Made by a program: the position numbers and the translations under genes
Assembly: GCF_003353065.1 (NCBI RefSeq)
Contig: NZ_CP027806.1
Span: 3,120,501 to 3,184,500 of the forward strand
Direction: 5' to 3'
DNA: 64,000 nt
Source of the DNA: Cyclonatronum proteinivorum
GTDB lineage: Bacteria; Bacteroidota; Rhodothermia; Balneolales; Cyclonatronaceae
Shown: positions 1 to 64,000 of the stretch, one piece after another
Position numbering within the stretch: the first letter of the stretch is position 1
Layout: every line of letters begins with the position of its first letter
The notes under the pieces: model-generated
Database searches by the model: none
Told to the model about the DNA's origin: nothing
The model's input: the letters and a program-made list of their open reading frames with translations, nothing else

Positions 1-1680
1 GCCTCGATTTCAATAAACATAACCTTACGGGTTAGTTACAGCCCAAATGTCAAATTCGATTTGTAAGCCAATACAACATCCAAAGACGTCTCTGAAAGAG
101 ACACATATTTATAGAAAAGACACGTCCCCCCAAATAAACGACCCTGAAAGGGTCGAATTAACGCGTACGCGCATTCCGCAACGATTTTACGACATCACCA
201 TCCATCAAAAACCGAAACCGCACAACCCTCCAATCCACCAGCAACGCGGGTGCGACCCCATTCGGGGTCGTGTATATCGGGGGCGTCATTCGGTGCTATA
301 AACATGCAATCCCTTCGGGATTGGTACGGGGTCGGACGAATTGACGGGATGATATACGAATCCCGTTACAGAACCGGCTTTAAAATTCGCAGCCAGATTA
401 AATGCATGGCATTCAATTCGATACACGGTTATTAAAGCCCCGATAACGCAAAAACAAAACCTTACCGGCTCAACCACAGCCCAGATGTCAAATTCGATTT
501 GCATGCCAATACAACATCCGAAGACGTCTCTGAAAGAGACACATGTTTATAGAAAAGACACGTCCCCCCCCAATAAACGACCCTGAAAGGGTTGAACCCA
601 CGCATCCGAGCATTCCGCAACGATTTTACGACATCACCATCCTTCAAACACCGAAGCCGCAAAACCCATGAATCCACCGGCAACGCGGGTGCGACCCCAT
701 TCGGGGTCGTCAATATCGGGGGCGTATTTCAGGGCTATAAACATGCAATCCCTTCGGGATTGGTACGGGGCCGAATCCGCGTGTACGCGCATTACGCAAC
801 GATTTTACGACCTCAACATCCATCAAACACCGAAAACGCAAAACCCAACAATCCACCGGCAACGCGGGTGCGACCCCATTCGGGGTCGTCAATATCGGGG
901 GCGTATTTCAGGGCTATAAACATACAATCCCTTCGGGATTGGTGCGGGGTCGAACCCGCGCATACGCGCATTCCGCGGCGATTTTACGACATCATCATTC
1001 ATCAAACACCGAAACCGAAAAACCCACGAATCCATCGGCAACGCGGGTGCGACCCCATCCGGGGTCGTGAATATCGGGGACGGAATTCGGTGCTATAAAC
1101 ATGCAATCCCTTCGGGATTGGTGCGGGGTCGGGCGGATTGACGAGGTGAGACACGAATCCCGTTACAAAACCGGCTTTAAAATTCGCAGCCAGATTAAAT
1201 GCATGGCATTCAATTCGATACACGGTTATTAAAGCCCCGATAACGCAAGAACATAACCTTACCGGCTCAATTACAGCCCAAATATCAAATTCGATTTGTA
1301 TGCCAATACAACATCCAAAGACGTCTCTGAAAGAGACACATGTTTATAGAAAAGACAAGTCCCCCCAAATAAACGACCCTGAAAGGGGTCGAACCCACGC
1401 GTACGCGCATTACGCAACGTTTTTACGACGTCAACATCCATCAAACACCGAAACCGCACAACCCACGATTTCACCGGCAACGCGGGTGCGACCCCATCCG
1501 GGGTCGTGAATATCGGTGCGGAATTCGGTGCTATAAACATGCCATCCCTTCGGGATTGGTACGGGGTCAAATCCACGCGTACGCGCATTCCGCAGCGTTT
1601 TTACGACATCACCATCCATCAAACACCGAAACCGCACAACCCAAGAATCCACCGGCAACGCGGGTGCGTTTTTTTGGCGT
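1..1680. repeat. Array of hairpin-bearing interspersed repeats
   Basis: This stretch has no convincing gene. It is built from repeated short hairpins: GACCCC-ATTC-GGGGTC, AATCCC-TTC-GGGATT, GACCCT-GAA-AGGGTC and GTCTCT-GAA-AGAGAC. The marker string CAACGCGGGT occurs at 242, 681, 860, 1039, 1478 and 1656, so neighbours lie 178-179 bp or exactly 439 bp apart. The 439-bp steps contain a second module (CATTCAATTCGATACACGG at about 410 and 1207, then the GTCTCT hairpin). The array ends abruptly near 1670, before mutY. Open reading frames on both strands here are translations of the repeat and are not annotated. Confidence 0.8.
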
Positions 1681-1847
1681 GGGGCGCACACGGTCTAATG
1701 TTCCTTCATACAACATTTTTTGGCTTCGGAATTTCTTGAAAGAATCTGCGGATAAGAAACGCGGAAGGCCTGGCGGGCCTTTATGGTTGCGCCTTGCTTG
1801 TCTTATCTTAAGCTTTCATTCCTAATCCTGATTTTTCACCCATTCGC

Positions 1848-2948
1848 ATGATTTCTTCGCAATCGCAACAGAACGCACAACATTTCGCAGCCCCCCTTTT
1901 AAAGTGGTACGACGCCAACAAACGGGACATGCCGTGGCGGGATTGCGGGGATCCGTACCGGATTTGGGTCTCGGAAATCATGCTGCAGCAAACGCGGGTC
2001 GATCAGGCGACCCCCTACTACGAGCGCTTCATGGCGCGCTTCCCGTCCGTCGAAGCCCTCGCCCGGGCCGACCGGCACGACGTGCTGATGGCCTGGGAAG
2101 GCCTCGGCTACTACAGCCGTGCGCGTAACCTGCACGCCGCCGCCCAAACCGTGCTTGAGCAGCACGGCGGCGTTTTCCCCAAAACCTACGACGACATCCG
2201 CGCCCTGAAAGGCATTGGTCCCTACACCGCTGCCGCCGTAGCAAGCATCGCCTTTGGCCTCCCCTATGCCGTAATGGACGGCAACGTCATTCGCGTACTC
2301 AGCCGGTACGCCGGCATTCAGGATGATGTACGCCTGCCCGCAACCAAAAAACGTATTCAGGAGCTTGCGGATGAACTCCTCGACCGGCAGCGCCCCGGTG
2401 ATTTTAATCAGGCCGTAATGGAACTCGGCGCTACGGTATGCACTCCAAAATCCCCGGATTGCAGCACCTGCCCGCTGCAGCAAAGCTGCAGCGCAACCCT
2501 CAGCGGAAAAACGGCGGAAATCCCCTACAAGTCCCCGAAACAAAAAATCCCGCACCACGAAATCGTGGTCGGGATTTGTAAAGACGAAAACGGCAATATC
2601 CTCATCGCACAGCGTCCGGATGACAAAATGCTGGGCGGACTGTGGGAATTTCCGGGCGGCAAAGTCGAAAAAGGCGAAACCCGCACCGGCGCACTCATCC
2701 GCGAATTAAAAGAAGAACTCGGCGTCGAAATCATACCGGAGGAGCACCTGATCGAAGTCAAGCACGCCTACACACATTTCAAAATCACCCTCAACGCCTG
2801 GATCTGCCGCATCAACCTGGGTCAGCCTGCCCCCAAACCCAAAGCCAGCAAACAGCTTCGGTGGATCAAAATTTCAGAACTGCACGGCTACCCTTTTCCT
2901 AAAGCAAACAGAAAGGTTACGGAGGCGTTGATGAAGATTGATGTTTAA
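1848..2948 (+). CDS. mutY: A/G-specific adenine glycosylase with C-terminal Nudix domain (MutY-MutT fusion)
   Basis: This 366-residue protein is a base-excision repair glycosylase that removes adenine mispaired with 8-oxoguanine. The N-terminal half carries the catalytic Glu in SEIMLQQTRV (about residue 43), the helix-hairpin-helix LKGIGPYTAAAV and the catalytic Asp in VMDGNVIRV. An iron-sulfur cluster loop follows with spacing C-x6-C-x2-C-x5-C (CTPKSPDCSTCPLQQSC, about residues 198-214). Ordinary MutY C-domains are Nudix-like but degenerate. Here the Nudix box is complete (GKVEKGE, then REL and KEELGV, about residues 270-292), so a second 8-oxo-dGTP hydrolase activity is possible. It is one of only two plus-strand genes in the window and has no operon partner. 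Confidence 0.95.
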   Translation: MISSQSQQNAQHFAAPLLKWYDANKRDMPWRDCGDPYRIWVSEIMLQQTRVDQATPYYERFMARFPSVEALARADRHDVLMAWEGLGYYSRARNLHAAAQTVLEQHGGVFPKTYDDIRALKGIGPYTAAAVASIAFGLPYAVMDGNVIRVLSRYAGIQDDVRLPATKKRIQELADELLDRQRPGDFNQAVMELGATVCTPKSPDCSTCPLQQSCSATLSGKTAEIPYKSPKQKIPHHEIVVGICKDENGNILIAQRPDDKMLGGLWEFPGGKVEKGETRTGALIRELKEELGVEIIPEEHLIEVKHAYTHFKITLNAWICRINLGQPAPKPKASKQLRWIKISELHGYPFPKANRKVTEALMKIDV

Positions 2949-3110
2949 ATTCTATTGAAGCCTGTTTCAGGTATCAATCAGCATCCGCTGTTTTGCCCGA
3001 CCAACAGTCAGGCTCACGCTGCTTCACAAAATGTTGACATAACGATTCCGCTTCCCCATCAAGGCTCTTTATTGTATATCCCTTAAAAGGTGCAAGGGTT
3101 GCGTTTTCGC

Positions 3111-3719
3111 CTATTTTAACTTTACCCCGGCCAGTACGCTGTGAATAATCGTTTCAACATAGGCCTGTTTATCGACCTTCGCATCAATTCGTCCTGAATT
3201 CATCAGGGAGATACCCCCATGCAGGGTAGAAAGGATAACGTTGGCAACCAGCCTTGAATCGTGCGGTTTAATCAGGCCCTGCGCCTGCCCCAATTCAAGC
3301 GTGTTTCGGATCAGGTCAATATTGCGCCGGGCCTTACGGTATTTATCTACCGGATAGCGCTGCATGTGCTTGGGATGCAGCTGAAACATGATTTCGTAAT
3401 ACTCCGGGTTTTCCATCCCGAATTTCACAAACTCCCGGCACAGGGCTTCGAGGACTTCAAACGGATTATTATTGGCCTGTACGACCGCATTGGAACTCAG
3501 GGCTTCATGGAGCAGGTCGAAGCCTTCCTCAATCAACGCATGCAGCAGGTCATCCTTATTCTTGAAATACAGGTAAATGCTTGTTGCGCTAAACCCGACG
3601 CTTGCTGCAATTTTTCGCATGGACATCCGGTCAAACCCCTCCTGCAACAGCATGCTGCGGCTCACCTTCAGAATATTTTTCCTTAAACTGTTGCCCTTCT
3701 CTTCACTTTCACGCTTCAT
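3111..3719 (-). CDS. TetR/AcrR family transcriptional regulator
   Basis: This 202-residue protein has the standard length and layout of TetR repressors. An N-terminal helix-turn-helix lies at about residues 35-58 (MSMRKIAASVGFSATSIYLYF, interrupted here only by the usual turn), followed by KNKDDLLHAL. The C-terminal half is helical and probably binds a ligand, with a TLHGGISLM segment near residue 175. The gene stands alone: about 160 bp separates it from convergent mutY and a repeat-filled gap lies upstream. The target is unknown; in this family autoregulation and control of a neighbouring transporter are common, but no transporter is adjacent. Confidence 0.9.
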   Translation of the reverse strand: MKRESEEKGNSLRKNILKVSRSMLLQEGFDRMSMRKIAASVGFSATSIYLYFKNKDDLLHALIEEGFDLLHEALSSNAVVQANNNPFEVLEALCREFVKFGMENPEYYEIMFQLHPKHMQRYPVDKYRKARRNIDLIRNTLELGQAQGLIKPHDSRLVANVILSTLHGGISLMNSGRIDAKVDKQAYVETIIHSVLAGVKLK

Positions 3720-4687
3720 AAAATATCAGCCCTGCAATCAAAATCGGTTATTTCGGCAATAATAAAGCCATAATGTAAGCTAAAATAGCTCATTTGTAAA
3801 GACATATAGCACCCGGCACCACAAAGGTTTTATGGACTAAAGCGCACGACACGAATTTTCGAAAATCTGAACGGGTGGGTTTCCGTTGAACAGTATGTCA
3901 GTATGTCAGTATGTCAGAGGGATATCGCTGGTATTAGCTACAGCACCCTTAGCGTCCTTTGCGTTAAAATACGGGGGTTATTATCAACTTCAGGGTTTGT
4001 ATCAGCCTGCGTTTTTAAACACGAAGACCGCGAAGGCTTTCGCAAAAGTCACAAAGTTATTTAAAGGCACCTTTCCCTTTGCGTACTTCGCGTAACCCTT
4101 AGCGTCCTTTGCGTTCAAATACGGGGGGTATTATCAACTTCAGGGTTTGAACCAGCATGTTTTTCTAAACACGAGGGGCGCGAAGAACGCAACGTAATTT
4201 TGTTTGCAGCACAAATCTGATTCTATCCCCCCCCTCTCCCGAAACAGATATAAGAAAAGGGTTAACAATCGCCTTCGGGAGAGGGGCCAGGGCGTGGCGC
4301 GAAGTGAAGTACCTGTAAGTCAAACTTATATCAATTAGTATTAGCTTCCTTTCCCTTTGCGTAGTTCGCGTAACCCTTAGCGTCCTTTGCGTTAAAATAC
4401 GGGGGTTATTATCAACTTCAGGGTTTGTATCAGCATGTTTTTCTAAACACTAAGAGCGCGAAGAAGGCGCGAAGAACACAACGTAATTTTGTTTGCAGCA
4501 CAAATTTGATTCTACCGTCCCCCTCTCCCGAAACAGATGTAAGAAAGGGTTAACAATCGCCTTCGGGAGAGGGGCAAGGGGTGAGGGCCGTCTCGCACAA
4601 AAGCCCAAAAACATCTTCAGACTTCAACAAACCACAAACCACAAACCACAAACCACTAAACACCAGCCACTAGCCACTAACCCAAAA
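3720..4687. repeat. Gene-free gap filled with dispersed repeats
   Basis: About 970 bp without a convincing gene. Three copies of the AGCGTCCTTTGCGTT element start near 3948, 4098 and 4376, each followed by GGGGGTTATTATCAACTTC or a close variant. Their partners, TAAACACGAAG/GCGCGAAGAA, make loose inverted pairs. Two copies of a CCCTCTCCCGAA ... TTCGGGAGAGGGG inverted repeat lie at about 4210-4285 and 4512-4578. A short CAGTATGT(CAGTATGT) run is at 3893-3915. An ORF at 3886-4095 is a by-product of these repeats. Confidence 0.7.
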
Positions 4688-5887
4688 TCAGCTCATCCGG
4701 AAATGAAACACCTCGTCCAGGACGGCTTCGATGCGGGCAAACTCAGCCATGCCGAGGTTGCTTCCGCTTGGCAGGCACAGACCGTGCTCGAAGAGCCAGT
4801 CGCTTACACCGTTGCCATAGTGTTTGCTTTCGCTGAATAATGGCTGCAGGTGCATGGGCTTCCAGAGCGGACGCGCCTCAATATTCCGGGCGTCGAGCGC
4901 AAGCCGGATGGTTTCCCGCGTAATGCCACCGGTTTCTTCGGGGTTCACGATAACGGTCGTAAGCCATCGGTTGCTGAAATAGCCTTCGGGCTCCCGCAGA
5001 AAATAAATGCCCGTTGCTGAGGTATTCTGAATGCAAACGGTTCCGTCCCGAAGTTCCGCATCGAGCCAGGTCTCGCCCAGCTTTTTGAAGTACCAGTCGT
5101 GATTGGCACGCCTTGCCTCAATGCGCTCAGGAAGTACCTGCATCTGCCCCCGTCCAATGGCCGCCACCACATTACTCATGCGGTAATTATAGCCCTGCTC
5201 GGAATGCTCATAATGGGGGGCTTCATCTCTTGCCTGTGTGGCCCAAAAGCGGGCTTTCTGAATCAGCTTTTCATCATCAGAAATGAGTGCACCGCCGCCG
5301 GAGGTCGTAATGATTTTATTGCCGTTAAAAGACAAGGCCGCCCCTTTACCAAAGGTACCGGTGTGTTTGCCGTTAATGTGCGACCCGAGGGATTCAGCAG
5401 CATCCTCAAATACAGGGATGCCGTATTTATCCGCAACCGCCATAATGGCCGGCATATTGGAGGGCATACCGTACAGATGAACCGGAATAATTGAAGCTAC
5501 GCGCTTGCCCTGCGCCTGCTGGTCGATAATGGCTTCCTCCAGCTTAACCGGACACATATTCCAGGTCTCCAGCTCACTGTCAACAAAAACCGGCGTAGCA
5601 CCCTGTAGTAATACGGAGTTTGCCGTAGCTACAAAGGTAAAGGACTGACATAGCACTACATCCCTCCGCTCAACCCCTAACAATCGCTGCCCTATATGAA
5701 TGGCGGCGGAACCTGAGCCGAGTACGGAACAATGCCCCGCTCCGGTATAAGAGCGAAGATCCTGCTCAAAATCACCGATATGCGGACCTACAGGCGCAAC
5801 CCAGTTGGTATCAAAGGCTTCCTGTACGAATTTTATTTCCTGTCCTCCCATATGCGGGGAGGATAACCAAATTTTGGGTTCTGACAT
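4688..5887 (-). CDS. DegT/DnrJ/EryC1/StrS-family PLP-dependent sugar aminotransferase
   Basis: At 399 residues this is full length for sugar-nucleotide aminotransferases, which transfer an amino group to a keto-sugar nucleotide. It starts KIWLSSPHMGGQE. The PLP-binding Lys lies in SFNGNKIITTSGGGAL (about residue 186), and the Asp that contacts the pyridine nitrogen is in FEDAAESLGS. The NGNKIITT lysine box and overall layout resemble PglE-like 4-amino sugar-forming enzymes. This predicts a role in making an N-acetylated amino sugar for surface glycans. It is separated from the main glycan locus and flanked by repeats. The substrate cannot be told from sequence alone. Confidence 0.88.
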   Translation of the reverse strand: MSEPKIWLSSPHMGGQEIKFVQEAFDTNWVAPVGPHIGDFEQDLRSYTGAGHCSVLGSGSAAIHIGQRLLGVERRDVVLCQSFTFVATANSVLLQGATPVFVDSELETWNMCPVKLEEAIIDQQAQGKRVASIIPVHLYGMPSNMPAIMAVADKYGIPVFEDAAESLGSHINGKHTGTFGKGAALSFNGNKIITTSGGGALISDDEKLIQKARFWATQARDEAPHYEHSEQGYNYRMSNVVAAIGRGQMQVLPERIEARRANHDWYFKKLGETWLDAELRDGTVCIQNTSATGIYFLREPEGYFSNRWLTTVIVNPEETGGITRETIRLALDARNIEARPLWKPMHLQPLFSESKHYGNGVSDWLFEHGLCLPSGSNLGMAEFARIEAVLDEVFHFRMS

Positions 5888-6189
5888 CTGATAACGTTTG
5901 CTAAAACAGGGTGCTGTAGGCCAGCGTATGCAGGCACGGTTAGATAAGCCTTAGTTATAATTCGGACAATATAAGAGTTATTCACGTAGAAATTAATTCC
6001 AATACTGCAATTATTCGTGCCTTTTCTTTTTAGATTCATCCCGCACCCCGTGAAAGATTTTATGGACCGAAAAGTTTTCCGGTGAATGACAAGCGTAAGC
6101 CCTCTTTATTTTTGAAACCCGTGACAAGCTGCGGCATACCAGTATTCATCCTCCTAAAACAGCATAACACATGTGTCAGCCTCAGCTTT
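5888..6189. other. Intergenic region, nothing recognised
   Basis: About 300 bp between two minus-strand genes. I see no gene, no strong terminator and no member of the dispersed repeat families here. It should contain the promoter of the aminotransferase gene. Confidence 0.4.
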
Positions 6190-7002
6190 TCAGCAGCTCT
6201 GCCGACCCGTGATATAGCCCACATGCTCTTTGAGCGCGCGTTCCAGCAGGTCAATATTGCGGGATGAAGGCCTGAAGCGCCGCCACCAGCGGGACGGAGC
6301 TTCGGGGGATTTCCGGTTCAGGAAGGAAGCGGGAGCTGCTATCGGATTGCTGCCGGTTTGGGCAAACAGCATGACCGCCCTGCGCTGATGCAGGGCCGAG
6401 CTTGAAATCAGCACCGGTTGCCCCGCTCCGAAAGCCTGACGAAAAGCCTGCGCCTCTTCACAGGTGTTGCGCGGCGTATGCAATCGGCTGATGCGCTCAT
6501 CCGGCACCCCAAGGGCTACCGCTGCCTGCGCAACCGCTTCAGCCTGCGTCATTTGTCCCTCAAATCCGCTTGCTGAGCTTACCAGCCGTACGGGGATTTC
6601 CCGGGCGTCAAACACGCGGTAGAGCCGCACGCCTTCAACCAACCGCTCAAGCACCGAAGCACTTAAGCGCGAAGTAGGGCTCAGCCTCGGATCTGTGGAA
6701 TGCCCCGCACCCAGCACAATAATATAAAGGCTGTCGGCGCCGGAGTCCTGAAAAGCAGCTTTTACAGCCGCTATACCGTCTTCATCAATGACCGAATAGC
6801 GGTTCTCGAGACCGTCAGCCAGAAATTCAGGCAGCCAGGGGAGACCATAGAGCAGCAGCAGCGCGACAAAAAGCAAGACCGCCCGTCTCGCCCATTTCAG
6901 CTTCCCCATCACGACCATGACGCCCGTCAACACGAGCAGCAAAATCAGCTGCGTACCCGGCTGCAGCATGGCATACCCAAAACGCAAAACAGATTCAATC
7001 AA
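6190..7002 (-). CDS. YdcF/ElyC-type DUF218 domain protein
   Basis: This is a 270-residue membrane-anchored protein. Two hydrophobic segments lie in the first 60 residues (LILLLVLTGVMVVMG and AVLLFVALLLLYGLPWL). The DUF218 core follows: SLYIIVLGAGH (about residue 96), RLSASVLERLVEGVRLY, then NTCEEAQAFRQAFG and VLISSSALHQRRAVMLF. ElyC and SanA relatives act in envelope integrity, possibly on lipid-linked glycans; the exact reaction is unsettled. The first codon used here is TTG at 7002; an ATG at residue 12 (6969) is an alternative. It is divergent from the Wzi-like gene. Confidence 0.85.
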   Translation of the reverse strand: MIESVLRFGYAMLQPGTQLILLLVLTGVMVVMGKLKWARRAVLLFVALLLLYGLPWLPEFLADGLENRYSVIDEDGIAAVKAAFQDSGADSLYIIVLGAGHSTDPRLSPTSRLSASVLERLVEGVRLYRVFDAREIPVRLVSSASGFEGQMTQAEAVAQAAVALGVPDERISRLHTPRNTCEEAQAFRQAFGAGQPVLISSSALHQRRAVMLFAQTGSNPIAAPASFLNRKSPEAPSRWWRRFRPSSRNIDLLERALKEHVGYITGRQSC

Positions 7003-7414
7003 ATGGAAAGAAATTTAGGGTATGTGGCTTATGGCAATTTGGAAAGCAGAAGCATGGTGTCAGGTATGCCCCTTTTCTTCACCATTAAACCAAAAGGTCA
7101 TCCGAAGTGCTGTTTTGAGAAACGCAAAAAGAACCAAGGGTAATTGGAAAAAAATCTGAGTGTATGAAGCCCCATAAAACTATCGGGCCCTATGTGATGC
7201 TCAGGGGAAGTACAGAAGATGGCATTCCCTGCATCATTGTCTTTTGGAGGGCGATTTTTATGAAAAGCCGTATCTTAGGCGCTCACGCCACTTCAATCTG
7301 CTCTGTTTTACCTGCCGCATGCCCCTTCTCCGATTTTGCCGCTTACCTGTAAGCTGTTCGCCTGTACGCAGATTCCGTACAAAAATCAGTTCTGCAAACA
7401 GACGGGATCGGATA
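7003..7414. promoter_or_regulatory. Divergent intergenic region between DUF218 and Wzi-like genes
   Basis: About 410 bp between oppositely oriented genes, so it should hold both promoters. A GGAGG followed by ATG near 7260 opens a 30-codon frame that I do not consider a gene. No operator or terminator stands out. Confidence 0.4.
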
Positions 7415-9019
7415 ATGCTTGAGGTGACGGGGACTGATGCAATAAACCAATTTCAGAAGCTGTTAGTGATTTTTTTATGGGGGATGTTTTTTGGGATGAT
7501 GGTTTTCATGCCCCCACATACCCTTGCGCAGGTACAGGCTCAGGATCAGGATCAGCCTAAACGTCAGCAGTCTTTTCAAAGTCAGGCACCCGTGCTCTTG
7601 CATCCGGATCCTTTTCCGGTTGAAAACGGGCAGGGTTTACGGACTGCGGTTCAGGCTTCCGTTGCCGCTGGCACAGCAGAAATGCCTTTTTGGCTCTATG
7701 CCAACCGCTATGGGGAGCTCAGACCGGGCAGCCGGATCAATGCGCTGAATCAGCTGTCCGTGCGCTACCGCATGGGGAGTCCGGCGGATCGCTACCTGCT
7801 GGAGACCGGGGCAGCTTTGTCGCTCAGAGCGGCCAATACGGGCAATACCGCGCATTTTCAGACGCTGTTTGCCCGGGCCGAATACGGTATTTTCCGCCTT
7901 GAAGCGGGTCGTTTTTATGATGATGCTGAAATGCCCTTTCCGCAACTCACAACAGGATCCATGATCGTGAGCCGCAATGCGACGCCGGTACTGCGCATTC
8001 AGCTTTCTACCAGGGGTTTTATTGACGTGCCCTTCACAGCAGGTCACCTGCAGTTCCGCGCGCGCTACAGCGACGGTCAGCTCGAGCGCGACCGCTACAT
8101 CCGCGATGCCCTGCTCCATCAGAAAATGGCGCACCTCAAATTTAATGTCTGGCGCATTGAGCTAATGACCGGCTTCATCCACAACGTCGTCTGGGCCGGC
8201 ACTGATCCGGAACGGGGAAGACTGCCGCGTTCTTTTGCTGACTACCTCCGCGTCGTAACCGGCCGCGCGGCCGATCCGGAAAGCAGTGCATCAGGTTCGG
8301 AAGTTCTGAACCGCCTCGGCAACGGGGTCGCGGCCTACGACGGCACCATGATCATTCAGCTTAACGGAGCACAGCTTGTGCTGCACCGGCAGATTTATCT
8401 GGAAGACACCGTTTCCCTTCGGCTGCGCAGCTACCGCGACGGTTTGTACGGGGTCGGCCTGCAAAACATCAGCTGGTTTAGCTGGTTAGATGCGCTGCTG
8501 ATTGAGCACCTGCAAACCCTCATGCAGGATTCCCTGCCCGGCATGCCGCCGGGACGTGCCCGCTATTACAATCACGGCATTTATTACAGCGGATGGACCT
8601 ACGAAAACAATGTCCTCGGCAATCCGCTGCTGACCATTGATCCTTCGCGGGAGCGCTACCCCGTATACAACAATCTTGTAGCGGGATGGCATCTCGGCAT
8701 GCACGGACAGCTCAGTGAACGGTCCGAATGGCAATTCATGGGCACCTTCACGCGCAATTACGGCAACTGTAACGATGACCTGCTGATATCCGGCAACCTC
8801 TGCAGCGTTACCGCAACCGGCCGTGACCCGCGTCCCGGATCCGAAGCAAGACCGCGCTCTGAAGTGAGGCGGGATCAGTACTCCTTCCTGCTGCGCGGCA
8901 GCTACCTGCTGATGCCGCAGCACGGCCTCAGCATAAACGCGGCCCTCGCCCTCGACACCGGCGCCCACCTCGGCAACCGCGCCGGCCTCGAAATCGGCCT
9001 GAGAATTAGCCCGAAGTAG
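7415..9019 (+). CDS. Wzi-like capsule assembly outer-membrane protein
   Basis: This 534-residue protein is predicted to be an outer-membrane beta-barrel of the capsule assembly Wzi family, which holds capsular polysaccharide at the cell surface. After a hydrophobic export segment (LLVIFLWGMFFGMMVF) there is a signal-peptide-like end at HTLAQ. The mature part has alternating aromatic strands and the family-like stretch HQKMAHLKFNVWRIEL ... WAGTDPERGRLPRSFADYL near residues 230-280. The reading frame is open back to a TTG at 7244, but ATG at 7415 puts the signal peptide at the N-terminus. It ends with a strand-like GLEIGLRISPK. The plus-strand orientation separates it from the glycan operon, although the function fits it. 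Confidence 0.72.
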   Translation: MLEVTGTDAINQFQKLLVIFLWGMFFGMMVFMPPHTLAQVQAQDQDQPKRQQSFQSQAPVLLHPDPFPVENGQGLRTAVQASVAAGTAEMPFWLYANRYGELRPGSRINALNQLSVRYRMGSPADRYLLETGAALSLRAANTGNTAHFQTLFARAEYGIFRLEAGRFYDDAEMPFPQLTTGSMIVSRNATPVLRIQLSTRGFIDVPFTAGHLQFRARYSDGQLERDRYIRDALLHQKMAHLKFNVWRIELMTGFIHNVVWAGTDPERGRLPRSFADYLRVVTGRAADPESSASGSEVLNRLGNGVAAYDGTMIIQLNGAQLVLHRQIYLEDTVSLRLRSYRDGLYGVGLQNISWFSWLDALLIEHLQTLMQDSLPGMPPGRARYYNHGIYYSGWTYENNVLGNPLLTIDPSRERYPVYNNLVAGWHLGMHGQLSERSEWQFMGTFTRNYGNCNDDLLISGNLCSVTATGRDPRPGSEARPRSEVRRDQYSFLLRGSYLLMPQHGLSINAALALDTGAHLGNRAGLEIGLRISPK

Positions 9020-9608
9020 TGAATACGTACGTAAAACGTAAGGGTAACGCCTTGTGCTTACCCATTAAGGTGCCTGATTAAGCCTGTGATCCCTTCGCGT
9101 TCTTCGCGTAAACCTTGGCGTCCTTTGCGTTTAAGTACGGAACTTAGAATTTACTCCAGCGTTTGTTCCGGCATCGGTTTTTAAACGCGAAGGGCGCGAA
9201 GAAGGCGCGAAGGGCGCGACGTTTAGAAAATTCCAATAATCAGTATGTCAGTATTTCAGTATGTCAAAGGTGGATGCTTAATATCAGCATAGATCCCTTT
9301 GCGTTCTTCGCGTAAACCTTCGCGTCCTTTGCGTTTAAGTACGGAACTTAGAATTTACTCCAGCGTTTGTTCCGGCATCGGTTTTTAAACGCGAAGGGCG
9401 CGAAGAAGGCGCGAAGGGCGCGGCGTTTAGTAAATTCCAATAATCAGTATGTCAGTATTTCTGTATGTCAGTATAAAAGGTGGATGCTTAATATCAGCAT
9501 AGATCCCTTTGCGTTCTTCGCGTAAACCTCCGCGTCCTTTGCGTTTAAGTACGGAAGTTGGAATTAACTACGGTGTTTGAAACGGCATAGGTTTTTAAGC
9601 TAAGCAAC
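9020..9608. repeat. Three tandem copies of a 204-210 bp GCG-rich repeat
   Basis: The string GCGTTCTTCGCGTAAACC begins at 9097, 9301 and 9511, giving periods of 204 and 210 bp. Each unit pairs it with TTTTTAAACGCGAAGG and GCGCGAAG strings about 90 bp later, making an imperfect inverted repeat. Each unit then ends in a CAGTATGTCAGTATTT run. The third unit is cut short by the end of the fucose synthase gene. There is no gene. Confidence 0.8.
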
Positions 9609-10703
9609 CTATCCCCCAACATACCAATCATACATTTTGCTTATGCCCTCTTCGAGTTCCACGCTGTGGTTCCAGCCGAGGCGGTTAAGCTTACCGGGAT
9701 CAGTGAGCTTTCGCATCGTGCCGTCAGGTTTGCTTGTGTTGAAAGTGAGCGCCCCTCCGAAACCGATTACCTCCTTCACCATCAGCGCCAGCTGCTTGAT
9801 GCTTACATCTTTGCCGGTACCGATATTCAGGTGCACATTCCGCACCTCTTTGCCGCAATCGCTGAGCTTCACAATGTCCTGAAAATCAACGTTTTGCATT
9901 ACAAACACACAGGCATCCGCCATATCCTCACTCCAGAGGAACTCGCGCATCGGTGCACCGGTGCCCCAGATTTCGACTTCTGTCTCTCCACTGCCCAAAC
10001 GGCGTACCCCCTGCTCCGAAAGCACACGAAGAATATCCTCCTCCGAAGCATCACCGCTTACCCCTTTTACCGGCCGTCGGTTCAGGTCAGCTCTGATACC
10101 CTCGAAATCCTCCGCCTCAAGACAGGCCGCAAGATGCATCTTCCGCACCAAAGCGGGCAGCACATGGCTCTTCTCCAGGTCAAAATTATCGTTTGGACCG
10201 TAGAGATTGGTTGGCATCACCGAAATGAAGTTGGTGCCGTACTGCAGGTTGTAGCTCTCACACAGCTTGATACCTGCAATTTTAGCTACTGCATAGGGTT
10301 CATTTGTATATTCAAGCGGCCCGGTGAGCAGGTATTCTTCCTTAATCGGCTGCGGACAATCCCGCGGATAAATACAGGTACTACCCAAAAACAGCAGCTT
10401 CTTCACCCCGAATACACGGGCCGCCTCAATCACATTGCTCTGAATCATGAGGTTGTCATAAATAAACTCGCCCCTATAGGTGTTATTGGCCACAATGCCC
10501 CCTACTTTGGCAGCCGCGAGGAACACATAATCCGGGCTCTGCTCATAAAAAAAGGCCTCAACGGCCTTCTTGTCCCGCAGGTCCAGCTGCGCGGAGGAGC
10601 GGGTTACAATGTTCTCGTAGCCTTTCTGAGCCAGGTTCCACAAAATCGCAGAACCAACCAGACCATTATGCCCGGCAATGTAAATTTTAGAATCTAATTC
10701 CAT
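9609..10703 (-). CDS. fcl: GDP-L-fucose synthase
   Basis: This 364-residue extended SDR converts GDP-4-keto-6-deoxymannose to GDP-L-fucose by 3,5-epimerisation and NADPH reduction. It has the Rossmann motif GHNGLVGSA at residue 10, FLGSTCIYPRDCPQP, the catalytic YAVAK and MPTNLYGPNDNFD, all diagnostic of Fcl/WcaG. It is some 40 residues longer than the E. coli enzyme through an insert near residues 200-245 (LNRRPVKGVSGDASEED region), which I believe is usual in Bacteroidota homologues. ATG at 10703 is chosen over an in-frame TTG two codons upstream. No GDP-mannose 4,6-dehydratase (gmd), the preceding enzyme, is visible in the window. Confidence 0.93.
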   Translation of the reverse strand: MELDSKIYIAGHNGLVGSAILWNLAQKGYENIVTRSSAQLDLRDKKAVEAFFYEQSPDYVFLAAAKVGGIVANNTYRGEFIYDNLMIQSNVIEAARVFGVKKLLFLGSTCIYPRDCPQPIKEEYLLTGPLEYTNEPYAVAKIAGIKLCESYNLQYGTNFISVMPTNLYGPNDNFDLEKSHVLPALVRKMHLAACLEAEDFEGIRADLNRRPVKGVSGDASEEDILRVLSEQGVRRLGSGETEVEIWGTGAPMREFLWSEDMADACVFVMQNVDFQDIVKLSDCGKEVRNVHLNIGTGKDVSIKQLALMVKEVIGFGGALTFNTSKPDGTMRKLTDPGKLNRLGWNHSVELEEGISKMYDWYVGG

Positions 10704-11335
10704 AGACAATGTACGTGAAGAGGCCTTGCTGGGGATAATGCCATTTGCTTACCCAAACAAGACGGGAAATATTTAATGCAAGTTGGTGGTACGCGAAGAC
10801 GCGAAGAAATGCCGGATTTCAAGAGTGCCTGGTCGTAAACTATAAAATATCCTGACGCTGTTTAAAGCCGTCACCAAAAGCAGCGGTCATTGGCTTAACA
10901 TGAACCGCTCCTTTGCGAAACCCTTCCTGCCCTTCGCGTTAAAATAAACCAGGCTGATACAAACACTGTAGTTCATACCAGCCCCCGTAGTTGAACGCGA
11001 AGGACGCTAAGCATAGCGCGAAAGATACCGGAACAAAAATTAGAGCCTTTGCCTGCGAAATACTGAAGTACTGATGTATTACAGACTAATCTTACCCTTC
11101 GCACACCCGGAAGCAATTTCGTTGCTAAGCTTAGCTTAGCAGAAATACCGCGCAGCCCAGTAAAACGAGATCCTTCGACTACGCTGCGCTTGGCTCAGGA
11201 TGACAAGGCCAACGGAGGACAAGCGGCGCGGCAGGCCGCGCCGGGTATGTTGATGATTACACTGTCATCCTGAGCGAAGCCGAAGGATCTGGTGATGAGG
11301 ATTAGGTGCCCTGAAATTCTAATTGTACCCTACCC
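10704..11335. repeat. Gene-free gap with two dispersed repeat families
   Basis: About 630 bp without a gene. Around 10905-11020 there is a diverged inverted pair of the CCTTCGCGTTAAAAT / GAACGCGAAGGACGC family. At 11168-11292 there is one complete palindromic unit of the GATCCTTCG ... CATCCTGAGC family, with the CGGCGCGGC-type central stem. Confidence 0.7.
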
Positions 11336-12199
11336 CTAATCGAGCAGGCGCTTCAGGTAAGCCCCGTACTGACTCTTCCGGAGCTCTTCGGCATGTTGGA
11401 GCAGCTGCTCGTCGGTGATCCATTTTTTGCGCCAGGCAATTTCTTCCAGGCAGGCAATTTTGAGGCCCTGTCGTCTTTCGATGATTTCCACGAACTGCGA
11501 GGCTTCCAGCATGGCTTCGTGCGTACCGGTGTCGAGCCAGGTGAAGCCGCGTCCCAGCACCTGCACATGCAGCGCGCCCATCTCCAGATAGGTGGTGTTG
11601 ACGGTTGTAATCTCAAGTTCCCCGCGAGCCGAAGGCTTGACGTTTTTGGCGATGTCAATCACCCGGTTGTCATACATGTAGAGCCCCGTGACCGCGAGGT
11701 TGCTTTTGGGTACTTCCGGTTTTTCTTCGATGGAAAGTGCCTTGCCATCGGCCCCCATTTCCACTACGCCAAAGCGCTCCGGATCTACGACCTGATAGCC
11801 AAACACGGTTGCGCCTTTCATATCCGATGCTGCTTTTCGCAGTAGCGGGGACAAGCTGTTGCCGTAAAAGATATTGTCGCCCAGAATCAGGCAGACGTCA
11901 TCTTCCCCGATAAAATTTTCGCCGATGATAAAAGCCTGCGCCAGTCCGTCGGGACTCGGCTGTACGGCGTATTCCAGCGAAATTCCCCATACCGAACCAT
12001 CCCCCATAAGATGCTGAAACAGCGCCTGCTCATGCGGCGTCGTAATTATCAGCACTTCCCGAATACCCGCCAGCATAAGCACCGACAGCGGGTAGTAAAT
12101 CATCGGCTTGTCATACACCGGGCAAAGCTGCTTTGAAATAGCCTTCGTTACCGGATACAGGCGTGTACCTGTACCCCCAGCGAGAATAATACCTTTCAT
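11336..12199 (-). CDS. rmlA: Glucose-1-phosphate thymidylyltransferase
   Basis: This 287-residue protein makes dTDP-glucose from glucose-1-phosphate and dTTP, the first step to dTDP-rhamnose and other dTDP-deoxysugars. It starts with the nucleotide-binding loop [11 protein letters not shown] and has [41 protein letters not shown] and [12 protein letters not shown], all typical of RmlA/RfbA. The length matches the family. The expected partners rmlB, rmlC and rmlD are absent from this window, so dTDP-glucose must be processed by enzymes encoded elsewhere; the DegT enzyme at 46743 could act further down such a pathway. A CAGTATGTC repeat lies just upstream of the start. Confidence 0.96.
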
Positions 12200-12216
12200 T
12201 TTTTTATCAGTTTAAT

Positions 12217-12252
12217 TTAACAGTATGTCAGTATTTCAGTATGTCAGTGTGT
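12217..12252. repeat. CAGTATGTC short tandem repeat
   Basis: Three to four copies of a CAGTATGTC/CAGTATTTC nonamer lie immediately upstream of the rmlA start codon. Related runs occur at 3893-3915, 9241-9266, 9446-9475, 16205-16242, 60933-60943, 62017-62050 and 63433-63463, always in gaps and often next to a gene end. Confidence 0.7.
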
Positions 12253-12261
12253 CAAGGATAG

Positions 12262-13145
12262 ATGTTGCGCATAAGGTTCGGTGTCCTGCACAACGGGATC
12301 CTTCGACTTCGCTGGGCTTCGCTCAGGATGACAGCAGCACTCTCTAAGCCACCGGCGCGGCTGGCCGCGCCGTTTGAAGCAAAGCAACCCTGTCATCCTG
12401 AGCGGAGCCGGAACGAAGTGCAGGCGGAGTCGAAGGATCCGGTGTTGTGGGCTCAGGGCACCGCACAACGGGATCCTTCGACTTCGCTGCGCTTCGCTCA
12501 GGATGACAGCAGCACTCTCCAAGCCACCGGCGCGGCTGGCCGCGCCGTTTGAAGCAAAGCAACCCTGTCATCCTGAGCGGAGCCGGTACGAAGTGCAGGC
12601 GGAGTCGAAGGATCCGGTGTTGTGGGCTCAGGGCACCGCACAACGGGATCCTTCGACTTCGCTGCGCTTCGCTCAGGATGACAACAGCACTTTCCAAGCC
12701 ACCGGCGCGGCTGGCCGCGCCGTTTGAAGCAAAGCAACCCTGTCATCCTGAGCGGAGCCGGAACGAAGTGCAGGCGGAGTCGAAGGATCCGGTGTTGTGG
12801 GCTCAGGGCACCGCACAACGGGATCCTTCGACTTCGCTGCGCTTCGCTCAGGATGACAACAGCACTCTCCAAGCCACCGGCGCGGCTGGCCGCGCCGTTT
12901 GAAGCAAAGCAACCCTGTCATCCTGAGCGGAGCCGGTACGAAGTGCAGGCGGAGTCGAAGGATCCGGTGTTGTGGGCTCAGGGCACCGCACAACGGGATC
13001 CTTCGACTTCGCTGCGCTTCGCTCAGGATGACAGCAGCACTCTCTAAGCCACCGGCGCGGCAGGCCGCGCCGGGGTTACTTATGGATTTTGTTGTCATCC
13101 TGATTGTAGCCGGAGCATTGCGGAGGCGGAGTCGAAGGATCTGTT
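12262..13145. repeat. Tandem array of a 175-bp palindromic repeat
   Basis: The string CGTTTGAAGCAAAGCAACCC recurs at 12371, 12546, 12721 and 12896, exactly 175 bp apart. Each unit is a large imperfect palindrome: a GGATCCTTCG...CTCAGGATGACA arm, a central perfect stem CGGCGCGG-CTGG-CCGCGCCG, and an opposing TGTCATCCTGAGC...GAAGGATCC arm. Copies differ by only a few bases, which points to recent amplification. The ORFs that run through both strands at this period are artefacts of the repeat. Confidence 0.9.
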
Positions 13146-13215
13146 GATCAGACTTGTGAAGGCTGATACCAGTCCCCTCCGCGGTCCGCCGTCTGCGGTC
13201 TGCCTCCGCCCCCCC

Positions 13216-14202
13216 TTACTTCTTAATATACTTCTCGAACTTATTGTGCTCCACCCGGAACAGTTTTTCCTTCGGCAGCTTTTTGAACGATTCGTAGGTA
13301 ATGCGCAGGCCATCGGCACGGCTGACCTTCGGTTCCCAGCCGAGCACTTTTTGGGCCAGACTGATATCCGGACGGCGCTGTTTGGGGTCATCTACCGGAA
13401 GATCTTTATACACGACCTTCTGATTTGTACCGGTCAATTTGATGATTTCTTCCGCAAACTCAGCAATCGTAATTTCATCCGGGTTACCGATGTTGACCGG
13501 CTCAACGTAGTCGCTCATGAGCAGGCGATAGATGCCCTCTACGAGATCATCCACATAGCAGAAGGAACGGGTTTGGGAGCCGTCTCCAAAAATAGTGATA
13601 TCCTCCCCCCTCAGGGCCTGACCAATAAAGGCAGGCAGTACGCGTCCGTCGTTCATCCGCATGCGCGGGCCGTAGGTGTTGAAAATGCGTACAATACGCG
13701 TTTCTACCCCGTGATAGCGGTGATACGCCATCGTCATCGCTTCCTGAAAGCGCTTGGCTTCATCATACACCCCACGCGGTCCCACCGGATTTACATTACC
13801 CCAGTAGTCTTCTGTCTGCGGATGCACCGTCGGATCGCCGTACACCTCAGAAGTCGAGGCAATCAGCAGACGCGCATTTTTTTCCTTCGCCAGACCCAGC
13901 AGGTGATGAATCGCGAGCGATCCCACCTTCAGGGTCTGAATCGGAATCTTGAGGTAGTCAATCGGACTTGCCGGTGAAGCAAAATGCAGGATGTAATCCA
14001 GATCGCCGGAGACGTGCACAAACTTGGTCACATCATACTGCACAAATTCAAACTGCTCATGCCCCATCAGATGGGCGATATTATCCATATCACCCGTAAT
14101 GAGGTTATCCATCCCGATTACAAACATCCCCTCTTTAATAAACCGGTCACACAAATGCGACCCCAAAAAACCAGCCGCCCCGGTAATCAGTACTTTTTTC
14201 AT
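13216..14202 (-). CDS. uxs: UDP-glucuronate decarboxylase (UDP-xylose synthase)
   Basis: This 328-residue extended SDR is predicted to convert UDP-glucuronate to UDP-xylose with bound NAD+. It has the GAAGFLGSH nucleotide-binding loop at residue 8, [26 protein letters not shown], the catalytic YDEAK and [17 protein letters not shown], which together mark the UXS group rather than general epimerases. The substrate would come from the UDP-glucose dehydrogenase encoded just upstream (14431-15816), so the two genes form a UDP-Glc to UDP-GlcA to UDP-Xyl path. About 230 bp of short direct repeats separates them. Confidence 0.92.
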
Positions 14203-14226
14203 AAATACAGTTCCTTTTAGTAGATA

Positions 14227-14430
14227 AATTTATTGAATAACAACCATTTTGTTGGACCGCGGACCGCAGACTGCGGTCAGCCGTTTTCAATCTGTAGCCA
14301 GAAGCCATAACCCAAAATTTACAATCTCCCGGTCCGCCAGTCCCTTACCAACGGTTACAAACCTGCGGTCTGCCGTCCCTCGCCAACAGCATCAAACCCG
14401 CGGTCTGCCGTCTGCGGTCCGCCGTCCCCT
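14227..14430. repeat. Degenerate GCGGTCTGCCGTC repeats
   Basis: A run of short imperfect copies of GCGGTCTGCCGTCTGCGGTC and its complement lies in the gap between the UDP-xylose synthase and UDP-glucose dehydrogenase genes. Further copies are at about 13176-13210 and 17240-17278, next to gene ends. There is no gene. Confidence 0.6.
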
Positions 14431-15816
14431 CTACTTCCCTTTCCCGATCGTATAGACCTCAAAGCCGATGTCAGACAGCTTTTTGCGGTCCAGAATCAGG
14501 CGTCCGTCGAACAGGAAGGCGGGCTTTTTCATATTGTCGTAGATACGCTGCCAGTCGAGGGTTTTGAATTCATCCCACTCGGTCATCACGGCAATTGCGT
14601 GCGCATCTTTGCAGGCCTCGTAGGCGTCATCAGTCATGGTAAGGCGCTGCTTGTTGACCTCCATTGGGCGGGTTTCGAGCTCTTCCATATCGAGATACAT
14701 TTGCTGCTCAGGTACCTGCGGGTCATACACGCTGATGCTCGCCTCGTCGTTCAGCAGCTGATCGGCCACATAAATGGAAGCCGACTCGCGCGTATCGTTG
14801 GTGTCTTTTTTGAAGGCCCAGCCAAGGAAGGCGATTTTTTTGCCGGAAACCGTATTAAAGAGGGTCGAAATAATTTTGCTGCCGAAGCGGGACTTCTGAT
14901 AGTCGTTCATCGTCACAACCTGCTCCCAGTAGCGCGCGACTTCGTGCAGACCGAAAAACTCGCAGAGGTACACAAGGTTGAGGATATCCTTCTGAAAGCA
15001 GGATCCGCCAAAACCGACCGATGACTTGAGGAACTTGGGACCAATACGGGAATCGGTTCCGATGGCGTGCGCTACTTCTTCCACATCTGCACCAGTTGCC
15101 TCACAAAGGGCAGAAATCGCGTTAATGCTGCTGATGCGCTGTGCAAGGAAGGCGTTGGCCGTCAGCTTGGAAAGTTCGGAGGACCAGATGTTGGTCGTGA
15201 TGATGCGTTCCCGCGGAATCCAGGCATTGTATACTTTCACAAGCTCTTCAATGGCCGCAAGCCCGGCTTCATCCTGATCACCACCGATCAGTACCCGGTC
15301 CGCCTGCATCAGATCTTCTACCGCAGTACCTTCTGCAAGAAACTCAGGATTGGAAAGCACCTGAAATTTGGGCCCGTGTCCCGTAGCGCTCAGAATTTTT
15401 TTGATGGACTGCGCAGTACGCACCGGCAGGGTCGATTTCTCGACCACAATTTTATCGTCATCGGCATACTCGGCAATCTGACGCGCACACAGCTCAACGT
15501 ATTTAAGGTCGGCCGCGCGCCCCTTACCGATACCGTACTTTTTGGTAGGCGTATTCACAGAGATAAAAATCATATCCCCTTCCTTAATAGCACCTTCCAC
15601 ATCGGTCGAAAAGAACAGGTTTTTACCCCGCGCCTGCTGCACAACTTCGAACAGTCCGGGTTCATAAATCGGAAGCTCATCACTCATCCAGGCATCAATG
15701 CGCGACTGATTGATATCCACAACGTGAAACTTAATGTGAGGGTTTTTGAGTGCCATAACAGCCATGGTCGGACCACCGACATAGCCGGCACCAATACAGG
15801 TAATATTTTTAATCAT
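14431..15816 (-). CDS. ugd: UDP-glucose 6-dehydrogenase, animal-like type
   Basis: This 461-residue enzyme oxidises UDP-glucose to UDP-glucuronate with two NAD+. It has the N-terminal NAD loop [46 protein letters not shown], the catalytic Cys in [13 protein letters not shown] (about residue 270) and the C-terminal [12 protein letters not shown]. These segments match the animal-type UGDH closely from memory ([30 protein letters not shown]) and are unlike the E. coli type. This form is known in some bacteria. It feeds the adjacent UDP-xylose synthase and supplies UDP-GlcA for surface glycans. Confidence 0.96.
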
Positions 15817-15837
15817 GATAAAATCTTACGGGTTTAA

Positions 15838-16241
15838 AATTAACGGTATAAAACTAAGTATAATATCGGAATAATTGGGAAAGAAAGTTAGGCTTACCAC
15901 TACACAAACGTCGCGCCCTTCGCGCTGCGGCCCTCACCCCTGACCCCTCTCCCGAAGGAGTTTGCCTCCCCTGAAACGGCATCTGTTTCGGGAGAGGGGG
16001 ACGGTGGAATCAAAATTTGTACTGCAAACAAAATTACATCGCGCCCTTAGTGCCTTCGCGACCTTCGCGTAAACCTTCGCGGCCTTCGCGTTAAAATACT
16101 GAGGCAAGTATCAACCTATGGTATTTGTCCCAACTTGGGATTTTAAACGCGAAGAAGGCAAAAAGTTCGCTAAGGCATCCATGCCGAACTCAAGCACTCA
16201 CCCTTGACACACTGACATACTGAAATACTGACATACTGTAT
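15838..16241. repeat. Gap with CTCTCCCGAA inverted repeat and GCG repeats
   Basis: About 400 bp without a gene. At 15937-16003 an inverted repeat CCCTCTCCCGAA ... TTCGGGAGAGGGGG is in the opposite arrangement to the copies at 4.2 and 4.5 kb. It is followed by a CCTTCGCGTAAACC / TTAAACGCGAAG pair at 16058-16155 and a CAGTATGTC-type run at 16205-16242 that abuts the next gene's stop codon. Confidence 0.65.
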
Positions 16242-16787
16242 CTACTGCTCCACCGAGTAAACCAAAATCGGATGCCGGAACATCTCTGCATTTCCCTCCC
16301 GGGCCGCCTCATACGCTGCGCGCGCCATGACCTGCGGCTGAATCTTACGCTTAATCAGCTTCTCCGCTTTGGCCGTGAGCTCGGCAAGTAGGTTCATATC
16401 GACCGACTCCCCTACAATCACAAGTTCAATCGTGCCGGAGTCAATGCCTTTCGCATAGTCACCTATTACGAGCGCACGGTCCACCTCGCCCAGCTTGCTG
16501 ACAATGTTTTGCGCGATCTGATCGAGACCGAGGAATTTGCTGATGATCTTCCGGATATCGGGAAAGAGCGGGTGCTGCTCATTGGCACTGTATTTAATGG
16601 TGCGACCATCCGGCTGACTCCGCAGCAGTTTGGCTTCGGAGAGTCGGTTGAGCTCCACACGCACAGAATTCGTCGATTCCCCAAACTCCTCGGCAATTTC
16701 GCGCAGATAGGCTTTCGTATGCGGATTGCTGAAAAACTTCACAAGCAACCGAATCCGGGTTTTGGATGTTATTAAAGGATCAAGCAT
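16242..16787 (-). CDS. Winged-helix regulator with nucleotidyltransferase-like C-terminal domain
   Basis: This 181-residue protein has an N-terminal winged helix (about residues 10-75: TKAYLREIAEEFGESTNSVRVEL, interrupted by the turn, then LLRSQPDGRTIKYSAN). Its C-terminal half resembles a nucleotidyltransferase-fold sensor (RALVIGDYAKGIDSGTIELVIVG) but lacks a clear GS...DxD catalytic set, so it probably senses rather than catalyses. I believe proteins of this architecture recur beside exopolysaccharide genes in Bacteroidota and Balneolota. Here it sits between ugd and the glycan operon, which suggests local control. ATG at 16787 is used instead of a TTG two codons upstream. Confidence 0.75.
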   Translation of the reverse strand: MLDPLITSKTRIRLLVKFFSNPHTKAYLREIAEEFGESTNSVRVELNRLSEAKLLRSQPDGRTIKYSANEQHPLFPDIRKIISKFLGLDQIAQNIVSKLGEVDRALVIGDYAKGIDSGTIELVIVGESVDMNLLAELTAKAEKLIKRKIQPQVMARAAYEAAREGNAEMFRHPILVYSVEQ

Positions 16788-16880
16788 GTTCAACAGGAGA
16801 GTAAGTTAAGGCAAGGAAATTTATTAGAAGAGACAAGAGGCAATAATTGAAGCATTTGTGAACAGAGTCAGAATATAAAA

Positions 16881-16909
16881 GGGTAGTAAATTTTGAACTA
16901 CCCTTTTTT
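16881..16909. terminator. Bidirectional intrinsic terminator
   Basis: A 7-bp stem GGGTAGT/ACTACCC with a 9-base loop is followed by six T on the plus strand and preceded by four A, so it can also work on the minus strand. It lies downstream of the glycan operon's last gene (17279-18421) and upstream of the regulator gene, and would separate the two transcription units. Confidence 0.5.
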
Positions 16910-17278
16910 AAACACGAAGGACACGAAGGTTAACGCAAAGGACACGAAGGTTTTTTTCTAAAGCCATACCCTTTGCGTTCTTTGTGACACCCTTAGCGCC
17001 CTTTGCGTTAAAAAAAAACGAGGCCTGTTTAAGGCATATAATCAGATCGAAATACCGTATTTATACACGAAGGACACGAAGGTTTTTTTTCTAAACCCAT
17101 ACCCTTTGCGCTCTTCGTGACACCCTTAGCGCCCTTTGCGTTAAAAAAAAAGACAGCAGAAAAAAATGTTGTTTTGGTGCGTATTGTCAAGTTATATTTG
17201 GAAAATTGGGGTTACGTAATGACCTAATCGACCAGCAGGCAGCGGTCTTCAGACCCCTATCACAATCAAACCTGCGGT
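16910..17278. repeat. Gap with AAACACGAAGGACACGAAGG repeats
   Basis: No gene. Two inverted pairs made of AACACGAAGGACACGAAGG-like and CCCTTTGCG(T/C)TCTT-like strings occur at about 16912-17013 and 17065-17150, nearly identical to each other. A GCGGTCT repeat scrap is at the right edge. Confidence 0.6.
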
Positions 17279-18421
17279 CTAAGACAAGCTTTCCTCTATC
17301 AACTTCCCAAGCTGTGGGCTCGTCATGAACTCGACATCCGGCCATTTTTTTGATATTTGAGAAAGCAGTTCCGAAAACATCTTAAGATTTCTGTCTCTGT
17401 TTTCGCGATTGATGTACCCGACAAAATTTAACCGATGTGCTGTAATGATGGCCGGCTTTTTCCAGAAGAAAGCATTTTTAATGTCTTTTAGACATTCTCC
17501 AACACTGTCAAAATTCTGCGGCATTTGGGACGGCTCAAACACACAGTTTCTGACCAGAAAGGTTTGCCCTGACTTGTTTTTTTCACCCGTATAATGCCTG
17601 ACCATTTCGCGTTCGGACTTGTCAAGAATGGGATGCTTCTGATACTTCATCCCCTGAATGTATTTTACCCTCAGCTCCGACAGCTTTTGAAGCAAATCAG
17701 AATGTATGATAAAATTGGTTGCGATATAAGATTCTGAAGTAAATCCGAACAGTTCCTGAAAGCCCTGCATCCCCTCCTGCAGGTAAGTTTTTTGATGCTC
17801 AAGATCGGCGTAATTGTGTGTGTCAAGAGCAGCCTGCAGATTTATGCTGCCTTTTGCAGCATCAGTTGCTTTTAGAGTCCAAGTAGCGAAAGCGTAAATT
17901 TTCCGGTAGTCAGATTCCGGATTCTGCAGTTCGGCCAGCCAATACTTCCAGTTAACATGCTCCCTTCCATGAAATTGCGGAAAAAAGATGTGTTTATTTA
18001 TGCCGGATTTCCACAACTCAAAACATTTCGCATGCGCATCATACCTCTTAAACGTTTCTGTAATAGGCTCCCAGTAGTACTCTTGATAATCGTTTTCCTT
18101 TATTCGATTAAAATCCGGATTTGCAGTAACACAATTAGCCGTGATTACAGGAGAATTTCCGTTGACGTCTTTGAATGTAAGAAGCACATTAAAGAGCTTC
18201 TGCAAATCTTCTTCCGATGCCAAAGCATCATTGCGTGCATAAGGACATTTATCAACTGCATACCCCAAATTTAGCAACTGCTGATACACGGAAGCATTAG
18301 GCATGCGGATAGCCCCCCAATCATCTGACTCGATCACGATGATCTTCCTGTCTGTTTTCCAGCCCTTACGGTTCACATCGTGACGGGCTAAGGCTGATCT
18401 GATACTGTTAAAACTAAACAC
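17279..18421 (-). CDS. Polysaccharide deacetylase-like protein (ESDDWG family)
   Basis: This protein of about 380 residues shares its plan with the gene at 47871-48986: VIESDDWGAIRMP near the N-terminus, FHGREHVNWKYWL in the middle and ITAHRLNFVGYIN near the end. The paired Asp, the HxxxH-like HGREH and the late His fit a NodB-like metal-dependent deacetylase, but standard NodB motifs are not exact. This is therefore a fold-level guess; it may remove acetyl groups from a glycan intermediate. A GTG at 18421 overlaps the upstream acetyltransferase stop by 8 bases; the frame also extends to a GTG at 18445. No signal peptide is evident. Confidence 0.6.
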   Translation of the reverse strand: MFSFNSIRSALARHDVNRKGWKTDRKIIVIESDDWGAIRMPNASVYQQLLNLGYAVDKCPYARNDALASEEDLQKLFNVLLTFKDVNGNSPVITANCVTANPDFNRIKENDYQEYYWEPITETFKRYDAHAKCFELWKSGINKHIFFPQFHGREHVNWKYWLAELQNPESDYRKIYAFATWTLKATDAAKGSINLQAALDTHNYADLEHQKTYLQEGMQGFQELFGFTSESYIATNFIIHSDLLQKLSELRVKYIQGMKYQKHPILDKSEREMVRHYTGEKNKSGQTFLVRNCVFEPSQMPQNFDSVGECLKDIKNAFFWKKPAIITAHRLNFVGYINRENRDRNLKMFSELLSQISKKWPDVEFMTSPQLGKLIEESLS

Positions 18422-18914
18422 GCTTTCGCTTCCCAAGTTTCTCACATGTTATACCACCATAAACCGTCCACGGTTCAAGATTCTGCTTAACAATCGTATT
18501 CGGCTCGGTCATAGCACCTTCGCCGATGGTTACTCCCGGATAAATGATGCTGTTTATGCCAATGTAAGCGTAGGCGTGAATCTCGACCCTTGCGCGGGTG
18601 ATTTTTCTTTTTTCGGCTGGGACTTTTGGAAGCGAAAGGTAGCCGCCATAGATATCATCGCTGCCGGTGAGGATTTTTACGCCGTAGGATATATCCACAT
18701 AGTCTTGGATGTAGGCCTCACCGCCACCGGTTATCATCGCATAGGGTGCAAGACGGGAATATTTGCCGATTTTGGTGTAGGTACCGGCAAGCACAAAGCA
18801 GAAGTCGCTTATAACAGCGTAATCATCCAGTAGCAGATGTTCCGGTTGAATGATGCGTGCCATTGGGTAAATTTCGGCTTCTTTTCCTTTGTAAAGCAAC
18901 GGAAGGTTTTCCAT
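18414..18914 (-). CDS. Left-handed beta-helix acetyltransferase
   Basis: At 166 residues with hexapeptide-repeat character (ARIIQP, DYAVIS, TKIGKY, IQDYVDISYGVKI, AYIGINSIIYPGVTIGEG), this is a trimeric O- or N-acetyltransferase like those that decorate sugars in capsule loci. A loop of about 20 residues (DDIYGGYLSLPKVPAEKRK) interrupts the helix, as in WbbJ/CysE-like sugar acetyltransferases. Its start overlaps the stop of the next upstream gene by one base (TGATG), so translation is probably coupled. The acceptor sugar is unknown. Confidence 0.85.
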   Translation of the reverse strand: MENLPLLYKGKEAEIYPMARIIQPEHLLLDDYAVISDFCFVLAGTYTKIGKYSRLAPYAMITGGGEAYIQDYVDISYGVKILTGSDDIYGGYLSLPKVPAEKRKITRARVEIHAYAYIGINSIIYPGVTIGEGAMTEPNTIVKQNLEPWTVYGGITCEKLGKRKRV

Positions 18915-19573
18915 CAGCCTTTAGTGGATTTAAGGACAGCGATGATTTTTTCCTTGTAACGATAGAAAACCGTCTCATCATCGCCCACATTTTTTTCAAG
19001 AATCATACCGGCCATGATTTTATTCCGATTACCAACCTTAATCCCCGGTATCGTAGCACTGTTAATCCCAAACAGATTGCCGTCACCTACTTGGGTGCCT
19101 CCGGAAAAACAAACATTCGGGCTCAGGAAATTGAAATTTCCGATCTTCGTATCATGTCCAATACTGCATCGGGCATTAATCATATTGAATGCACCAATTG
19201 TTGTCATAGGACCCAAATTAACGTTAGGTGCAATGACAGAGCCAGTTCCGATTATGGCACTTTCTGCTACATAGGCAGACGGATGTACAAAAGTCAGGAA
19301 TGTTGCACCCGCGTCTATGAACCGCTGCGTAATCGGCGCACGATATTTCAGATTGGCAATACCGACAATATACTGCACGTCATTCTGCACTTCATGCTCC
19401 GATATGTTGCCAAGAAAGGGGCAGTCAAAATGATATTGATCGTAGGCTTTGGGATTATCGTCAATTACTCCAGTAAGCTGTATTTTAGAAACCCCGACAC
19501 GATTGGCATAACGGATATATTCATCAAGCTCAGCGGCGTGGCCACCCCCGCCAATTATAATAACACTCGACAT
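18914..19573 (-). CDS. NeuD/PglD-like sugar O- or N-acyltransferase
   Basis: This 219-residue protein has an N-terminal Rossmann-like nucleotide-sugar-binding domain (VIIIGGGGHAAELDEYI) and a C-terminal left-handed beta helix from about residue 95. Within that helix ARCSIGHDTKIGNFNFLSP carries the catalytic His and NVCFSGGTQVGDGNLFG follows. This is the layout of PglD and NeuD, which acetylate UDP-4-amino sugars or sialic acid. Together with the DegT aminotransferases it suggests an acylated amino sugar. The adjacent ACP/KAS III set raises the possibility of a non-acetyl acyl donor. Confidence 0.88.
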   Translation of the reverse strand: MSSVIIIGGGGHAAELDEYIRYANRVGVSKIQLTGVIDDNPKAYDQYHFDCPFLGNISEHEVQNDVQYIVGIANLKYRAPITQRFIDAGATFLTFVHPSAYVAESAIIGTGSVIAPNVNLGPMTTIGAFNMINARCSIGHDTKIGNFNFLSPNVCFSGGTQVGDGNLFGINSATIPGIKVGNRNKIMAGMILEKNVGDDETVFYRYKEKIIAVLKSTKG

Positions 19574-19656
19574 GATTGATTATAGATAATATTAAACATT
19601 AATTTAGTTCAAATTAAACAATAATTGACTTCTTAAAGAAATCATTTAAAATGACA

Positions 19657-20379
19657 TTAATTGGCAGGTGCATTTAATGTATGGTCATTAATCATGTGAA
19701 CTATATCAGGGTGCCCCAAATAACCTCTTAACTCATCTTTCAAAGGATATCCACTTTTAAGTGCTTTGTAAATTGATTCCCTTATTTTCTGCCAATCTTT
19801 ATGTCTGAATGCTACGGATGCAGGTATCTGTTCCAGTTTCAATGCCCTTGCAATTGCAAGCCTGTGGTTGCCTGTCATGAAATATAGTTCTCCTTGAGCA
19901 CCTATTCCGATAGAGAAAAAATCAATATTCGAAGTCGTCTTATATGGAACTATAATTTTCCCTTGCCCAAATTGTTCAAACATAACTCTATATTTATTTT
20001 TTAGTGATACTATTTTATCTAGCGCTGCATCATTCTTTGTTTTTTTGTTTAATAAATAATGAAAATAAGCTGTTTCATTCGGTTTAGTATCATGGACATA
20101 CAACTCTTCAAAAGTCTTTTCTAGCACTAATACATATTCTCTGAGGGGATTTATGTGTGCTATTGGCTTATATAAAACGAAATGTTTTAAACGCCATCCC
20201 CCCATTTGGTTAAACGTACTCCCCTCAACACTTAATTTTATATCAAAAGGATTAATATTTATATAGGTGCTATACACTCTAGGCAAACTTTTAAACCAAA
20301 GTTTATTTACATTAAATATTAAATACCCAATAAAGCTATAAAGTAGTTTTTTCCCTTTGAATAAAAAATTTTTTATCAT
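19657..20379 (-). CDS. ParB/sulfiredoxin-like protein of glycan locus
   Basis: This is a 240-residue protein without a confident family name. The recognisable part is FFSIGIGAQGELYFMTGNHRLAIARAL (read in two halves around residue 165-190): a GNHRLA box like the GxHRxxA motif of ParB/Srx-fold proteins. A basic N-terminus with one hydrophobic stretch (LLYSFIGYLIFNV) may touch the membrane. A second protein with the same box and length is at 58277-59008. Both occur beside glycan genes, so a role in sugar or phosphate transfer is more likely than DNA partitioning; no function can be assigned. Confidence 0.6.
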   Translation of the reverse strand: MIKNFLFKGKKLLYSFIGYLIFNVNKLWFKSLPRVYSTYININPFDIKLSVEGSTFNQMGGWRLKHFVLYKPIAHINPLREYVLVLEKTFEELYVHDTKPNETAYFHYLLNKKTKNDAALDKIVSLKNKYRVMFEQFGQGKIIVPYKTTSNIDFFSIGIGAQGELYFMTGNHRLAIARALKLEQIPASVAFRHKDWQKIRESIYKALKSGYPLKDELRGYLGHPDIVHMINDHTLNAPAN

Positions 20380-20464
20380 TAAATGGTTTGATTGTAAAGA
20401 ATCAAGAACGTTGAATAGAAATAGAAATTAGCAAATCATTATTGCACATAGACAAAAATTATTT

Positions 20465-21232
20465 TTAAACCGAATAACCTCCGTCCACTACCAAATTTAT
20501 CCCTGTGACCCACCTTGCCCCTGGGCTGAGTAAATACAGTACCGCAGCAGCTACATCATCGGGATGTCCGAGACCCAACGGATGCATGCTTTCGATGCGC
20601 TCACGAGCTGCTTCATTTTTGCTGTACACCGCCTGCTCTGACATTGGTGTTACAACCACTCCGGGCGAAATACAGTTAACCCGGATACGCTTAGTTGCCA
20701 ATTCCACGGCCATTGATCGCGATGCCGCTAACAGGGCGCCTTTAGAAGAACTATACATGGTTTTCCCTGCTTCTCCCAGGCTACCCATAACCGATGAAAT
20801 AAGTACTATGCTTTGTCCTTCCTCAGGAACCATTTTCTTTCGGCTGACCCATTTTGCCATGTGAATAGCCGAGACTACGTTTGTGTTCAGCATTTCGGTT
20901 AGCGCTTCCGGTTTAATATTTCTCAACGGCAGTGTAGTTGAAATACCGGCGCTGTGAAGGAAGCCATCAATTTTGATGCCCTGGTTCTCTAACTCCTTCA
21001 TACACTCATCGACTTTTACATAATCGGTGAGATCAAGCGATATTGAAATGTGATCCTGGGTATGCTTAGTTAGAGATGATCGTGTTTCTTCAAGACGTTC
21101 TTCATTTCGTCCTATTAGAATAATGCGTGCACCAGCCTCACTACATGCAATGGCACAGGCGCGTCCTATGCCGGATGATGCGCCCGTGATAAGAATGGTT
21201 TTGTTATGCAGACCAAATCGTTGTTCTATCAT
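20465..21232 (-). CDS. SDR-family oxidoreductase, FabG-like
   Basis: This 255-residue classical short-chain dehydrogenase has TGASSGIGRACAI for NAD(P) binding at residue 16, HSAGIS, the catalytic Ser in LISSVMGSLGEAG and YSSSKGALLAASRSM carrying YxxxK. It ends with VTGINLVVDGGYSV, typical of 3-oxoacyl-ACP reductases. It starts three bases after the KAS III stop and follows an ACP gene, so reduction of an ACP-bound 3-ketoacyl chain is the best guess. Reduction of a keto-sugar remains possible. Confidence 0.85.
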   Translation of the reverse strand: MIEQRFGLHNKTILITGASSGIGRACAIACSEAGARIILIGRNEERLEETRSSLTKHTQDHISISLDLTDYVKVDECMKELENQGIKIDGFLHSAGISTTLPLRNIKPEALTEMLNTNVVSAIHMAKWVSRKKMVPEEGQSIVLISSVMGSLGEAGKTMYSSSKGALLAASRSMAVELATKRIRVNCISPGVVVTPMSEQAVYSKNEAARERIESMHPLGLGHPDDVAAAVLYLLSPGARWVTGINLVVDGGYSV

Positions 21233-21235
21233 ATC

Positions 21236-22309
21236 TCAGTATTCCTCAGCTTCTAATTCAATCAGATCAGGTATGTGGCATGGCCCGGTGTTCAGAATTC
21301 CGGTAGCCCATGACATACCAACCCCGAATCCACACAAAAGCAGACGCTGCGGCTGCTTTAAGGCTTCCTGAAGCTCTGTAGCAATTGCCAGTGGTATAGA
21401 TACAGACGAGGTGTTTCCAAAACGGTCGAGATTGGTTGGTACCCGCTCATCGGGCAGCTTTAATTTCTTCGAAAGATAGCTGTTCATATAAATGTTGGCC
21501 TGATGCAATACAAAGTAATCAATCGCCTCTTTCTCTGTTTGTGCGAAGGCAAGCGTTTCTTTGATGTTCTTAGGAACCTCACGAATTGCAAAGTTAAACA
21601 CATCAGCACCATTCATATACCCGTGCTCATCGGTACGGATGTTACCGTGCTCATCTACTACCTTTTCTTTAAGGGTCTCGGGCGTACTGGGATTCCGATA
21701 TCCGCCGGCATCCATTTTGATTAAATCCTGCCTTGAACCATCCGAATTGAGAGAAAAACAGCTTTTTCCATAGCGCTCATCCCGGCTTATCAATGCTGCA
21801 ACGCCACCATCTCCAAACAAAAAACCTGTTTTACGGTCTTTAGGATGATAGACTCTCGAACGGGTTTCCCCGTCAAGCAGCAGCACATGCCGGAAACCCT
21901 GCTGCTGCATAAAGGAATAGGCCACGGACAGCCCATATACGAAAGCCGAACAACCCAAATTAATATCAAATGCTAAGGTAGATTTCGGCAGTCCCAGCTT
22001 ATCCTGCAAAATAACAGAAGTTGCCGGCATGCGGTAATCCGGGGTTTGGGATACAAAAATGACGGCATCAATTTCTTCCCGGCTGATCTGCATGTCGTTT
22101 AAGAGCTTGTCAGCAGCTGCAAAGCACAGATCTGAGGCCGTCATACCCTTCGGGGCAAACCTGCGCTGCCGGATACCCGTTTTTTCAACAATCTGCTTCA
22201 CATCCTCGGCCGGAAAATGCATGGTATATGCTTCATTTTCGATGGTGTTGGCCGGCACGGCAGCAGCAAGACCGGAAATGCCAATGTTTTCAAAAGTTAA
22301 AAAAGCCAT
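21236..22309 (-). CDS. 3-oxoacyl-ACP synthase III (KAS III) homologue
   Basis: At 357 residues, this condensing enzyme keeps the full triad: Cys in INLGCSAFVYGL (about residue 116), His in FVLHQANIYMNSYL and Asn in RFGNTSSVSIPLAI. The C-terminal GFGVGMSWATGI is typical of the KAS III subset found in natural-product and O-antigen loci rather than housekeeping FabH. With the ACP upstream and SDR downstream it probably makes a short 3-hydroxyacyl chain that an acyltransferase such as the NeuD-like protein attaches to a sugar. Confidence 0.9.
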   Translation of the reverse strand: MAFLTFENIGISGLAAAVPANTIENEAYTMHFPAEDVKQIVEKTGIRQRRFAPKGMTASDLCFAAADKLLNDMQISREEIDAVIFVSQTPDYRMPATSVILQDKLGLPKSTLAFDINLGCSAFVYGLSVAYSFMQQQGFRHVLLLDGETRSRVYHPKDRKTGFLFGDGGVAALISRDERYGKSCFSLNSDGSRQDLIKMDAGGYRNPSTPETLKEKVVDEHGNIRTDEHGYMNGADVFNFAIREVPKNIKETLAFAQTEKEAIDYFVLHQANIYMNSYLSKKLKLPDERVPTNLDRFGNTSSVSIPLAIATELQEALKQPQRLLLCGFGVGMSWATGILNTGPCHIPDLIELEAEEY

Positions 22310-22349
22310 TCAGTTATCGGTGGTTTGGAGTATGCAGAAAAGAAATCTT

Positions 22350-22577
22350 TTAGGAAGCCTGTTCCTGTACAGCTTTAAATAAATCGCCAACTGTTTTGAG
22401 CTGCTGAAAAGCTTCATCTTCAACAGCTGCACCAAACTCTTCATCAAGTGCGGCAATTAGAGACAGCTGTGCAAGGGAGTCCCACTCCTCATATTCCCGA
22501 AAATCATCTTCCAGGCTGACTTCACGGTCTTCAATTTCAAGGGCTTCTTTGAATACGTCTAAGAATTTTTCTTTCAT
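22350..22577 (-). CDS. Acyl carrier protein
   Basis: This 75-residue acidic helical protein has the phosphopantetheine attachment Ser in EYEEWDSLAQLSLI (about residue 37, DSL motif). The ATG at 22577 is chosen; a longer frame reaches into the palindrome of the neighbouring IS remnant and its extra residues are hydrophobic and unlike ACP. It is a dedicated ACP for the KAS III and SDR encoded just downstream. Confidence 0.88.
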   Translation of the reverse strand: MKEKFLDVFKEALEIEDREVSLEDDFREYEEWDSLAQLSLIAALDEEFGAAVEDEAFQQLKTVGDLFKAVQEQAS

Positions 22578-22615
22578 TGGTTTAATTTTTGGTTTTAAAT
22601 AAATAATGATATACA

Positions 22616-22653
22616 ATTCCATTGCCCATGATTTAAATCATGGGCAATGGAAT
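22616..22653. repeat. 38-bp perfect palindrome, left end of IS200-like remnant
   Basis: A perfect inverted repeat is centred between 22634 and 22635, with core CCCATGATTTAAATCATGGG. It matches in style the longer palindrome at 23116-23169. IS200/IS605 elements carry such hairpins at their ends. Confidence 0.85.
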
Positions 22654-22654
22654 C

Positions 22655-23109
22655 CTAAGACTCATCATAGCCATGTAATTTTAAAAATCGCTCATACTCA
22701 TATTGAGAATTGATTTTCTGATGATGGCTCTTCTGATTTCTAATATACCGAAAAACTTGTGGTACACCAGATTCAGAAACCGCAAAGGCGGCATAACCCG
22801 TCTGCCAGGCGAACGCTTCTTGGGTCAGCTTGTTGTAATTGATGAAGCGGGAGCTGCTACCCTTCACCTGCTTAATGATGGATGCAATTGATAGCGTAGG
22901 GCTCTGCAAAAACAGGCAATGCACATGATCAGGCATGCCGTTCACAATCCGAACCGGACAGCCCTGTGCCCTTAGCTGCTCCGAGATAAAACTCTAACAC
23001 CTGCTTTTCAATGCTCTCATGAATAAACGGGTACCGGTGCTTGGTCGCCCAGTCGCCCAGATGGCGTGAATCCATATTTTGGTATACGAATGCGGCATTG
23101 TGAATCATT
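22655..23109 (-). pseudogene. IS200/IS605-type (Y1) transposase, frameshifted remnant
   Basis: The intact 3' part (22655-22945) reads NGMPDHVHCLFLQ, giving the HUH metal motif as HVH, and later FRYIRNQKSHHQK with the catalytic Tyr, which identifies a TnpA of the REP/IS200 family. The 5' part can be read from ATG at 23109 only by crossing two frameshifts. One is an 8-bp tandem duplication of TGGGCGAC near 23045-23060, the other an extra T near 22990 (GAGTTTTATC for GAGTTTATC). So the gene is broken. It lies between the ACP gene and the sugar transferase gene, framed by palindromes. Confidence 0.85.
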
Positions 23110-23115
23110 TATATG

Positions 23116-23169
23116 CGAAATCACACCCATAGCCCACGATTTAAATCGTGGGCTATGGGTGTGATTTCG
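23116..23169. repeat. 54-bp perfect palindrome, right end of IS200-like remnant
   Basis: A perfect inverted repeat is centred between 23142 and 23143 (core AGCCCACGATTTAAATCGTGGGCT). It provides the last few codons and the stop of the sugar transferase gene, so insertion of the element changed that protein's C-terminus. Confidence 0.85.
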
Positions 23170-23752
23170 TCCCCATAAACTCCGGCATCGTCGCTGCCTG
23201 CTGATTGCTAATGCCCTCCCTCCGAAATACCTTGAGCAGCGTCATAAACAAAATTTTCATATCCAGCCAAAAGCTCAGGTTATCGACATACCAGACATCA
23301 AGCTTAAATTTCTCTTCCCAACTTATGGCGTTTCGGCCGTTGACCTGTGCCCAGCCCGTTATACCAGGTTTAACTTCATGTCTGCGGGCTTGCTCCTCTG
23401 TGTAGCGGTCCAGGTAACGCACAAGAAGCGGTCTGGGGCCGACCAGACTCATGTCACCTTTCAAAACGTTAAACAATTGGGGTAGTTCATCAATAGAAAG
23501 AGAACGTACCAATTTGCCAACAGTAGTAAGTCGCTGACTGTCCGGCAGAAGTTTACCTGATGGATCTGTTCGGTCGTTCATAGTTTTGAACTTGATAACT
23601 TTAAAGGACCGACCGAAAAGACCGGGCCGCTGTTGCGTAAAAAACGGACTTCCATGATTTACCACGGTGAGCAGCACTACAACTATTACATAAACTGGTG
23701 TAAGAAATAGAATAAGGAGCAGAGATGCCAGGCTGTCAATAAACCGTTTCAT
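23153..23752 (-). CDS. Initiating sugar-phosphate transferase, PglC-like
   Basis: This 199-residue protein is a small monotopic phosphoglycosyl transferase that moves a sugar-1-phosphate onto undecaprenyl phosphate to start a repeat unit. An N-terminal re-entrant hydrophobic helix (LLLILFLTPVYVIVVVLL) is followed by QQRPGLFGRSFKVIKFKTM, SIDELPQLFNVLKGDMSLVGPRP and PGITGWAQVNGRNAISWEEK, the standard motifs with the DE catalytic pair. ATG at 23752 is preferred over a TTG five codons upstream. The stop codon sits inside the adjacent 54-bp palindrome, so the native C-terminus may have been replaced. Confidence 0.92.
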   Translation of the reverse strand: MKRFIDSLASLLLILFLTPVYVIVVVLLTVVNHGSPFFTQQRPGLFGRSFKVIKFKTMNDRTDPSGKLLPDSQRLTTVGKLVRSLSIDELPQLFNVLKGDMSLVGPRPLLVRYLDRYTEEQARRHEVKPGITGWAQVNGRNAISWEEKFKLDVWYVDNLSFWLDMKILFMTLLKVFRREGISNQQAATMPEFMGTKSHP

Positions 23753-23791
23753 GTATTTACGATACAATATTCTACTCCTTCTACAACACTG

Positions 23792-24916
23792 TTATGCAAA
23801 AATTTCTGCGTTTTCAACACTGAAATCACCGGCTGCCTTTCGGGAGTTATCTGAGTACTGCTGGCATAAATCGGGGTTATCATACAGCTCCAAAATAAAG
23901 GATTTTATTCCTTCTACGTTGTTTCCATTAAAGCATGCGCCCGCCTTGTAATATTTAATTAAGCTGTTCAGCTCAGATTCCTCAGAAGCAATAGCCAAAA
24001 CAGGCAGCCCTGCAGACATCAGATTATAGGTCTTGCTTGGCACGCTCATGGTAGAGGACTCATGCCCAAGGGTTACAACTCCTATGCTCGGCGCATTGAA
24101 GGTGTAGGGCAACATTTCAGCAGGCTGCCAGGGCAGCAGCAGCACGTTATTGGGTTTTAACCGGCCTATTTTTTCTTGTATCAGCTTTTTCTTTCCGCCC
24201 TCACCAATAATCACAAAGAAAATGTCTTTATTTTCTTGCAGTTCAGCCGCGACATCTACAAGTACATCCACATCGTGTGTGTTCCCCAGGTTACCGGAAT
24301 ACATCACAATGAATTTATCCTGTAGCTGATGTTCCGTCAGGAAACGGTTTTCACTTCGGGCCATTGGCTTAAAAAAGGCGGCATCCGTCCAAATCGGTAC
24401 AACTTCAATTTTATCCGGATCAGCGTATTTCGCAACCTCTTGTTTCATGCCCTGACTAATGGTATAAAGGTTCGTTGCGCCGGCAAATATTTTTTTATTC
24501 CACCTTTCCCATAGCCGAACAAGCCATGAATTTTTCTTAAAATAACCAGTTGTGTATAAAATGTCAGGATAGACATCATAGACCAATACCGAGTAGGAGT
24601 TACTAACAAAAGACGGGATAAATACCGCAAAGGGAGGATTTGTAATAATAAAAAGTTTATACCCTCTGTATTTAGTCAGAACATGATACCACATTTGCAG
24701 GGTGCTGACAGTCCACGACACCAGTCTTTTCAGGGTCGTGGACTTGTCGTATCGCATTATTTTTGTCCAGGCGGTATCCGCAGGTAAGCTGCGGTCCCGT
24801 TCAACAATGGTTCCTGCAATAATAGCTGTTTTAGGATATTTCTTCTGCAATGCATACAGCATGTCAATCTGAAGATACCCGGAGGTTTGATCCAGCAGGA
24901 CAATTCCTTTAGACAT
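23792..24916 (-). CDS. Glycosyltransferase family 4, WbuB-like
   Basis: This 374-residue GT-B fold enzyme has VYDVYPDILYTTGYF in the acceptor domain and a C-terminal donor domain with FIVMYSGNLGNTHDVDVLV, FVIIGEGGKK and LGHESSTMSVPSKTYNLMSAGLPVLA (given in parts). The E-x7-E-like region is SSTMSVPSKTYNLM. It resembles WbuB-type GT4 enzymes that act on undecaprenyl-linked sugars. Its start shares a base with the upstream epimerase stop and it precedes the PglC-like gene, so it probably adds the second sugar. Confidence 0.88.
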   Translation of the reverse strand: MSKGIVLLDQTSGYLQIDMLYALQKKYPKTAIIAGTIVERDRSLPADTAWTKIMRYDKSTTLKRLVSWTVSTLQMWYHVLTKYRGYKLFIITNPPFAVFIPSFVSNSYSVLVYDVYPDILYTTGYFKKNSWLVRLWERWNKKIFAGATNLYTISQGMKQEVAKYADPDKIEVVPIWTDAAFFKPMARSENRFLTEHQLQDKFIVMYSGNLGNTHDVDVLVDVAAELQENKDIFFVIIGEGGKKKLIQEKIGRLKPNNVLLLPWQPAEMLPYTFNAPSIGVVTLGHESSTMSVPSKTYNLMSAGLPVLAIASEESELNSLIKYYKAGACFNGNNVEGIKSFILELYDNPDLCQQYSDNSRKAAGDFSVENAEIFA

Positions 24917-25956
24917 TATTCAGCAGTGGTATTTTCTTTGGCAAGCTTCACCTGCTCATTAATCCACACATAGGTATCCCGCATGCCCTCAATCAGAGGT
25001 CTGCTTACCTGCCATCCCATTTTTTCAGCGTAGAGTTTATTGTCAGAATTACGTCCCTGTACGCCTACCGGGCATCTGAATCCATATTTTTCAATAAATT
25101 CTTCTCCCTGAATGTTGTGGATGGTAATGTTCTTGCCACTCAGATCAATGGCCATCTGTGCCAGCTGATTAATGGTGACCATTTCTTCCGACCCGATATT
25201 TACAGGCCCCATAAACTGATCCTGTCGCATAAAACGAAGTACTGCTTCAACGCATTCGGTTACATGCAGGAAGGAACGCGTTTGCTTGCCACTGCCCCAA
25301 ACTTCCAGGGTTCCGTCCTCAGGGGTCTCGGCAGCTTTCCGGCACATGGCCGCCGGCGCTTTTTCCTTGCCGCCGGCCCAGGTGCCCATTGGACCAAAAA
25401 TATTATGGAAGCGGGCAACCCGTACATTCAGCTTATAGTTACGGTTGAAGGCAAGGAACAGTCTTTCTGAAAACAGCTTTTCCCAGCCGTATTCTGAATC
25501 AGGATTGGCGGGATAGGCCGAGCTTTCTTCGCAGTTCGGATTATCCGGATCAAGCTGATTGTGCTCCGGATACATGCAGGCAGATGAGGAATAGAAAACC
25601 CTGCCAACCTTTCTTTTGGCAGCCTCATAGACCGTGTTGAGATTAATCAAAGCTGAGTTATGCATTACATTGGCATCATTATCCCCGGTAAAAATATAAC
25701 CAGCGCCGCCCATATCCGCAGCGAGCTGATATACCTCATCAAAGGGCTTGTCCCCGGGTGCTTCAAATACATTTTCTACGATTTTAGGATCGCGTAAATC
25801 ACCCGGAACATACTCATCACAAATATCATCATGCGACCAAAATTCATGCGCAGGCTTAATATCTACGATACGTACCCAAAAGTTTTCATCTTTAAGTCTT
25901 TTTGCCAGATGACCGCCAATAAAGCCGCCTCCGCCAAATACAAGTGCTGTTTTCAT
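24916..25956 (-). CDS. GDP-mannose 3,5-epimerase-like SDR
   Basis: This 346-residue extended SDR has VFGGGGFIGGHLAKRL at the N-terminus, LAADMGGAGYIFTGD, SSSACMYPEHNQL, catalytic YGWEK, RFHNIFGPMGTWAGGKEKAP and GSGKQTRSFLHV. The MGGxGYI and FGPxGTWxGGxEKAPAA stretches are the same as I recall in plant GDP-mannose 3,5-epimerase, which makes GDP-L-galactose and GDP-L-gulose. That would give an L-hexose precursor for the glycan. A general NDP-sugar epimerase role is the fallback. Confidence 0.8.
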   Translation of the reverse strand: MKTALVFGGGGFIGGHLAKRLKDENFWVRIVDIKPAHEFWSHDDICDEYVPGDLRDPKIVENVFEAPGDKPFDEVYQLAADMGGAGYIFTGDNDANVMHNSALINLNTVYEAAKRKVGRVFYSSSACMYPEHNQLDPDNPNCEESSAYPANPDSEYGWEKLFSERLFLAFNRNYKLNVRVARFHNIFGPMGTWAGGKEKAPAAMCRKAAETPEDGTLEVWGSGKQTRSFLHVTECVEAVLRFMRQDQFMGPVNIGSEEMVTINQLAQMAIDLSGKNITIHNIQGEEFIEKYGFRCPVGVQGRNSDNKLYAEKMGWQVSRPLIEGMRDTYVWINEQVKLAKENTTAE

Positions 25957-25970
25957 TACAATTGCTATAT

Positions 25971-27086
25971 TTATTTAGAATTTAAGGATTTGCAAATTTC
26001 AAGATACTTTTGTGCCCGCTCAGGTGCGGTGTCAAACGTTTTCAACTGCTCAAGGCCCTTTATAACAAGACGATTACAAAGATCTTGGTTATTCAATAGT
26101 CTTTTAATTGCAAGGTATGCGCTTTGAGGATTCTTGGGTTCAAAATACAAAGCCGCATCACCACATATACTCCGAGCAAATCCAAGATCAGTCGTAATTA
26201 TAGGCTTCTTCATAACCATAGCTTCCGCATAGGATGCAGAAAAACATTCTGCCAGTGTTGGTAAAAACATAAAATCACACTCTTCATACAATGATGGGCA
26301 ATCCTGTGGTCTGACGGGCCCCACGTTCATTATTGCCGGATGTGTTCCTATATAGTTATCAAAGTCCTGAGGTTTTAAGGTGAGCACAAACCTGATTTTA
26401 TGATACCCTTCCTTAATCAGCAAATCTGCAACCTTAGGAATAATTTCAAGATTTTTATGCGGGTAATAGGAGCTCAGCGTTAATAAACGTATCTCACCGT
26501 TTTCTCTTGCCGAGAGTTTGGGTTCTGCATGATTATCCTGCAGATAAAACTTGCTGTGTGTATTGGTTACCGTATGTACCTGTGATGTCCCGAGCGCTTT
26601 TTGAACACGATTATTCACATCATCTGTCTGAACTACATAGGCTGCAGCATCGCGTTTGAAGTAATAATAATGCGCCTTCTTTTTGAGCCAAAGCTTGAGC
26701 TTCTGCTTAAGACTCATTTGCTGCACATACGGTGACTCAGGGTAGATGTATAGAGGCAAATTAAAGCCTATAATTTGTGGAGCCTTGGAGTTATAATAGG
26801 TCGGACCAGATGTCGCAATTATTATATCGGGCTTAATTTGATCTTCAAGCTGTGCAAGCGTTTTTTGAATCAAAGGTATGGTTCTGAAGCCAATAGTGCC
26901 AAAATCATGTTCATAGAAGCTGAAATTTACAGGAAAGTCGCTTGTGTTAATTTCTTTTCCAACTCCATGGCCTAACCATACATGGTATTCATGATCCGTA
27001 AAATGAACACACTCAGAAATAAAGGAAAGGGCAACCTGCACGGCCCCGCCAAAACGCTGATGGGCTGTGTTAATAACGATTTTCAT
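25971..27086 (-). CDS. Glycosyltransferase family 1/4
   Basis: This 371-residue GT-B enzyme starts MKIVINTAHQRFGGAVQVAL. The donor domain has RLLTLSSYYPHKNLEIIPKV, PSLYEECDFMFLPTLAECFSASYAEAMVM and the EX7E-type ECFSASYAE, followed by KPIITTDLGFARSICGDAALYF. This is the usual layout of retaining GT4 enzymes. The gene is more AT-rich than its downstream neighbours. The sugar is not predictable. Confidence 0.87.
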   Translation of the reverse strand: MKIVINTAHQRFGGAVQVALSFISECVHFTDHEYHVWLGHGVGKEINTSDFPVNFSFYEHDFGTIGFRTIPLIQKTLAQLEDQIKPDIIIATSGPTYYNSKAPQIIGFNLPLYIYPESPYVQQMSLKQKLKLWLKKKAHYYYFKRDAAAYVVQTDDVNNRVQKALGTSQVHTVTNTHSKFYLQDNHAEPKLSARENGEIRLLTLSSYYPHKNLEIIPKVADLLIKEGYHKIRFVLTLKPQDFDNYIGTHPAIMNVGPVRPQDCPSLYEECDFMFLPTLAECFSASYAEAMVMKKPIITTDLGFARSICGDAALYFEPKNPQSAYLAIKRLLNNQDLCNRLVIKGLEQLKTFDTAPERAQKYLEICKSLNSK

Positions 27087-27108
27087 TAAGTAGAGAAGAC
27101 AATAGTTT

Positions 27109-28203
27109 CTAGTTTAATATAAAATGCAAGTATGCTTTACCTATTTTGTCTAAACTATATTTATCCAACACTTCTGTCGCATTCTTTTGAAATTTTGTGC
27201 GTGTATTAGAATCATTTATTAGGTTTTCTATCTGCTTTGCAAGTTCATCTACGTTCATTGTCTCAACAAGATAGCCGTTTACACCATGATCTATTAGTTC
27301 ACATGAGCCGTAATTGCTTGAGAAACTGATGCAAGCCAACCCATTCGCCATCGCTTCTAGTAATGCGTTCGGAAAACCTTCATGTAAGGATGGTAATACA
27401 AATATTTCGGAAGCTTGCATATATTCATCAACATTTTCCTTAAATCCTTCAAAAATAATTGATGATGTCAACCCTAATTCTTCAACGCGTTTTTCTAATT
27501 GGTTACGTGCCGGTCCGTCGCCAACAAAAATGAGTTTCCAATCATGATAATTAACTTTTGAAAAAGCTTCTACTAAATATATTTGTCCTTTTTCAGGTGA
27601 CAATCTCCCTATACACAATACAACTTTTTGTCTATCAGTATTATACAGTTTTATCTCTCTTAGAAAATTAGGAAGAACAACAGCATCTGCATTTGGATAT
27701 GATTTCTGATAATGCTCCATAGCCTCCGGAGTTTGATAAATCATTTTTTTTGTGTGCATTTTACTATAATTCGATGCAGTTCTATAAAAATAATCGAATA
27801 TATTTCTTTTCACACCTGAAAGCTTAAATGGTTTCCACCCACGATTGATGGAAGTTCTATGGCTTCCAGAGTGATCAATTTTCATCCCGATACTGGCTAG
27901 CACAGGAATTAATCTATATCCTAAAGAAAAAACATGTACTAGTTTATTTTCTTTTAGTCTTTTTCTGATAAACCATATTACTCTCAAGTAATAAACTAAT
28001 TTATTACCTTTTTTGAATTTTGGGATGTGTAATTGTACATTTGTGTTTAGCTTGTAGAATACCTCTTGATCAGACATGAGTATTATGTGAACTTCTACCC
28101 CTAAACTTAGTGCATAATTAGCTAATTCAGCAGCTACTCTCTCTGACCCACCAGCTTTTAATGCAGGTATGCAAATGCATAATTTTTTATCTTTTAATGT
28201 CAT
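27109..28203 (-). CDS. Glycosyltransferase family 4
   Basis: This 364-residue GT-B enzyme has LKAGGSERVAAELANYA at residue 15, VVLCIGRLSPEKGQIYLVEAF opening the donor domain, LIFVGDGPARNQLEKRV and EIFVLPSLHEGFPNALLEAMANG with the EX7E pair (EGFPNALLE). It is strongly AT-rich. Its start overlaps the preceding gene's stop by four bases, so both belong to one message. Confidence 0.92.
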   Translation of the reverse strand: MTLKDKKLCICIPALKAGGSERVAAELANYALSLGVEVHIILMSDQEVFYKLNTNVQLHIPKFKKGNKLVYYLRVIWFIRKRLKENKLVHVFSLGYRLIPVLASIGMKIDHSGSHRTSINRGWKPFKLSGVKRNIFDYFYRTASNYSKMHTKKMIYQTPEAMEHYQKSYPNADAVVLPNFLREIKLYNTDRQKVVLCIGRLSPEKGQIYLVEAFSKVNYHDWKLIFVGDGPARNQLEKRVEELGLTSSIIFEGFKENVDEYMQASEIFVLPSLHEGFPNALLEAMANGLACISFSSNYGSCELIDHGVNGYLVETMNVDELAKQIENLINDSNTRTKFQKNATEVLDKYSLDKIGKAYLHFILN

Positions 28204-29165
28204 TTAAGATAAGGCTTCAAGTGATAAGCAAGATTATATAAACCTGATTTATAAAGTAAGTACTTTATTTTATCTCGATTACTGCTAAAGAACTCTTTGT
28301 AAAATCGGTTTTCAATCTGATCTTCACTAAAAGGGGACAATACGTAACTCTGAGTCTTCTCGAGAAACTTTAAATCTATATCAAATCTATTGCTCTTTTT
28401 GGTTCTTAATCCTGAACCATCTAAGCCAATATTCCACGTTTTTGATGTATAAGGATATACTGTATAAAGATTTTCAAGAATCATGATTAAGCCATTCCTG
28501 TAATCAGAAGGTATAATCATTTTTTTAGAAGCTATTCTACTTAATTGTGGTAACCTGTCCAAGCCGTATGCATTCAATTTATTCTTAATATCAGTATTAC
28601 GTAATACTTGAATTAAATATTCGTTGCTGTATTTATTTTTTAGATCTTTTCTTTTTTTTATCCAAAATCCAGTGCCCCAGGGATTATATCTTTGCGCAAA
28701 ATAGACTTTATTTTTTTTTTCATCAGGTACATCAAAGAGAGTGGAATGGGAGAAACCGGATATGCTATAAATATTTTCACAGTTTTCATAAGTACTAAGT
28801 GACTCATTCATAAAGCATAAGAAATCAGAAGAAAAAATAATATCATCCTCAGCTCGAATCAATCTGTCATAATTATTTTCTCTTATTAACTTATAGCAAT
28901 CTCTTATTATTTTGCCTTTAGTATTCTTTTCACTACTTACTAGTACTACTTCTTTAAATGCCTTTATTTCTTCAATGTACATTCTGATTTTATTAACTTT
29001 CTCTTTAGATAAAGGGTCAATTCCTTGATCAGATGAAATATATAACGTAGTATTCTTTGCTTCTTCACATTTGCTCAACGTTTCAATACATTGCTTGAAA
29101 TGATTCACTCTGTCATACACACTTATAAAAACAGGTGCATAGCCTTTATCTGTTACATAATTCAT
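28200..29165 (-). CDS. GT-A glycosyltransferase, GNT-I/GT13-like
   Basis: This protein of about 321 residues starts at ATG 29165 (MNYVTDKGYAPVFISVYDR). The open frame runs further upstream through the end of the neighbouring cyclase gene and that extension is not coding. It has LYISSDQGID, a DxD-like box in RLIRAEDDIIFSSDFL and YNPWGTGFWIKKRKDL, consistent with an inverting GT-A enzyme of the GNT-I-like group seen in capsule loci. It is AT-rich like the two glycosyltransferase genes after it. Donor and acceptor are unknown. Confidence 0.75.
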   Translation of the reverse strand: MNYVTDKGYAPVFISVYDRVNHFKQCIETLSKCEEAKNTTLYISSDQGIDPLSKEKVNKIRMYIEEIKAFKEVVLVSSEKNTKGKIIRDCYKLIRENNYDRLIRAEDDIIFSSDFLCFMNESLSTYENCENIYSISGFSHSTLFDVPDEKKNKVYFAQRYNPWGTGFWIKKRKDLKNKYSNEYLIQVLRNTDIKNKLNAYGLDRLPQLSRIASKKMIIPSDYRNGLIMILENLYTVYPYTSKTWNIGLDGSGLRTKKSNRFDIDLKFLEKTQSYVLSPFSEDQIENRFYKEFFSSNRDKIKYLLYKSGLYNLAYHLKPYLK

Positions 29166-29176
29166 ATCAGATTTGT

Positions 29177-30208
29177 TTATACCGTTGCTATTGGCGTTAA
29201 GGGTGATCCAACTGCACCAGTTAGTCTCAGCGGTGGTGCAGTTAGTAAAAATCGGCTGCGGTTGTTTTGTTTGAGCCATGTGGCAAGTTCTGCGAGGTGC
29301 CATAGTTCGCCGAGGTGTACGCCGAGGCGGAAGAGGCAAAGCTCGTGAATCGGGAGATTTGTACCATTGCTTTCCGGGGTGACTTTCTTTCCAACGGCCT
29401 CAACGGCGAGATTATCGGATGCGATAGCTGCGACTTCGCTGTCGATGATCCAGTTGAGAAGTTTGGGGTCAAAGCCGTCAAGGACGGCGCAGGCTTTGGT
29501 GATACTGTCATCAGGATTGCCTTTCATACGCATGATCATCTGATCGAGGCCGGTCCAGAGACAGAGTATATCTCCTTTTTCGATCTCTACGCCGTCTTTT
29601 TCCATGATGCGCATCAGATCGTCGTAACCAACTTCTTTACGGGGAAATTCACCGAACTCACTAAACAAATCTACAAGCACGCCTCTGCCCTGTACACCAT
29701 GCTCGGCCATGTGCTCGATACCAAGTGCTTTGGCTTTGGTTTCGTGAGTCTCACTATCCATGATAACATCTTCATCTACCCGAAAGCCGTTGTAATACAC
29801 CGGCTGTGGGCTGCCGTCACCCATCACATCGAACAGCTTACCGCGGTGCGCAAGGCTGTCCCATTGGGTGGAATATTGGGTATGTAGCAATACAACATCA
29901 TCAGAACCAATATCAACATGCTTTTCATCAACCTGATTCCAGAGGTAGTTGAAGTAAGGCGCATCATTACGGATGACCGGCTTCAGCATAGGCGGAAAAC
30001 GAACTTTGTTGATGACCTGACCGCCGGGATAGTCCAGTGGTAAACTCAGGCAGAATGTCTTTCCTACTTTAACTTCGGCGATACCCTGAAGGACTTTCTT
30101 TTGATCGATTAAATTCAAGCGACCTAATTGATCGTTCTCACCCCAATCTCCCCAAGTGGAGGATTCCGGGCGGATTTTCCAACGTTTTGATTTAACCACA
30201 GAGTTCAC
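29177..30208 (-). CDS. Cyclase-family (kynurenine formamidase-like) metal-dependent hydrolase
   Basis: This protein of about 343 residues belongs to the cyclase/KynB-like family: RPESSTWGDWGENDQLGRLNLI at the start (in parts), LPLDYPGGQ, HTQYSTQWDSLAHRG with the metal-binding H-x3-(TS)HxD-like region altered to QWDSLAH, and GVLVDLF. Such enzymes hydrolyse amides or lactones. The first codons (GTG at 30208 or 30199) lie in a CACAGAG repeat, so the true start may have been displaced. Its higher GC than the glycosyltransferase downstream suggests separate origin. It probably works with the lyase encoded at 30640-31974; the pathway is unknown. Confidence 0.82.
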   Translation of the reverse strand: MNSVVKSKRWKIRPESSTWGDWGENDQLGRLNLIDQKKVLQGIAEVKVGKTFCLSLPLDYPGGQVINKVRFPPMLKPVIRNDAPYFNYLWNQVDEKHVDIGSDDVVLLHTQYSTQWDSLAHRGKLFDVMGDGSPQPVYYNGFRVDEDVIMDSETHETKAKALGIEHMAEHGVQGRGVLVDLFSEFGEFPRKEVGYDDLMRIMEKDGVEIEKGDILCLWTGLDQMIMRMKGNPDDSITKACAVLDGFDPKLLNWIIDSEVAAIASDNLAVEAVGKKVTPESNGTNLPIHELCLFRLGVHLGELWHLAELATWLKQNNRSRFLLTAPPLRLTGAVGSPLTPIATV

Positions 30209-30232
30209 AGAGTTACGCAGAGTTTTTGGGAG
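30193..30232. repeat. CACAGAG repeat, left arm around GxxExxY gene
   Basis: The sequence AACCACAGAGTTCACAGAGT and the following TACGCAGAG/TTTTTGGG form one arm. The inverse arm lies at 30601-30641 on the other side of the GxxExxY gene. The arm covers the start of the cyclase gene. Confidence 0.75.
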
Positions 30233-30602
30233 TTAAAATTAATCTTTCTATGCCATTCTTTAAACTGAGCACATTGAAGTTTATGAGAAGTCCGTATTTG
30301 ATGTTTGACAATTTCATGTAGGAGAGAAGCTGCGCCTTATGTATATCAAGTATTTTTTCGACTGTTTTGAGTTCAATAATTACTGTTCGATTAACCAACA
30401 AGTCAATTCTATACCCACAGTCTAATTTACTACCCTTATAGATTAACGGAAGTGCTTTTTGGGTTTCAACTTCAAATCCAGCTTCAATTAATTCAAATGC
30501 AAGTGCATGTTCATAAGCCGACTCAAGTAATCCCGGCCCCAGTTCGGAATGTACAGTATATGCACATTTCAAAATGTTATATGTAAGGTCGTTAACACTC
30601 AC
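30213..30602 (-). CDS. GxxExxY protein
   Basis: This 129-residue protein carries the naming motif in GPGLLESAYEHAL (G-x2-E-x2-Y) near residue 23. The nuclease-like core has CGYRIDLLVNRTVIIELKT, giving D-x10-ExK, a PD-(D/E)XK signature, followed by AQLLSYMKL and GLLINFN. Function in the family is not established. It begins with GTG and is enclosed by inverted CACAGAG repeat arms, as if the gene and arms moved as a unit between the lyase and cyclase genes. Confidence 0.9.
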   Translation of the reverse strand: MSVNDLTYNILKCAYTVHSELGPGLLESAYEHALAFELIEAGFEVETQKALPLIYKGSKLDCGYRIDLLVNRTVIIELKTVEKILDIHKAQLLSYMKLSNIKYGLLINFNVLSLKNGIERLILTPKNSA

Positions 30603-30641
30603 CCAAAAAAACTCCGTGAAACTCTGCGTACTCTGTGGTTC
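30601..30641. repeat. CACAGAG repeat, right arm around GxxExxY gene
   Basis: The sequence ACCCAAAAAAACTCCGTGAA and the following CTCTGCGTACTCTGTGGTT is the inverse of the arm at 30193-30232. The lyase stop codon (30640-30642) lies at its border. Confidence 0.75.
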
Positions 30642-31974
30642 AAACCTTAGCGAGTACCCGATCTACCATTTGCGGTGCAACACCTACATAATTCAACGGA
30701 TCTAAAAGCGTATCGATATCACTCTCGGTTAGGAGCGTCGTGATTTCCTCATTTTCCATTAGTGCCTCTTTCAAACTCTTTTTCTCGTCCCAGGCTTTGC
30801 CGGCTGCGCTGTACACCAAATCATGCGCTTTCTTTTTTCCGATTTTTGGGGCAAGTCCCATCATTGCGGCTTCTGACATGATAAGCCCGCCGCTGAGCAG
30901 GATGTTGTCTTTCATTTGCTGCTCAGCTACGACGAGGTTTTTCAGGATGAAGGCCGAGTGTTTAAGGCTTCCGGAGATCAGCAGGAAGGATTCGGGGATG
31001 ACCATCCATTCGAGGTGCATTTGTCCTAAGGCACCGCGCTCGTGTTCCTGAATCATGGAGGTGAGCTGTGAGCTGCTGAGTTCTCTGAGTTTGTGCGCGT
31101 TGGCGATGATAGGTTCGCAGGTGATGGGGTTTCGTTTTTGGGGAAGCGTTGTGCTTGCGCCTCTGCCCTGCTCAAAAGGTTCGCTAAGTTCTCCGATTTC
31201 GGAACGCATGAGGATGGCAATTTCCTGCGCGATTTTGGCTAAGGTTGCGGCCATCATGGCAAAAACGGAGGTCAATTCTGCCCAGGTATCGCGGGCGACG
31301 TGCCAGGAAACATCCGGAACAGCCAAATCAAGTGCTGCCATCATCAGTTCCTGAACCTTGAGACCCTGATCACCGAGGGTTGCGAAGGTTCCAACCGCTC
31401 CGGAGCACTGCCCAACCAGCAATCTGTGCTTCAGCTGTTGGATGCGCTCCCTGTGTCGCAGCATTTCATCTAACCATACCGCAGCTTTATAGCCAAAGGT
31501 GATGGGTGCGGCAAGTTGCTGAAAAGTACGTCCGGCCATCGGTGTATCGCGGTGTTTACGGGAGAGATCTGCCAGCGACTGAATAATTTGATTAAGGTAT
31601 GACTCAGCGATATGAAGTCCGTCCCGCATTTGCAGTACGGTACCGGTATCGAGAATGTCCTGTGTAGTCGCACCGTAGTGCACCCAGCGGGCCGTTTCTG
31701 CGTCACAAGCCTTATTTAGCTGATGGACGAACGGCAGAATGGGGAAACCGACCCTGTCAAACTCGGCTTTCATGGCAGCCTGATCAATATGCTGGACTTT
31801 GGCCGCTGTTTTAATTTTATCGGATGTTCCCTGCGGGATGATACCAAGCTGTTCCTGCGCTACGGCAAGCGCTACTTCGGTTTCCAGCCATTTTTGGATC
31901 CGGCTTTCTTCCGAAAATACCTGACGCATTGCTGCGTCGGAGAACATGTCCTGAAAATAGGTGAATGAATACAT
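30640..31974 (-). CDS. Fumarase/aspartase-superfamily lyase (adenylosuccinate lyase / PcaB-like)
   Basis: This 444-residue protein has the superfamily plan: WVHYGATTQDILDTG (about residue 95), FGYKAAVWLDEML, GAVGTFATLGDQG and the flexible catalytic loop GRGASTTLPQKRNPITCEP, the equivalent of the GSSxMPxKxNP signature. It is closest in style to 3-carboxy-muconate cycloisomerase (PcaB) and related elimination enzymes. No purine or protocatechuate genes are nearby, so a C-N or C-O elimination on a glycan precursor or small acid is more likely. Its 5' end has been duplicated at 33788-33910. Confidence 0.85.
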   Translation of the reverse strand: MYSFTYFQDMFSDAAMRQVFSEESRIQKWLETEVALAVAQEQLGIIPQGTSDKIKTAAKVQHIDQAAMKAEFDRVGFPILPFVHQLNKACDAETARWVHYGATTQDILDTGTVLQMRDGLHIAESYLNQIIQSLADLSRKHRDTPMAGRTFQQLAAPITFGYKAAVWLDEMLRHRERIQQLKHRLLVGQCSGAVGTFATLGDQGLKVQELMMAALDLAVPDVSWHVARDTWAELTSVFAMMAATLAKIAQEIAILMRSEIGELSEPFEQGRGASTTLPQKRNPITCEPIIANAHKLRELSSSQLTSMIQEHERGALGQMHLEWMVIPESFLLISGSLKHSAFILKNLVVAEQQMKDNILLSGGLIMSEAAMMGLAPKIGKKKAHDLVYSAAGKAWDEKKSLKEALMENEEITTLLTESDIDTLLDPLNYVGVAPQMVDRVLAKV

Positions 31975-32049
31975 TAGATTGGGTTTACCACAGAGGGCAC
32001 AGAGGTTAACTACATACTCTGTGTACCTCTGCGTCCTCTGTGGTTTAAA
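31975..32049. repeat. CACAGAGG repeat, copy upstream of lyase gene
   Basis: This copy runs CACAGAGGGCACAGAGGTTA, then ACTCTGTGTACCTCTG and CCTCTGTGG, forming an inverted repeat of about 60 bp. A near-identical copy is at 33703-33788, beyond the ATPase gene, so the two copies bracket the two-gene cassette. Confidence 0.8.
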
Positions 32050-32562
32050 TTACTGTACTGTGAATTCGGTTATTTTCCTCCGCGCCTGTTCTGATGACAT
32101 CACGCCGAAATAACTTATGTTGAATAAAGTAGCATAGGCTTTAAACTTTTGCTTGTAGCGCTCATTAATAAGAGCGGCATTGGTTTGCTGTGACTGATTG
32201 AGATGGACCACGTTTAGCAGAGACAATCTTCTAACGCCATCCAAATTAATCGGAACAATACAGTCAAATTCAGCAGCCATAGCGTAACCATGCTTTACGC
32301 ATAACATCATTGAAAGCGCATCTACGGGTTTCTTAACCAGCTCATTAACCCTGCTTTCAATATCAATCTGTTCATTACTTATGCTCGTGTAATCTTTGAG
32401 CTCTATGAGCCAGAGTTTTTCTTCGGATTGGTTGTACCAGCTCACATCCATTTCCTTGAAATGAAAGGAACTCAACTTTTTGTATCCTGTGCAGTCGCTC
32501 AAGCGAAAATATGATCTATCCGGAAAAGTGAGCGTAATATTGCTTTCTGTAAATCGATTCAT
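32050..32562 (-). CDS. Putative PD-(D/E)XK nuclease-like partner of AAA ATPase
   Basis: This 170-residue protein is not a family I recognise. The most informative segment is EMDVSW followed 14 residues after the Asp by WLIELKDYT, a D...ExK arrangement as in PD-(D/E)XK nucleases. The remainder is helical (VNELVKKPVDALSMMLCVK; TNAALINERYKQKFKAYATL). It starts 9 bp after the ATPase stop, so the two are co-expressed. By analogy with ATPase-plus-nuclease immunity pairs it may be the effector, but this rests on the motif and position only. Confidence 0.55.
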   Translation of the reverse strand: MNRFTESNITLTFPDRSYFRLSDCTGYKKLSSFHFKEMDVSWYNQSEEKLWLIELKDYTSISNEQIDIESRVNELVKKPVDALSMMLCVKHGYAMAAEFDCIVPINLDGVRRLSLLNVVHLNQSQQTNAALINERYKQKFKAYATLFNISYFGVMSSEQARRKITEFTVQ

Positions 32563-32571
32563 GCCTGCAAA

Positions 32572-33639
32572 TCACGAAAGCCCAAAATCCAATTCCGTTT
32601 CTAAATCAGCCATTTTGATGGCTTCTTCTGAGATTTCATTTTCAGGAAAGCTTTCTCTAAGGTTATGACTTGTCGCTGAAACCGTTTTGTCTTTTTGCTT
32701 TTTGAGTATAAAGCAGAAGGCATCTGTTTCTGTTTGCATTGCGGAAAGATATACCTGCTTTAATACAAAGTAGCTATGCGTTGCCAAAAATATCTGCATA
32801 CCTGATTTCGCCATCAAAAAAATCATGTCAACAAGAATACGAACGGCTTCCGGATGGAGCGCATTCTCCGGTTCATCCATAAAAAGAACCGCTAGTGGGG
32901 TTAACTGTCGGTTCCGGATCAAGGTCGTAAGAATACCTATTTTCTTTACCCCCTCTGCTGTGAGTGCAATCTGATATTCTGTATTTCCTTTCTTGAATAT
33001 GAAATCATCATCGTGTGATTGTACAATATTGCCCTCAAACAAGTTTTCAAGCAGGTCGTTTACTTTCACCAGTTCGGTCTTTACTTTGCCTTTTTGTGTT
33101 GGTATAACAAGAGACCGAATCAAGTCGAGGTAGGTATCATCAAAACCCGGCATATTAAGATTGTCTCGGGTTGCGCGTATTGCTTTTAATGATGTGAGCA
33201 CCTCTTTTGCGGGTATGAATATAGGCCGAAACGTTGGATCAATGCTGCCAATGCTCTCCTGACAATCAATAATGCTGCTAACCGTCGTATCACCGTAGGA
33301 AAAATATAATCGGTCTTTAAAAGATATTTTTGGGTGATCAAACTCAATATCAACCCTTAGTTTATCCTTTTCCAGTTTGTTTACCAGCTCACCCAACCCC
33401 TTTTTCCCGGGTTGGAAGGTTGTCAGTAGCTTTTCTGACAATATTTTTTTAAGAGTGATTTCTTCGTTTGCTTTCCGCTGATTGTAAAGAACAATAGATG
33501 AAAGGGAAGCATACAGCATTTTTAATATTGCTGTTTTACCGGTATCATTTTTCCCAAGTATAAGATTGACAGACCCAAGATTGTCGAGACTCAAATCTTT
33601 ATGGGCAACAAAATTTTTAAATGATACTTTTTTAATCAT
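32572..33639 (-). CDS. AAA/OLD-like ATPase (ABC-type ATPase fold)
   Basis: This 355-residue protein has Walker A in LILGKNDTGKTAILKML (about residue 30), an ABC-like Walker B in LAVLFMDEPENALHPEAV and IFLATHSYFVLKQV with the His switch. This is the core of the AAA_21/OLD group. No TOPRIM domain follows, unlike full OLD nucleases; the adjacent 170-residue gene may supply the nuclease. The pair lies between two copies of the CACAGAGG repeat, which suggests a mobile accessory cassette. Confidence 0.85.
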   Translation of the reverse strand: MIKKVSFKNFVAHKDLSLDNLGSVNLILGKNDTGKTAILKMLYASLSSIVLYNQRKANEEITLKKILSEKLLTTFQPGKKGLGELVNKLEKDKLRVDIEFDHPKISFKDRLYFSYGDTTVSSIIDCQESIGSIDPTFRPIFIPAKEVLTSLKAIRATRDNLNMPGFDDTYLDLIRSLVIPTQKGKVKTELVKVNDLLENLFEGNIVQSHDDDFIFKKGNTEYQIALTAEGVKKIGILTTLIRNRQLTPLAVLFMDEPENALHPEAVRILVDMIFLMAKSGMQIFLATHSYFVLKQVYLSAMQTETDAFCFILKKQKDKTVSATSHNLRESFPENEISEEAIKMADLETELDFGLS

Positions 33640-33702
33640 AAAAAGTAACTATATGGCAAATCAAACTGCTTTATTCCAATTATAACCAAGCTCAAAAAGA
33701 AA

Positions 33703-33788
33703 ATACATTAGGTTGGGTTTACATCAGAGGGCACAGAGGTTAACTACATACTCTGTGTACCTCTGTGTCCTCTGTGTCCTCTGTGGTT
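33703..33788. repeat. CACAGAGG repeat, upstream copy bracketing the ATPase cassette
   Basis: This is nearly identical to 31975-32049, including TTAGGTTGGGTTTA at its left side and a CCTCTGTGTCCTCTGTGG end with one extra unit. A third, shorter copy follows the lyase relic at 33911-33950. Confidence 0.8.
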
Positions 33789-33910
33789 TAAATAATAAAT
33801 CTTAAGTTAGAAATGATGTATAGCCATTCATCCATCTCACTTTCTTCCGAAAATACCTGACGCATTGCAGCATCGGAGAACATGTCCTGAAAATAGGTGA
33901 ATGAATACAT
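33788..33910 (-). pseudogene. Duplicated 5' fragment of the lyase gene
   Basis: Read from ATG at 33910, the first 24 codons give MYSFTYFQDMFSDAAM and RQVFSEES, identical to the start of the lyase at 31974. The frame then leaves the homology and ends at TAA at 33788 after 40 codons. It is a relic left when the sequence around the lyase start was duplicated, not a functional gene. Confidence 0.85.
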
Positions 33911-34081
33911 TAGGTTGGGTTTATCACAGTGGGCACAGAGTTACACAGAGGGATTGGATATACTTTCTGTTTAGTGTTAAAGATAATTTATAAAAAAACT
34001 GAATGCATTTGGCTTAGCAACAATTAAATAACTGTTTTCTTTATTACTAAGCAAAATAGTAACATTTTAAATTCACTACTA

Positions 34082-34690
34082 TTAGGCTAACTCATTAATT
34101 ATGTATGTCGAGTATTTACTCAGCTCTATGTTATTGAATGCTAGAAAGCCAATTTTACTATCTTTAGCTGCTTCGTAGTCATTTATCGAGTCACCAATAA
34201 GCACACAGCTATCAGTTTCTAATCTTTCCTCTTCAATGATTGACTTTACCCAATCTTTCTTGGGCGTAGGTGAACCATGTATGCGCTTGAAATATGTTTC
34301 TATACCATGTGCTTTACATAAAAACCTGAGCTCTTCCTGATCAGAACCAGAGACTATATACATTGGGATTTTTGCATGATTACGTTTAATATAATTCAAG
34401 GTTTCCTGTATCTGTAGAGTAGGATCTGTAAGGAGCTCCCTCATAATAATCGAAAAGCGATTAGCCCACTGCTGTATTTCTTCAACGGTAATTGTTTCTC
34501 CCCGAATATTTTCAAAGAAATACCTGAACTTGACATATCGAGACAATCCCCCGTTTTGCTGATGAAAGGCAAGAAGTTGCTCTACTTCTGCAGCTGAGTA
34601 TTCTTTTAAAACCTCAGCAAAGCCTTTTTCCCGTATTTGATTGGAGTCCAAAAGGACTCCGTCAAAGTCCCAGAAAATTGATTTAATCAC
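34082..34690 (-). CDS. HAD-superfamily phosphatase (module A)
   Basis: This 202-residue HAD hydrolase has the nucleophile motif FWDFDGVLLDSN at the N-terminus, YIVSGSDQEELRF for motif II, a Lys in HGSPTPKKDW and motif IV CVLIGDSINDYEAA. The cap domain is helical. It is a clear paralogue of 53466-54104, with long identical runs such as QLLAFHQQNGGLSRYVKFRY. It starts at GTG with a four-base overlap with the cytidylyltransferase stop, implying dephosphorylation of a sugar-acid phosphate in the same pathway, as KdsC does for Kdo. Confidence 0.9.
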   Translation of the reverse strand: MIKSIFWDFDGVLLDSNQIREKGFAEVLKEYSAAEVEQLLAFHQQNGGLSRYVKFRYFFENIRGETITVEEIQQWANRFSIIMRELLTDPTLQIQETLNYIKRNHAKIPMYIVSGSDQEELRFLCKAHGIETYFKRIHGSPTPKKDWVKSIIEEERLETDSCVLIGDSINDYEAAKDSKIGFLAFNNIELSKYSTYIINELA

Positions 34691-35388
34691 TTATATCTCT
34701 CTTTATAAATTGGTAGCATAGCTTTTGCGAATTCATAGTCTTCGAACTCATCAATATCAATACCAGCTACCTTTGGTAGGATTGTTTTGAATGGTTTTGC
34801 TCCTAAGAAATAGCCATCTCTTATAGTTGATAACTTATCTCTCATATATAGTCCGTTAGTCACTTTAAAAATATTAGGTAATTCTTGACTAATGGTATGA
34901 TTTTTATCTGCTTGATAATTTAGAGGCTTATCATCTAACCATAAATATTCTTTGATAAGGTTTACACTAACCAAGCTATCATGTCTATCAGTATTTACAA
35001 CATGATTAAAGTAATCTTCAAAGCATTGCTGGAACATTGACTTAGACATGTAAGGAACTACAACGGTGCACCACGCAAAGTGTTTTGTACCAATATCTTT
35101 TACTATTCCGGTAATGACTTCAGAAAAGCTTGCAACATGACCAGTACATAGGTAAGGGTCTCTTTCATGATACCCTACTCCTAAATTCTTTGCAATAGCT
35201 TTTACATTTTCTGAATTAGAACTAATAAGAACCTTCAAATCTTTTCTATAATTGAATATTTCACTTACTTTCCACTCAAGCAACGATACTCCATCTTCTA
35301 TTTCAAGATATATTTTATCTTTTACTCTAGTACTTCCTTCTCTTACTGGAATTATAATAGTTAGTTCATCTTTTAAAAAAGTTTCCAT
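34687..35388 (-). CDS. CMP-sugar synthetase-like cytidylyltransferase (module A)
   Basis: This 233-residue protein is of the acylneuraminate/Kdo cytidylyltransferase type: LTIIIPVREGSTRVKDKIYL is the nucleotide-binding loop (compare ARxGSxRxxxKN in NeuA), then VLISSNSENVKAIAKNLG and the late Asp pair in IDIDEFEDYEFAKAM. ATG at 35388 overlaps the upstream aldolase stop as TGATG and is preferred over a start nine codons further up. It shares little with the module B enzyme at 55118-55831, so the two modules may activate different sugars. Confidence 0.82.
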   Translation of the reverse strand: METFLKDELTIIIPVREGSTRVKDKIYLEIEDGVSLLEWKVSEIFNYRKDLKVLISSNSENVKAIAKNLGVGYHERDPYLCTGHVASFSEVITGIVKDIGTKHFAWCTVVVPYMSKSMFQQCFEDYFNHVVNTDRHDSLVSVNLIKEYLWLDDKPLNYQADKNHTISQELPNIFKVTNGLYMRDKLSTIRDGYFLGAKPFKTILPKVAGIDIDEFEDYEFAKAMLPIYKERYK

Positions 35389-36098
35389 CAATATTCCTTT
35401 TTTATTTTCTCGCAAATACCTGCAAAAAGATTCAAATCAACCGAGTAAGCTATATATCCAAAACCTTTATTTTTGAAGACTTTTATTTTATCGAAACTAT
35501 CTACAAAGGTTCCTAAAACTTTTCCTGATACTTTTACTTTTTTAGCTAATTCTTCAATCGCTTTAACTACTTTTGGATGATCCACTTGACCTGGGTAACC
35601 TAAAGATTGTGACAAATCATAAGGCCCAATAAATAAAACATCAAACCCTTTTAGAGCAAGTATATCATCTATGCAATTCATTCCGCCTTTACCTTCTACT
35701 TGCAGTATAAGTTGCTTAGAATTAGCATTAGATAAATAGATTGATTTTTCTGTTGTTCCAAAATTAGCTGCTTTTACGTAGCAACAAACACCTCTATTTC
35801 CATTAGGAAAAAACTTGGCTGCATCAATAGCTTTCATGGCTTGCTCAACAGAACTTATGTTGGGCACTTGAACCATGTCGGCACCCGAATCAAAAGCACT
35901 ACCAATTTTGTTATGATTGTTTTCTGCAACTCGGACTACCGAAGTCATTCCTCCCATTTTGGTTGCTCTTACATGATTTTGAATGGTAGTTAAATCTAGC
36001 GTACCATGTTCTTGATCAAATATCATAAAGTCTAAGCCTGAATAACTTATCGCCTCTACTAAATTAGAATCAATTGTTTTAGAAAATATTCCTATCAT
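35388..36098 (-). CDS. HpcH/HpaI-type aldolase (module A)
   Basis: This 236-residue TIM-barrel class II aldolase has FDQEHGTLD, VVRVAENN, ADMVQVPNISS, RGVCCYVKAANFG and LQVEGKGGMNCIDDILAL with the metal-binding Glu, then VLFIGPYDLSQSLGYPGQ. These are hallmarks of the HpaI/GarL family that cleaves or forms 2-keto-3-deoxy acids from pyruvate and an aldehyde. It lacks about 20 N-terminal residues found in the paralogue at 55842. It probably acts in the same keto-acid route as the HMGL-type protein upstream. Confidence 0.85.
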   Translation of the reverse strand: MIGIFSKTIDSNLVEAISYSGLDFMIFDQEHGTLDLTTIQNHVRATKMGGMTSVVRVAENNHNKIGSAFDSGADMVQVPNISSVEQAMKAIDAAKFFPNGNRGVCCYVKAANFGTTEKSIYLSNANSKQLILQVEGKGGMNCIDDILALKGFDVLFIGPYDLSQSLGYPGQVDHPKVVKAIEELAKKVKVSGKVLGTFVDSFDKIKVFKNKGFGYIAYSVDLNLFAGICEKIKKEY

Positions 36099-36100
36099 AA

Positions 36101-37642
36101 CTAAATTTGTGAATAAATGGATTGACTTTCTAATTGTTTATAAGACGTTCTCGTCAAACTAATTAATTCAATTTCTGTATTTTTCTTAAATGCTTCAAAA
36201 AGTTGAACATTTTCATTAAACAATTCTTGTTCCTTTTCACTGATTACACCATTATATCCATCATAACCTACTATATATAAACTTTTGAACCCGAATTCTA
36301 ATGCAGTCTGAAATGCAATAGCAGTATGTGAATCCGTAAATTGATCTGTGAACCTGATTTTGCTCAGCTCATAAGCATTATCTTTCATCGAATCAGGAAT
36401 ATAAGTACCCATTTTTCTTGGATAAGGCGGCAGAATACATTTACCCTTTTTAGGTACTGAATATCCAAATACTGATTCTAAGCGATATCCTTCATTACCT
36501 ACCAAACAAAAGTATTGTTGATTAGGCACATTTTTAAAAGACATGGCATTCTTAGAACTTGCGTGAATCACTGCAATTTTCGGGTTATTTTTTAGAAACA
36601 GCTCAATTGCATCTGAATGCTCAACAGGACTTGGACCGCCACCTACAATTAAAGCTGACTTAAAAACCGGCTCTTTTTTAAAATCAAGCAATGGTAACCT
36701 GAAATTATCTTGTTGCCCTTTGCTTGTATTGTTCAATGCCCTAATAATACTGTTGAACGAGTAATATCGCTTGCTCACCCATTCCATCACGTTTTTCTGC
36801 GGCAGGGAGTTGGCACCTGAAACCATGTAAGGCAGGTTGGTTCCCCACTCATAATACTTTTGCAGATCGGTAAACACATCTACGACCCGGCTCAGCGCAT
36901 TAAAATCGAAATCGAGTTTGCCCTGTGCATTCAGTACGGTGAGCAGAAGCTCGGTCTTTAGGTTACCGGCGCCGCGGCCCATGCCGGTAATCGTCGCATC
37001 AACCATGGCACAGCCTTCCTCAATAGCCGTAAGGGTGTTAATAAGCCCAAGCTCCATGTTGTTATGTCCGTGAAATCCGAGGGGGATGTCAACCTTGCTT
37101 TTCACAAGCGCGATCGTGTCCCGAACATCCTGCGGATACACCCCGCCAAAGGAATCAACCATATAAAAAATATCGGCGGCTCCGGCTGCAAGGGGAAGAT
37201 TGTCCAGAAATTCTTTCTGCGAAGCCCAGGTTGACATATACATCACATTGAACCCGACTTCAAAACCAAGTTTCTTTACTTCTTTGGCCAGCACAACCGC
37301 CCGTTCAAAGTTTTTAGGATCAATAGCAATCCGAACCATATCCACAAGTCCGGCAATCGGCTTAAGCAGCGGTTCAGCATCTTCAGCCCTTACATCCTTC
37401 TCATTCAGGATAATAACCAGCTTTTTATTGCTCAGAGATTTGATTTGCTGCAATACAGGTACCGGGCAATAAAAATACTCGCCAAGATACCCTTTCATCG
37501 GATTTGATCGGTAACCCACTTCCAAGTACTCAACCGGCAAATGGTTAAACGCTTCGAAATAAGTTTTGACGGTTTCTTTGCTAAAGTCCCAGTTGGTGTA
37601 GTAGCCACCGTCTCGTAAGGTGCAATCAAGAATATTGAACAT
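36101..37642 (-). CDS. HMGL-type aldolase fused to GT42/DUF115-like domain (module A)
   Basis: This 513-residue protein has two parts. Residues 1-300 form a DRE-TIM metallolyase: LDCTLRDGGYYTNWDF, GFHGHNNMELGL with metal ligands, DATITGMGRGAGNLKTE, as in 4-hydroxy-2-oxovalerate aldolases. Residues about 325-513 are a second domain with ALIVGGGPSPVEH, FCLVGNEGYRLESVFG, PPYPRKMGTYIP and SLYIVGYDGYNG, a GPS plus late GYDGY pattern recalling GT42 sialyltransferases and DUF115 proteins. The first part is nearly identical in DNA to 57351-58237, while the second is diverged and AT-rich. It probably condenses pyruvate with a sugar aldehyde. Confidence 0.82.
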   Translation of the reverse strand: MFNILDCTLRDGGYYTNWDFSKETVKTYFEAFNHLPVEYLEVGYRSNPMKGYLGEYFYCPVPVLQQIKSLSNKKLVIILNEKDVRAEDAEPLLKPIAGLVDMVRIAIDPKNFERAVVLAKEVKKLGFEVGFNVMYMSTWASQKEFLDNLPLAAGAADIFYMVDSFGGVYPQDVRDTIALVKSKVDIPLGFHGHNNMELGLINTLTAIEEGCAMVDATITGMGRGAGNLKTELLLTVLNAQGKLDFDFNALSRVVDVFTDLQKYYEWGTNLPYMVSGANSLPQKNVMEWVSKRYYSFNSIIRALNNTSKGQQDNFRLPLLDFKKEPVFKSALIVGGGPSPVEHSDAIELFLKNNPKIAVIHASSKNAMSFKNVPNQQYFCLVGNEGYRLESVFGYSVPKKGKCILPPYPRKMGTYIPDSMKDNAYELSKIRFTDQFTDSHTAIAFQTALEFGFKSLYIVGYDGYNGVISEKEQELFNENVQLFEAFKKNTEIELISLTRTSYKQLESQSIYSQI

Positions 37643-37684
37643 TTATTATTATTAAAGTTTAAATTAACTTAACTCTGTTTATGA

Positions 37685-38773
37685 CTATTTTAAATTATAC
37701 AAGCTATATTGGTATTTATTCTTAAATCCTTTAATCTCGGAATTATCCGGAAATATTTGTTCAATTATATTACTTCCTGCTACAACTTGACCTATAGAAG
37801 TATCCCATGCAGAATTAGCTTCAATCAATATTGGACCACTTAAAGTAAAGGCTATATCCCACCCAATAGAATAAACATCTGAGAAACAAAGATGTGACTT
37901 TTCAACAAGTTTCTTTGCCTCAGTAAAGTATGGAACTTTGAAGTTTACAATTTCTTTTGATGTTTCTGGATGCGTTATCGCGTATCCTATATCATTAGGA
38001 TCATTATAGGCAAACTTATAAAACCCCATTTCACCTAATTCGCCACTTGCAACATTGACTGGAACAAAAATTGAGCCATTATTCAGATTATCCATAATAC
38101 CTGATTTACTTGTACCAAATCGCACAAATCCAAAATGTGTTTTAACCTTGCCGTTTACGATTGTTGTTGTAAGTTTAAGCGTATTTACTGCATGCTCATT
38201 TATATCTTGAAAAGTTTTTATTTGATGTATTTTTTCTTGAATCAGTAAAGTCTTATTTATAGATAGATCAAACATATCAATTGTTATATCATTACACATT
38301 AATTTATTGGCACCTAAATATTTTCCAGTTATAAGGCTCGAACCACCTATTCCATTGTTTTCTTTAACAAAGAGGGGTGTTCCAATTTCAGGCTCCTCTA
38401 ACCAATTAAGATGATTATTTTTAAAAAGTCCATAAGTTTTTGGTGTTGGAATATTATGTATCGCACAATATTTTGCGAATAAGTATTTGTCTCTTAAAAT
38501 TATTGTGTAATCTCTACCTGAATTAATGTTGTTATACTCGTTTCTTATTTTAACACACATTCTTGTAGGAAATACGATCGTATTGGAGCCCCCAACATCG
38601 TTCCCTCGCAAAAAGTATGTTCTGTCAACTTCCTCAAATTGCATATACCATTTAATAAAATCATGGTATATCTCCATACTACTCTTTAATTTTTTATGCT
38701 TATTAAACGAGTATTTAAATGAAGAATTTGCAATATCAAAAAAATAATCTAATTTATCTAAATACATGCTCAT
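37685..38773 (-). CDS. Sugar-transfer-associated ATP-grasp-like protein
   Basis: This 362-residue AT-rich gene product has an ATP-grasp plan: PLFVKENNGIGGSSLITGKY for the nucleotide loop, LLIQEKIHQ, NTLKLTTTIVNGKVKTHFGF and the metal-binding end IGWDIAFTLSGPILIEANSAWDTS (given in parts). It resembles the group named sugar-transfer-associated ATP-grasp and the neighbour at 39951-41042. Members are expected to join a carboxylate to an amine or similar, here perhaps decorating a sugar. Substrates are unknown. Confidence 0.72.
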   Translation of the reverse strand: MSMYLDKLDYFFDIANSSFKYSFNKHKKLKSSMEIYHDFIKWYMQFEEVDRTYFLRGNDVGGSNTIVFPTRMCVKIRNEYNNINSGRDYTIILRDKYLFAKYCAIHNIPTPKTYGLFKNNHLNWLEEPEIGTPLFVKENNGIGGSSLITGKYLGANKLMCNDITIDMFDLSINKTLLIQEKIHQIKTFQDINEHAVNTLKLTTTIVNGKVKTHFGFVRFGTSKSGIMDNLNNGSIFVPVNVASGELGEMGFYKFAYNDPNDIGYAITHPETSKEIVNFKVPYFTEAKKLVEKSHLCFSDVYSIGWDIAFTLSGPILIEANSAWDTSIGQVVAGSNIIEQIFPDNSEIKGFKNKYQYSLYNLK

Positions 38774-38776
38774 GAA

Positions 38777-39949
38777 TTATTTATCTATATATATATTATT
38801 CAAACATTCAATATTTGATTTTTCCATACTATAATATCTATTTCCTTTTTTTCTGCCAAACTGTAAAAGTTCATCAAGTTGTTTGCAATGTTCTAAATAA
38901 ATAGAGTGTGATTCACGCTCCTTAGTTAATGCGGGATTAACTTCTTTTACAGAGTTTCTTGCTTCATCATTTTTAATTTGAACTGAATATTTCCAGTTTT
39001 CATCTCTACTGTCATTTGAAGAATATCCATCCGCTCCTAATATATATATTTCGTTAGTGTACGCAGAGGCAATTGGCAACATAAATGTTCTTAATACATT
39101 TGGATATTTCTCTTTTTTCACAAATGGCGTTTTTAAAGATGGGAAATTTAATTCAGTATGAGATGTTGAAATTCCAATAATATTATTTTCAAGTTTGGGA
39201 TAATGTGACAAGACTAATGGTAGTTTATACCATGGCATCACAATATACATCGACTTATTTTTTAAATATTCTATGACTGTTTCAAAAAACTTGGCCGTAT
39301 ATATTGACGAACTAAAAAAGTAATAAACATCTAACACGCATAAAAGATCAATATTGCCAAGATATTCCAATAATTCTTTATTATATATAACACCATTGCA
39401 AATTATTTTTAATGACTTTTTTTTAAAATAATGCTTTCTATATCTATCTAATGATGGACCAGATGTAAAGCAATAGGACACATCAATATCTCTGATACTA
39501 TTCTCGAATTTTATAATATTTCGTTTCGAAATACTGTCATATTCAGAAATTCTATATTTTTGCGTCTCATAAGATACTCTGCCCCACGAACTCGCTTCCC
39601 CTTTAAAGAAAGGTTTAAATTTATCTATTGTAAGAACTGGTGTATTAGGGAAAACTGCTTCATAATATTTAACTTCATCATTAACATGACAAAGCAAATA
39701 GTCTGGAATAGTATTTACAGTTGCATCTTGTAAATGTATATGGCAGTTAGATTTTCCAATATATCTAAATTGGCCTGTAGGAGTTTCTAAATGATTAATA
39801 TCTGAATTTAATAAATTCTCAGCTACATGTATTGTTATATCAATATTATCAAAAGGTAACCACCAATTTATTCTATTAATTATATCACTTAATTTTTCCT
39901 TGGTTTTGATTTGTGGTTCAATATGAACATGGAATTTTGTTTTTAACAT
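38777..39949 (-). CDS. GT42/DUF115-like protein, possible glycosyltransferase
   Basis: This 390-residue very AT-rich product contains YCFTSGPSLDRYRKHYF in the middle, IDLLCVLDVYYFF, then EIYILGADGYSSNDSRDENW and RESHSIYLEHCKQLDELL toward the end. The GPSL loop, the later LGADGY and the His in HSIYLEH match in order the GNGPSL, SGIDFY and HSKN features of Campylobacter CstII-type sialyltransferases as I recall them. DUF115 proteins share this fold. It also parallels the second domain of the HMGL fusions. If so it would transfer the CMP-activated sugar. Confidence 0.55.
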   Translation of the reverse strand: MLKTKFHVHIEPQIKTKEKLSDIINRINWWLPFDNIDITIHVAENLLNSDINHLETPTGQFRYIGKSNCHIHLQDATVNTIPDYLLCHVNDEVKYYEAVFPNTPVLTIDKFKPFFKGEASSWGRVSYETQKYRISEYDSISKRNIIKFENSIRDIDVSYCFTSGPSLDRYRKHYFKKKSLKIICNGVIYNKELLEYLGNIDLLCVLDVYYFFSSSIYTAKFFETVIEYLKNKSMYIVMPWYKLPLVLSHYPKLENNIIGISTSHTELNFPSLKTPFVKKEKYPNVLRTFMLPIASAYTNEIYILGADGYSSNDSRDENWKYSVQIKNDEARNSVKEVNPALTKERESHSIYLEHCKQLDELLQFGRKKGNRYYSMEKSNIECLNNIYIDK

Positions 39950-39950
39950 T

Positions 39951-41042
39951 TTATATTACTTTATGATGTAAATAAAAATACTTTAGTCTTGGGTTTTCTA
40001 GCAACGGCTTATGCACCTGCAATAAATTCACATCAGGATTATAATTCGCTTCTAAAATATATATATCCCCATCACTGATTATTACATCCCACCCAAGCAT
40101 AGGCATAAAGGATACATATTCGGCCCCTTTCAACACTACATCGCGTACTTTATCCCATTCCTTAATTTTCAAACCTTCGAACTGATTATTAGTATCTGGG
40201 TGTTTACCGACAAATTTAAGTTTTCCATCAAAAGGATATTGTATCCCTTTGCCCATTACTCCTGTTTCGGGATCGACATATACAGAAAGTCCGCCTTGGC
40301 TCCAATTATCAGCATATACAGATTTGGCTGTACCAAATCTGTGAACTGCTGCTGCAATGAATGCTTTTCCATTTTCAGGGTCAATTAAGGTAAATACGCG
40401 TAGCGTGTTAAGAGTATCAGGATAGATATCATGCGATAAACCCTTTTGCATGAATTTTTCTTCCACTAAATAACCATTCAATTTCTCAATTTGATGCATT
40501 AACTCAGATTCCACTTTTGGTTCTTTATTTACAAGAAAAGTACCCTTAGAGTATGATACTCTAAGTATACCTCTGCCGGAACCACCATCGTATGGCTTAA
40601 GAAATAATTCTTTTCCGCTTTTTAAAACAAAGATCAAATCTTCTTTAGACAGGATTTGATTTTCATCTTTTAGGGCCTGGAATTTGCCTCTCTGTATGAA
40701 TGCAAGTTTTGGTGCTGTCGGTATAACCCCTTGGAAGTATTTTTCAAAAACAATTTTGTTATGAACAATGTAGAAGTGCTTTTTACTAATTCTTTCCGAC
40801 AATATTCTTCTTCTAATGTCATTTAAATATAGCTTCTTATCATTTGTATTAAACTGATATAAAATATATTTGTCAGAATTAAAGCCGGATAACATAGTAT
40901 TGAGTTTCCTGAAGAAACCATAGCCTTTTATATATGTGCGTTTATCTCTTTCATCTTCCCAAAATCGAGGATGATAAATAGGTGTCTTGAAAATGAGCAA
41001 CCAAATTTCATTCCATATAACTATAAGGGATTTTTTTATCAT
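39951..41042 (-). CDS. Sugar-transfer-associated ATP-grasp protein
   Basis: This 363-residue protein is a clear ATP-grasp of the sugar-transfer-associated type: ELFLKPYDGGSGRGILRV for the nucleotide loop, YLVEEKFMQKGLSHDIYPDTLNTLRVFTL (in two parts), HRFGTAKSVYADNWSQGG and the C-terminal LGWDVIISDGDIYILEANYNPDVN with the acidic metal ligands. The start overlaps the next upstream ATP-grasp gene by four bases, so the two are co-translated. It may form an amide or ester between an acid and the glycan unit. Confidence 0.85.
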   Translation of the reverse strand: MIKKSLIVIWNEIWLLIFKTPIYHPRFWEDERDKRTYIKGYGFFRKLNTMLSGFNSDKYILYQFNTNDKKLYLNDIRRRILSERISKKHFYIVHNKIVFEKYFQGVIPTAPKLAFIQRGKFQALKDENQILSKEDLIFVLKSGKELFLKPYDGGSGRGILRVSYSKGTFLVNKEPKVESELMHQIEKLNGYLVEEKFMQKGLSHDIYPDTLNTLRVFTLIDPENGKAFIAAAVHRFGTAKSVYADNWSQGGLSVYVDPETGVMGKGIQYPFDGKLKFVGKHPDTNNQFEGLKIKEWDKVRDVVLKGAEYVSFMPMLGWDVIISDGDIYILEANYNPDVNLLQVHKPLLENPRLKYFYLHHKVI

Positions 41043-42298
41043 GCAAATAAACTATTGTATAATTCTCTATTGAATCTATCTTTATTTGAGCTATCATAAA
41101 TGCAAATTAAATCAACCACTTTTTTAATTTTGCCTTCAAGTTCATCTATTGTCTCTCCACTGACTATAAATGAACCTACACGATCTCTACTTGCCATATC
41201 AGAAGTAACCACATCTCCTTTAGACTTATAAATATAAGATTGCTTTATTAAACCCTCACTTAAACAACGATCAAAGCCCTCAACTCTATCAATTACAGCT
41301 TCTTTTGCGTAAAGATTTACTTCAGAAAACAGCTTGTCAGTCTCACTGACATTTAATAAAATTTCATTCTTGAAAAAAGTATCTACCGTTGCGTTAAGAA
41401 TATCAAAGTTATATATCATGTTGGTTGTTTTGAAACTCAAACCGCCACCAACTCTGGGTGCAAATTCAATAACCGAAGCATTATGTCCGTTCACAATTAG
41501 CTGAAGTTGAATGGGTGTGCTATAAAAATTAAACTTGTCTGCAATTGACTGTACTATTGCCTGAATTCTATTTTTTGCGGAATCACTAATATCAGCCGGA
41601 ACTAATGAATGGAAGTATTGAAGAACGGCACCCGCTTCATCTTTTATCCCAAATCTCTTTCGAAGCATAATGACTTGCGCAACACCTTTATTGATGAAAC
41701 ATACAGCATCAATATTATCTCCTTCAGTAAACTCTTCTACGATAACCTCTTTCTTATTGCTAACAGAGAGAGCTTTCTCTACGGCTGATTGCAATTCTTG
41801 ATTATTAAATACCTTTCTTACACCTTTCGAGCCACCTGTATCAGCAGGTTTCACCACAACAGGAAAATTAAATTTTTGAGATATTTCTGAGATATTGGTA
41901 TTTGAAACTACTGAAAACTTTGCTGTTGGGATTTGAAACTCAAGAAGTTTTTCCTTCATTTCAATTTTATTGGCAATTACTCTTGCCGTTTCATAAGCAT
42001 AGGGATGTGGCAAGCCTAACTTTTCAGCTACATAACACGCTGTCACATTCGCCTGATCGATACATGTCGCTATTACAAGATCAGCTCTCCGATCTTTAGC
42101 AATTTCGAGTACTTTTTCTTTATCAAGCGTACTCTCCTGTATATGCTCATCCGCAACTTCCGCTGCGGGAGGGTTTGTCAAGTAATCAAGCAGGATAGTA
42201 TAATAACCGCGCCCTTTCAGATTTTCTACAAGCGCTTTATGTGGGTTCGTACCCCCTAAAACAATTGCTATCGGCTTTTTATGCTCGTTCAATTTCAA
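41039..42298 (-). CDS. ATP-grasp carboxylate-amine ligase
   Basis: This 419-residue ligase has a pre-ATP-grasp Rossmann-like domain (PIAIVLGGTNPHKALVENL), a central ATP-binding region (FPVVVKPADTGGSKGVRKV; VIVEEFTEGDNIDAVCF) and a metal site in VIEFAPRVGGGLSF. It resembles carbamoyl-phosphate-synthase-like and D-Ala-D-Ala-ligase-like enzymes that activate a carboxylate as acyl phosphate and couple it to an amine. The first codon appears to be TTG (42298), six bases after the dehydrogenase stop. It probably joins an acid made by the downstream-pathway enzymes to an amino sugar. Confidence 0.85.
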   Translation of the reverse strand: MKLNEHKKPIAIVLGGTNPHKALVENLKGRGYYTILLDYLTNPPAAEVADEHIQESTLDKEKVLEIAKDRRADLVIATCIDQANVTACYVAEKLGLPHPYAYETARVIANKIEMKEKLLEFQIPTAKFSVVSNTNISEISQKFNFPVVVKPADTGGSKGVRKVFNNQELQSAVEKALSVSNKKEVIVEEFTEGDNIDAVCFINKGVAQVIMLRKRFGIKDEAGAVLQYFHSLVPADISDSAKNRIQAIVQSIADKFNFYSTPIQLQLIVNGHNASVIEFAPRVGGGLSFKTTNMIYNFDILNATVDTFFKNEILLNVSETDKLFSEVNLYAKEAVIDRVEGFDRCLSEGLIKQSYIYKSKGDVVTSDMASRDRVGSFIVSGETIDELEGKIKKVVDLICIYDSSNKDRFNRELYNSLFA

Positions 42299-42304
42299 TG
42301 TTAT

Positions 42305-43303
42305 TTATAACGTGATAATTTCCTGATAAACTTTTTCTGAAACATCAACTTCTGCAAACGCATTTGAAGCATTTAGAAAAGAATGCTCCCCTGGCAGAAA
42401 TAACTGACCTTGTTTCGGCTCTGACTTGATCTGATCCACCAAATACCGTACCCGTTCATCATATTGGGTTTGTTCCATGAAAAACGACGGATCGATAACC
42501 ATAAACAAATGCCCGTTATTTGAATACGCATTTTTCGTATTCAGAGGCTTTACACTTCCTGCAAAACCTGCACCCGTCAGTAAGCCAGCCAACAGATCCA
42601 CAATTAAAGCAAGCCCTGAACCCTTATGTTCACCAATGGGTATCATTGATCCTAAAATAGCTATACTTGGGTCATCCGTTGGCTTCCCATCCGGGTCTAA
42701 CGCCCATCCAAAGGGGATTTTCTCACCATTCTTTGCAGCTAATCTGATTTTCCCACGTGCTGCTTGCGAAACGGCCATATCTAAGATAATGGGAGCAATA
42801 CCTTCCGGTGTCGGAAACCCGTAGGCCATGGGATTTGTACCAAACAAAGGTTTACTTCCTCCCCATGGCGCAATTGCCGGTGCCGAATTAGAGTAAATGA
42901 CAGCAATTTTACCCGCATCAACGGCCATTTGAGCAAAGTAAGCTGCTGTACCAAAGTTATTGCTATGCCTTACAGCAGCAATTCCTGCGCCATATATTTC
43001 AGAAGTGTCAATCGCCTTGTCTATAGCTATTTTGGCAGCGACCTGTCCAAACCCATGATTAGCATCAAATACCGTAACTATACCTTTATCCTTTACGACA
43101 TCCATACGGGTGTTTGCTGACATATCACCCCGCTGAATTTTATCAACATAAATTCCTAAACGGGTAGCACCGTGTGTAGCTTTGCCTGTGCGGTGCGCAT
43201 AAACAATACTGTCTGCCACGATTATGGCCTGCTCTTCAGGTACTCCATTTTTTTGGAGTACGATAGAACAGATATCGAATAACTTGGTGACTTCTATTTT
43301 CAC
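42305..43303 (-). CDS. Malate/L-lactate/sulfolactate (Ldh-family) dehydrogenase
   Basis: This 332-residue protein is an NAD(P)-dependent 2-hydroxyacid dehydrogenase of the family that is not Rossmann-like: ATHGATRLGIYVDKIQRGD near residue 40, DANHGFGQ, RHSNNFGTAAYF with the catalytic His, FGTNPMAYGFPT and GEHKGSGLALIVDLLAGLL. It would interconvert a 2-hydroxy and a 2-oxo acid. The start is GTG. It lies between a TIM-barrel protein and an ATP-grasp ligase, so it may shape the acid used for decoration. Confidence 0.9.
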   Translation of the reverse strand: MKIEVTKLFDICSIVLQKNGVPEEQAIIVADSIVYAHRTGKATHGATRLGIYVDKIQRGDMSANTRMDVVKDKGIVTVFDANHGFGQVAAKIAIDKAIDTSEIYGAGIAAVRHSNNFGTAAYFAQMAVDAGKIAVIYSNSAPAIAPWGGSKPLFGTNPMAYGFPTPEGIAPIILDMAVSQAARGKIRLAAKNGEKIPFGWALDPDGKPTDDPSIAILGSMIPIGEHKGSGLALIVDLLAGLLTGAGFAGSVKPLNTKNAYSNNGHLFMVIDPSFFMEQTQYDERVRYLVDQIKSEPKQGQLFLPGEHSFLNASNAFAEVDVSEKVYQEIITL

Positions 43304-43324
43304 ACTAAATATATTGCTACCAAA

Positions 43325-44203
43325 TTATTTAGGTGAAGCAACAGCTTCCGGGTAGTACGCATCAATCATCCGCTTTACCAGACTTACCTGCTTTGCGCGT
43401 TTTTTGGCGTCATCTGCGGTGGTGTCCCAGCTGTGCGTTTTAGCCACTGATCCGCCCGTTTTCAAATAAATAGGCGCAGCAACCCGTATCATTTCAGGTA
43501 CTTCATAATGGCGAATGAATCCGCCGGTAGATGCCGGGTTTTCGGTGTGCAGATCCAACGGAATATCTATGGTCTGCCGAAGTGCAGCCATCATTTGCAG
43601 CTGAATATCACGTACCGGATTAAAGGAGCTCGCGCCAATACTTTCAAGTAACTTAGCAGAACAAGGATTGCCATGACCGGTATGGGCCGATACTTTAAAA
43701 TGGCAATGTGCAGGTATTTCTCCATGCTTCCGCATTTCATTAAATATCCACAACGATCCTTCATCATAAATCAGAAACGAGGTACAGCCCAACTCAACGG
43801 CACGATACACTTCTTCCATAGCCCTTACAATCTGATCCTGACCACGAAGCCGGTAACCCATGCGCTGCCCTTCAGGGGTATTTACGGAAGCACTTGTGTC
43901 GGTTGTTGCACGAGGTCCGATAGCGAGAACGAGTTCGGTCTTCCCGTCTATAGCTAAACCCACCATATCTGTTATTTCCTGATCGGAAAGTAGCATTATC
44001 CCCTTCGTCTGAGTGACCCTGTGTATGCTTAGTTCAAGGCGTTCAACCTCGGAAAGCAGGGCCTTCATCGCACCGGGACCCTGAATGCCAGGCACTTCAA
44101 AACGATACTGTCCACCATCTTCAAAACGTTTGGTTGAATCCGGCAAATGGTAGGCATCGCCCGCTGGAAGTCCCAATTGGGATAAAAAAGCTTTAGATTT
44201 CAT
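43325..44203 (-). CDS. Predicted TIM-barrel protein, U32-like
   Basis: This 292-residue conserved protein is of uncertain family. It shows regular beta-alpha units (LVLAIGPRATTDTSA; SFLIYDEGSLWIFNEM; FKVSAHTGHGNPCSAKLLESIGASSFNPVRD in parts; IPLDLHTENPASTGGFIRHYEVP) consistent with a TIM barrel. I recall relatives labelled U32-like, but the U32 signature is not evident. Conserved His, Asp and Cys (SAHTGHGNPCS) could bind metal or substrate. Position between Ldh and MmgE/PrpD genes implies a role in the same acid pathway. Confidence 0.55.
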   Translation of the reverse strand: MKSKAFLSQLGLPAGDAYHLPDSTKRFEDGGQYRFEVPGIQGPGAMKALLSEVERLELSIHRVTQTKGIMLLSDQEITDMVGLAIDGKTELVLAIGPRATTDTSASVNTPEGQRMGYRLRGQDQIVRAMEEVYRAVELGCTSFLIYDEGSLWIFNEMRKHGEIPAHCHFKVSAHTGHGNPCSAKLLESIGASSFNPVRDIQLQMMAALRQTIDIPLDLHTENPASTGGFIRHYEVPEMIRVAAPIYLKTGGSVAKTHSWDTTADDAKKRAKQVSLVKRMIDAYYPEAVASPK

Positions 44204-44227
44204 AGTATTTGAATAATAAAAATCAGT

Positions 44228-45580
44228 TTATAAAGAATACAACACGTTTTTCAGAACTTCGCTATCCAGTTGTTTGCTATCCATTAAGGAAACCACTTGC
44301 TGAATTTGTGAATCCTGCAAACCGGCAAACGCACACAAACTGCTTGTTTTCTGAACGAGTTCACTATCTGTAACCGGATTCTCCGGTTCTCCCTTCGGCA
44401 GAGCCACGAAAAAACTCATCTCCTCAGCCTTAACCTTAATCTTAACCCTCGCCCCTCTTTCTCCCGGAGCCTTCCTTGTCATCTCACTATTTTCAATAAC
44501 GTTCACCTTTTTCGTTAACGCTAAAACAGTATCATTCGTCAGGTAAGGGTTATCATATATTTCAATATCGCCACTTTTATGAAGTAATGCAGCGGCTACG
44601 CTGTAGGGAATGCTCATTTTAGCAGAATTCATACCCTTTATTTCGGTATGATCATGCCCCGTTATAGCCCAGCTATAGGTTTCTACTTCTACAGAATCAA
44701 TAGCATCACTGGCAAAACCGGTGTTATTTGCTATGTTTATTGCTGCTTCAATCGGTGCGTGGCAGTGCCGGCAAGCCGCAAAGGGCTTTACATAAATAGA
44801 ATGTATTAGGGCATCATCGGTTTTTGATGCATCCAACAAAACATCCATGTTAAGTTGATCTGAAAATGCATGAAAAAAACCAAGTTTTCCATCAAGCACA
44901 TCATAAGAGCCACTAAACCCGGATTTAGCAAGTAGAGCTGCTTGTAAACCGTTTTGTGCAGCATACGCAACATTCAACGGTTTCATTTGAGACTTCCCTT
45001 TGATGACTTTCAGCAATCCGGCAGCAGAAGTACAAGCCGCAGATAATGATGATTTAAGCTCCTCTTTATTAGCATTTAAAGCCACCGAACAACTTATAGC
45101 CGCTCCAATGGTCCCTGCAATTCCGGTTCCATGAAAACCTTTTTCCTTAATAAAAGGTTGGAGTGTTCTGGCAATAAGCATCGATGCTTCGTATCCGCAA
45201 ATCACTGCCTTTTCAAAGTCTTTTGTTGAAACTTCAAATCGTTGCATTAATGGTAGAAGCGCAGAAAACAGAGGCGCACCCGGGTGGAACATTCCATAAC
45301 GATCACCATCGTCCAACTCGGCTACATGTGCGAATAAACCATTCAAAAATGAAGCAGTAGCAAGGTTGTTTTTTTTAGAATATCCAATTACTGAATACGC
45401 ACCATCTGAATCAATGAAGTCAGCATACAAAGTTGCCTTATCTTTTAGCGTTTTCGAGCCGGCAAATGTAACGCCGAGATAGTCAACCAAACATCGGCGA
45501 ACCTGTTGTTTATCATCAAGTGTCGTTTCTCGTTGAATTAGAAACGCCAAACGGTTAATAAGAGCTTCTGTCAAAAGCAT
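44228..45580 (-). CDS. MmgE/PrpD-family protein
   Basis: This 450-residue protein belongs to the 2-methylcitrate dehydratase superfamily, which also includes cis-aconitate decarboxylase and iminodisuccinate epimerase: AELDDGDRYGMFHPGAPLFS near residue 90, GFHGTGIAGTIGAAISCSV, HAFSDQ and KPFAACRHCHAPIEAAINI with catalytic residues. Its substrate would be a di- or tricarboxylic acid. There is no methylcitrate operon around it. The CitE-like gene two bases upstream suggests a dedicated small acid is made here. Confidence 0.88.
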   Translation of the reverse strand: MLLTEALINRLAFLIQRETTLDDKQQVRRCLVDYLGVTFAGSKTLKDKATLYADFIDSDGAYSVIGYSKKNNLATASFLNGLFAHVAELDDGDRYGMFHPGAPLFSALLPLMQRFEVSTKDFEKAVICGYEASMLIARTLQPFIKEKGFHGTGIAGTIGAAISCSVALNANKEELKSSLSAACTSAAGLLKVIKGKSQMKPLNVAYAAQNGLQAALLAKSGFSGSYDVLDGKLGFFHAFSDQLNMDVLLDASKTDDALIHSIYVKPFAACRHCHAPIEAAINIANNTGFASDAIDSVEVETYSWAITGHDHTEIKGMNSAKMSIPYSVAAALLHKSGDIEIYDNPYLTNDTVLALTKKVNVIENSEMTRKAPGERGARVKIKVKAEEMSFFVALPKGEPENPVTDSELVQKTSSLCAFAGLQDSQIQQVVSLMDSKQLDSEVLKNVLYSL

Positions 45581-45582
45581 TC

Positions 45583-46725
45583 TTAACCTAAAATCAGTTT
45601 AAGGTACGATGCTTCATTTTCAACCACTCCGTAAGCTTCGCCACGCTTTATGGTTTGTTGTGCCCAACTACGATGAGGGTTAATTTCATTCATTTTATTG
45701 GACTTACTACTCTTAACTACTCCGCCGGACGTATTCAGAATCTGTGATGCATCCTCATATTCTTCTCTAGTAATCGCCTGCATGCCGTTCACAAATTTAA
45801 TGTGCGACGGATGAATGATAGTTTTACCAACAAAACCATTCGCTTTATCAATAAGCACTTCCCTTAATAGTCCGTCAATAGCCGGATTAATAATTTTGCT
45901 GCGACTTAATAACGACTGATGAATATCATCTTCAAGAAGATGCTCGATATTATCCTGTTTATAGGCCATAAAATACTCCCAAACCGGGGCGGAAACGGTA
46001 TAATCATTATTATCCCGGTTAAAAAAGTTCAGAATATCAGACAGACAGTCGCGAACGGTCAGGATTTCATATATGGAAATATTCATTCCTCTTCTTACAC
46101 CAAAAATAGCTGAAAAATCAGTACCACCAACACGAACATTAAGCAGTAAATCCTTAAAAGGCTCCACAATTTCAGCGATAAGATTCAGTTCACGGGTGCG
46201 GCTCTCCCGATATGCGATCGTTCGGCCTTCGAGAATGGGCATGCCATAGAGACTCGCGCCAAAGGCAGCATTAATATCGCTCAGCTGCTGCAAATAAGCT
46301 TTCGCATTATGGGAATAAAATTTAGGGAAGACGAAGCCACTCAGTACGTCAGCATGTTTAGCATTCAATTTAGATGCAAAACGAGCAAACTGTTCGGTAT
46401 TCCGGACCCGAAGAAAAATCAGGGGGATGTCATCAATAGAAATTTGTTGCTGTTCCGTCGCGGTATGAATCGCTTCAAGATGTGAGAGTACATTTTCCTC
46501 CGCAGCAAGGACATCTTCTTCCTTAATTGCATCTTCAAAGCACATCACCATAGAGGTGAGGGGTCCGAGAGATTTCGTCAGAATTTTCTGCAAAATATCT
46601 TTGGTACCAGGCATGTAAAGCGTCCCGCCGAGGCAATACTGCAGCAGACTTTTATCCGTAAACTTATTGAAGTTTACCGGTTCTTTAAAGAACTGAAAAT
46701 TGGGGTTGAAGGAATTGTGTTTCAA
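45583..46725 (-). CDS. CitE-like HpcH/HpaI-family lyase
   Basis: This 380-residue protein resembles the beta subunit of citrate lyase and malyl-CoA-lyase-like enzymes: TSMVMCFEDAIKEEDV, IPLIFLRVRNTEQF, GFVFPKF, GMPILEGRTIAYRES with the metal-binding Glu and LNVRVGGTDFSAIFGVRRG. A C-terminal extension ends in HPSHIKFVNGMQA and GKTIIHPSH, as in CitE. No CitF or CitD is present. Stand-alone CitE-like proteins cleave or form acyl esters or C-C bonds of hydroxyacids. The first codon appears to be TTG at 46725. Confidence 0.83.
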   Translation of the reverse strand: MKHNSFNPNFQFFKEPVNFNKFTDKSLLQYCLGGTLYMPGTKDILQKILTKSLGPLTSMVMCFEDAIKEEDVLAAEENVLSHLEAIHTATEQQQISIDDIPLIFLRVRNTEQFARFASKLNAKHADVLSGFVFPKFYSHNAKAYLQQLSDINAAFGASLYGMPILEGRTIAYRESRTRELNLIAEIVEPFKDLLLNVRVGGTDFSAIFGVRRGMNISIYEILTVRDCLSDILNFFNRDNNDYTVSAPVWEYFMAYKQDNIEHLLEDDIHQSLLSRSKIINPAIDGLLREVLIDKANGFVGKTIIHPSHIKFVNGMQAITREEYEDASQILNTSGGVVKSSKSNKMNEINPHRSWAQQTIKRGEAYGVVENEASYLKLILG

Positions 46726-46742
46726 GGGAAAACCGGATGAAA

Positions 46743-47822
46743 TTAATTATTGAGGACACGAAGTATGCGGCGGCAAATCATATCAACCTCCACCTCGCTG
46801 AGCTCGAAATAAAGGGGTAAGCACAAAATACGGGAAGCGATATCATCCGAAACTGGGGTCGCTGTCTCTTTCACATAGTTCAGACCGCTCAGACTGGGGA
46901 AAAAGTAGCGCCGTGGGAAGATTTCCTTTTTCTCAAGATTGTTCTTAACTCGCATCATGTCTTCATGCGATTCAAACACAACGGGATAATACGCATGGTT
47001 AAAAGCAACATCAGAAGCAATTTTTGGTTTTTGCAGGGCTGCTTTCCGGAGCATATCATCATAAAAGCCTGACTGCTGTTTTCTTGCGGCAAGAATCTGA
47101 TCAATATAATTCAGATTAAGCACTCCCATTGCCGCATGAAATTCCGAGTTTTTACCATTTACCCCAACCCCGTGAAAATCTTCCGGCCCTTTGTGTCCAA
47201 AATTACGTCGCCATGCCATTTGTTTAAGCAGTTCGGGGTCTTCCGTAAAGATAGCACCGCCCTCAATCGTATGATACAGCTTGGTAGCATGAAAGCTTGT
47301 CGTACTCACATCGCCCCATTTAAAAATACTTTCTCCCTTATACTTGGTACCAAAACAGTGCGCGGCATCATAAATAACTTTTAGGCCGTGCTTATCCGCA
47401 ATGACCTTTATTGCCTCCACATCACAGGGGTTGCCAAAACAGTGTGTCGCCAAAATAGCCTGCGTGTTTTCCGTTATAGCCGCCTCAATTTTTTTAGGGT
47501 CAATATTAAAGGTCTCAGAATCAATATCAACGAACACAGGCGTACACCCTTCCCAAACTAAGGCACTCGTTGTAGCCACATAGCTAAATGGCGTTGTTAT
47601 AACTTCCTTCGTAATATTCAGCGCCTTCAGCGCAATCTGAATCGCAATTGTACCATTAGAAACATACAGCAGATGTTTCATTCCAAGGTAACGCTTAAGC
47701 TTTAGTTCAAGATCATTAACAAGCGGACCATTATTGGTAAACCAATTACGTTGCCAGATGCCTTTGAGCAGCTCGTGATATTCTTCGATTGGTGGGGAAA
47801 AGGGGCGGGTTACGGGGATCAA
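46743..47822 (-). CDS. DegT/DnrJ/EryC1/StrS sugar aminotransferase, VioA-like
   Basis: This 359-residue PLP enzyme has GPLVNDLELKLKRYLGMKH, TTPFSYVATTSALVWEG, VIYDAAHCFGTKY and the Schiff-base Lys in TSFHATKLYHTIEGGAIF (about residue 187). The FHATKxxxTxEGGA box matches dTDP-4-keto-6-deoxyhexose aminotransferases such as VioA. With RmlA present it may make a dTDP-4-amino sugar whose amine is then acylated by an ATP-grasp ligase encoded downstream. It appears to start at TTG 47822. Confidence 0.88.
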   Translation of the reverse strand: MIPVTRPFSPPIEEYHELLKGIWQRNWFTNNGPLVNDLELKLKRYLGMKHLLYVSNGTIAIQIALKALNITKEVITTPFSYVATTSALVWEGCTPVFVDIDSETFNIDPKKIEAAITENTQAILATHCFGNPCDVEAIKVIADKHGLKVIYDAAHCFGTKYKGESIFKWGDVSTTSFHATKLYHTIEGGAIFTEDPELLKQMAWRRNFGHKGPEDFHGVGVNGKNSEFHAAMGVLNLNYIDQILAARKQQSGFYDDMLRKAALQKPKIASDVAFNHAYYPVVFESHEDMMRVKNNLEKKEIFPRRYFFPSLSGLNYVKETATPVSDDIASRILCLPLYFELSEVEVDMICRRILRVLNN

Positions 47823-47870
47823 AATAATGTAGTATATATTAATTAAATGGGAAACTCTGTTACAATAGTA

Positions 47871-48986
47871 CTATGTATGAATTATACGACCAAGATGTGA
47901 AGAGGACATAAACTCCGTTTCAGGCCATTTTTTTAATACTGCACGCAATAATCGGCCAAGTTCATTTAAACCGTGTGATCTGTTCTTTGTATTGAGTGAA
48001 CCGATATAGTTACACCGATGTGAACTTATAATTGCAGGTTTATTATATTTAAAAGCCATTTCGATTTCCTTTAGGCAGCTGTCAACATGGTCTTTATTCA
48101 TACCCTGATTGGGTTCAAAAAATGCGTTACGGGTTAAGTATGTTTGACCAAGTTTGTTTTTTTTACCGATATACCTAAAATGCTTCTTTGTTTTTTTATT
48201 ACCTAGCACCTCATGATGAATTTTGGGAGTGGATATGTATTTAATTCCACCCTCATGCGTGCCTTCCTCAACTGCAGAATTAATTTTACCGTTTGGTGGC
48301 ACAAAAAAGCGTGCCTTATACCCATGGACCTGCTCAAACAGACTTAACCCGTCTTTAATAATTTTAACCTGTTCCGAAATATCTTCCGGATACTCAACAT
48401 CATAAGGGGCCTGGAAATTAACTCCACCTGTTTTAGATGAGCTGAATGCCCAAAGTCCTTCATCAAAAGCCAGGCGGGTTTCATTATCACCCCGCTTGAG
48501 GCTTCGCATCCATGCTACTACATTCAGGTGCTCCCGTCCATGGTATTCCGGAACAAAGACATTTTCCTCTCTGCCCTTTTTCCATAGATCAAAGGCTCCG
48601 GTACGTCCGTATCGTTCAAGCGTTTTAGTGAATGCTTCATAATGATAATTCTGAAAGTCTGCATCTCTGATTTTGTCAAAATCAGGATTAGCGGGAAGAC
48701 TCATGGCCGTAAAACAAGCAGGATTTCCGTTATGGTCTTTATAAGAATGTAGCACCTCAAAAAGTCCGGTCAGATCATTACTGTCTGCGAGCGTATCATT
48801 CAGGTTGTATCTTGATGAATCACCGGCCCGCAAATTAAGCCCTTTTTGCTCAAGCTTATCCAGACTTTGTAATGATGGCATACGGATGCTGCCCCAGTCA
48901 TCCGATTCAATAACAACAATTTTCTTCCTCGTTGAATAACCTGGGATATTGCTAATTGTTCGTATTGCATACTTTAATAGTTTCAT
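47871..48986 (-). CDS. Polysaccharide deacetylase-like protein (ESDDWG family), second copy
   Basis: This 371-residue paralogue of the protein at 17279-18421 shares IVVIESDDWGSIRMPSLQSL, ANPDFDKIRDADFQNYHYEA, PEYHGREHLNVVAWM, TYLTRNAFFEPNQGMN and IISSHRCNYIGSLNTKNR. The Asp pair and His residues are kept in both, supporting an enzyme, probably a metal-dependent deacetylase. No export signal is visible, so it would act on cytoplasmic lipid-linked or nucleotide-linked sugars. The start overlaps the upstream GT stop by four bases. Confidence 0.62.
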   Translation of the reverse strand: MKLLKYAIRTISNIPGYSTRKKIVVIESDDWGSIRMPSLQSLDKLEQKGLNLRAGDSSRYNLNDTLADSNDLTGLFEVLHSYKDHNGNPACFTAMSLPANPDFDKIRDADFQNYHYEAFTKTLERYGRTGAFDLWKKGREENVFVPEYHGREHLNVVAWMRSLKRGDNETRLAFDEGLWAFSSSKTGGVNFQAPYDVEYPEDISEQVKIIKDGLSLFEQVHGYKARFFVPPNGKINSAVEEGTHEGGIKYISTPKIHHEVLGNKKTKKHFRYIGKKNKLGQTYLTRNAFFEPNQGMNKDHVDSCLKEIEMAFKYNKPAIISSHRCNYIGSLNTKNRSHGLNELGRLLRAVLKKWPETEFMSSSHLGRIIHT

Positions 48987-50158
48987 AACAATGGATCTAT
49001 TTGTCCAGCATTATTATTGATTATGCTTTTAAAGACATTATTCCATTTACCATAGGTCTTATTATAACTAAATCTGTCAGTATTTATATAACCACGATGA
49101 GACATTTCGCTTAATAGATCTTTATTATGAGCCAAGCTTACTGTTTTTTGCACAAATGTATCAACACAAAAAGGTTTAACAAGAACACCATCTCTATTAT
49201 GATTTACGATTTCAGAAGCTGCAGGATAAGAATCAAACATTATGGGCACACATCCGTACGATTGGGCTTCTACTAATACATTACCAAATCCTTCGTAGGC
49301 AGACGTTAAGTGGAATATCTTAGCTTTTTTATAATATTCGTCGGGGATTTGACGACCCAGAAACGAGACTCTATTTAAATTATTTTCTGCGCAATATCTT
49401 TGCATCATTTTCTTTTCAGGTCCATCTCCAACTACAACAAAACGCCAGTCTTTAAGCGTAGAGTGTAGTCGTTTCCAGATTTGTAACAGTAGATCCACTC
49501 TTTTTTGATTCAGTTCAAGTCTACCTACATATAATATAATATTTTCTTTGTTTAGACTTGAAATTTCAATTTCAGGTTTAACAAATGGGTTATTGATACC
49601 AAATATTTTATGATCATATTTTTTTAATCCAGGGGCCAAAAAATACAGTTCAGATTTAAATCGTTCAGAAAGCATAACAAAAGCATCGCTATTCTTAATG
49701 ATATAATTCAGCTCGTATCTTTGTTTAATAATATGATAGTACAGTACAAGTTTATGAAACACCGCATTGTCAAGTATTGAAAGCCCTTTTGATTTTAAAA
49801 CAGCTGAAACAATTTGTTTATGGTTTGTATAAAAGTTAAGAGGATTAATGCGAAGTGTATTAACAAGAAATGTATCATGGTTAATAGCCTTACCAATCTT
49901 TTTATTTATTTCTAATGAATAGCCAGATTGATTGATACATAACTCAATATTATTAGTTTCAAGACAATGTTCAAGATTACTACTATCAATTATATAAACT
50001 ATCTTTCGATCTTTATTAAATACTTCTTGTTTTGAAAATGATATTATTAATACTGAATGATTATAAGATTGAAAGATTTCATATAATTTGTCTGTTGTTC
50101 TTTGCACACCTCCTGCTTCAGGTTCAAATGATTGTGTTATAATAATGGCAATATTCAT
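48983..50158 (-). CDS. Glycosyltransferase family 4
   Basis: This 391-residue GT-B enzyme has FEPEAGGVQRTTDKLYEI at the N-terminus, ENIILYVGRLELNQKRVDLLL, WRFVVVGDGPEKKMMQRY and KIFHLTSAYEGFGNVLVEAQSYG carrying the EX7E pair (EGFGNVLVE). It is AT-rich. It is adjacent to the polymerase gene and overlaps the deacetylase-like gene by four bases, so it acts on the same glycan. Confidence 0.92.
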   Translation of the reverse strand: MNIAIIITQSFEPEAGGVQRTTDKLYEIFQSYNHSVLIISFSKQEVFNKDRKIVYIIDSSNLEHCLETNNIELCINQSGYSLEINKKIGKAINHDTFLVNTLRINPLNFYTNHKQIVSAVLKSKGLSILDNAVFHKLVLYYHIIKQRYELNYIIKNSDAFVMLSERFKSELYFLAPGLKKYDHKIFGINNPFVKPEIEISSLNKENIILYVGRLELNQKRVDLLLQIWKRLHSTLKDWRFVVVGDGPEKKMMQRYCAENNLNRVSFLGRQIPDEYYKKAKIFHLTSAYEGFGNVLVEAQSYGCVPIMFDSYPAASEIVNHNRDGVLVKPFCVDTFVQKTVSLAHNKDLLSEMSHRGYINTDRFSYNKTYGKWNNVFKSIINNNAGQIDPLL

Positions 50159-50161
50159 ATT

Positions 50162-51475
50162 TTAGAAAATAAATTGTGCGATAAAGTCTCGAATAGACAT
50201 ATCCTCAACAGGAAGTAACCAATTGAGAAAAGGCAAAGCAAGAACAAAAAAGCTAACCGTATTTAGTATAAAGGATAAATGGAAAAGCCAAAAAGGTATG
50301 GCTGTTATCAAAAATAAATAGATGCCTGCTTTAAAATAATATGGTATAGCTGAGATATTTGACTGGGCTAATAGCATTAATACGCTAGCTGTAAGGAATA
50401 ACGCACCAATTGTATGCCCCCTGCCAGCAAAACCACCAAAACTGAAAATATTAATAGTGGAAAATAGCATTAAACCACAAGAGACCAAGAAAACAAAACA
50501 CTTATAGTCTGACTCATTATTAAATAATAATGAGTAACGTTTATTCAGATTAATAGCTACAATTAACAAGACTGATAGAATTACTGTACTATAGTTTCTG
50601 TAGATTGAAGAACCATAAGCTCTATAAAAATTACTAGTTTCGGAAGATGTTGCTACCGCTTGTCGGGTTGAAGGGTCCACAATAGTGTAAGAGGCTCTGT
50701 GTTCAAATGCTGAATCTTCAGGAAAAAATTGGGCGAGATTATCAACACTAACAAATGGTAATGTGAAAAAAAGAGAGCCTACAAAAATAGCCGTTATAAT
50801 TTTAGGTTTTGATGATAATAGATATGCTAAAATGACTGGTAAAACGTAGAGGTAATAGGAAAAATGAATAATAGCTGAGAAAAAGATAATTAGTAAAAAC
50901 TTTTTCTCTCGGTACTTATAGAAACCAAATGCACCATAAAATAGAACCCACATTCCTGTCCACATTCGGAGAGAGTTAAGTGCTGATATGCTTCTTATTG
51001 TTAAAAAGAAGACTAAGAAAAGTATGAATAACAAGGACCATTTTCTGACATTGCTATCCTTTATTAAAAGTAAAACCGATTTTGTAAAGAAATAACCCAA
51101 CACCAAGCCTCCAAAAACATGTATTAGCTCAGGCACCCCAAATAACGCAACTGAGATATACGAAAGAACAGGCAAATACAAATCTGACTGCATAAGTGCC
51201 CCTTGGTTAGTAAGCCATAAAGGTACTTTAGACAAAAACTCGAGCAATGAAATATCATAATTTTCACTTGCCCTCATTAAATGTGTATAACCATCACTAC
51301 CAGGTCTGTAAAAGTATAAACTACCAATAAAACCCATAAATATAGTTCCAGTAACCGTTATAAACTTTTCATTCCCAGTGCGTATGCCAGAGATTAGTGC
51401 AATTATGGGTGCAATAAAAAAAAGAGCTAATGTTTGTACGTATTTCTTATTGCCTATTTGGTTGTTATTATTCAA
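50162..51475 (-). CDS. EpsG/Wzy-like polysaccharide polymerase
   Basis: This is a 437-residue integral membrane protein with about ten hydrophobic segments, for example TLALFFIAPIIALISGI, LLFILFLVFFLTI and FLLIIFFSAIIHFSYYLYVL. The segment SLRMWTGMWVLFYGAFGFYKYR followed by a His-containing helix (SAIIHFSYYL) is typical of EpsG-type polymerases, in place of the large periplasmic loop of enteric Wzy. It would link repeat units in the periplasm. The apparent start is TTG at 51475. Confidence 0.75.
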   Translation of the reverse strand: MNNNNQIGNKKYVQTLALFFIAPIIALISGIRTGNEKFITVTGTIFMGFIGSLYFYRPGSDGYTHLMRASENYDISLLEFLSKVPLWLTNQGALMQSDLYLPVLSYISVALFGVPELIHVFGGLVLGYFFTKSVLLLIKDSNVRKWSLLFILFLVFFLTIRSISALNSLRMWTGMWVLFYGAFGFYKYREKKFLLIIFFSAIIHFSYYLYVLPVILAYLLSSKPKIITAIFVGSLFFTLPFVSVDNLAQFFPEDSAFEHRASYTIVDPSTRQAVATSSETSNFYRAYGSSIYRNYSTVILSVLLIVAINLNKRYSLLFNNESDYKCFVFLVSCGLMLFSTINIFSFGGFAGRGHTIGALFLTASVLMLLAQSNISAIPYYFKAGIYLFLITAIPFWLFHLSFILNTVSFFVLALPFLNWLLPVEDMSIRDFIAQFIF

Positions 51476-51499
51476 GGTATTCTAGTTATAAAATTCGGT

Positions 51500-52372
51500 T
51501 TAAATGTCATTCTTATCAGGTAATATTTCAATTAATTTATCCCGTATTTCAAAATAATCTATAGTCTTTTGAAATCTTTGTTCCACTATATTACGACCAG
51601 GTAAGTCTCTTGGTTTTGTCTGTTCATTTTGCGGTATAGGTATGCCCAACCTAAAGGAGTCAGGAATCCCAATACACACCTGCTTAGTACCATTAGCGAT
51701 AGCAGCTGCCCAAAACCAGAAGTCTGACCCCCTTCCTGGTATAATCTCATTTATCTTTCCTATATCCTTGAATTTGGAATGCAAACTATTAGGTGGGTAG
51801 TATGTCCCCCACCCACCTAAAAAATATATTTCTTCTGGAGGCGTTGATTCATCTACCTTTTTGGGTGTCCTATACATCATTTTTACTTCATTACCCTTGC
51901 GATACATAGCCTTACCAACGTGACCGACTATACAACCCTCTTTGACGTACTTATTATTTATAAGATTTTCTAAAAGATTCTTATGATAAATAAAATCATC
52001 ATCCAACGTTACCACTGCTAACTCCGCGTACTTTTCGACAACAGGGACGAGCTTCTTGACAGCATAAGGATTATTACGATTCCAGATAATTTCAACGCCT
52101 TTCTTTTCTAGTTTTTTTAGATGCGATGGGATTTCACGATTATCATAATCTTCTTCAGATAGAACCAACACATATTTAAGAGGAGGGCAAGTCTGGTTTG
52201 ATAGTGCCTGAAATACAGCAGGTAACAATGGATCACGTTTGGGATAGCTTGCTATGGATACAATGAAGTTGGCACTGGAATTTGTTGGGAATGTTTTTCT
52301 CGTAATGCTGGCGCTTATATCATAAAATTTATACACCAGATAGTTTCTTAACCTGACCAATCTTTTGACCAT
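51500..52372 (-). CDS. GT-A (family 2-like) glycosyltransferase
   Basis: This 290-residue protein has FIVSIASYPKRDPLLPAVF at about residue 35, YVLVLSEEDYDNREIP, LAVVTLDDDFIYHKNLLENL with the DxD metal site and FLGGWGTYYPPNSL. This pattern is common in capsule-type glycosyltransferases that begin with an ASYPKR strand. It ends one base into the start of the next gene. The donor is unknown. Confidence 0.82.
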   Translation of the reverse strand: MVKRLVRLRNYLVYKFYDISASITRKTFPTNSSANFIVSIASYPKRDPLLPAVFQALSNQTCPPLKYVLVLSEEDYDNREIPSHLKKLEKKGVEIIWNRNNPYAVKKLVPVVEKYAELAVVTLDDDFIYHKNLLENLINNKYVKEGCIVGHVGKAMYRKGNEVKMMYRTPKKVDESTPPEEIYFLGGWGTYYPPNSLHSKFKDIGKINEIIPGRGSDFWFWAAAIANGTKQVCIGIPDSFRLGIPIPQNEQTKPRDLPGRNIVEQRFQKTIDYFEIRDKLIEILPDKNDI

Positions 52373-53433
52373 CAGTTATCAACTCCTTCGGTAATTAGAG
52401 GAATATGCTTCACGGTGTCCCAAAAGAAATCCATTCCTTCAAATGCGCTGTGTTTTCTGTTCCTAAGGTTATAAAAATAAGAATACGCATCATGTCCCAT
52501 AATTTCGGCATAGAACAGCAAGGATGACCTTGCGCCAATGAGCACAACGTTTTCTGAATTCGCCATGATCAGTTCCAAAGGCATTTCGCTTTCATGGACG
52601 GTGTAATTTACCTTTAGATTTTCCAGCAGCGGAATTACTTCAGACGTTTCTTTTCCCATACCCGGTCTGAGTTTTACCCAGTGCTGATGTGTTTTACCAT
52701 ACTTCTCATTAATAAACCTGACACTGTTCAGAATGGCTGTTTCTGTATCTTTTTGGTCTGTAACATATTGCTTGTTATATGAATCCTCTACCCAAATAAT
52801 AGCATTGCTTAAGCTCAAATTCCCGTTTTTTTGGTCGCCGTTCCAAAATGAAACAACACGCTTATTTTCTTCCGAAATGCCCGGATAACAATGCTTTGAA
52901 AAACCAAAAAATGTCACATTCTTCAGATAACGGTACCCATTGGGCCAAAACGGAAGATTTAGCAGTCTGTGATTATAGGACCGTAACGCAAAGTATAACT
53001 GAGTAAGGTATTCGGAATATGAACGCAGTCTGAATTCCGTATTTTTGGCAACATGCGTAATTTCGGTAAGGGTATCTGCTTTAAGGTAGGAAGCTGTTCC
53101 TTCTTCGATGAAGTTGAAAGTAACGCAGTGCGGATTTGTGACCAATATTCGCTGCCAGTAATGCATGAGATCAATATATGCGGTGAATTCTTCCCCCTTT
53201 GTCAGCTCACCAATGTATCGGTCATAGGCTTTGGGAACATTAAAAGCCCGGAGTTTAGCTATGATGCCCGATTGAACCTCATGAAATGCTTTCACAACGG
53301 TGCCATATTCAAAGGGTGCTTTATACCCTGCAGAAATGATTATTACATCTTGCTGTTTTAGTTCAAGCGCTTTACACACACTTACGGCGCAAAGAAAAGT
53401 AATCGGAGAATGTATGGTGAAGATATGCTTCAT
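52372..53433 (-). CDS. Polysialyltransferase-like (POLYST/GT52-like) protein
   Basis: This 353-residue protein starts HIFTIHSPITFLCAVSVCKA, has VTFNFIEEGTASYL near residue 105, VKLRPGMGKE near 250 and NSENVVLIGARSSLLFYAEI near 300. The order EEG, K-x-RPG (in place of the KPHP motif) and SS matches bacterial polysialyl- and GT52/GT38-type transferases, which use CMP-activated sugars. It would suit a CMP-keto-sugar made by the nearby modules. The motifs are approximate. Confidence 0.6.
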   Translation of the reverse strand: MKHIFTIHSPITFLCAVSVCKALELKQQDVIIISAGYKAPFEYGTVVKAFHEVQSGIIAKLRAFNVPKAYDRYIGELTKGEEFTAYIDLMHYWQRILVTNPHCVTFNFIEEGTASYLKADTLTEITHVAKNTEFRLRSYSEYLTQLYFALRSYNHRLLNLPFWPNGYRYLKNVTFFGFSKHCYPGISEENKRVVSFWNGDQKNGNLSLSNAIIWVEDSYNKQYVTDQKDTETAILNSVRFINEKYGKTHQHWVKLRPGMGKETSEVIPLLENLKVNYTVHESEMPLELIMANSENVVLIGARSSLLFYAEIMGHDAYSYFYNLRNRKHSAFEGMDFFWDTVKHIPLITEGVDN

Positions 53434-53465
53434 TAATTGGGTAAAATATCCGCTTTTATACCTGT

Positions 53466-54104
53466 TTAATAATTCAGGTCTAAAATGAATGTTGTTTTTG
53501 AATCGAGTTCTTCTGTTCCATTGTACGACATGAAATGCATTCCGTTTACTGAAGCTGCCTCATGATCATTGATAGAGTCCCCGACGAGTATACACTTTCC
53601 GGATTCCAGCTTTTCTTCTTTTAAGATCGTACCTACCCACTCTTTTTTAGGCGTTGGGGATCCATGGATTCGCTTAAAATAGGAGGCTATACCATGCGCC
53701 TTACACAAGAACCGTAGCTCTTCCTGATCAGAACCCGATACAATATACATGTGAACGCGCGTATGGTTTCGCCGGACGTAATTTATGGTTTCCTGTATTT
53801 GTAGCCCAGAGTCTGTTAACAATTCCCGCATGATTACAGAAAATCGCTCCGCCCATTGTTGTATCTCAGATTCAGATATGCTTACACCCCGGATTTTTTC
53901 AAAAAAATACCTGAACTTAACGTAGCGTGACAAACCCCCGTTTTGCTGATGAAAAGCAAGAAGCTGATCTACTTCTGCTGCAGGGTACTCTTTTAAAACC
54001 TCAGCAAAGCCTTTGTCCCGTATTTCATTCGAGTTCAGAAGAACTCCGTCGAAATCCCAAAAAATGGCTTGAAGGTCTGAAAGTTCTGTGTGTGTTGGGC
54101 TCAT
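53466..54104 (-). CDS. HAD-superfamily phosphatase (module B)
   Basis: This 212-residue paralogue of 34082-34690 has IFWDFDGVLLNSNEIRDKG, YIVSGSDQEELRFLCKAHG and CILVGDSINDHEAA for the HAD motifs. Long stretches are identical between the two, while the C-terminal 30 residues differ. The N-terminus is some 10 residues longer. It would remove the phosphate from the keto-sugar acid of module B. Confidence 0.9.
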   Translation of the reverse strand: MSPTHTELSDLQAIFWDFDGVLLNSNEIRDKGFAEVLKEYPAAEVDQLLAFHQQNGGLSRYVKFRYFFEKIRGVSISESEIQQWAERFSVIMRELLTDSGLQIQETINYVRRNHTRVHMYIVSGSDQEELRFLCKAHGIASYFKRIHGSPTPKKEWVGTILKEEKLESGKCILVGDSINDHEAASVNGMHFMSYNGTEELDSKTTFILDLNY

Positions 54105-54131
54105 TTTAAAGTTTGATTTAAAATATCTGAA

Positions 54132-55073
54132 TTAATGCCTTGTTTTTGCCCATTCAATCATTTTGTTCATTCCTTCCGTGAAGTCAACTTTTGGCTCCCA
54201 CTTGATCGCTCTGACTGCCTTCCCTGGTCTTCCGTAAATACCAAACTGATCACCGGGCGTATTGCCTTCAAATCTGACCGATATCTCTTTTTCGGCCTTT
54301 TCTTTAATGAAGGTCACGATTTCTCCAACAGTTGTTTTTTGACCCGTGCAAATGTTAAGTGTCATGTTAGCAGCTTCTATGAGTTCTTTTTCAGTAGCCG
54401 AAAAAGCCCGGACTACATCATCGATATACACAAAATCCCTGAAACGATCTGCGCTGCCTTTCACATGTATATTGCCGTAACGCAATGCCTGCGCCAAAAA
54501 GATACTGACCATCCCCTGCCGCAGATTTTCAAGGTTTTGACCAGGCCCGTAAACATTGAACAATCGTAATGCTGCGGTGCCAATTCCGTATTGCTGCGTA
54601 AAGATTCGAAGGTAATGTTCACTTGCGAGTTTCCCGATGCCGTAAAATGATTTGGGAGCCGGCTGAATACCATCCTCATTCACCGGCAGTGCAGCTTCCT
54701 CAACATCCCCGTAAACCGACATGCTTGAGGCGTATATAAATTTTCGGCATCCTGTTTTCACACACATCTGAAGCAGCTGTAGCGTACTCTGCGTGTTCGT
54801 TTGAAGGTCATACACCGGGTCATCATAACTTACCTCACCCGAACTTTGACCCGCAATATGATATACAGCATCGAATTTCCATTGATATAAACGATCAATT
54901 ACAGACTGGTCCTGACAATTTCCTTTAATGAATACGGCGCCTTTTGGTATGGCGTCTGCAAATCCGGTTGAGAGATTATCAACCGTTATTACGGTGTGAC
55001 CATCTTCCAGTAAAGAGGCCGCGAGCTGACTTCCGATAAAACCCGCTGCGCCTGTTACAAGATATGTTTTCAA
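54132..55073 (-). CDS. NAD-dependent nucleotide-sugar epimerase/dehydratase
   Basis: This 313-residue extended SDR has YLVTGAAGFIGSQLAASL at the start, YHIAGQSSGEVSYDDPVYD, ASSMSVYGDVEE, catalytic YGIGK and LRLFNVYGPGQNLENLRQGM. It resembles GalE-like C4 epimerases. It lies inside module B, between the cytidylyltransferase and HAD genes, and has no counterpart in module A; it may supply a specific sugar for that module. The apparent start codon is TTG at 55073. Confidence 0.88.
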   Translation of the reverse strand: MKTYLVTGAAGFIGSQLAASLLEDGHTVITVDNLSTGFADAIPKGAVFIKGNCQDQSVIDRLYQWKFDAVYHIAGQSSGEVSYDDPVYDLQTNTQSTLQLLQMCVKTGCRKFIYASSMSVYGDVEEAALPVNEDGIQPAPKSFYGIGKLASEHYLRIFTQQYGIGTAALRLFNVYGPGQNLENLRQGMVSIFLAQALRYGNIHVKGSADRFRDFVYIDDVVRAFSATEKELIEAANMTLNICTGQKTTVGEIVTFIKEKAEKEISVRFEGNTPGDQFGIYGRPGKAVRAIKWEPKVDFTEGMNKMIEWAKTRH

Positions 55074-55117
55074 AATAGCTTATATAGTCTTTTAATGGTT
55101 TTCATTTTCCGGTTAGG

Positions 55118-55831
55118 TCAGGCAAGTCCTTCTTTTTTTAGCCATTCTTCACTTTTTTGGATGTCTTCTAAATCATGTACATCAAAGGCTTCCTCAATAA
55201 TGTACGGCTTAACCCGCTCACCCATGAAGGTCCAGGGTTGTTGTCCTTTTCCGGATTCAAAATCGGTGACCCGCAGCACCCAGAAATTATGACTGAAAAA
55301 GTAACAAGGAACCAGATCCTGACGGTTCGTTGAAATATGCTTATCTCCAAAGTCAAAAAAAGGTTCACATAAACCTTCAGCCGTCAGTTTTTTGGCCCGA
55401 TAGGGATGATGATCCATTTCCCGGTAAACCGGTGCCGCAGCCGAAAGCGTCTCATCTTCCAGTAAGTAACCGATACAGGCGTCAATCCATTCTGTTTTAA
55501 TGGTCACGCTGTTGGCCAGCATTACAACAAGCAGGTCAGGCTTTTCCTGCTTCTCTTGCACCATATACGCAAGCGCATGCTTTATGGCGTCAATGTGCTG
55601 CGAGTCAGGGCGTGCGAGTTCTTCTGGACGCACTATTTTTTCATACCCAACTTCTTCCGCTGCAGAAAGGATTTTAGGGCAGTCGCTGCTTACATAAAAG
55701 TGATTTACGAACCCGCTTTTTTGGGCAGCCAAAGCCGGATAGTGCAGTAAAGGTTTCCCCAGAACAGGCAGAATATTCTTGTCTTGTAAGGTATTGTTGC
55801 CTCTTCCGGTTAATAATGCTGTTATATTCAT
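55118..55831 (-). CDS. CMP-sugar synthetase-like cytidylyltransferase (module B)
   Basis: This 237-residue protein has ITALLTGRGNNTLQDKNILP as nucleotide loop (in the place of the NeuA ARxGSKxxxxKN loop), LLHYPALAAQKSG, FYVSSDCPKILSAAEEVG and the late AFDVHDLEDIQKSEEWL. It belongs to the acylneuraminate cytidylyltransferase superfamily but to a different branch from the module A enzyme. It should activate a keto-sugar acid as its CMP derivative. Confidence 0.82.
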   Translation of the reverse strand: MNITALLTGRGNNTLQDKNILPVLGKPLLHYPALAAQKSGFVNHFYVSSDCPKILSAAEEVGYEKIVRPEELARPDSQHIDAIKHALAYMVQEKQEKPDLLVVMLANSVTIKTEWIDACIGYLLEDETLSAAAPVYREMDHHPYRAKKLTAEGLCEPFFDFGDKHISTNRQDLVPCYFFSHNFWVLRVTDFESGKGQQPWTFMGERVKPYIIEEAFDVHDLEDIQKSEEWLKKEGLA

Positions 55832-55841
55832 GATGCGCTGT

Positions 55842-56618
55842 TTACCTGGGAAATAGTTGATCTTTTAAGTTTCGTACCGTGTCAGCAAGTAAATGAATAT
55901 CTACCGAATACGAAATATATTTTACACCAAGCGATTTCCAGTACGAAGCCTGATCCGGCTGATCACAAAATATGCCGGTAAACACGCCTTTCGCAGAAGC
56001 TTCTGCTACAATTTTCCGCATGGCCTGCATCACCTTTTCATGCTGTATTTGACCGGGCACCCCTAACGACTGAGACAAATCATAAGGCCCTATAAATAAA
56101 ACATCAATGCCTTTAACTTCCAGTATAGAAGCAAGATTTCGGATCGCTTCGGCGCCTTCAAGCTGCAGAATAACCAGCGAATGGTTGGCTTCCTTAAAAT
56201 AGCTTGCTTTATCTTTTTCGGCATAATCAGCGGCACGTACAAACCGACAGACTCCCCGCTCACCGTCCGGATAGAATTTCATGCGGCGAATGACTTTCTT
56301 AGCCTGTTCTGCAGAGGTTACGGATGAGACCTGAACCCCATGCGCACCTAAATCAAGTGCTTTTTCAAGCAACGGACTCTCCCATGAGGGCACACGCACA
56401 ATCCCCGCCATTTCGGATGCATTTAGGGCCATCATGTGACCTTTTAAGGTTTCGGTCGTCACGGGTCCATGTTCCATATCAACGATGATATAATCGCTGC
56501 CTGAAAGCCCGATTGCTTCAATCACGGAGCTGTCCGTTGTTTTGCTGAAACAGCCAAATACACCGTCTGCCTGAAGCTTAGCTTTGAATTCTGCAATTTT
56601 ACTGCTGTAGGAGTGCAC
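55842..56618 (-). CDS. HpcH/HpaI-type aldolase (module B)
   Basis: This 258-residue paralogue of 35388-36098 has VDMEHGPVTTETLKG, GIVRVPSWES with the catalytic Arg, HGVQVSSVTSAEQAKKV, RGVCRFVRAADYAEKD, LQLEGAEAIRNL (metal-binding Glu) and VLFIGPYDLSQSLGVPGQ. It starts at GTG 56618. About 85 bp separates it from the HMGL-type gene upstream. It is predicted to add or remove pyruvate on a sugar-derived aldehyde. Confidence 0.86.
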   Translation of the reverse strand: MHSYSSKIAEFKAKLQADGVFGCFSKTTDSSVIEAIGLSGSDYIIVDMEHGPVTTETLKGHMMALNASEMAGIVRVPSWESPLLEKALDLGAHGVQVSSVTSAEQAKKVIRRMKFYPDGERGVCRFVRAADYAEKDKASYFKEANHSLVILQLEGAEAIRNLASILEVKGIDVLFIGPYDLSQSLGVPGQIQHEKVMQAMRKIVAEASAKGVFTGIFCDQPDQASYWKSLGVKYISYSVDIHLLADTVRNLKDQLFPR

Positions 56619-56704
56619 TTAGATGTAACAAGATTAGGGATGAATGCTCAGCGCAGTGATGTATTGTATCATCAGTGCAAGCCGGTGAAAAGATTTAGCA
56701 AAGA

Positions 56705-58246
56705 TCAGGAAATCCGGGCAAAAACGGAATCCGGCACAAGGTGCGTATAGGTAGTTGCCGTAAGGCTAATCAACTCAAGACCGCTTGATTTCGCTTTTCC
56801 AAACAGGAACTCGTTTTCAGCATATAGCTCCTGCTCTTTTGTTCCCATAGCCGTATTGGAATAACCGTCATAACCAACAAGATACACCCTTGTGATGCCA
56901 AAAGCACGCGCTGTTTCAATCGCAAGGCTTGTATGCGTGTCCTTGAGTTTATCCGTAAAGGTCACTTCCTTAAGCTCAAAAGCACGGTCTTTGAGTTTGC
57001 TTGGAATATAAGTTCCCATTTTGCGGGGAAAGGGTGGTAAAATGCACTGACCTTTTGCTTTGGAAGCATCGCCAAATACAGATTCAAGCCGGTAGCCTTC
57101 ATTCCCTACAAGGCAGAAATACTGATCGTTTGGAATATCAGTAAAACACATAGCGTTGCGGGAACTTGCATGAATCACCACCATATCCGGATGCTTCATC
57201 AGAAATGCATCGATAGCTTCGGTGTGTTCAACAGCACTTGGCCCGCCACCTACAATCAGAGCCGCACTGTATTTTTTTACAGCGCTGAATTCCATAACCG
57301 GCAGCCGTTCGTTATCGTCCACCCCTTTGGACTCATTATCAAGCGCTCTGATAATACTGTTGAACGAGTAATATCGCTTGCTCACCCATTCCATCACATT
57401 TTTTTGCGGCAGGGAGTTGGCGCCTGAAACCATATAAGGCAGGTTGGTTCCCCATTCATAGTGCTTTTGCAGATCGGTAAACACATCTACAACCCGGCTC
57501 AAAGCATTAAAGTCGAAATCAAGTTTGCCCTGTGCATTCAGTACGGTGAGCAAAAGCTCGGTTTTCAAATTGCCTGCGCCCCGGCCCATGCCCGTAATCG
57601 TCGCATCAACCATGGCACAGCCTTCCTCAATGGCTACAAGCGTATTGATAAGACCAAGCTCCATGTTATTGTGCCCGTGAAAGCCAAGTGGGATATCAAC
57701 CTTGCTTCTTACCAGTGCGATCGTGTCCCGAACATCCTGCGGATACACCCCGCCAAAGGAATCAACCATATAAAAGATATCGGCGGCTCCGGCAGCAAGG
57801 GGAAGTTTGTCCAAAAACGCTTTCTGCGAGGCCCAGGTTGACATGTACATGACGTTGAATCCTACTTCAAAGCCAAGTTTTTTTACTTCTTTGGCAAGCC
57901 CAACGGCGCGCTCAAGGCTTTTAGGATCAATGGCAATCCGAACCATATCCACAAGTCCGGCAATCGGCTTAAGCAGCGGTTCCGCATCTTCAGCCCTGAC
58001 ATCCTTCTCATTCAGGATGATGACCAGCTTTTTATTGCTGAGGGATTTAATTTGCTGCAGTACAGGTACCGGACAGTAGAAATACTCCCCAAGATAGCCT
58101 TTCATGGGATTGGAGCGGTAGCCAACTTCCAGGTACTCAACCGGAAGATGGTTAAAAGCTTCGAAATAGGTTTTGACGGTTTCTTTGCTAAAGTCCCAGT
58201 TGGTATAATAGCCACCGTCGCGGAGGGTGCAATCTAAAAGTTTCAT
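56705..58246 (-). CDS. HMGL-type aldolase fused to GT42/DUF115-like domain (module B)
   Basis: This 513-residue paralogue of 36101-37642 has a metallolyase part (LDCTLRDGGYYTNWDF, GFHGHNNMELGL, DATITGMGRGAGNLKTE) that differs from the module A protein at only about eight positions after the first few residues. Beyond residue 300 the two diverge to roughly half identity while keeping LIVGGGPSAVEH, FCLVGNEGYRLESVFG, PPFPRKMGTYIP and YLVGYDGY. The second domain is probably a CMP-sugar- or substrate-binding unit. It is the first gene of module B, 30 bp after the ParB-like gene. Confidence 0.83.
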   Translation of the reverse strand: MKLLDCTLRDGGYYTNWDFSKETVKTYFEAFNHLPVEYLEVGYRSNPMKGYLGEYFYCPVPVLQQIKSLSNKKLVIILNEKDVRAEDAEPLLKPIAGLVDMVRIAIDPKSLERAVGLAKEVKKLGFEVGFNVMYMSTWASQKAFLDKLPLAAGAADIFYMVDSFGGVYPQDVRDTIALVRSKVDIPLGFHGHNNMELGLINTLVAIEEGCAMVDATITGMGRGAGNLKTELLLTVLNAQGKLDFDFNALSRVVDVFTDLQKHYEWGTNLPYMVSGANSLPQKNVMEWVSKRYYSFNSIIRALDNESKGVDDNERLPVMEFSAVKKYSAALIVGGGPSAVEHTEAIDAFLMKHPDMVVIHASSRNAMCFTDIPNDQYFCLVGNEGYRLESVFGDASKAKGQCILPPFPRKMGTYIPSKLKDRAFELKEVTFTDKLKDTHTSLAIETARAFGITRVYLVGYDGYSNTAMGTKEQELYAENEFLFGKAKSSGLELISLTATTYTHLVPDSVFARIS

Positions 58247-58276
58247 ATTTTATTAATGAATAATGTATTTAACTTT

Positions 58277-59008
58277 TTAATAATTATCTAGCTCTGAATA
58301 CGCATTAATTATTGATGTGATATTGTCAGACAAGTTCAGTTTTGAATCGTAGTTATTCCAAAAATAGTTACAGTGTATACTCACTATTTTGCAAGGTATA
58401 TATTCAATATTCAATAGTATAGCAAAAGCCAAACGATGATGGCCAGGACCTACGAATTTATTAAACTCTCCATACCTATCAATATAAATTGCCATTTCAT
58501 CTTCTTCATTTCCATCTATTAATTCAGACTGCGCTTTAAAACCATTTTTCTGTATTGTATAGTAAGTGGCTATCATATTTTCAAAGTAATTATTTATTTC
58601 TTCAACAGAACTACACCCTCTTAATACACTATGTTTAATACCCTCATTTAATGCATTAAGCATTGTCTTATACTGTTTAGTATTAGAATAATGTTTACCA
58701 TCTAGAATGATTTCAACTATAGAAGAGGTATTTTCGTTTTTACGGATAAACTCATTAATCTTAATTTTTTCTTCTATATCCCAATCGCCACACTGAATAA
58801 TTTTTCTTTTACCAACATATGGCCGACCACCATACTTTATAGAACTTGTTTTTATCCAAATAGTTTGGTCGTATAAATAATTACTACCTAAATTAGCTGG
58901 AAGAATATCAAGCTGTAGTTGCATTGGTAGCAAACTAAATAATCGCCAATGATTTATCTTTTTATGGAAATAGAAATAAGCAAGGTGTAACCTTTTAGTT
59001 ATATTCAT
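58277..59008 (-). CDS. ParB/sulfiredoxin-like protein of glycan locus, second copy
   Basis: This is a 243-residue AT-rich product of unknown function. FNKFVGPGHHRLAFAILLNI near residue 190 matches the GNHRLAIAR box of the protein at 19657-20379, and both have a basic, aromatic N-terminal third. In both cases the gene is close to an aminotransferase, aldolase or acyl-modification gene set. A role in glycan modification is an inference from position. Confidence 0.55.
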   Translation of the reverse strand: MNITKRLHLAYFYFHKKINHWRLFSLLPMQLQLDILPANLGSNYLYDQTIWIKTSSIKYGGRPYVGKRKIIQCGDWDIEEKIKINEFIRKNENTSSIVEIILDGKHYSNTKQYKTMLNALNEGIKHSVLRGCSSVEEINNYFENMIATYYTIQKNGFKAQSELIDGNEEDEMAIYIDRYGEFNKFVGPGHHRLAFAILLNIEYIPCKIVSIHCNYFWNNYDSKLNLSDNITSIINAYSELDNY

Positions 59009-59090
59009 AAATAGATAACTATATTTAGTTGAAACATTACTTTTGCCATAAAATCTATTTTATTTCTAAGTATCTACATCAAGCTAAAAG

Positions 59091-60893
59091 CTAAACTTCC
59101 TGCAATTCAACCATTCGCTTAAAAGATTCTGATTCGCCTATCAATTCTTTATATGTGCCAATACGTTCAATACGTCCTTTATTCAAAACAACCACGCGAT
59201 CTGCATTTTTAATTGTTGACAAACGATGCGCAATCATGATGATAGTATATTGACCTTTTAGCTGATCGATATTATCCTGAATCTCTTTTTCAGTTTCGGA
59301 ATCAAGGGCGGAGGTCGCTTCATCAAGGAAAAGGAAATCTACATCTTTAAACAGCTCTCGGGCAATGGAAATCCGTTGTTTTTGCCCGCCGCTTAGGTTG
59401 ATACCATTGTTTCCCAGCTGTGTTTCTTCTTTATCAGGCTGTTCTTCCATCACAAAATTACGGATACTTGCCTTACGCAATGAGTCTTCAAAGCGGAGAA
59501 TATTTTCTGCAGTCTTAGGTGCCCAAAAGGTAACATTATTGTAGATCGTATCATTAAATATAACAGGATCCTGCGTGATATAGCCAATGCGCTTTTGGAA
59601 AGTGGCTATATTTAATTGTTTTGCATCGACTCCATCTATAGTCACACTACCAGAAGTAGGCTTAAGAAGACCGGAAATTATGTTCATCAATGTTGTCTTC
59701 CCTGAGCCGCTTTCACCGACAAACGCAATAGATCGATTTTTGTGCAATTCAAGATTAATATCTAGTAGGATTGGTATGTCACCATAATAAAAAGAGACTT
59801 GTTCAAGTCTTATAGATTTAGAAAACTGCTGTAAAGTTAGTTTCCCAGTTCTTTCTTTTCCTTTCTTTAATTCCTCGATGAATGCTTCGATATTTTCAAG
59901 AGAGCCAATATTACTTAAGAATTTATTCCAATGTGTCTGTACTTGCATTACAGCTGTTAGAGCACGATAGAAAAACAGTATGCTCAAGATAATTAATCCT
60001 AATGTTCCACCAAGGAAATTAATTTGTACTAAAATTACAACAAGAACAACACCTATTAGCAATGGCTCTCTGATGCCACTCATTATCGCGCCGAGAACAC
60101 CTATTTTTCGTTGTGAATCTTCAATTTCATAGGTTTTTTCAATAAGTTTATTAGCGTAGCTCCTGATTAAACCTGTAGCCTTTAGATATTTAAACTGTGC
60201 CACCTGCTGAATAAGCAACCCTTGAAATCCATGATTGCTTTTTGTGAGAACTCTGGATAACCCTTTGGTTTTTTTATACAAATTGTTAAAGGCAAAATTC
60301 GTCAGTATACCACCTATGGCAACAAGCAGTGCAAACTGAGGGTTCGCCATAAATGCCAATACAGTATAGACTATTATCAGGACACTGTGCTGCATGAGTT
60401 TCATATACTCTTTAAAAGCCTGTGTTACCTTTTGAACTTCCCCACTCATTGTGTTTTGAATACGACCTGCATCTGCATTCACAAAATTATAGTAATCATA
60501 GTTTGAGAGTAATTTGATATTACTTTCCCGGATATTACGGATAAAGAACTGCTTATAAACTACGCTTTTGTACTGCTCCAAAAACTTAAACGCTCCTTTC
60601 AGAGTAAAGAAAATCAACATCACCATTAAAACAACAGAAAGATTCAGACTAAGCCCCAGGGCCTGAAGGCCGTTCACCAGAAACGCCAAATTCCCCATCT
60701 GTTCACCCGTAACTTCAGTATCCCCGGCCACCATTTCTAGCAGCGGCAAGAACATCGCAAGTCCAAGGCCGTCCATCACGCCTACCATAATACTAAGGGC
60801 AAGTACTACAAATACCCGGTACCGCAGATGCCGGTAGAAGAAGGCAAAGTTGGAGAAGTATTTATGGACGATATCGCGGAGGATTGATTTCAA
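59091..60893 (-). CDS. ABC exporter, PglK/MsbA-like flippase
   Basis: This half-transporter of about 600 residues has six transmembrane helices in the first 330 residues (VFVVLALSIMVGVMDGLGLAM first), then a nucleotide-binding domain with Walker A GESGSGKTTLM, signature LSGGQKQRISIAREL, Walker B DFLFLDEATSALDSE and IAHRLSTIKNAD. PglK-like exporters flip undecaprenyl-linked oligosaccharides, and no Wzx is visible, so this is the likely flippase. The frame extends to TTG 60944 inside a CAGTATGTC repeat; TTG at 60893 gives a more natural start. Confidence 0.88.
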   Translation of the reverse strand: MKSILRDIVHKYFSNFAFFYRHLRYRVFVVLALSIMVGVMDGLGLAMFLPLLEMVAGDTEVTGEQMGNLAFLVNGLQALGLSLNLSVVLMVMLIFFTLKGAFKFLEQYKSVVYKQFFIRNIRESNIKLLSNYDYYNFVNADAGRIQNTMSGEVQKVTQAFKEYMKLMQHSVLIIVYTVLAFMANPQFALLVAIGGILTNFAFNNLYKKTKGLSRVLTKSNHGFQGLLIQQVAQFKYLKATGLIRSYANKLIEKTYEIEDSQRKIGVLGAIMSGIREPLLIGVVLVVILVQINFLGGTLGLIILSILFFYRALTAVMQVQTHWNKFLSNIGSLENIEAFIEELKKGKERTGKLTLQQFSKSIRLEQVSFYYGDIPILLDINLELHKNRSIAFVGESGSGKTTLMNIISGLLKPTSGSVTIDGVDAKQLNIATFQKRIGYITQDPVIFNDTIYNNVTFWAPKTAENILRFEDSLRKASIRNFVMEEQPDKEETQLGNNGINLSGGQKQRISIARELFKDVDFLFLDEATSALDSETEKEIQDNIDQLKGQYTIIMIAHRLSTIKNADRVVVLNKGRIERIGTYKELIGESESFKRMVELQEV

Positions 60894-60954
60894 AAAAGGC
60901 TGAGGTTTGAGGTTTGAGGTTAATACAGTGAGGCAGTATGTCAAGGGCTCTGGG

Positions 60955-61095
60955 ACTTCATCACGAGATCCTTCGGCTACGCTCAGGATGACAACGGCAC
61001 TTGTACAACACCCGGCGCGGCAAGCCGCGCCGTTTGAACAGCCGCGACCCTGTCATCCTGAGCGCAGCGCAGCGGAGTCGAAGGATCTCGTGGTA
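60955..61095. repeat. Single copy of the GATCCTTCG/CATCCTGAGC palindromic unit
   Basis: One full unit of the same family as the arrays at 12.3-13.1 and 62.1-63.4 kb: a GATCCTTCG arm, a CGGCGCGGC-AA-GCCGCGCCG stem and a CATCCTGAGCGCAGCGCAGC arm. It lies between the ABC exporter and HepT genes. Confidence 0.8.
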
Positions 61096-61134
61096 ATGGG
61101 CTGCATAAACCCAATTACAACAGTACATGCTGTC

Positions 61135-61545
61135 TCATGCATTGCTTACATAATCCTTCATTACCTGAACAAAGCGTTCAAAGGGGGATAAGTCGGATAG
61201 GAATGCTGCGAGGCGGTTGATGTCTATGCGCACGTATTCATGGATCAGAATATTGCGAAGCCCTATCATGCCGCGTATGTCATCGGCAAGATCAGGCGTG
61301 ATGTACCTGAACTTTTCGAGGGCATCAATACAGTCCCGATAGCTGTTTTGGGTGCCTAAGTTGTGTTTAGAAACAAGGTGACACGAGATATCTATGACAA
61401 TCTGAACCGATTCAAACAGTCCATACCGCAACGCCCACTGCTGCTGAAGGTCTTTTTGAAAGCTATCTGATGAAAGTACCGCAGCTTTCATCGCTTTGAG
61501 CTGCGCGATATTGGTTTCAAGCTGTTGTAAGCGTGCTTCAAGCAT
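61135..61545 (-). CDS. HepT-like toxin (DUF86)
   Basis: This 136-residue helical protein has the HepT motif R-x4-H-x-Y in LRNILIHEYVRID (about residue 100). HEPN-domain HepT is an RNase or AMPylation target that is neutralised by its MNT partner. It starts three bases after the MNT gene stop, so the two form one operon. It stands at the upstream edge of the glycan locus, next to repeats. Confidence 0.9.
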   Translation of the reverse strand: MLEARLQQLETNIAQLKAMKAAVLSSDSFQKDLQQQWALRYGLFESVQIVIDISCHLVSKHNLGTQNSYRDCIDALEKFRYITPDLADDIRGMIGLRNILIHEYVRIDINRLAAFLSDLSPFERFVQVMKDYVSNA

Positions 61546-61548
61546 TGC

Positions 61549-62013
61549 TTAATCCTGATTGACCAGATCAAACTGTGCAAACTGATGGTTCTTGAGGCGT
61601 TTGGTAAATGCCTCACTCATCAGCCTTCTGAGGTAACGGGTATCCTCAAAAGCACGAAGCGAGCGGACGCAGTACCCGGCAAAACATTCGGTCACTTCAT
61701 CTACAGGACGGATACGCATATTAGGAATCATGATATGGCGCCCCACGATTTCCTGGGAGAGCAGCGGGTTGGTTTTATAGAGATCGTTCAGGATGACAAC
61801 ATCAACCCTGCACCCGCACAGATGTTCGAGTTCCGATATAAAATATCCCTGCCGCAGGAGCTCAGGGATTTCGGTCATGAAAACGGCAACATCAATATCA
61901 CGGTACCGCTCGTAGCCTTCCTGCGCAAAGGACCCAAAGAAAACAACAAACAAGACATCATCCTGCCGCAGCAAAAAATCGGTGATGATGGTTTTTCTTT
62001 GAGATTTGGTCAT
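61549..62013 (-). CDS. MNT-type nucleotidyltransferase antitoxin
   Basis: This 154-residue nucleotidyltransferase has the signature GSFAQEGYERYRDIDVAVF (GSFxxG followed by DxD), which gives the metal site, and CRVDVVILNDL with the third acidic residue. It is the partner of the HepT gene encoded downstream; in this type VII system MNT modifies HepT with AMP and silences it. It starts at ATG 62013, next to a CAGTATGTC repeat run. Confidence 0.9.
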   Translation of the reverse strand: MTKSQRKTIITDFLLRQDDVLFVVFFGSFAQEGYERYRDIDVAVFMTEIPELLRQGYFISELEHLCGCRVDVVILNDLYKTNPLLSQEIVGRHIMIPNMRIRPVDEVTECFAGYCVRSLRAFEDTRYLRRLMSEAFTKRLKNHQFAQFDLVNQD

Positions 62014-63653
62014 TTTTCAGTATGTCAGTGTTGCAGTATGTCAGTGTGTCAAGGGGCACCGGGGCTTCATCATCAGATCCTTCGGCTTCGCTCAGGATGA
62101 CAACGGCACCTTCTGCGAAACCCGGCGCGGCTGGCCGCGCTGTTTTACCTTGAGGCGACCCTGTCATCCTGAGCGCAGCGCAGCGGAGTCGAAGGATCTC
62201 GTTGTAATGGGCTCCATACCCTCATCACCAGATCCTTCGGCTACGCCTTCACTTCGTTTCGGCTTCGCTCAGGATTACAATGGCACTTGTACAACACCCG
62301 GCGCGGCAAGCCGCGCCGTTTGAACAGCGGCGACCCTGTCATCCTGTGCGCAGCGCAGCGGAGTCGAAGGATCTCGTGGTAATGGGCTCCATACCCTCAT
62401 CACCAGATCCTTCGACTACACCTTCACTTCGTTCAGGCTTCGCTCAGGATGACAACGGCATTTCTGTGAAACCCGGCGCGGCAGGCCGCGCCGTTTGAAC
62501 AGCGGCGACCCTGTCATCCTGAGCGCAGCGCAGCGGAGTCGAAGGATCTCGTTGTATAAGGGCACCCAGCCCTCATCACCAGATCCTTCGGCTACGCCTT
62601 CACTTCGTTTCGGCTTCGCTCAGGATGACAAAGACATTTCTGCAAAGCCCGGCGCGGCAAGCCGCGCCGTTTGAACAGCGGCGACCCTGTCATCCTGAGC
62701 GCAGCGCAGCGGAGTCGAAGGATCTCGTTGTAAAGGGCACCCAGCCCTCATCATCAGATCCTTCGACTACGCCTTCACTTCGTTTCGGCTACGCTCAGGA
62801 TGACAACGGCACTTGTGCAACACCCGGCGCGGCAGGCCGCGCCGTTTGAACCCGCGGCGAACCTGTCATCCTGAGCGCAGCGCAGCGGAATCGAAGGATC
62901 TCGTTGTAAAGGGCACCGAGCCCTCATCACCAGATCCTTCGGCTACGTCTTTACTTCGTTTCGGCTACGCTCAGGATGACAACGGCACTTGTACAACACC
63001 CGGCGCGGCAAGCCGCGCCGTTTGAACCCGCGGCGACCCTGTCATCCTGAGCGCAGCGCAGCGGAGTCGAAGGATCTCGTTGTAAAGGGCACCGAGCCCT
63101 CATCATCAGATCCTTCGGCTACGTCTTTACTTCGTTTCGGCTACGCTCAGGATGACAACGGCACTTGTACAACACCCGGCGCGGCAAGCCGCGCCGTTTG
63201 AACCCGCGGCGAACCTGTCATCCTGAGCGCAGCGCAGCGGAGTCGAAGGATCTCGTGGTAATGGGCTCCATACCCTCATCACCAGATCCTTCGACTACGC
63301 CTTCGCTACGCTTCGGCTTCGCTCAGGATGACAAGGGCACTTCCGCAAAACCCGGCGCGGCCAGCCGCGCCGTTTGAACCCGCGGCGAACCTGTCATCCT
63401 GAGCGGAGCGCAGCGGAGTCGAAGGATCTAATCAGTATGTCAGTGCTACAGTATGTCAGTGTGCCAAGGGTATGCGCTTCATACACAGCTTATTCCCTTT
63501 GCGTTCTTCGCGTTATCCTTCGCGTCCTTTGCGTTAAAATTCGGGAGATAGAATCAGCTAAGGAGTTTAAACGCGAAAGGCTCGAAGAAAGCACGAAGGT
63601 TTTATGGGCAGCTTTCACTCTGTGTTATTCTCATTAAAATACTGTATTTGAAA
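62014..63653. repeat. Tandem array of 175-176 bp palindromic repeats
   Basis: Eight units are marked by CCCGGCGCGG at 62121, 62297, 62472, 62648, 62823, 62999, 63175 and 63351, steps of 175 or 176 bp. Each unit has a GATCCTTCG...CTCAGGATGACA arm, a perfect CGGCGCGGC-(AA/TGG/CA)-GCCGCGCCG stem and a CATCCTGAGCGCAGCGCAGC arm. CAGTATGTC-type runs lie at both edges (62017-62050 and 63433-63463). A GCGTTCTTCGCGT / TTAAACGCGAAAGG pair follows at about 63499-63590. The frames through this stretch are not genes. Confidence 0.9.
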
Positions 63654-63944
63654 TCAGATTCTGTCCTTCCAATAAAAGGGCTTTCGATGAAGATGATAGA
63701 TAGCAACTACCAAAATTTCATCCTTTCTGATTTGATATACAACACCGTAAGGAAATTTGTGAACCAGGCATCTTCTCGTTCGTACTGTAAATACAGGCCA
63801 TGCTTTGGGGTTTGACTTGATTCTTTTAAAGGTTATCAGAATTTCATTCAAAAATTCATCCCCTAAACCAGTCACCTGCAATTCATACCAGGAAATTCCC
63901 TCATCAAGCTCAAGTTCAGCAGGTTTTAGTAATCGTAACTCCAC
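63654..63944 (-). CDS. RelE/ParE-family toxin
   Basis: This 96-residue protein has the fold pattern of ParE toxins: an N-terminal helix hairpin (LELDEGISWYELQVTGLGDEFL) then RTRRCLVHKFPYGVVYQIRKDEILVVAIYHLHRKP in strand blocks (quoted in parts, under the usual Arg/His-rich sheet). ParE poisons DNA gyrase; RelE-type members cut mRNA. It starts at GTG 63944 just after the stop of a partial upstream gene, probably its antitoxin. Confidence 0.88.
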   Translation of the reverse strand: MELRLLKPAELELDEGISWYELQVTGLGDEFLNEILITFKRIKSNPKAWPVFTVRTRRCLVHKFPYGVVYQIRKDEILVVAIYHLHRKPFYWKDRI

Positions 63945-63950
63945 GAAGGG

Positions 63951-64000
63951 TTACTTTTTATATTTGGCTATAGCTTCCTGAACCGAAACAGACAATAATT
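63951..64000 (-). CDS. Partial antitoxin, 3' end only
   Basis: The last 16 codons read LLSVSVQEAIAKYKK and stop at 63951-63953, six bases before the toxin start. The window edge removes the rest. Position identifies it as the probable antitoxin of the ParE-like toxin; no motif can be judged. Confidence 0.5.
   Translation of the reverse strand, partial: LLSVSVQEAIAKYKK

Follow-up and report, generated by a model that had tools for sequence, protein, structure and literature searches.

A set of three genes in a surface-glycan locus of Cyclonatronum proteinivorum, encoding an ACP, a single ketoacyl-ACP synthase III (KAS III) and a FabG-like SDR, probably serves as a private, one-round type II fatty-acid module whose 3-hydroxyacyl product, most likely 3-hydroxybutanoyl, would be placed on N4 of UDP-QuiNAc4N to give the first sugar loaded by a PglC-like enzyme. 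This reading is built on the genes themselves, their catalytic residues, their conserved order and their co-occurrence, all of which are observed. The source genome is one contig of 4.29 Mb, and the window, i.e. the whole stretch of DNA analysed, comprises 64 000 nucleotides of it (positions 3120501–3184500). On the minus strand, the order is PglC-like gene, apparent IS200/REP-type remnant, ACP, KAS III, SDR, 240-aa protein, NeuD/PglD-like gene, hexapeptide gene and 388-aa protein. The features that bear on the argument are as follows.

23153..23767, minus strand: PglC-like phosphoglycosyl transferase (PF02397)
22350..22577 (ORF reaches 22622), minus strand: ACP with a WDSL phosphopantetheine motif (PF00550, 41.4 bits)
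21236..22309, minus strand: KAS III, the single KAS of the set (PF08545, 73.7 bits; PF08541, 90.3 bits)
20465..21232, minus strand: FabG-like SDR, predicted 3-oxoacyl-ACP reductase (PF13561, 194.2 bits)
19657..20379, minus strand: 240-aa protein between the SDR and NeuD genes, without a Pfam family
18914..19573, minus strand: predicted NeuD/PglD-like left-handed beta-helix N-acyltransferase (TIGR03570, below cut-off)
18414..18914, minus strand: second hexapeptide acyltransferase, possible alternative acceptor enzyme (PF00132)
17279..18445, minus strand: 388-aa protein with a NodB/CE4 deacetylase-like predicted fold (structure model)
6190..7002, minus strand: DUF218 (YdcF/ElyC-like) protein beside the aminotransferase (PF02698)
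4688..5887, minus strand: PglE-like 4-aminotransferase (best PDB match, 1o61 series)

The first-pass annotation of this DNA had placed ACP, KAS III and FabG-like SDR genes at positions 20465–22577, and all three are found there on the minus strand with Pfam matches above the curated cut-offs, the intergenic gaps being 40 bp between the ACP and KAS III genes and 3 bp between the KAS III and SDR genes. The condensing triad described as complete is so, the residues aligned with C112, H244 and N274 of Escherichia coli FabH being retained in the KAS III; the DSL motif ascribed to the ACP is seen as WDSL in an alignment with homologues and E. coli AcpP; and the claimed reductase retains the Ser, Tyr and Lys aligned with those of E. 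coli FabG, scoring below the cut-offs of the NCBIfam models listed. Translation of the ACP most likely starts at the internal Met at 22577, since most of the aligned homologues begin there. The NeuD-like gene had been called adjacent to the set; it is indeed nearby, but it does not directly adjoin it, as the 240-aa gene intervenes. The only relative of this 240-aa protein detected outside the window was a 30 % match in locus L053, about 10 kb from the cassette of that locus. Within the window, the product of 19657–20379 and that of 58277–59008, each of about 240 aa, have in common a G-[NH]-H-R-L-A motif, presumably reminiscent of ParB-like domains, and the latter has Pfam matches below cut-off only. 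Between the PglC and ACP genes (window ~22616–23167) lies an apparent decayed IS200/REP-type transposase gene, the remnant of which (22655–22945) scores below model cut-offs; two palindromes flank it, one of them overlapping the 3' end of the PglC gene.

The possibility that the window KAS III is the sole housekeeping FabH of the genome had been named in advance as an objection. This is ruled out by a plsX-fabH-fabD-fabG-acpP-fabF cluster elsewhere in the genome, at ~2.99 Mb, and the identification of the window KAS III as the housekeeping FabH was rejected, since the FabH of the fab cluster is a separate protein. Compared with their E. coli counterparts, the FabH and FabG of the fab cluster are 43 % and 51 % identical, respectively, whereas the window KAS III and SDR are each 30 % identical. 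The whole genome contains five matches to PF08541 and two to PF00550, the window ACP being one of the latter.

To describe the conservation of the cassette we used a table of 23 loci, which combined 15 loci from a scan of named genomes with those of the 10 genomes, among 392 sampled from the phylum, that carry the KAS at E <= 1e-100, with repeats removed and the window included; L053 is the same locus as L008, and L046 the same as L017, each being counted once. An ACP gene lies upstream of the KAS III gene within 0.9 kb in all 23 loci and within 104 bp in 17 of them, and an SDR gene is near the KAS gene in 22, the exception being L009, in which the contig ends 1.1 kb past the KAS gene. The order ACP-KAS-SDR is kept in 21/23 loci (L051 has ACP-SDR-KAS), and the recurrence of this arrangement across the 23 loci argues that the grouping of the three genes is not due to chance. 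A PglC copy at least 54 % identical to that of the window is present within 6 kb of the KAS gene in 16/23 loci, the window included. For aminotransferases of 50 % identity or more to the product of 4688–5887, the corresponding figure is 6/23; flank lengths differ among loci, so that absence within 6 kb carries less weight for L009, L012 and L049. In L092 and L093, two of the four loci (L090–L093) from genomes G497 and G539 that stand outside the 23-locus table, the genes for PglC, ACP, KAS, SDR, NeuD and aminotransferase are arranged in one row. In three single-KAS loci, L017, L019 and L020, the aminotransferases and PGTs encoded within 6 kb are of other types, so that the cassette does not dictate which sugar is used. 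Distribution is patchy: among 11 genomes of the family, the KAS (E <= 1e-60) was present in two, and the best-listed named relative with the KAS III (78 % identity) is a Balneolales MAG. In a search of plasmids, no KAS protein of at least 60 % identity was found. Small additional ORFs were seen in some cassettes. In three loci (L045:9343–9831, L010:7325–7819 and L018:7830–8297), a gene beside the KAS or SDR gene encodes a protein of about 160 aa; the three resemble one another when inspected by eye, those of L045 and L018, which were tested, have no Pfam family over cut-off, and none was seen in the window; in the two-KAS cassette of L047 (8878–9730), two small unrelated ORFs, by eye MqsA-type zinc-finger-like and DUF4258-like, lie between the ACP and KAS III genes.

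The NeuD-like protein is the candidate partner enzyme of the set. It scores 146.4 bits against TIGR03570 over residues 4–203, below the cut-off of 160.8, and judged by its sequence is thus an outlying member of the PglD/NeuD family with respect to that model. It has the left-handed beta-helix, N-terminal nucleotide-binding domain and catalytic His of such enzymes; its PDB matches by sequence and fold are PerB, VioB and PglD, and Foldseek matched its model (pLDDT 74) to VioB, PglB-AT, PglD, PerB and Pcryo_0637, the C-terminus of the model having a pLDDT below 50 and being uninformative on the pocket. Among the 392 phylum genomes, relatives of this protein (E <= 1e-50) were found in six, all within the 10 KAS carriers. 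When the threshold was relaxed to E <= 1e-18, 37 genomes had matches, the same protein being represented at 47–100 % identity in six and at 26–33 % in the other 31; the seven lowest of these matches were without loci and were not used. A second sample comprised 396 genomes from the class to which G161 belongs; here four genomes had NeuD matches (E <= 1e-35), and the same four were those with KAS matches (E <= 1e-100). The two samples overlap in part, G100 and G161 being common to both. In a phylogenetic tree all 16 PglDs from single-KAS loci, the window included, form one clade (support 97/92). Closest to this clade, but outside it, are the second PglDs of L019 and L020, whereas two-KAS loci have PglDs that are 27–29 % identical to the window NeuD and branch elsewhere; of 24 loci with other PglDs (L066–L089), 22 entered the tree, L072 and L088 being left out for want of a match. 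Among the 21 table loci with a PglD, 16/16 single-KAS loci carry the clade and 5/5 two-KAS loci carry other PglDs. No PglD was found in the remaining two of the 23 loci, among them L011, for which 6 kb on both sides was available. All 16 rows of the clade contain [GS]HD.

Candidates for the remaining functions of a bacillosamine-type route are also encoded by this genome. The best PDB match of the PglC-like protein is N,N'-diacetylbacillosaminyl-1-phosphate transferase (8g1n, E 8.9e-72), and that of the aminotransferase is the 1o61 series (E 1.1e-84), which we take to be Campylobacter jejuni PglE; among NCBIfam models, the aminotransferase scores best against the LegC family, without reaching the cut-off. 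The only strong match of the genome to PF02719 (PglF-type) lies 1.7 Mb away and has as its best PDB match WlaL (5bju), presumably C. jejuni PglF. A PglD/VioB-type acyltransferase and a 4-aminotransferase are therefore both encoded in the window, yet 13 kb separate NeuD from the aminotransferase gene, which follows it in the same orientation. The DUF218 protein beside the aminotransferase has matches in six other cassette loci of those searched, and in L013, from the culturable Flavilitoribacter nigricans, the match is placed between NeuD and the aminotransferase. Since PglC-, PglE- and PglF-like proteins complete such a route, the acyl group is most likely carried on N4 of UDP-QuiNAc4N, and the location of a PglC-type transferase gene next to the set makes it likely that the acylated product is the priming sugar. 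Homologues of all four components of the C. jejuni PglF-PglE-PglD-PglC route are present, and for three of them, the PglF-, PglE- and PglC-like proteins, the closest PDB entry belongs to that route; a difference is that the PglF-like and PglE-like genes here are outside the cassette. To our knowledge, C. jejuni PglD has no ACP, KAS or SDR partner genes. C. jejuni PglD is named as an acetyltransferase in two reports (PMC6519341, PMC8040287).

Our current working hypothesis, the chemistry, chain length, acceptor and order of steps of which we infer, is that the KAS III would condense ACP-bound malonyl with a short acyl primer and the SDR would reduce the 3-oxo product. The PglF-like dehydratase and PglE-like aminotransferase would convert UDP-GlcNAc via the 4-keto sugar to UDP-QuiNAc4N. 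The PglD-like enzyme would then move the hydroxyacyl group from the ACP to N4 of this UDP-2-acetamido-4-amino-2,4,6-trideoxyglucose, and transfer of the acylated sugar phosphate to undecaprenyl phosphate by the PglC-like enzyme would give the glycan its first sugar. As neither a second KAS nor a dehydratase was recognised among the genes of the set, the chain is expected to stop at the 3-hydroxyacyl stage, and a single KAS predicts a single extension and therefore 3-hydroxybutanoyl.

Two systems described previously are of the same type. In Pseudomonas syringae, VioS (a KAS III), VioR, an ACP and VioB go with N-(3-hydroxy-1-oxobutyl) viosamine, a scheme backed by mutants and mass spectrometry, and the glycans of a vioR mutant consist of rhamnose only (PMC3927599). 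The likeness of vioA, vioB, vioS, vioR and acp to the present set thus extends to one KAS III, a reductase, an ACP, a VioB-type enzyme and an N-(3-hydroxybutanoyl) 4-amino-4,6-dideoxy sugar. The P. syringae sugar differs in being a dTDP sugar without a 2-acetamido group and in its position at the distal end of the flagellin glycan (PMC3927599), whereas the PglC-type enzyme suggests that the sugar of the window is a UDP sugar added first. In Flavobacterium psychrophilum, the predicted role of the KAS genes wfpC and wfpE, the ACP gene wfpD, the reductase gene wfpF and the PglD homologue wfpG is the synthesis and transfer of 3,5-dihydroxyhexanoyl, a group itself found by NMR (PMC6519341). As described there, the wfpB–wfpG genes of O-polysaccharide R1 resemble the present set in combining a PglC homologue, ACP, KAS, ketoreductase and PglD homologue within an O-antigen locus, and the acyl group is on N4 of Qui2NAc4N with pglE and pglF supplying the amino sugar, as is proposed here; they differ in having two KAS and a 3,5-dihydroxyhexanoyl group where the window has one KAS, the wfp genes being likened by description and not by sequence. 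The contrast between one KAS in P. syringae and two in F. psychrophilum likewise points to 3-hydroxybutanoyl in C. proteinivorum. ACP and FabG genes are also mentioned in enterobacterial flagellin islands (PMC4875605), whereas PMC11980577 proved to be irrelevant to the question. As expected of a wfp/vio-type sugar N-acylation cassette, the ACP, KAS III and ketoreductase genes are clustered within the glycan locus, retain their catalytic residues and are separate from the housekeeping genes. The suggestion of the first-pass annotation that a short 3-hydroxyacyl group could be placed on an amino sugar gains support by comparison, namely from these precedents, from the separate housekeeping cluster and from the occurrence of close NeuD relatives only in KAS III genomes in both samples.

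One alternative concerns the identity of the acyl group: the set would make a different one, from a branched or longer primer or from acyl-ACP, and the PglD-like enzyme would still attach it to a 4-amino sugar. The window KAS III has Q and K in place of W32 and R36 of E. coli FabH, residues that we take to be CoA contacts, making an acetyl-CoA primer, and chain length with it, unsure. In the same direction, the position of Phe87 is Met in the eight KAS3 rows aligned, and members of the PglD clade accompany differing aminotransferases. Against this, Met at position 87 is likewise bulky, and the single-KAS precedent of P. syringae yields 3-hydroxybutanoyl. We consider another acyl group rather unlikely, and retain 3-hydroxybutanoyl as the preferred product.

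The PglD proteins of the single-KAS loci differ from others at the C-terminus. A G-x-P-[AGV] motif is present there in 0/16 rows of the single-KAS clade versus 27/28 of the other PglDs aligned (counts excluding L081_n and L082_n, which are copies of L047_B and L048_B), and all 16 clade rows have F-x-[RK]-x-K-[EQ]-[KR] instead; the PglDs of the two-KAS loci keep the GxP turn that the window NeuD lacks. In Pcryo_0637, the Asn-Pro bond in the final reverse turn adopts the cis form when CoA is bound and the trans form when it is not (PMC8040287), and, from its place near the chain end, Pro213 of that protein would correspond to the proline of the GxP motif. Loss of GxP suggests a changed donor site in the single-KAS PglD clade. 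It may be, though we put this forward tentatively and as the less probable outcome, that with replacement of the turn the clade no longer binds acyl-CoA and accepts only its partner ACP. As proof of ACP use, however, loss of GxP was rejected on three grounds: LpxA (7oj6), a user of acyl-ACP, has GNPA at the turn; the two-KAS PglDs retain GxP; and the L090 and L091 proteins, which are clade-like (46–48 % identical) and outside the tree, end in the in-between sequence GQKPR.

A second alternative assigns the acyl group to the other hexapeptide protein (18414–18914), which would use it for O- or N-acylation, the NeuD-like enzyme acting as an ordinary acetylating enzyme. Its gene directly follows the NeuD-like gene, and sister locus L008 has a copy conserved at 75 %; in the regions retrieved, however, window and L008 are the only two of the 23 loci that have it, as against 16/23 for the NeuD clade, which in the samples searched occurs only in cassette genomes. 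On the ground of that low count it was rejected as the partner enzyme, and we regard this alternative as very improbable. A third possibility, a secondary lipid or polyketide module unlinked to the glycan, deserves hardly any credence: many pathways make use of a KAS III, an SDR and an ACP, and KAS proteins of 36–42 % identity occur on the best 20 of 54 plasmids matched, mostly from Azospirillum, but the close PglC copies and the PglD clade, each in 16/23 loci, speak for a link to glycan synthesis.

The locus has further features. The model of the 388-aa protein (pLDDT 84.8) has as its best PDB match 3rxz, a polysaccharide deacetylase (E 3.1e-7), and D41, D42, H159 and H163 (DD, HxxxH) are invariant in eight aligned rows; relatives are present in 11/23 loci, the window included, with flanks of unequal length. 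The products of 17279–18445 and 47871–48986 are related, neither having a Pfam family over cut-off. Between glycan genes, at window 12288–13072, a 175-bp unit is repeated in tandem 4.5 times with 98 % matches. One gene block is present twice, at window 34082–37642 and 53466–58246, with content that by eye is HAD-like, nucleotidyltransferase-like, HpcH-like aldolase and a 513-aa aldolase-like protein; the two 513-aa proteins look near-identical in their N-terminal part and diverge afterwards.

Systems of this type have been described in Flavobacterium and Pseudomonas; what is new is the single-KAS, PglC-linked form in a Balneolales-like genome and in other Bacteroidota. In searches that covered part of the literature, no listed title reported the cassette in Balneolales or one KAS beside PglC. 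The biological interest of such N-acyl groups is indicated by F. psychrophilum, in which genes responsible for the N-acyl (R) group have an effect on LPS antigenicity (PMC6519341). The remodelled PglD clade offers a direct test case for the choice between CoA and ACP donors in sugar acyltransferases; should its restriction to a partner ACP prove true, the glycan acyl group could be read from sequence through the number of KAS and the PglD clade, and a rule linking these two features to acyl chain length would allow glycan decorations to be predicted from genomes.

Follow-up and report, generated by a model that had tools for sequence, protein, structure and literature searches.

The known routes to the ulosonic acids Kdo, sialic, legionaminic and pseudaminic acid are PEP-dependent. 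Regulatory domains occur at the C-terminus of DRE-TIM enzymes, isopropylmalate synthase being one example. CMP-Neu5Ac and CMP-Kdo serve as donors for Maf proteins, in which PF01973 forms the central domain (PMC11339370). Within the window analyzed here, a stretch of 64,000 nt from Cyclonatronum proteinivorum (NZ_CP027806.1; all positions are window positions), two gene cassettes each encode a fusion protein, P0001 and P0002 (Table 1). We tentatively regard the fusion as the first enzyme of a CMP-ulosonic-acid cassette, with a C-terminal domain that most likely acts as a sensor or handling domain for the CMP-sugar or keto acid. A description of such a fusion was not found in the literature searched, which took in few subscription papers.

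Table 1. Positions of the fusion proteins, their domains and the neighboring cassette genes.
Feature	Position	Strand	Basis or remark
P0001 fusion, 513 aa	36101..37642	-	HMGL/DmpG-like pyruvate aldolase + predicted GT42/DUF115-fold domain
P0001 N-terminal aldolase domain, residues 1-302	36737..37642	-	PF00682, PDB 3dxi, conservation
P0001 C-terminal domain, residues 308-513	36104..36721	-	predicted Maf/DUF115/GT42 fold, AF2 + structure matches
HpcH/HpaI-type class II pyruvate aldolase, 236 aa, cassette 1	35388..36098	-	PF03328 3e-27; HpaI/GarL models
CMP-sugar cytidylyltransferase, PseF/KdsB-like, 242 aa, cassette 1	34687..35415	-	PF02348 3.8e-7, over its cut-off; PseF 3.6e-11
HAD phosphatase, beta-PGM type, 202 aa, cassette 1	34082..34690	-	PF13419 4e-20
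ATP-grasp protein, sugar-transfer-associated type	37685..38773	-	PF14397 6e-35
P0003, 390 aa orphan, candidate separate transferase of cassette 1	38777..39949	-	GT42/DUF115-like motifs only
Second ATP-grasp protein	39951..41042	-	PF14397 2.4e-33
P0002 fusion, 513 aa, cassette 2	56705..58246	-	P0001 paralogue
HpcH/HpaI-type aldolase, cassette 2	55842..56618	-	homologue of 35388-36098
CMP-sugar cytidylyltransferase, cassette 2	55118..55831	-	PF02348 8.6e-11; PseF 2.4e-18
HAD phosphatase, cassette 2	53466..54104	-	PF13419 1.2e-16
Polysialyltransferase-like, candidate separate transferase of cassette 2	52372..53433	-	PF07388 1.3e-7, over its cut-off

The aldolase domain of P0001 matches PF00682 with 90.7 bits (E 1.4e-25, cut-off 29), and its metal and active-site motifs RDGG (residues 10–13) and HGHN (residues 191–194) are invariant in 84 full-length fusion homologues. 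The PF00682 match together with the HxH metal motif places the domain among the HMGL-like or DRE-TIM enzymes. With 101.4 bits the score against the 4-hydroxy-2-oxovalerate aldolase equivalog TIGR03217 lies below the cut-off of 286. A 421-bit match was obtained to PDB 3dxi, which we take to be the N-terminal part of BVU_2661 from Phocaeicola vulgatus; a literature search returned no paper on the C-terminal domain of that protein. P0001 and P0002 form a mosaic that changes at the boundary between the domains, with 97% identity in the aldolase domain and 56% in the C-terminal one.

Residues ~308–513 of both fusions constitute a separate domain. The preliminary description had placed a GGGPS loop followed by a VGYDGY block in this region and had assigned a GT42/DUF115-like character to it. 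Both motifs were located in that order (residues 334 and 458 in P0001, 333 and 457 in P0002), and their conservation in the 84 full-length homologues is far above chance, with G335, G336, G459, D461, G462 and Y463 retained in at least 98%. The structure prediction and fold comparison suggested there were carried out on the C-terminal domain and matched both CstII and the DUF115-type folds of Maf and MptE. The AlphaFold2 model (pLDDT 93.7, alignment of 82 homologues) has the Maf flagellin glycosyltransferase 5mu5 as its top PDB match (Foldseek E 1.1e-5, Z 13.9, rmsd 3.8, 193 aligned); further matches are 8sd5 (MptE/HPPK; Z 11.5, rmsd 3.5, 167 aligned), CstII 1ro7 (Z 10.2, rmsd 3.9, 168 aligned), GT42 2p56 (Z 10.2, rmsd 4.1, 175 aligned) and thiamine pyrophosphokinase (Z 10.1). 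The matches to 5mu5, MptE/HPPK and CstII/Cst-I therefore support a Maf/DUF115/GT42 fold for the modeled domain.

A PDB search with the C-domain sequence profile gave no significant match, structure comparison alone being successful. Sub-threshold matches to PF01973 (MptE-like/Maf_flag10) were obtained for 64 of 82 C-domains at E<1 (best 6.2e-7), that of P0001 scoring 20.3 bits against a gathering threshold of 34.6. A profile of stand-alone DUF115/GT-type proteins recovered 44 of the 84 fusions (best E 2.3e-8), and in one hhalign comparison with such proteins a probability of 95% was reached (E 2.5e-8). PF06002 matched neither P0001–P0003 nor anything else in the genome. Pyr_redox matches in 10–13 C-domains, probably caused by the GGG loop alone, were set aside. 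In many stand-alone relatives the GxD strand is followed by a His-bearing HF[H/D]-type segment, which we take to be catalytic from what is known of GT42; it is absent from all 84 fusions, whose tails comprise 54–67 residues compared to a median of 96 in the stand-alone proteins.

The fusion family is old and occurs in full length at 84 sites, mostly in Bacteroidota. In 80 of these loci a CMP-sugar cytidylyltransferase is encoded within 5 kb downstream (adjacent in 65). A HAD phosphatase follows in 68 loci, and in five a KdgK-like kinase takes its place. The same trio of fusion, cytidylyltransferase and HAD is found on a Leisingera plasmid, where the fusion is only 27% identical and the cytidylyltransferase passes a Kdo-cytidylyltransferase model; several cassettes hold a KdsB-like cytidylyltransferase. 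Separate sialyltransferase-type genes are GT29-like at 14 loci, polysialyltransferase-like at 10 and DUF115-type in others, adding up to about 35 loci. A search for a Rosetta-stone case, with a lone aldolase and a separate C-domain in one cassette, gave none; the lone aldolase genes of Paraburkholderia, Mesorhizobium, Priestia and genome G034 are situated in other contexts.

From this context the cassette may be read as making a CMP-ulosonic acid of the Kdo or sialic-acid type within surface-polysaccharide gene clusters, and the fusion enzyme probably makes a sialic-acid-like sugar. The metal-dependent aldolase domain would form a 3-deoxy-2-keto acid from pyruvate and an aldehyde, the latter probably being either short or a phosphorylated sugar. 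The HAD enzyme would then take off the phosphate, the cytidylyltransferase would yield the CMP-keto sugar, and a separate enzyme of the GT29-like, DUF115/GT42-like or polysialyltransferase-like type, depending on the locus, would attach the sugar. The C-terminal domain, with the fold of a CMP-ulosonate transferase, most likely binds the CMP-sugar or keto acid, either to sense the end product or in a handling role, and a regulatory function of this kind would parallel the C-terminal domains of other DRE-TIM enzymes.

The fusion had initially been thought to carry either a glycosyltransferase or a substrate-handling domain, which would couple making the sugar to using it. Since the HF[H/D] segment is absent and separate sialyltransferase-type genes exist, the C-domain more likely binds the CMP-sugar than transfers it, so that the handling role is the part of this proposal that fits better. 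The similarity of C-domains tracks that of the cytidylyltransferases once the aldolase-domain signal is removed (partial r 0.16, 0 of 999 permutations), compared to −0.01 for the aldolase domain with the C-domain signal removed; this small correlation could also arise from linked recombination because the coding end of the C-domain is near the cytidylyltransferase gene. Against a sensor stand the invariant polar residues at the strand ends (E384, R409, T413, D461, E477, N478 and Y501), which resemble a catalytic site. Somewhat doubtful, but conceivable, is the wider view that a domain of sialyltransferase fold, after losing its transfer segment, took on the sensing or channeling of the CMP-sugar on the enzyme that opens its own pathway. 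It would then form the invariable component of a mix-and-match system, a single fusion family being used for several different CMP-ulosonic acids.

That synthesis and use of the sugar are combined in one polypeptide, with the C-domain working as a CMP-ulosonate transferase, appears unlikely. The structure matched best belongs to a putative CMP-nonulosonate transferase, the pocket residues are conserved, and no other sialyltransferase-type gene was recognized in most of the 84 loci. The complete lack of the HF[H/D] segment and the separate transferase genes at the remaining loci speak against it, as does the order of steps: because the sugar-activating enzyme is a separate protein, aldol reaction and transfer would be fused without being consecutive. 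Still less probable is an earlier step, with the C-domain acting as a kinase or pyrophosphokinase-like enzyme or delivering the aldehyde to the aldolase, as its relatives with the MptE and thiamine pyrophosphokinase folds might suggest. The corresponding structure matches, the obligate fusion to the aldolase and the nearby HAD phosphatase, which implies a phosphorylated intermediate, are in agreement with such a step, as is the kinase found in place of HAD. A pterin or thiamine context is absent, though, the top match is Maf and not MptE, and the Asp of the DUF115 middle-strand motif was not seen to have a conserved equivalent, the fusion family having GNE at that place. An equally improbable reading, a purely structural or oligomerization module left from an old fusion, is in line with the lower mean identity to P0001 (48% vs 66% for the aldolase domain) and with middle motifs that are gone in distant homologues, but conserved residues concentrate at those strand ends where proteins of this fold have their ligand pocket, and all 84 copies, in a sampling that favoured full-length ones, retain the domain.

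For the stand-alone neighbor P0003 the same order of motifs had been described, and TSGPSL (residue 162) and ILGADGY (residue 303) were located accordingly, with weaker support than for the fusions. The two-motif pattern was satisfied by one of 200,000 P0003 shuffles. A three-motif pattern, modeled on stand-alone DUF115/GT42-like proteins and composed after P0003 had been seen, is satisfied by P0003, by none of 200,000 shuffles and by two of 1,093 background proteins, both GT42-like in appearance. Profile comparison with the fusion C-domain (hhalign probability 8%) was not above noise, and comparison with purpose-built DUF115 profiles stayed at noise level. No Pfam match above threshold was obtained, and none to PF01973 or PF06002. 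True homologues were found neither in phages, viral contigs and plasmids nor in more than 500 whole genomes; two weak candidates were discarded, as stop codons interrupt the aligned region and an open frame corresponding to it is lacking. The single-sequence AF2 model reached a pLDDT of 35.

If the proposed pathway with its sensor or handling domain is correct, Bacteroidota would possess, in addition to the PEP-dependent routes, one that reaches CMP-activated ulosonic acids by means of an aldolase. The gene signature of fusion, cytidylyltransferase and HAD would then help to locate undescribed acidic surface sugars, gut species included, and a glycosyltransferase fold may have been repurposed inside its own pathway.

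In comparison to known systems, the C-domain shares its core fold with GT42 CstII/Cst-I (Z about 10), including the order of GxGPS-type loop and GxD motif, but lacks a PF06002 match and the His-bearing segment and is attached to an aldolase. With the flagellin nonulosonate transferases of the Maf/Maf_flag10 family it has fold and CMP-ulosonate context in common. In contrast to these it is aldolase-fused, sub-threshold in Pfam, short-tailed, devoid of the HF[H/D] segment and of the Maf N- and C-terminal domains, and located in polysaccharide instead of flagellar loci. The DmpG 4-hydroxy-2-oxovalerate aldolases (TIGR03217) share the aldolase domain with its RDG and HxH metal motifs; the fusion differs in its low score, in another C-terminal domain and in RDGGY at the position where DmpG presumably has RDGSH. 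BVU_2661 belongs to the same two-domain family, although the 320 residues of the 3dxi chain comprise no more than the aldolase domain; the family member from P. vulgatus ATCC 8482 is 51% identical, and its operon is one with the KdgK-like kinase in place of HAD. The proposed cassette would follow the logic of the Kdo pathway KdsA-KdsC-KdsB, with C−C bond formation, phosphatase and CMP activation, but has a different HAD subtype and, instead of the PEP-dependent synthase, a pyruvate aldolase of another superfamily.

Both fusion proteins, P0001 and P0002, are 80% identical in the protein comparison. Their N-terminal ~300 residues constitute an HMGL-type (DRE-TIM) aldolase (PF00682, 1.4e-25) that by model score lies far below the DmpG equivalog cut-off, though in the DmpG neighbourhood. 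The domain matches PDB 3dxi with 421 bits; this entry is deposited as a putative aldolase and is presumably the N-terminal part of BVU_2661 from Phocaeicola vulgatus.

The motifs named in the preliminary description are found exactly at the given positions, and the underlying observation is real. The assignment of a GT42/DUF115-type fold to the fused C-terminal domain (C-domain) is supported by an AlphaFold2 model, calculated from an alignment of 82 homologous C-domains (mean pLDDT 93.7). The sole Foldseek match below 0.001 was the Maf glycosyltransferase 5mu5 (1.1e-5), which also ranked first in VIA-align (Z 13.9, 193 aligned, rmsd 3.8), followed by SteA (Z 11.6), M. jannaschii HPPK (MptE, 11.5) and, at about 10, CstII, Cst-I and thiamine pyrophosphokinase. 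Sequence profiles agree with the structural matches and support the fold: PF01973 gave sub-threshold matches in 64 of 82 C-domains, a DUF115 profile reached an hhalign probability of 95%, and an iterative profile of stand-alone relatives, into which GT29-like proteins were also drawn, recovered 44 of 84 fusions (best 2.3e-8). Maf_flag10, the central domain covered by PF01973, has a structure described as CstII-like, and CMP-Neu5Ac and CMP-Kdo can both serve Maf enzymes as donors (PMC11339370). The predicted fold is that of CMP-ulosonate-binding proteins. The conserved residues (G335, G336, L380, G382, E384, P405, P408, R409, G412, T413, P416, G459, D461, G462, Y463, E477, N478, Y501, S508) lie mostly at strand ends, the ligand-binding site of this fold.

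Features of the fusion cassettes and related loci (window positions unless a locus is given)
Feature	Position	Strand	Remark
Fusion P0001	36101-37642	-	513 residues
Fusion P0002	56705-58246	-	513 residues
HpcH-type class II pyruvate aldolases	35388-36098; 55842-56618		directly after fusion; unrelated to the fusion's aldolase
P0003	38777-39949	-	390 residues
PF14397 ATP-grasp proteins	37685-38773; 39951-41042		flank P0003
Distant fusion P0004	L123:989-2590		
GT29-like gene	L056:10858-11595		
Upstream GxGPS/TTNSSY/GIDAG proteins	L033:7213-7998; L102:7192-7998; L111:7213-7998		unannotated

The best 80 of 162 matches in the genome contig scan, a selection biased to full-length copies and containing a few duplicate records, are all full-length with 50-75% identity and belong nearly all to Bacteroidota, with one Akkermansiaceae MAG. 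Identical fusion copies occur in genome G001 and a Balneolales MAG (L003 and L032); as G001 belongs to the same genus as the genome of the window, the window probably derives from Balneolales. A search of 394 genomes from the phylum detected the C-domain exclusively in fused form (9 copies in 8 genomes), in addition to P0004, where a distant aldolase carries the same type of C-domain. The neighbours of P0004, a TPP-dependent enzyme and a NagD-like HAD, indicate an architecture wider than the CMP cassette. A Leisingera plasmid (Alphaproteobacteria) bears the same fusion/cytidylyltransferase/HAD trio, with a fusion 27% identical to P0001.

Of 84 loci, 80 have a cytidylyltransferase within 5 kb downstream of the fusion (directly adjacent at 65 of them) and 68 have a HAD phosphatase; several loci lacking them are incomplete. 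The cytidylyltransferases form seven groups at 40% identity. Together with the HpcH type, such cassettes hold two pyruvate aldolases, and HpcH presence perfectly predicts the cytidylyltransferase subgroup, each group being wholly with or wholly without it (79/79 loci; 0/9,999 permutations for the loci with HpcH). In five loci, mostly from gut Bacteroidales (L090, L094, L099, L101, L105), a KdgK-like PfkB kinase replaces the HAD. From these groups, the HpcH distribution and the kinase swap, it appears that a single fusion family supplies several activated keto acids of different kinds.

P0001 and P0002 form a mosaic pair. In 60-base steps, their genes are 82-97% identical up to roughly codon 302 and 50-67% thereafter; in the proteins, identity is 97% between the aldolase domains and 56% between the C-domains, with a sharp break at about codon 303. 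The nearest C-domains are those of L033 for P0001 (65%) and L032 for P0002 (81%). For HpcH and cytidylyltransferase of the P0001 cassette, L033 is likewise the best match, whereas the HAD of this cassette matches the one accompanying P0002 (70%). The sequence pattern suggests recombination, gene conversion or domain exchange, with the break where the two domains meet. Across the whole set of loci, similarity of the C-domain is predictive of that of the cytidylyltransferase once the aldolase domain is controlled for (partial r 0.16, 0/999), whereas the reverse partial correlation is -0.01; DNA linkage may contribute.

Separate sialyltransferase-type genes accompany many cassettes. Bacterial GT29-like genes (PF00777, 44.5 bits, cut-off 23), of the eukaryotic sialyltransferase type, occur in 14 loci, in most directly after the HAD; polysialyltransferase-like genes (PF07388) lie somewhat further downstream in 10 loci and in cassette 2 of the window, and other loci contain stand-alone DUF115-type genes. 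Proteins of 261-268 residues directly upstream of the fusion in three loci, without significant Pfam match in the two scanned, look from their motifs like an undescribed GT42-like family. One of them is found at L033, whose cassette is nearest to cassette 1 (HpcH 87%, cytidylyltransferase 85%); by position and motifs P0003 is therefore a plausible candidate for the separate transferase of cassette 1. P0003 shares motifs with the C-domain and has, after GADGY and ahead of the last helix region, a stretch with His (ESHSIYLEH, residue 346), as in stand-alone enzymes; homologue and profile searches gave no detectable homologue and no significant match. The flanking ATP-grasp proteins are of the 'sugar-transfer associated' type, rare near the fusion elsewhere (1/82 loci).

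Given these separate genes, the fused domain need not act as the transferase, although a pathway may include two transfers; a fused domain that is itself an active transferase is the main rival reading. The catalytic His of GT42 enzymes lies in the region of the HF[H/D] segment. This motif is present in many stand-alone relatives and was found in none of the 84 fusions by regex comparison; from the GxD strand to the C-terminus the fusions have a short tail of 54-67 residues versus a stand-alone median of 96, a comparison that is rough for some stand-alone proteins with a misplaced anchor. C-terminal regulatory domains are common on DRE-TIM synthases such as isopropylmalate synthase. Given this precedent and the missing transfer segment, we favour a reading in which the domain would bind a CMP-sugar or keto acid and serve in regulation or in handing on. 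The gene set follows Kdo logic, with putative steps from C-C bond formation via phosphatase and CMP activation to transfer.
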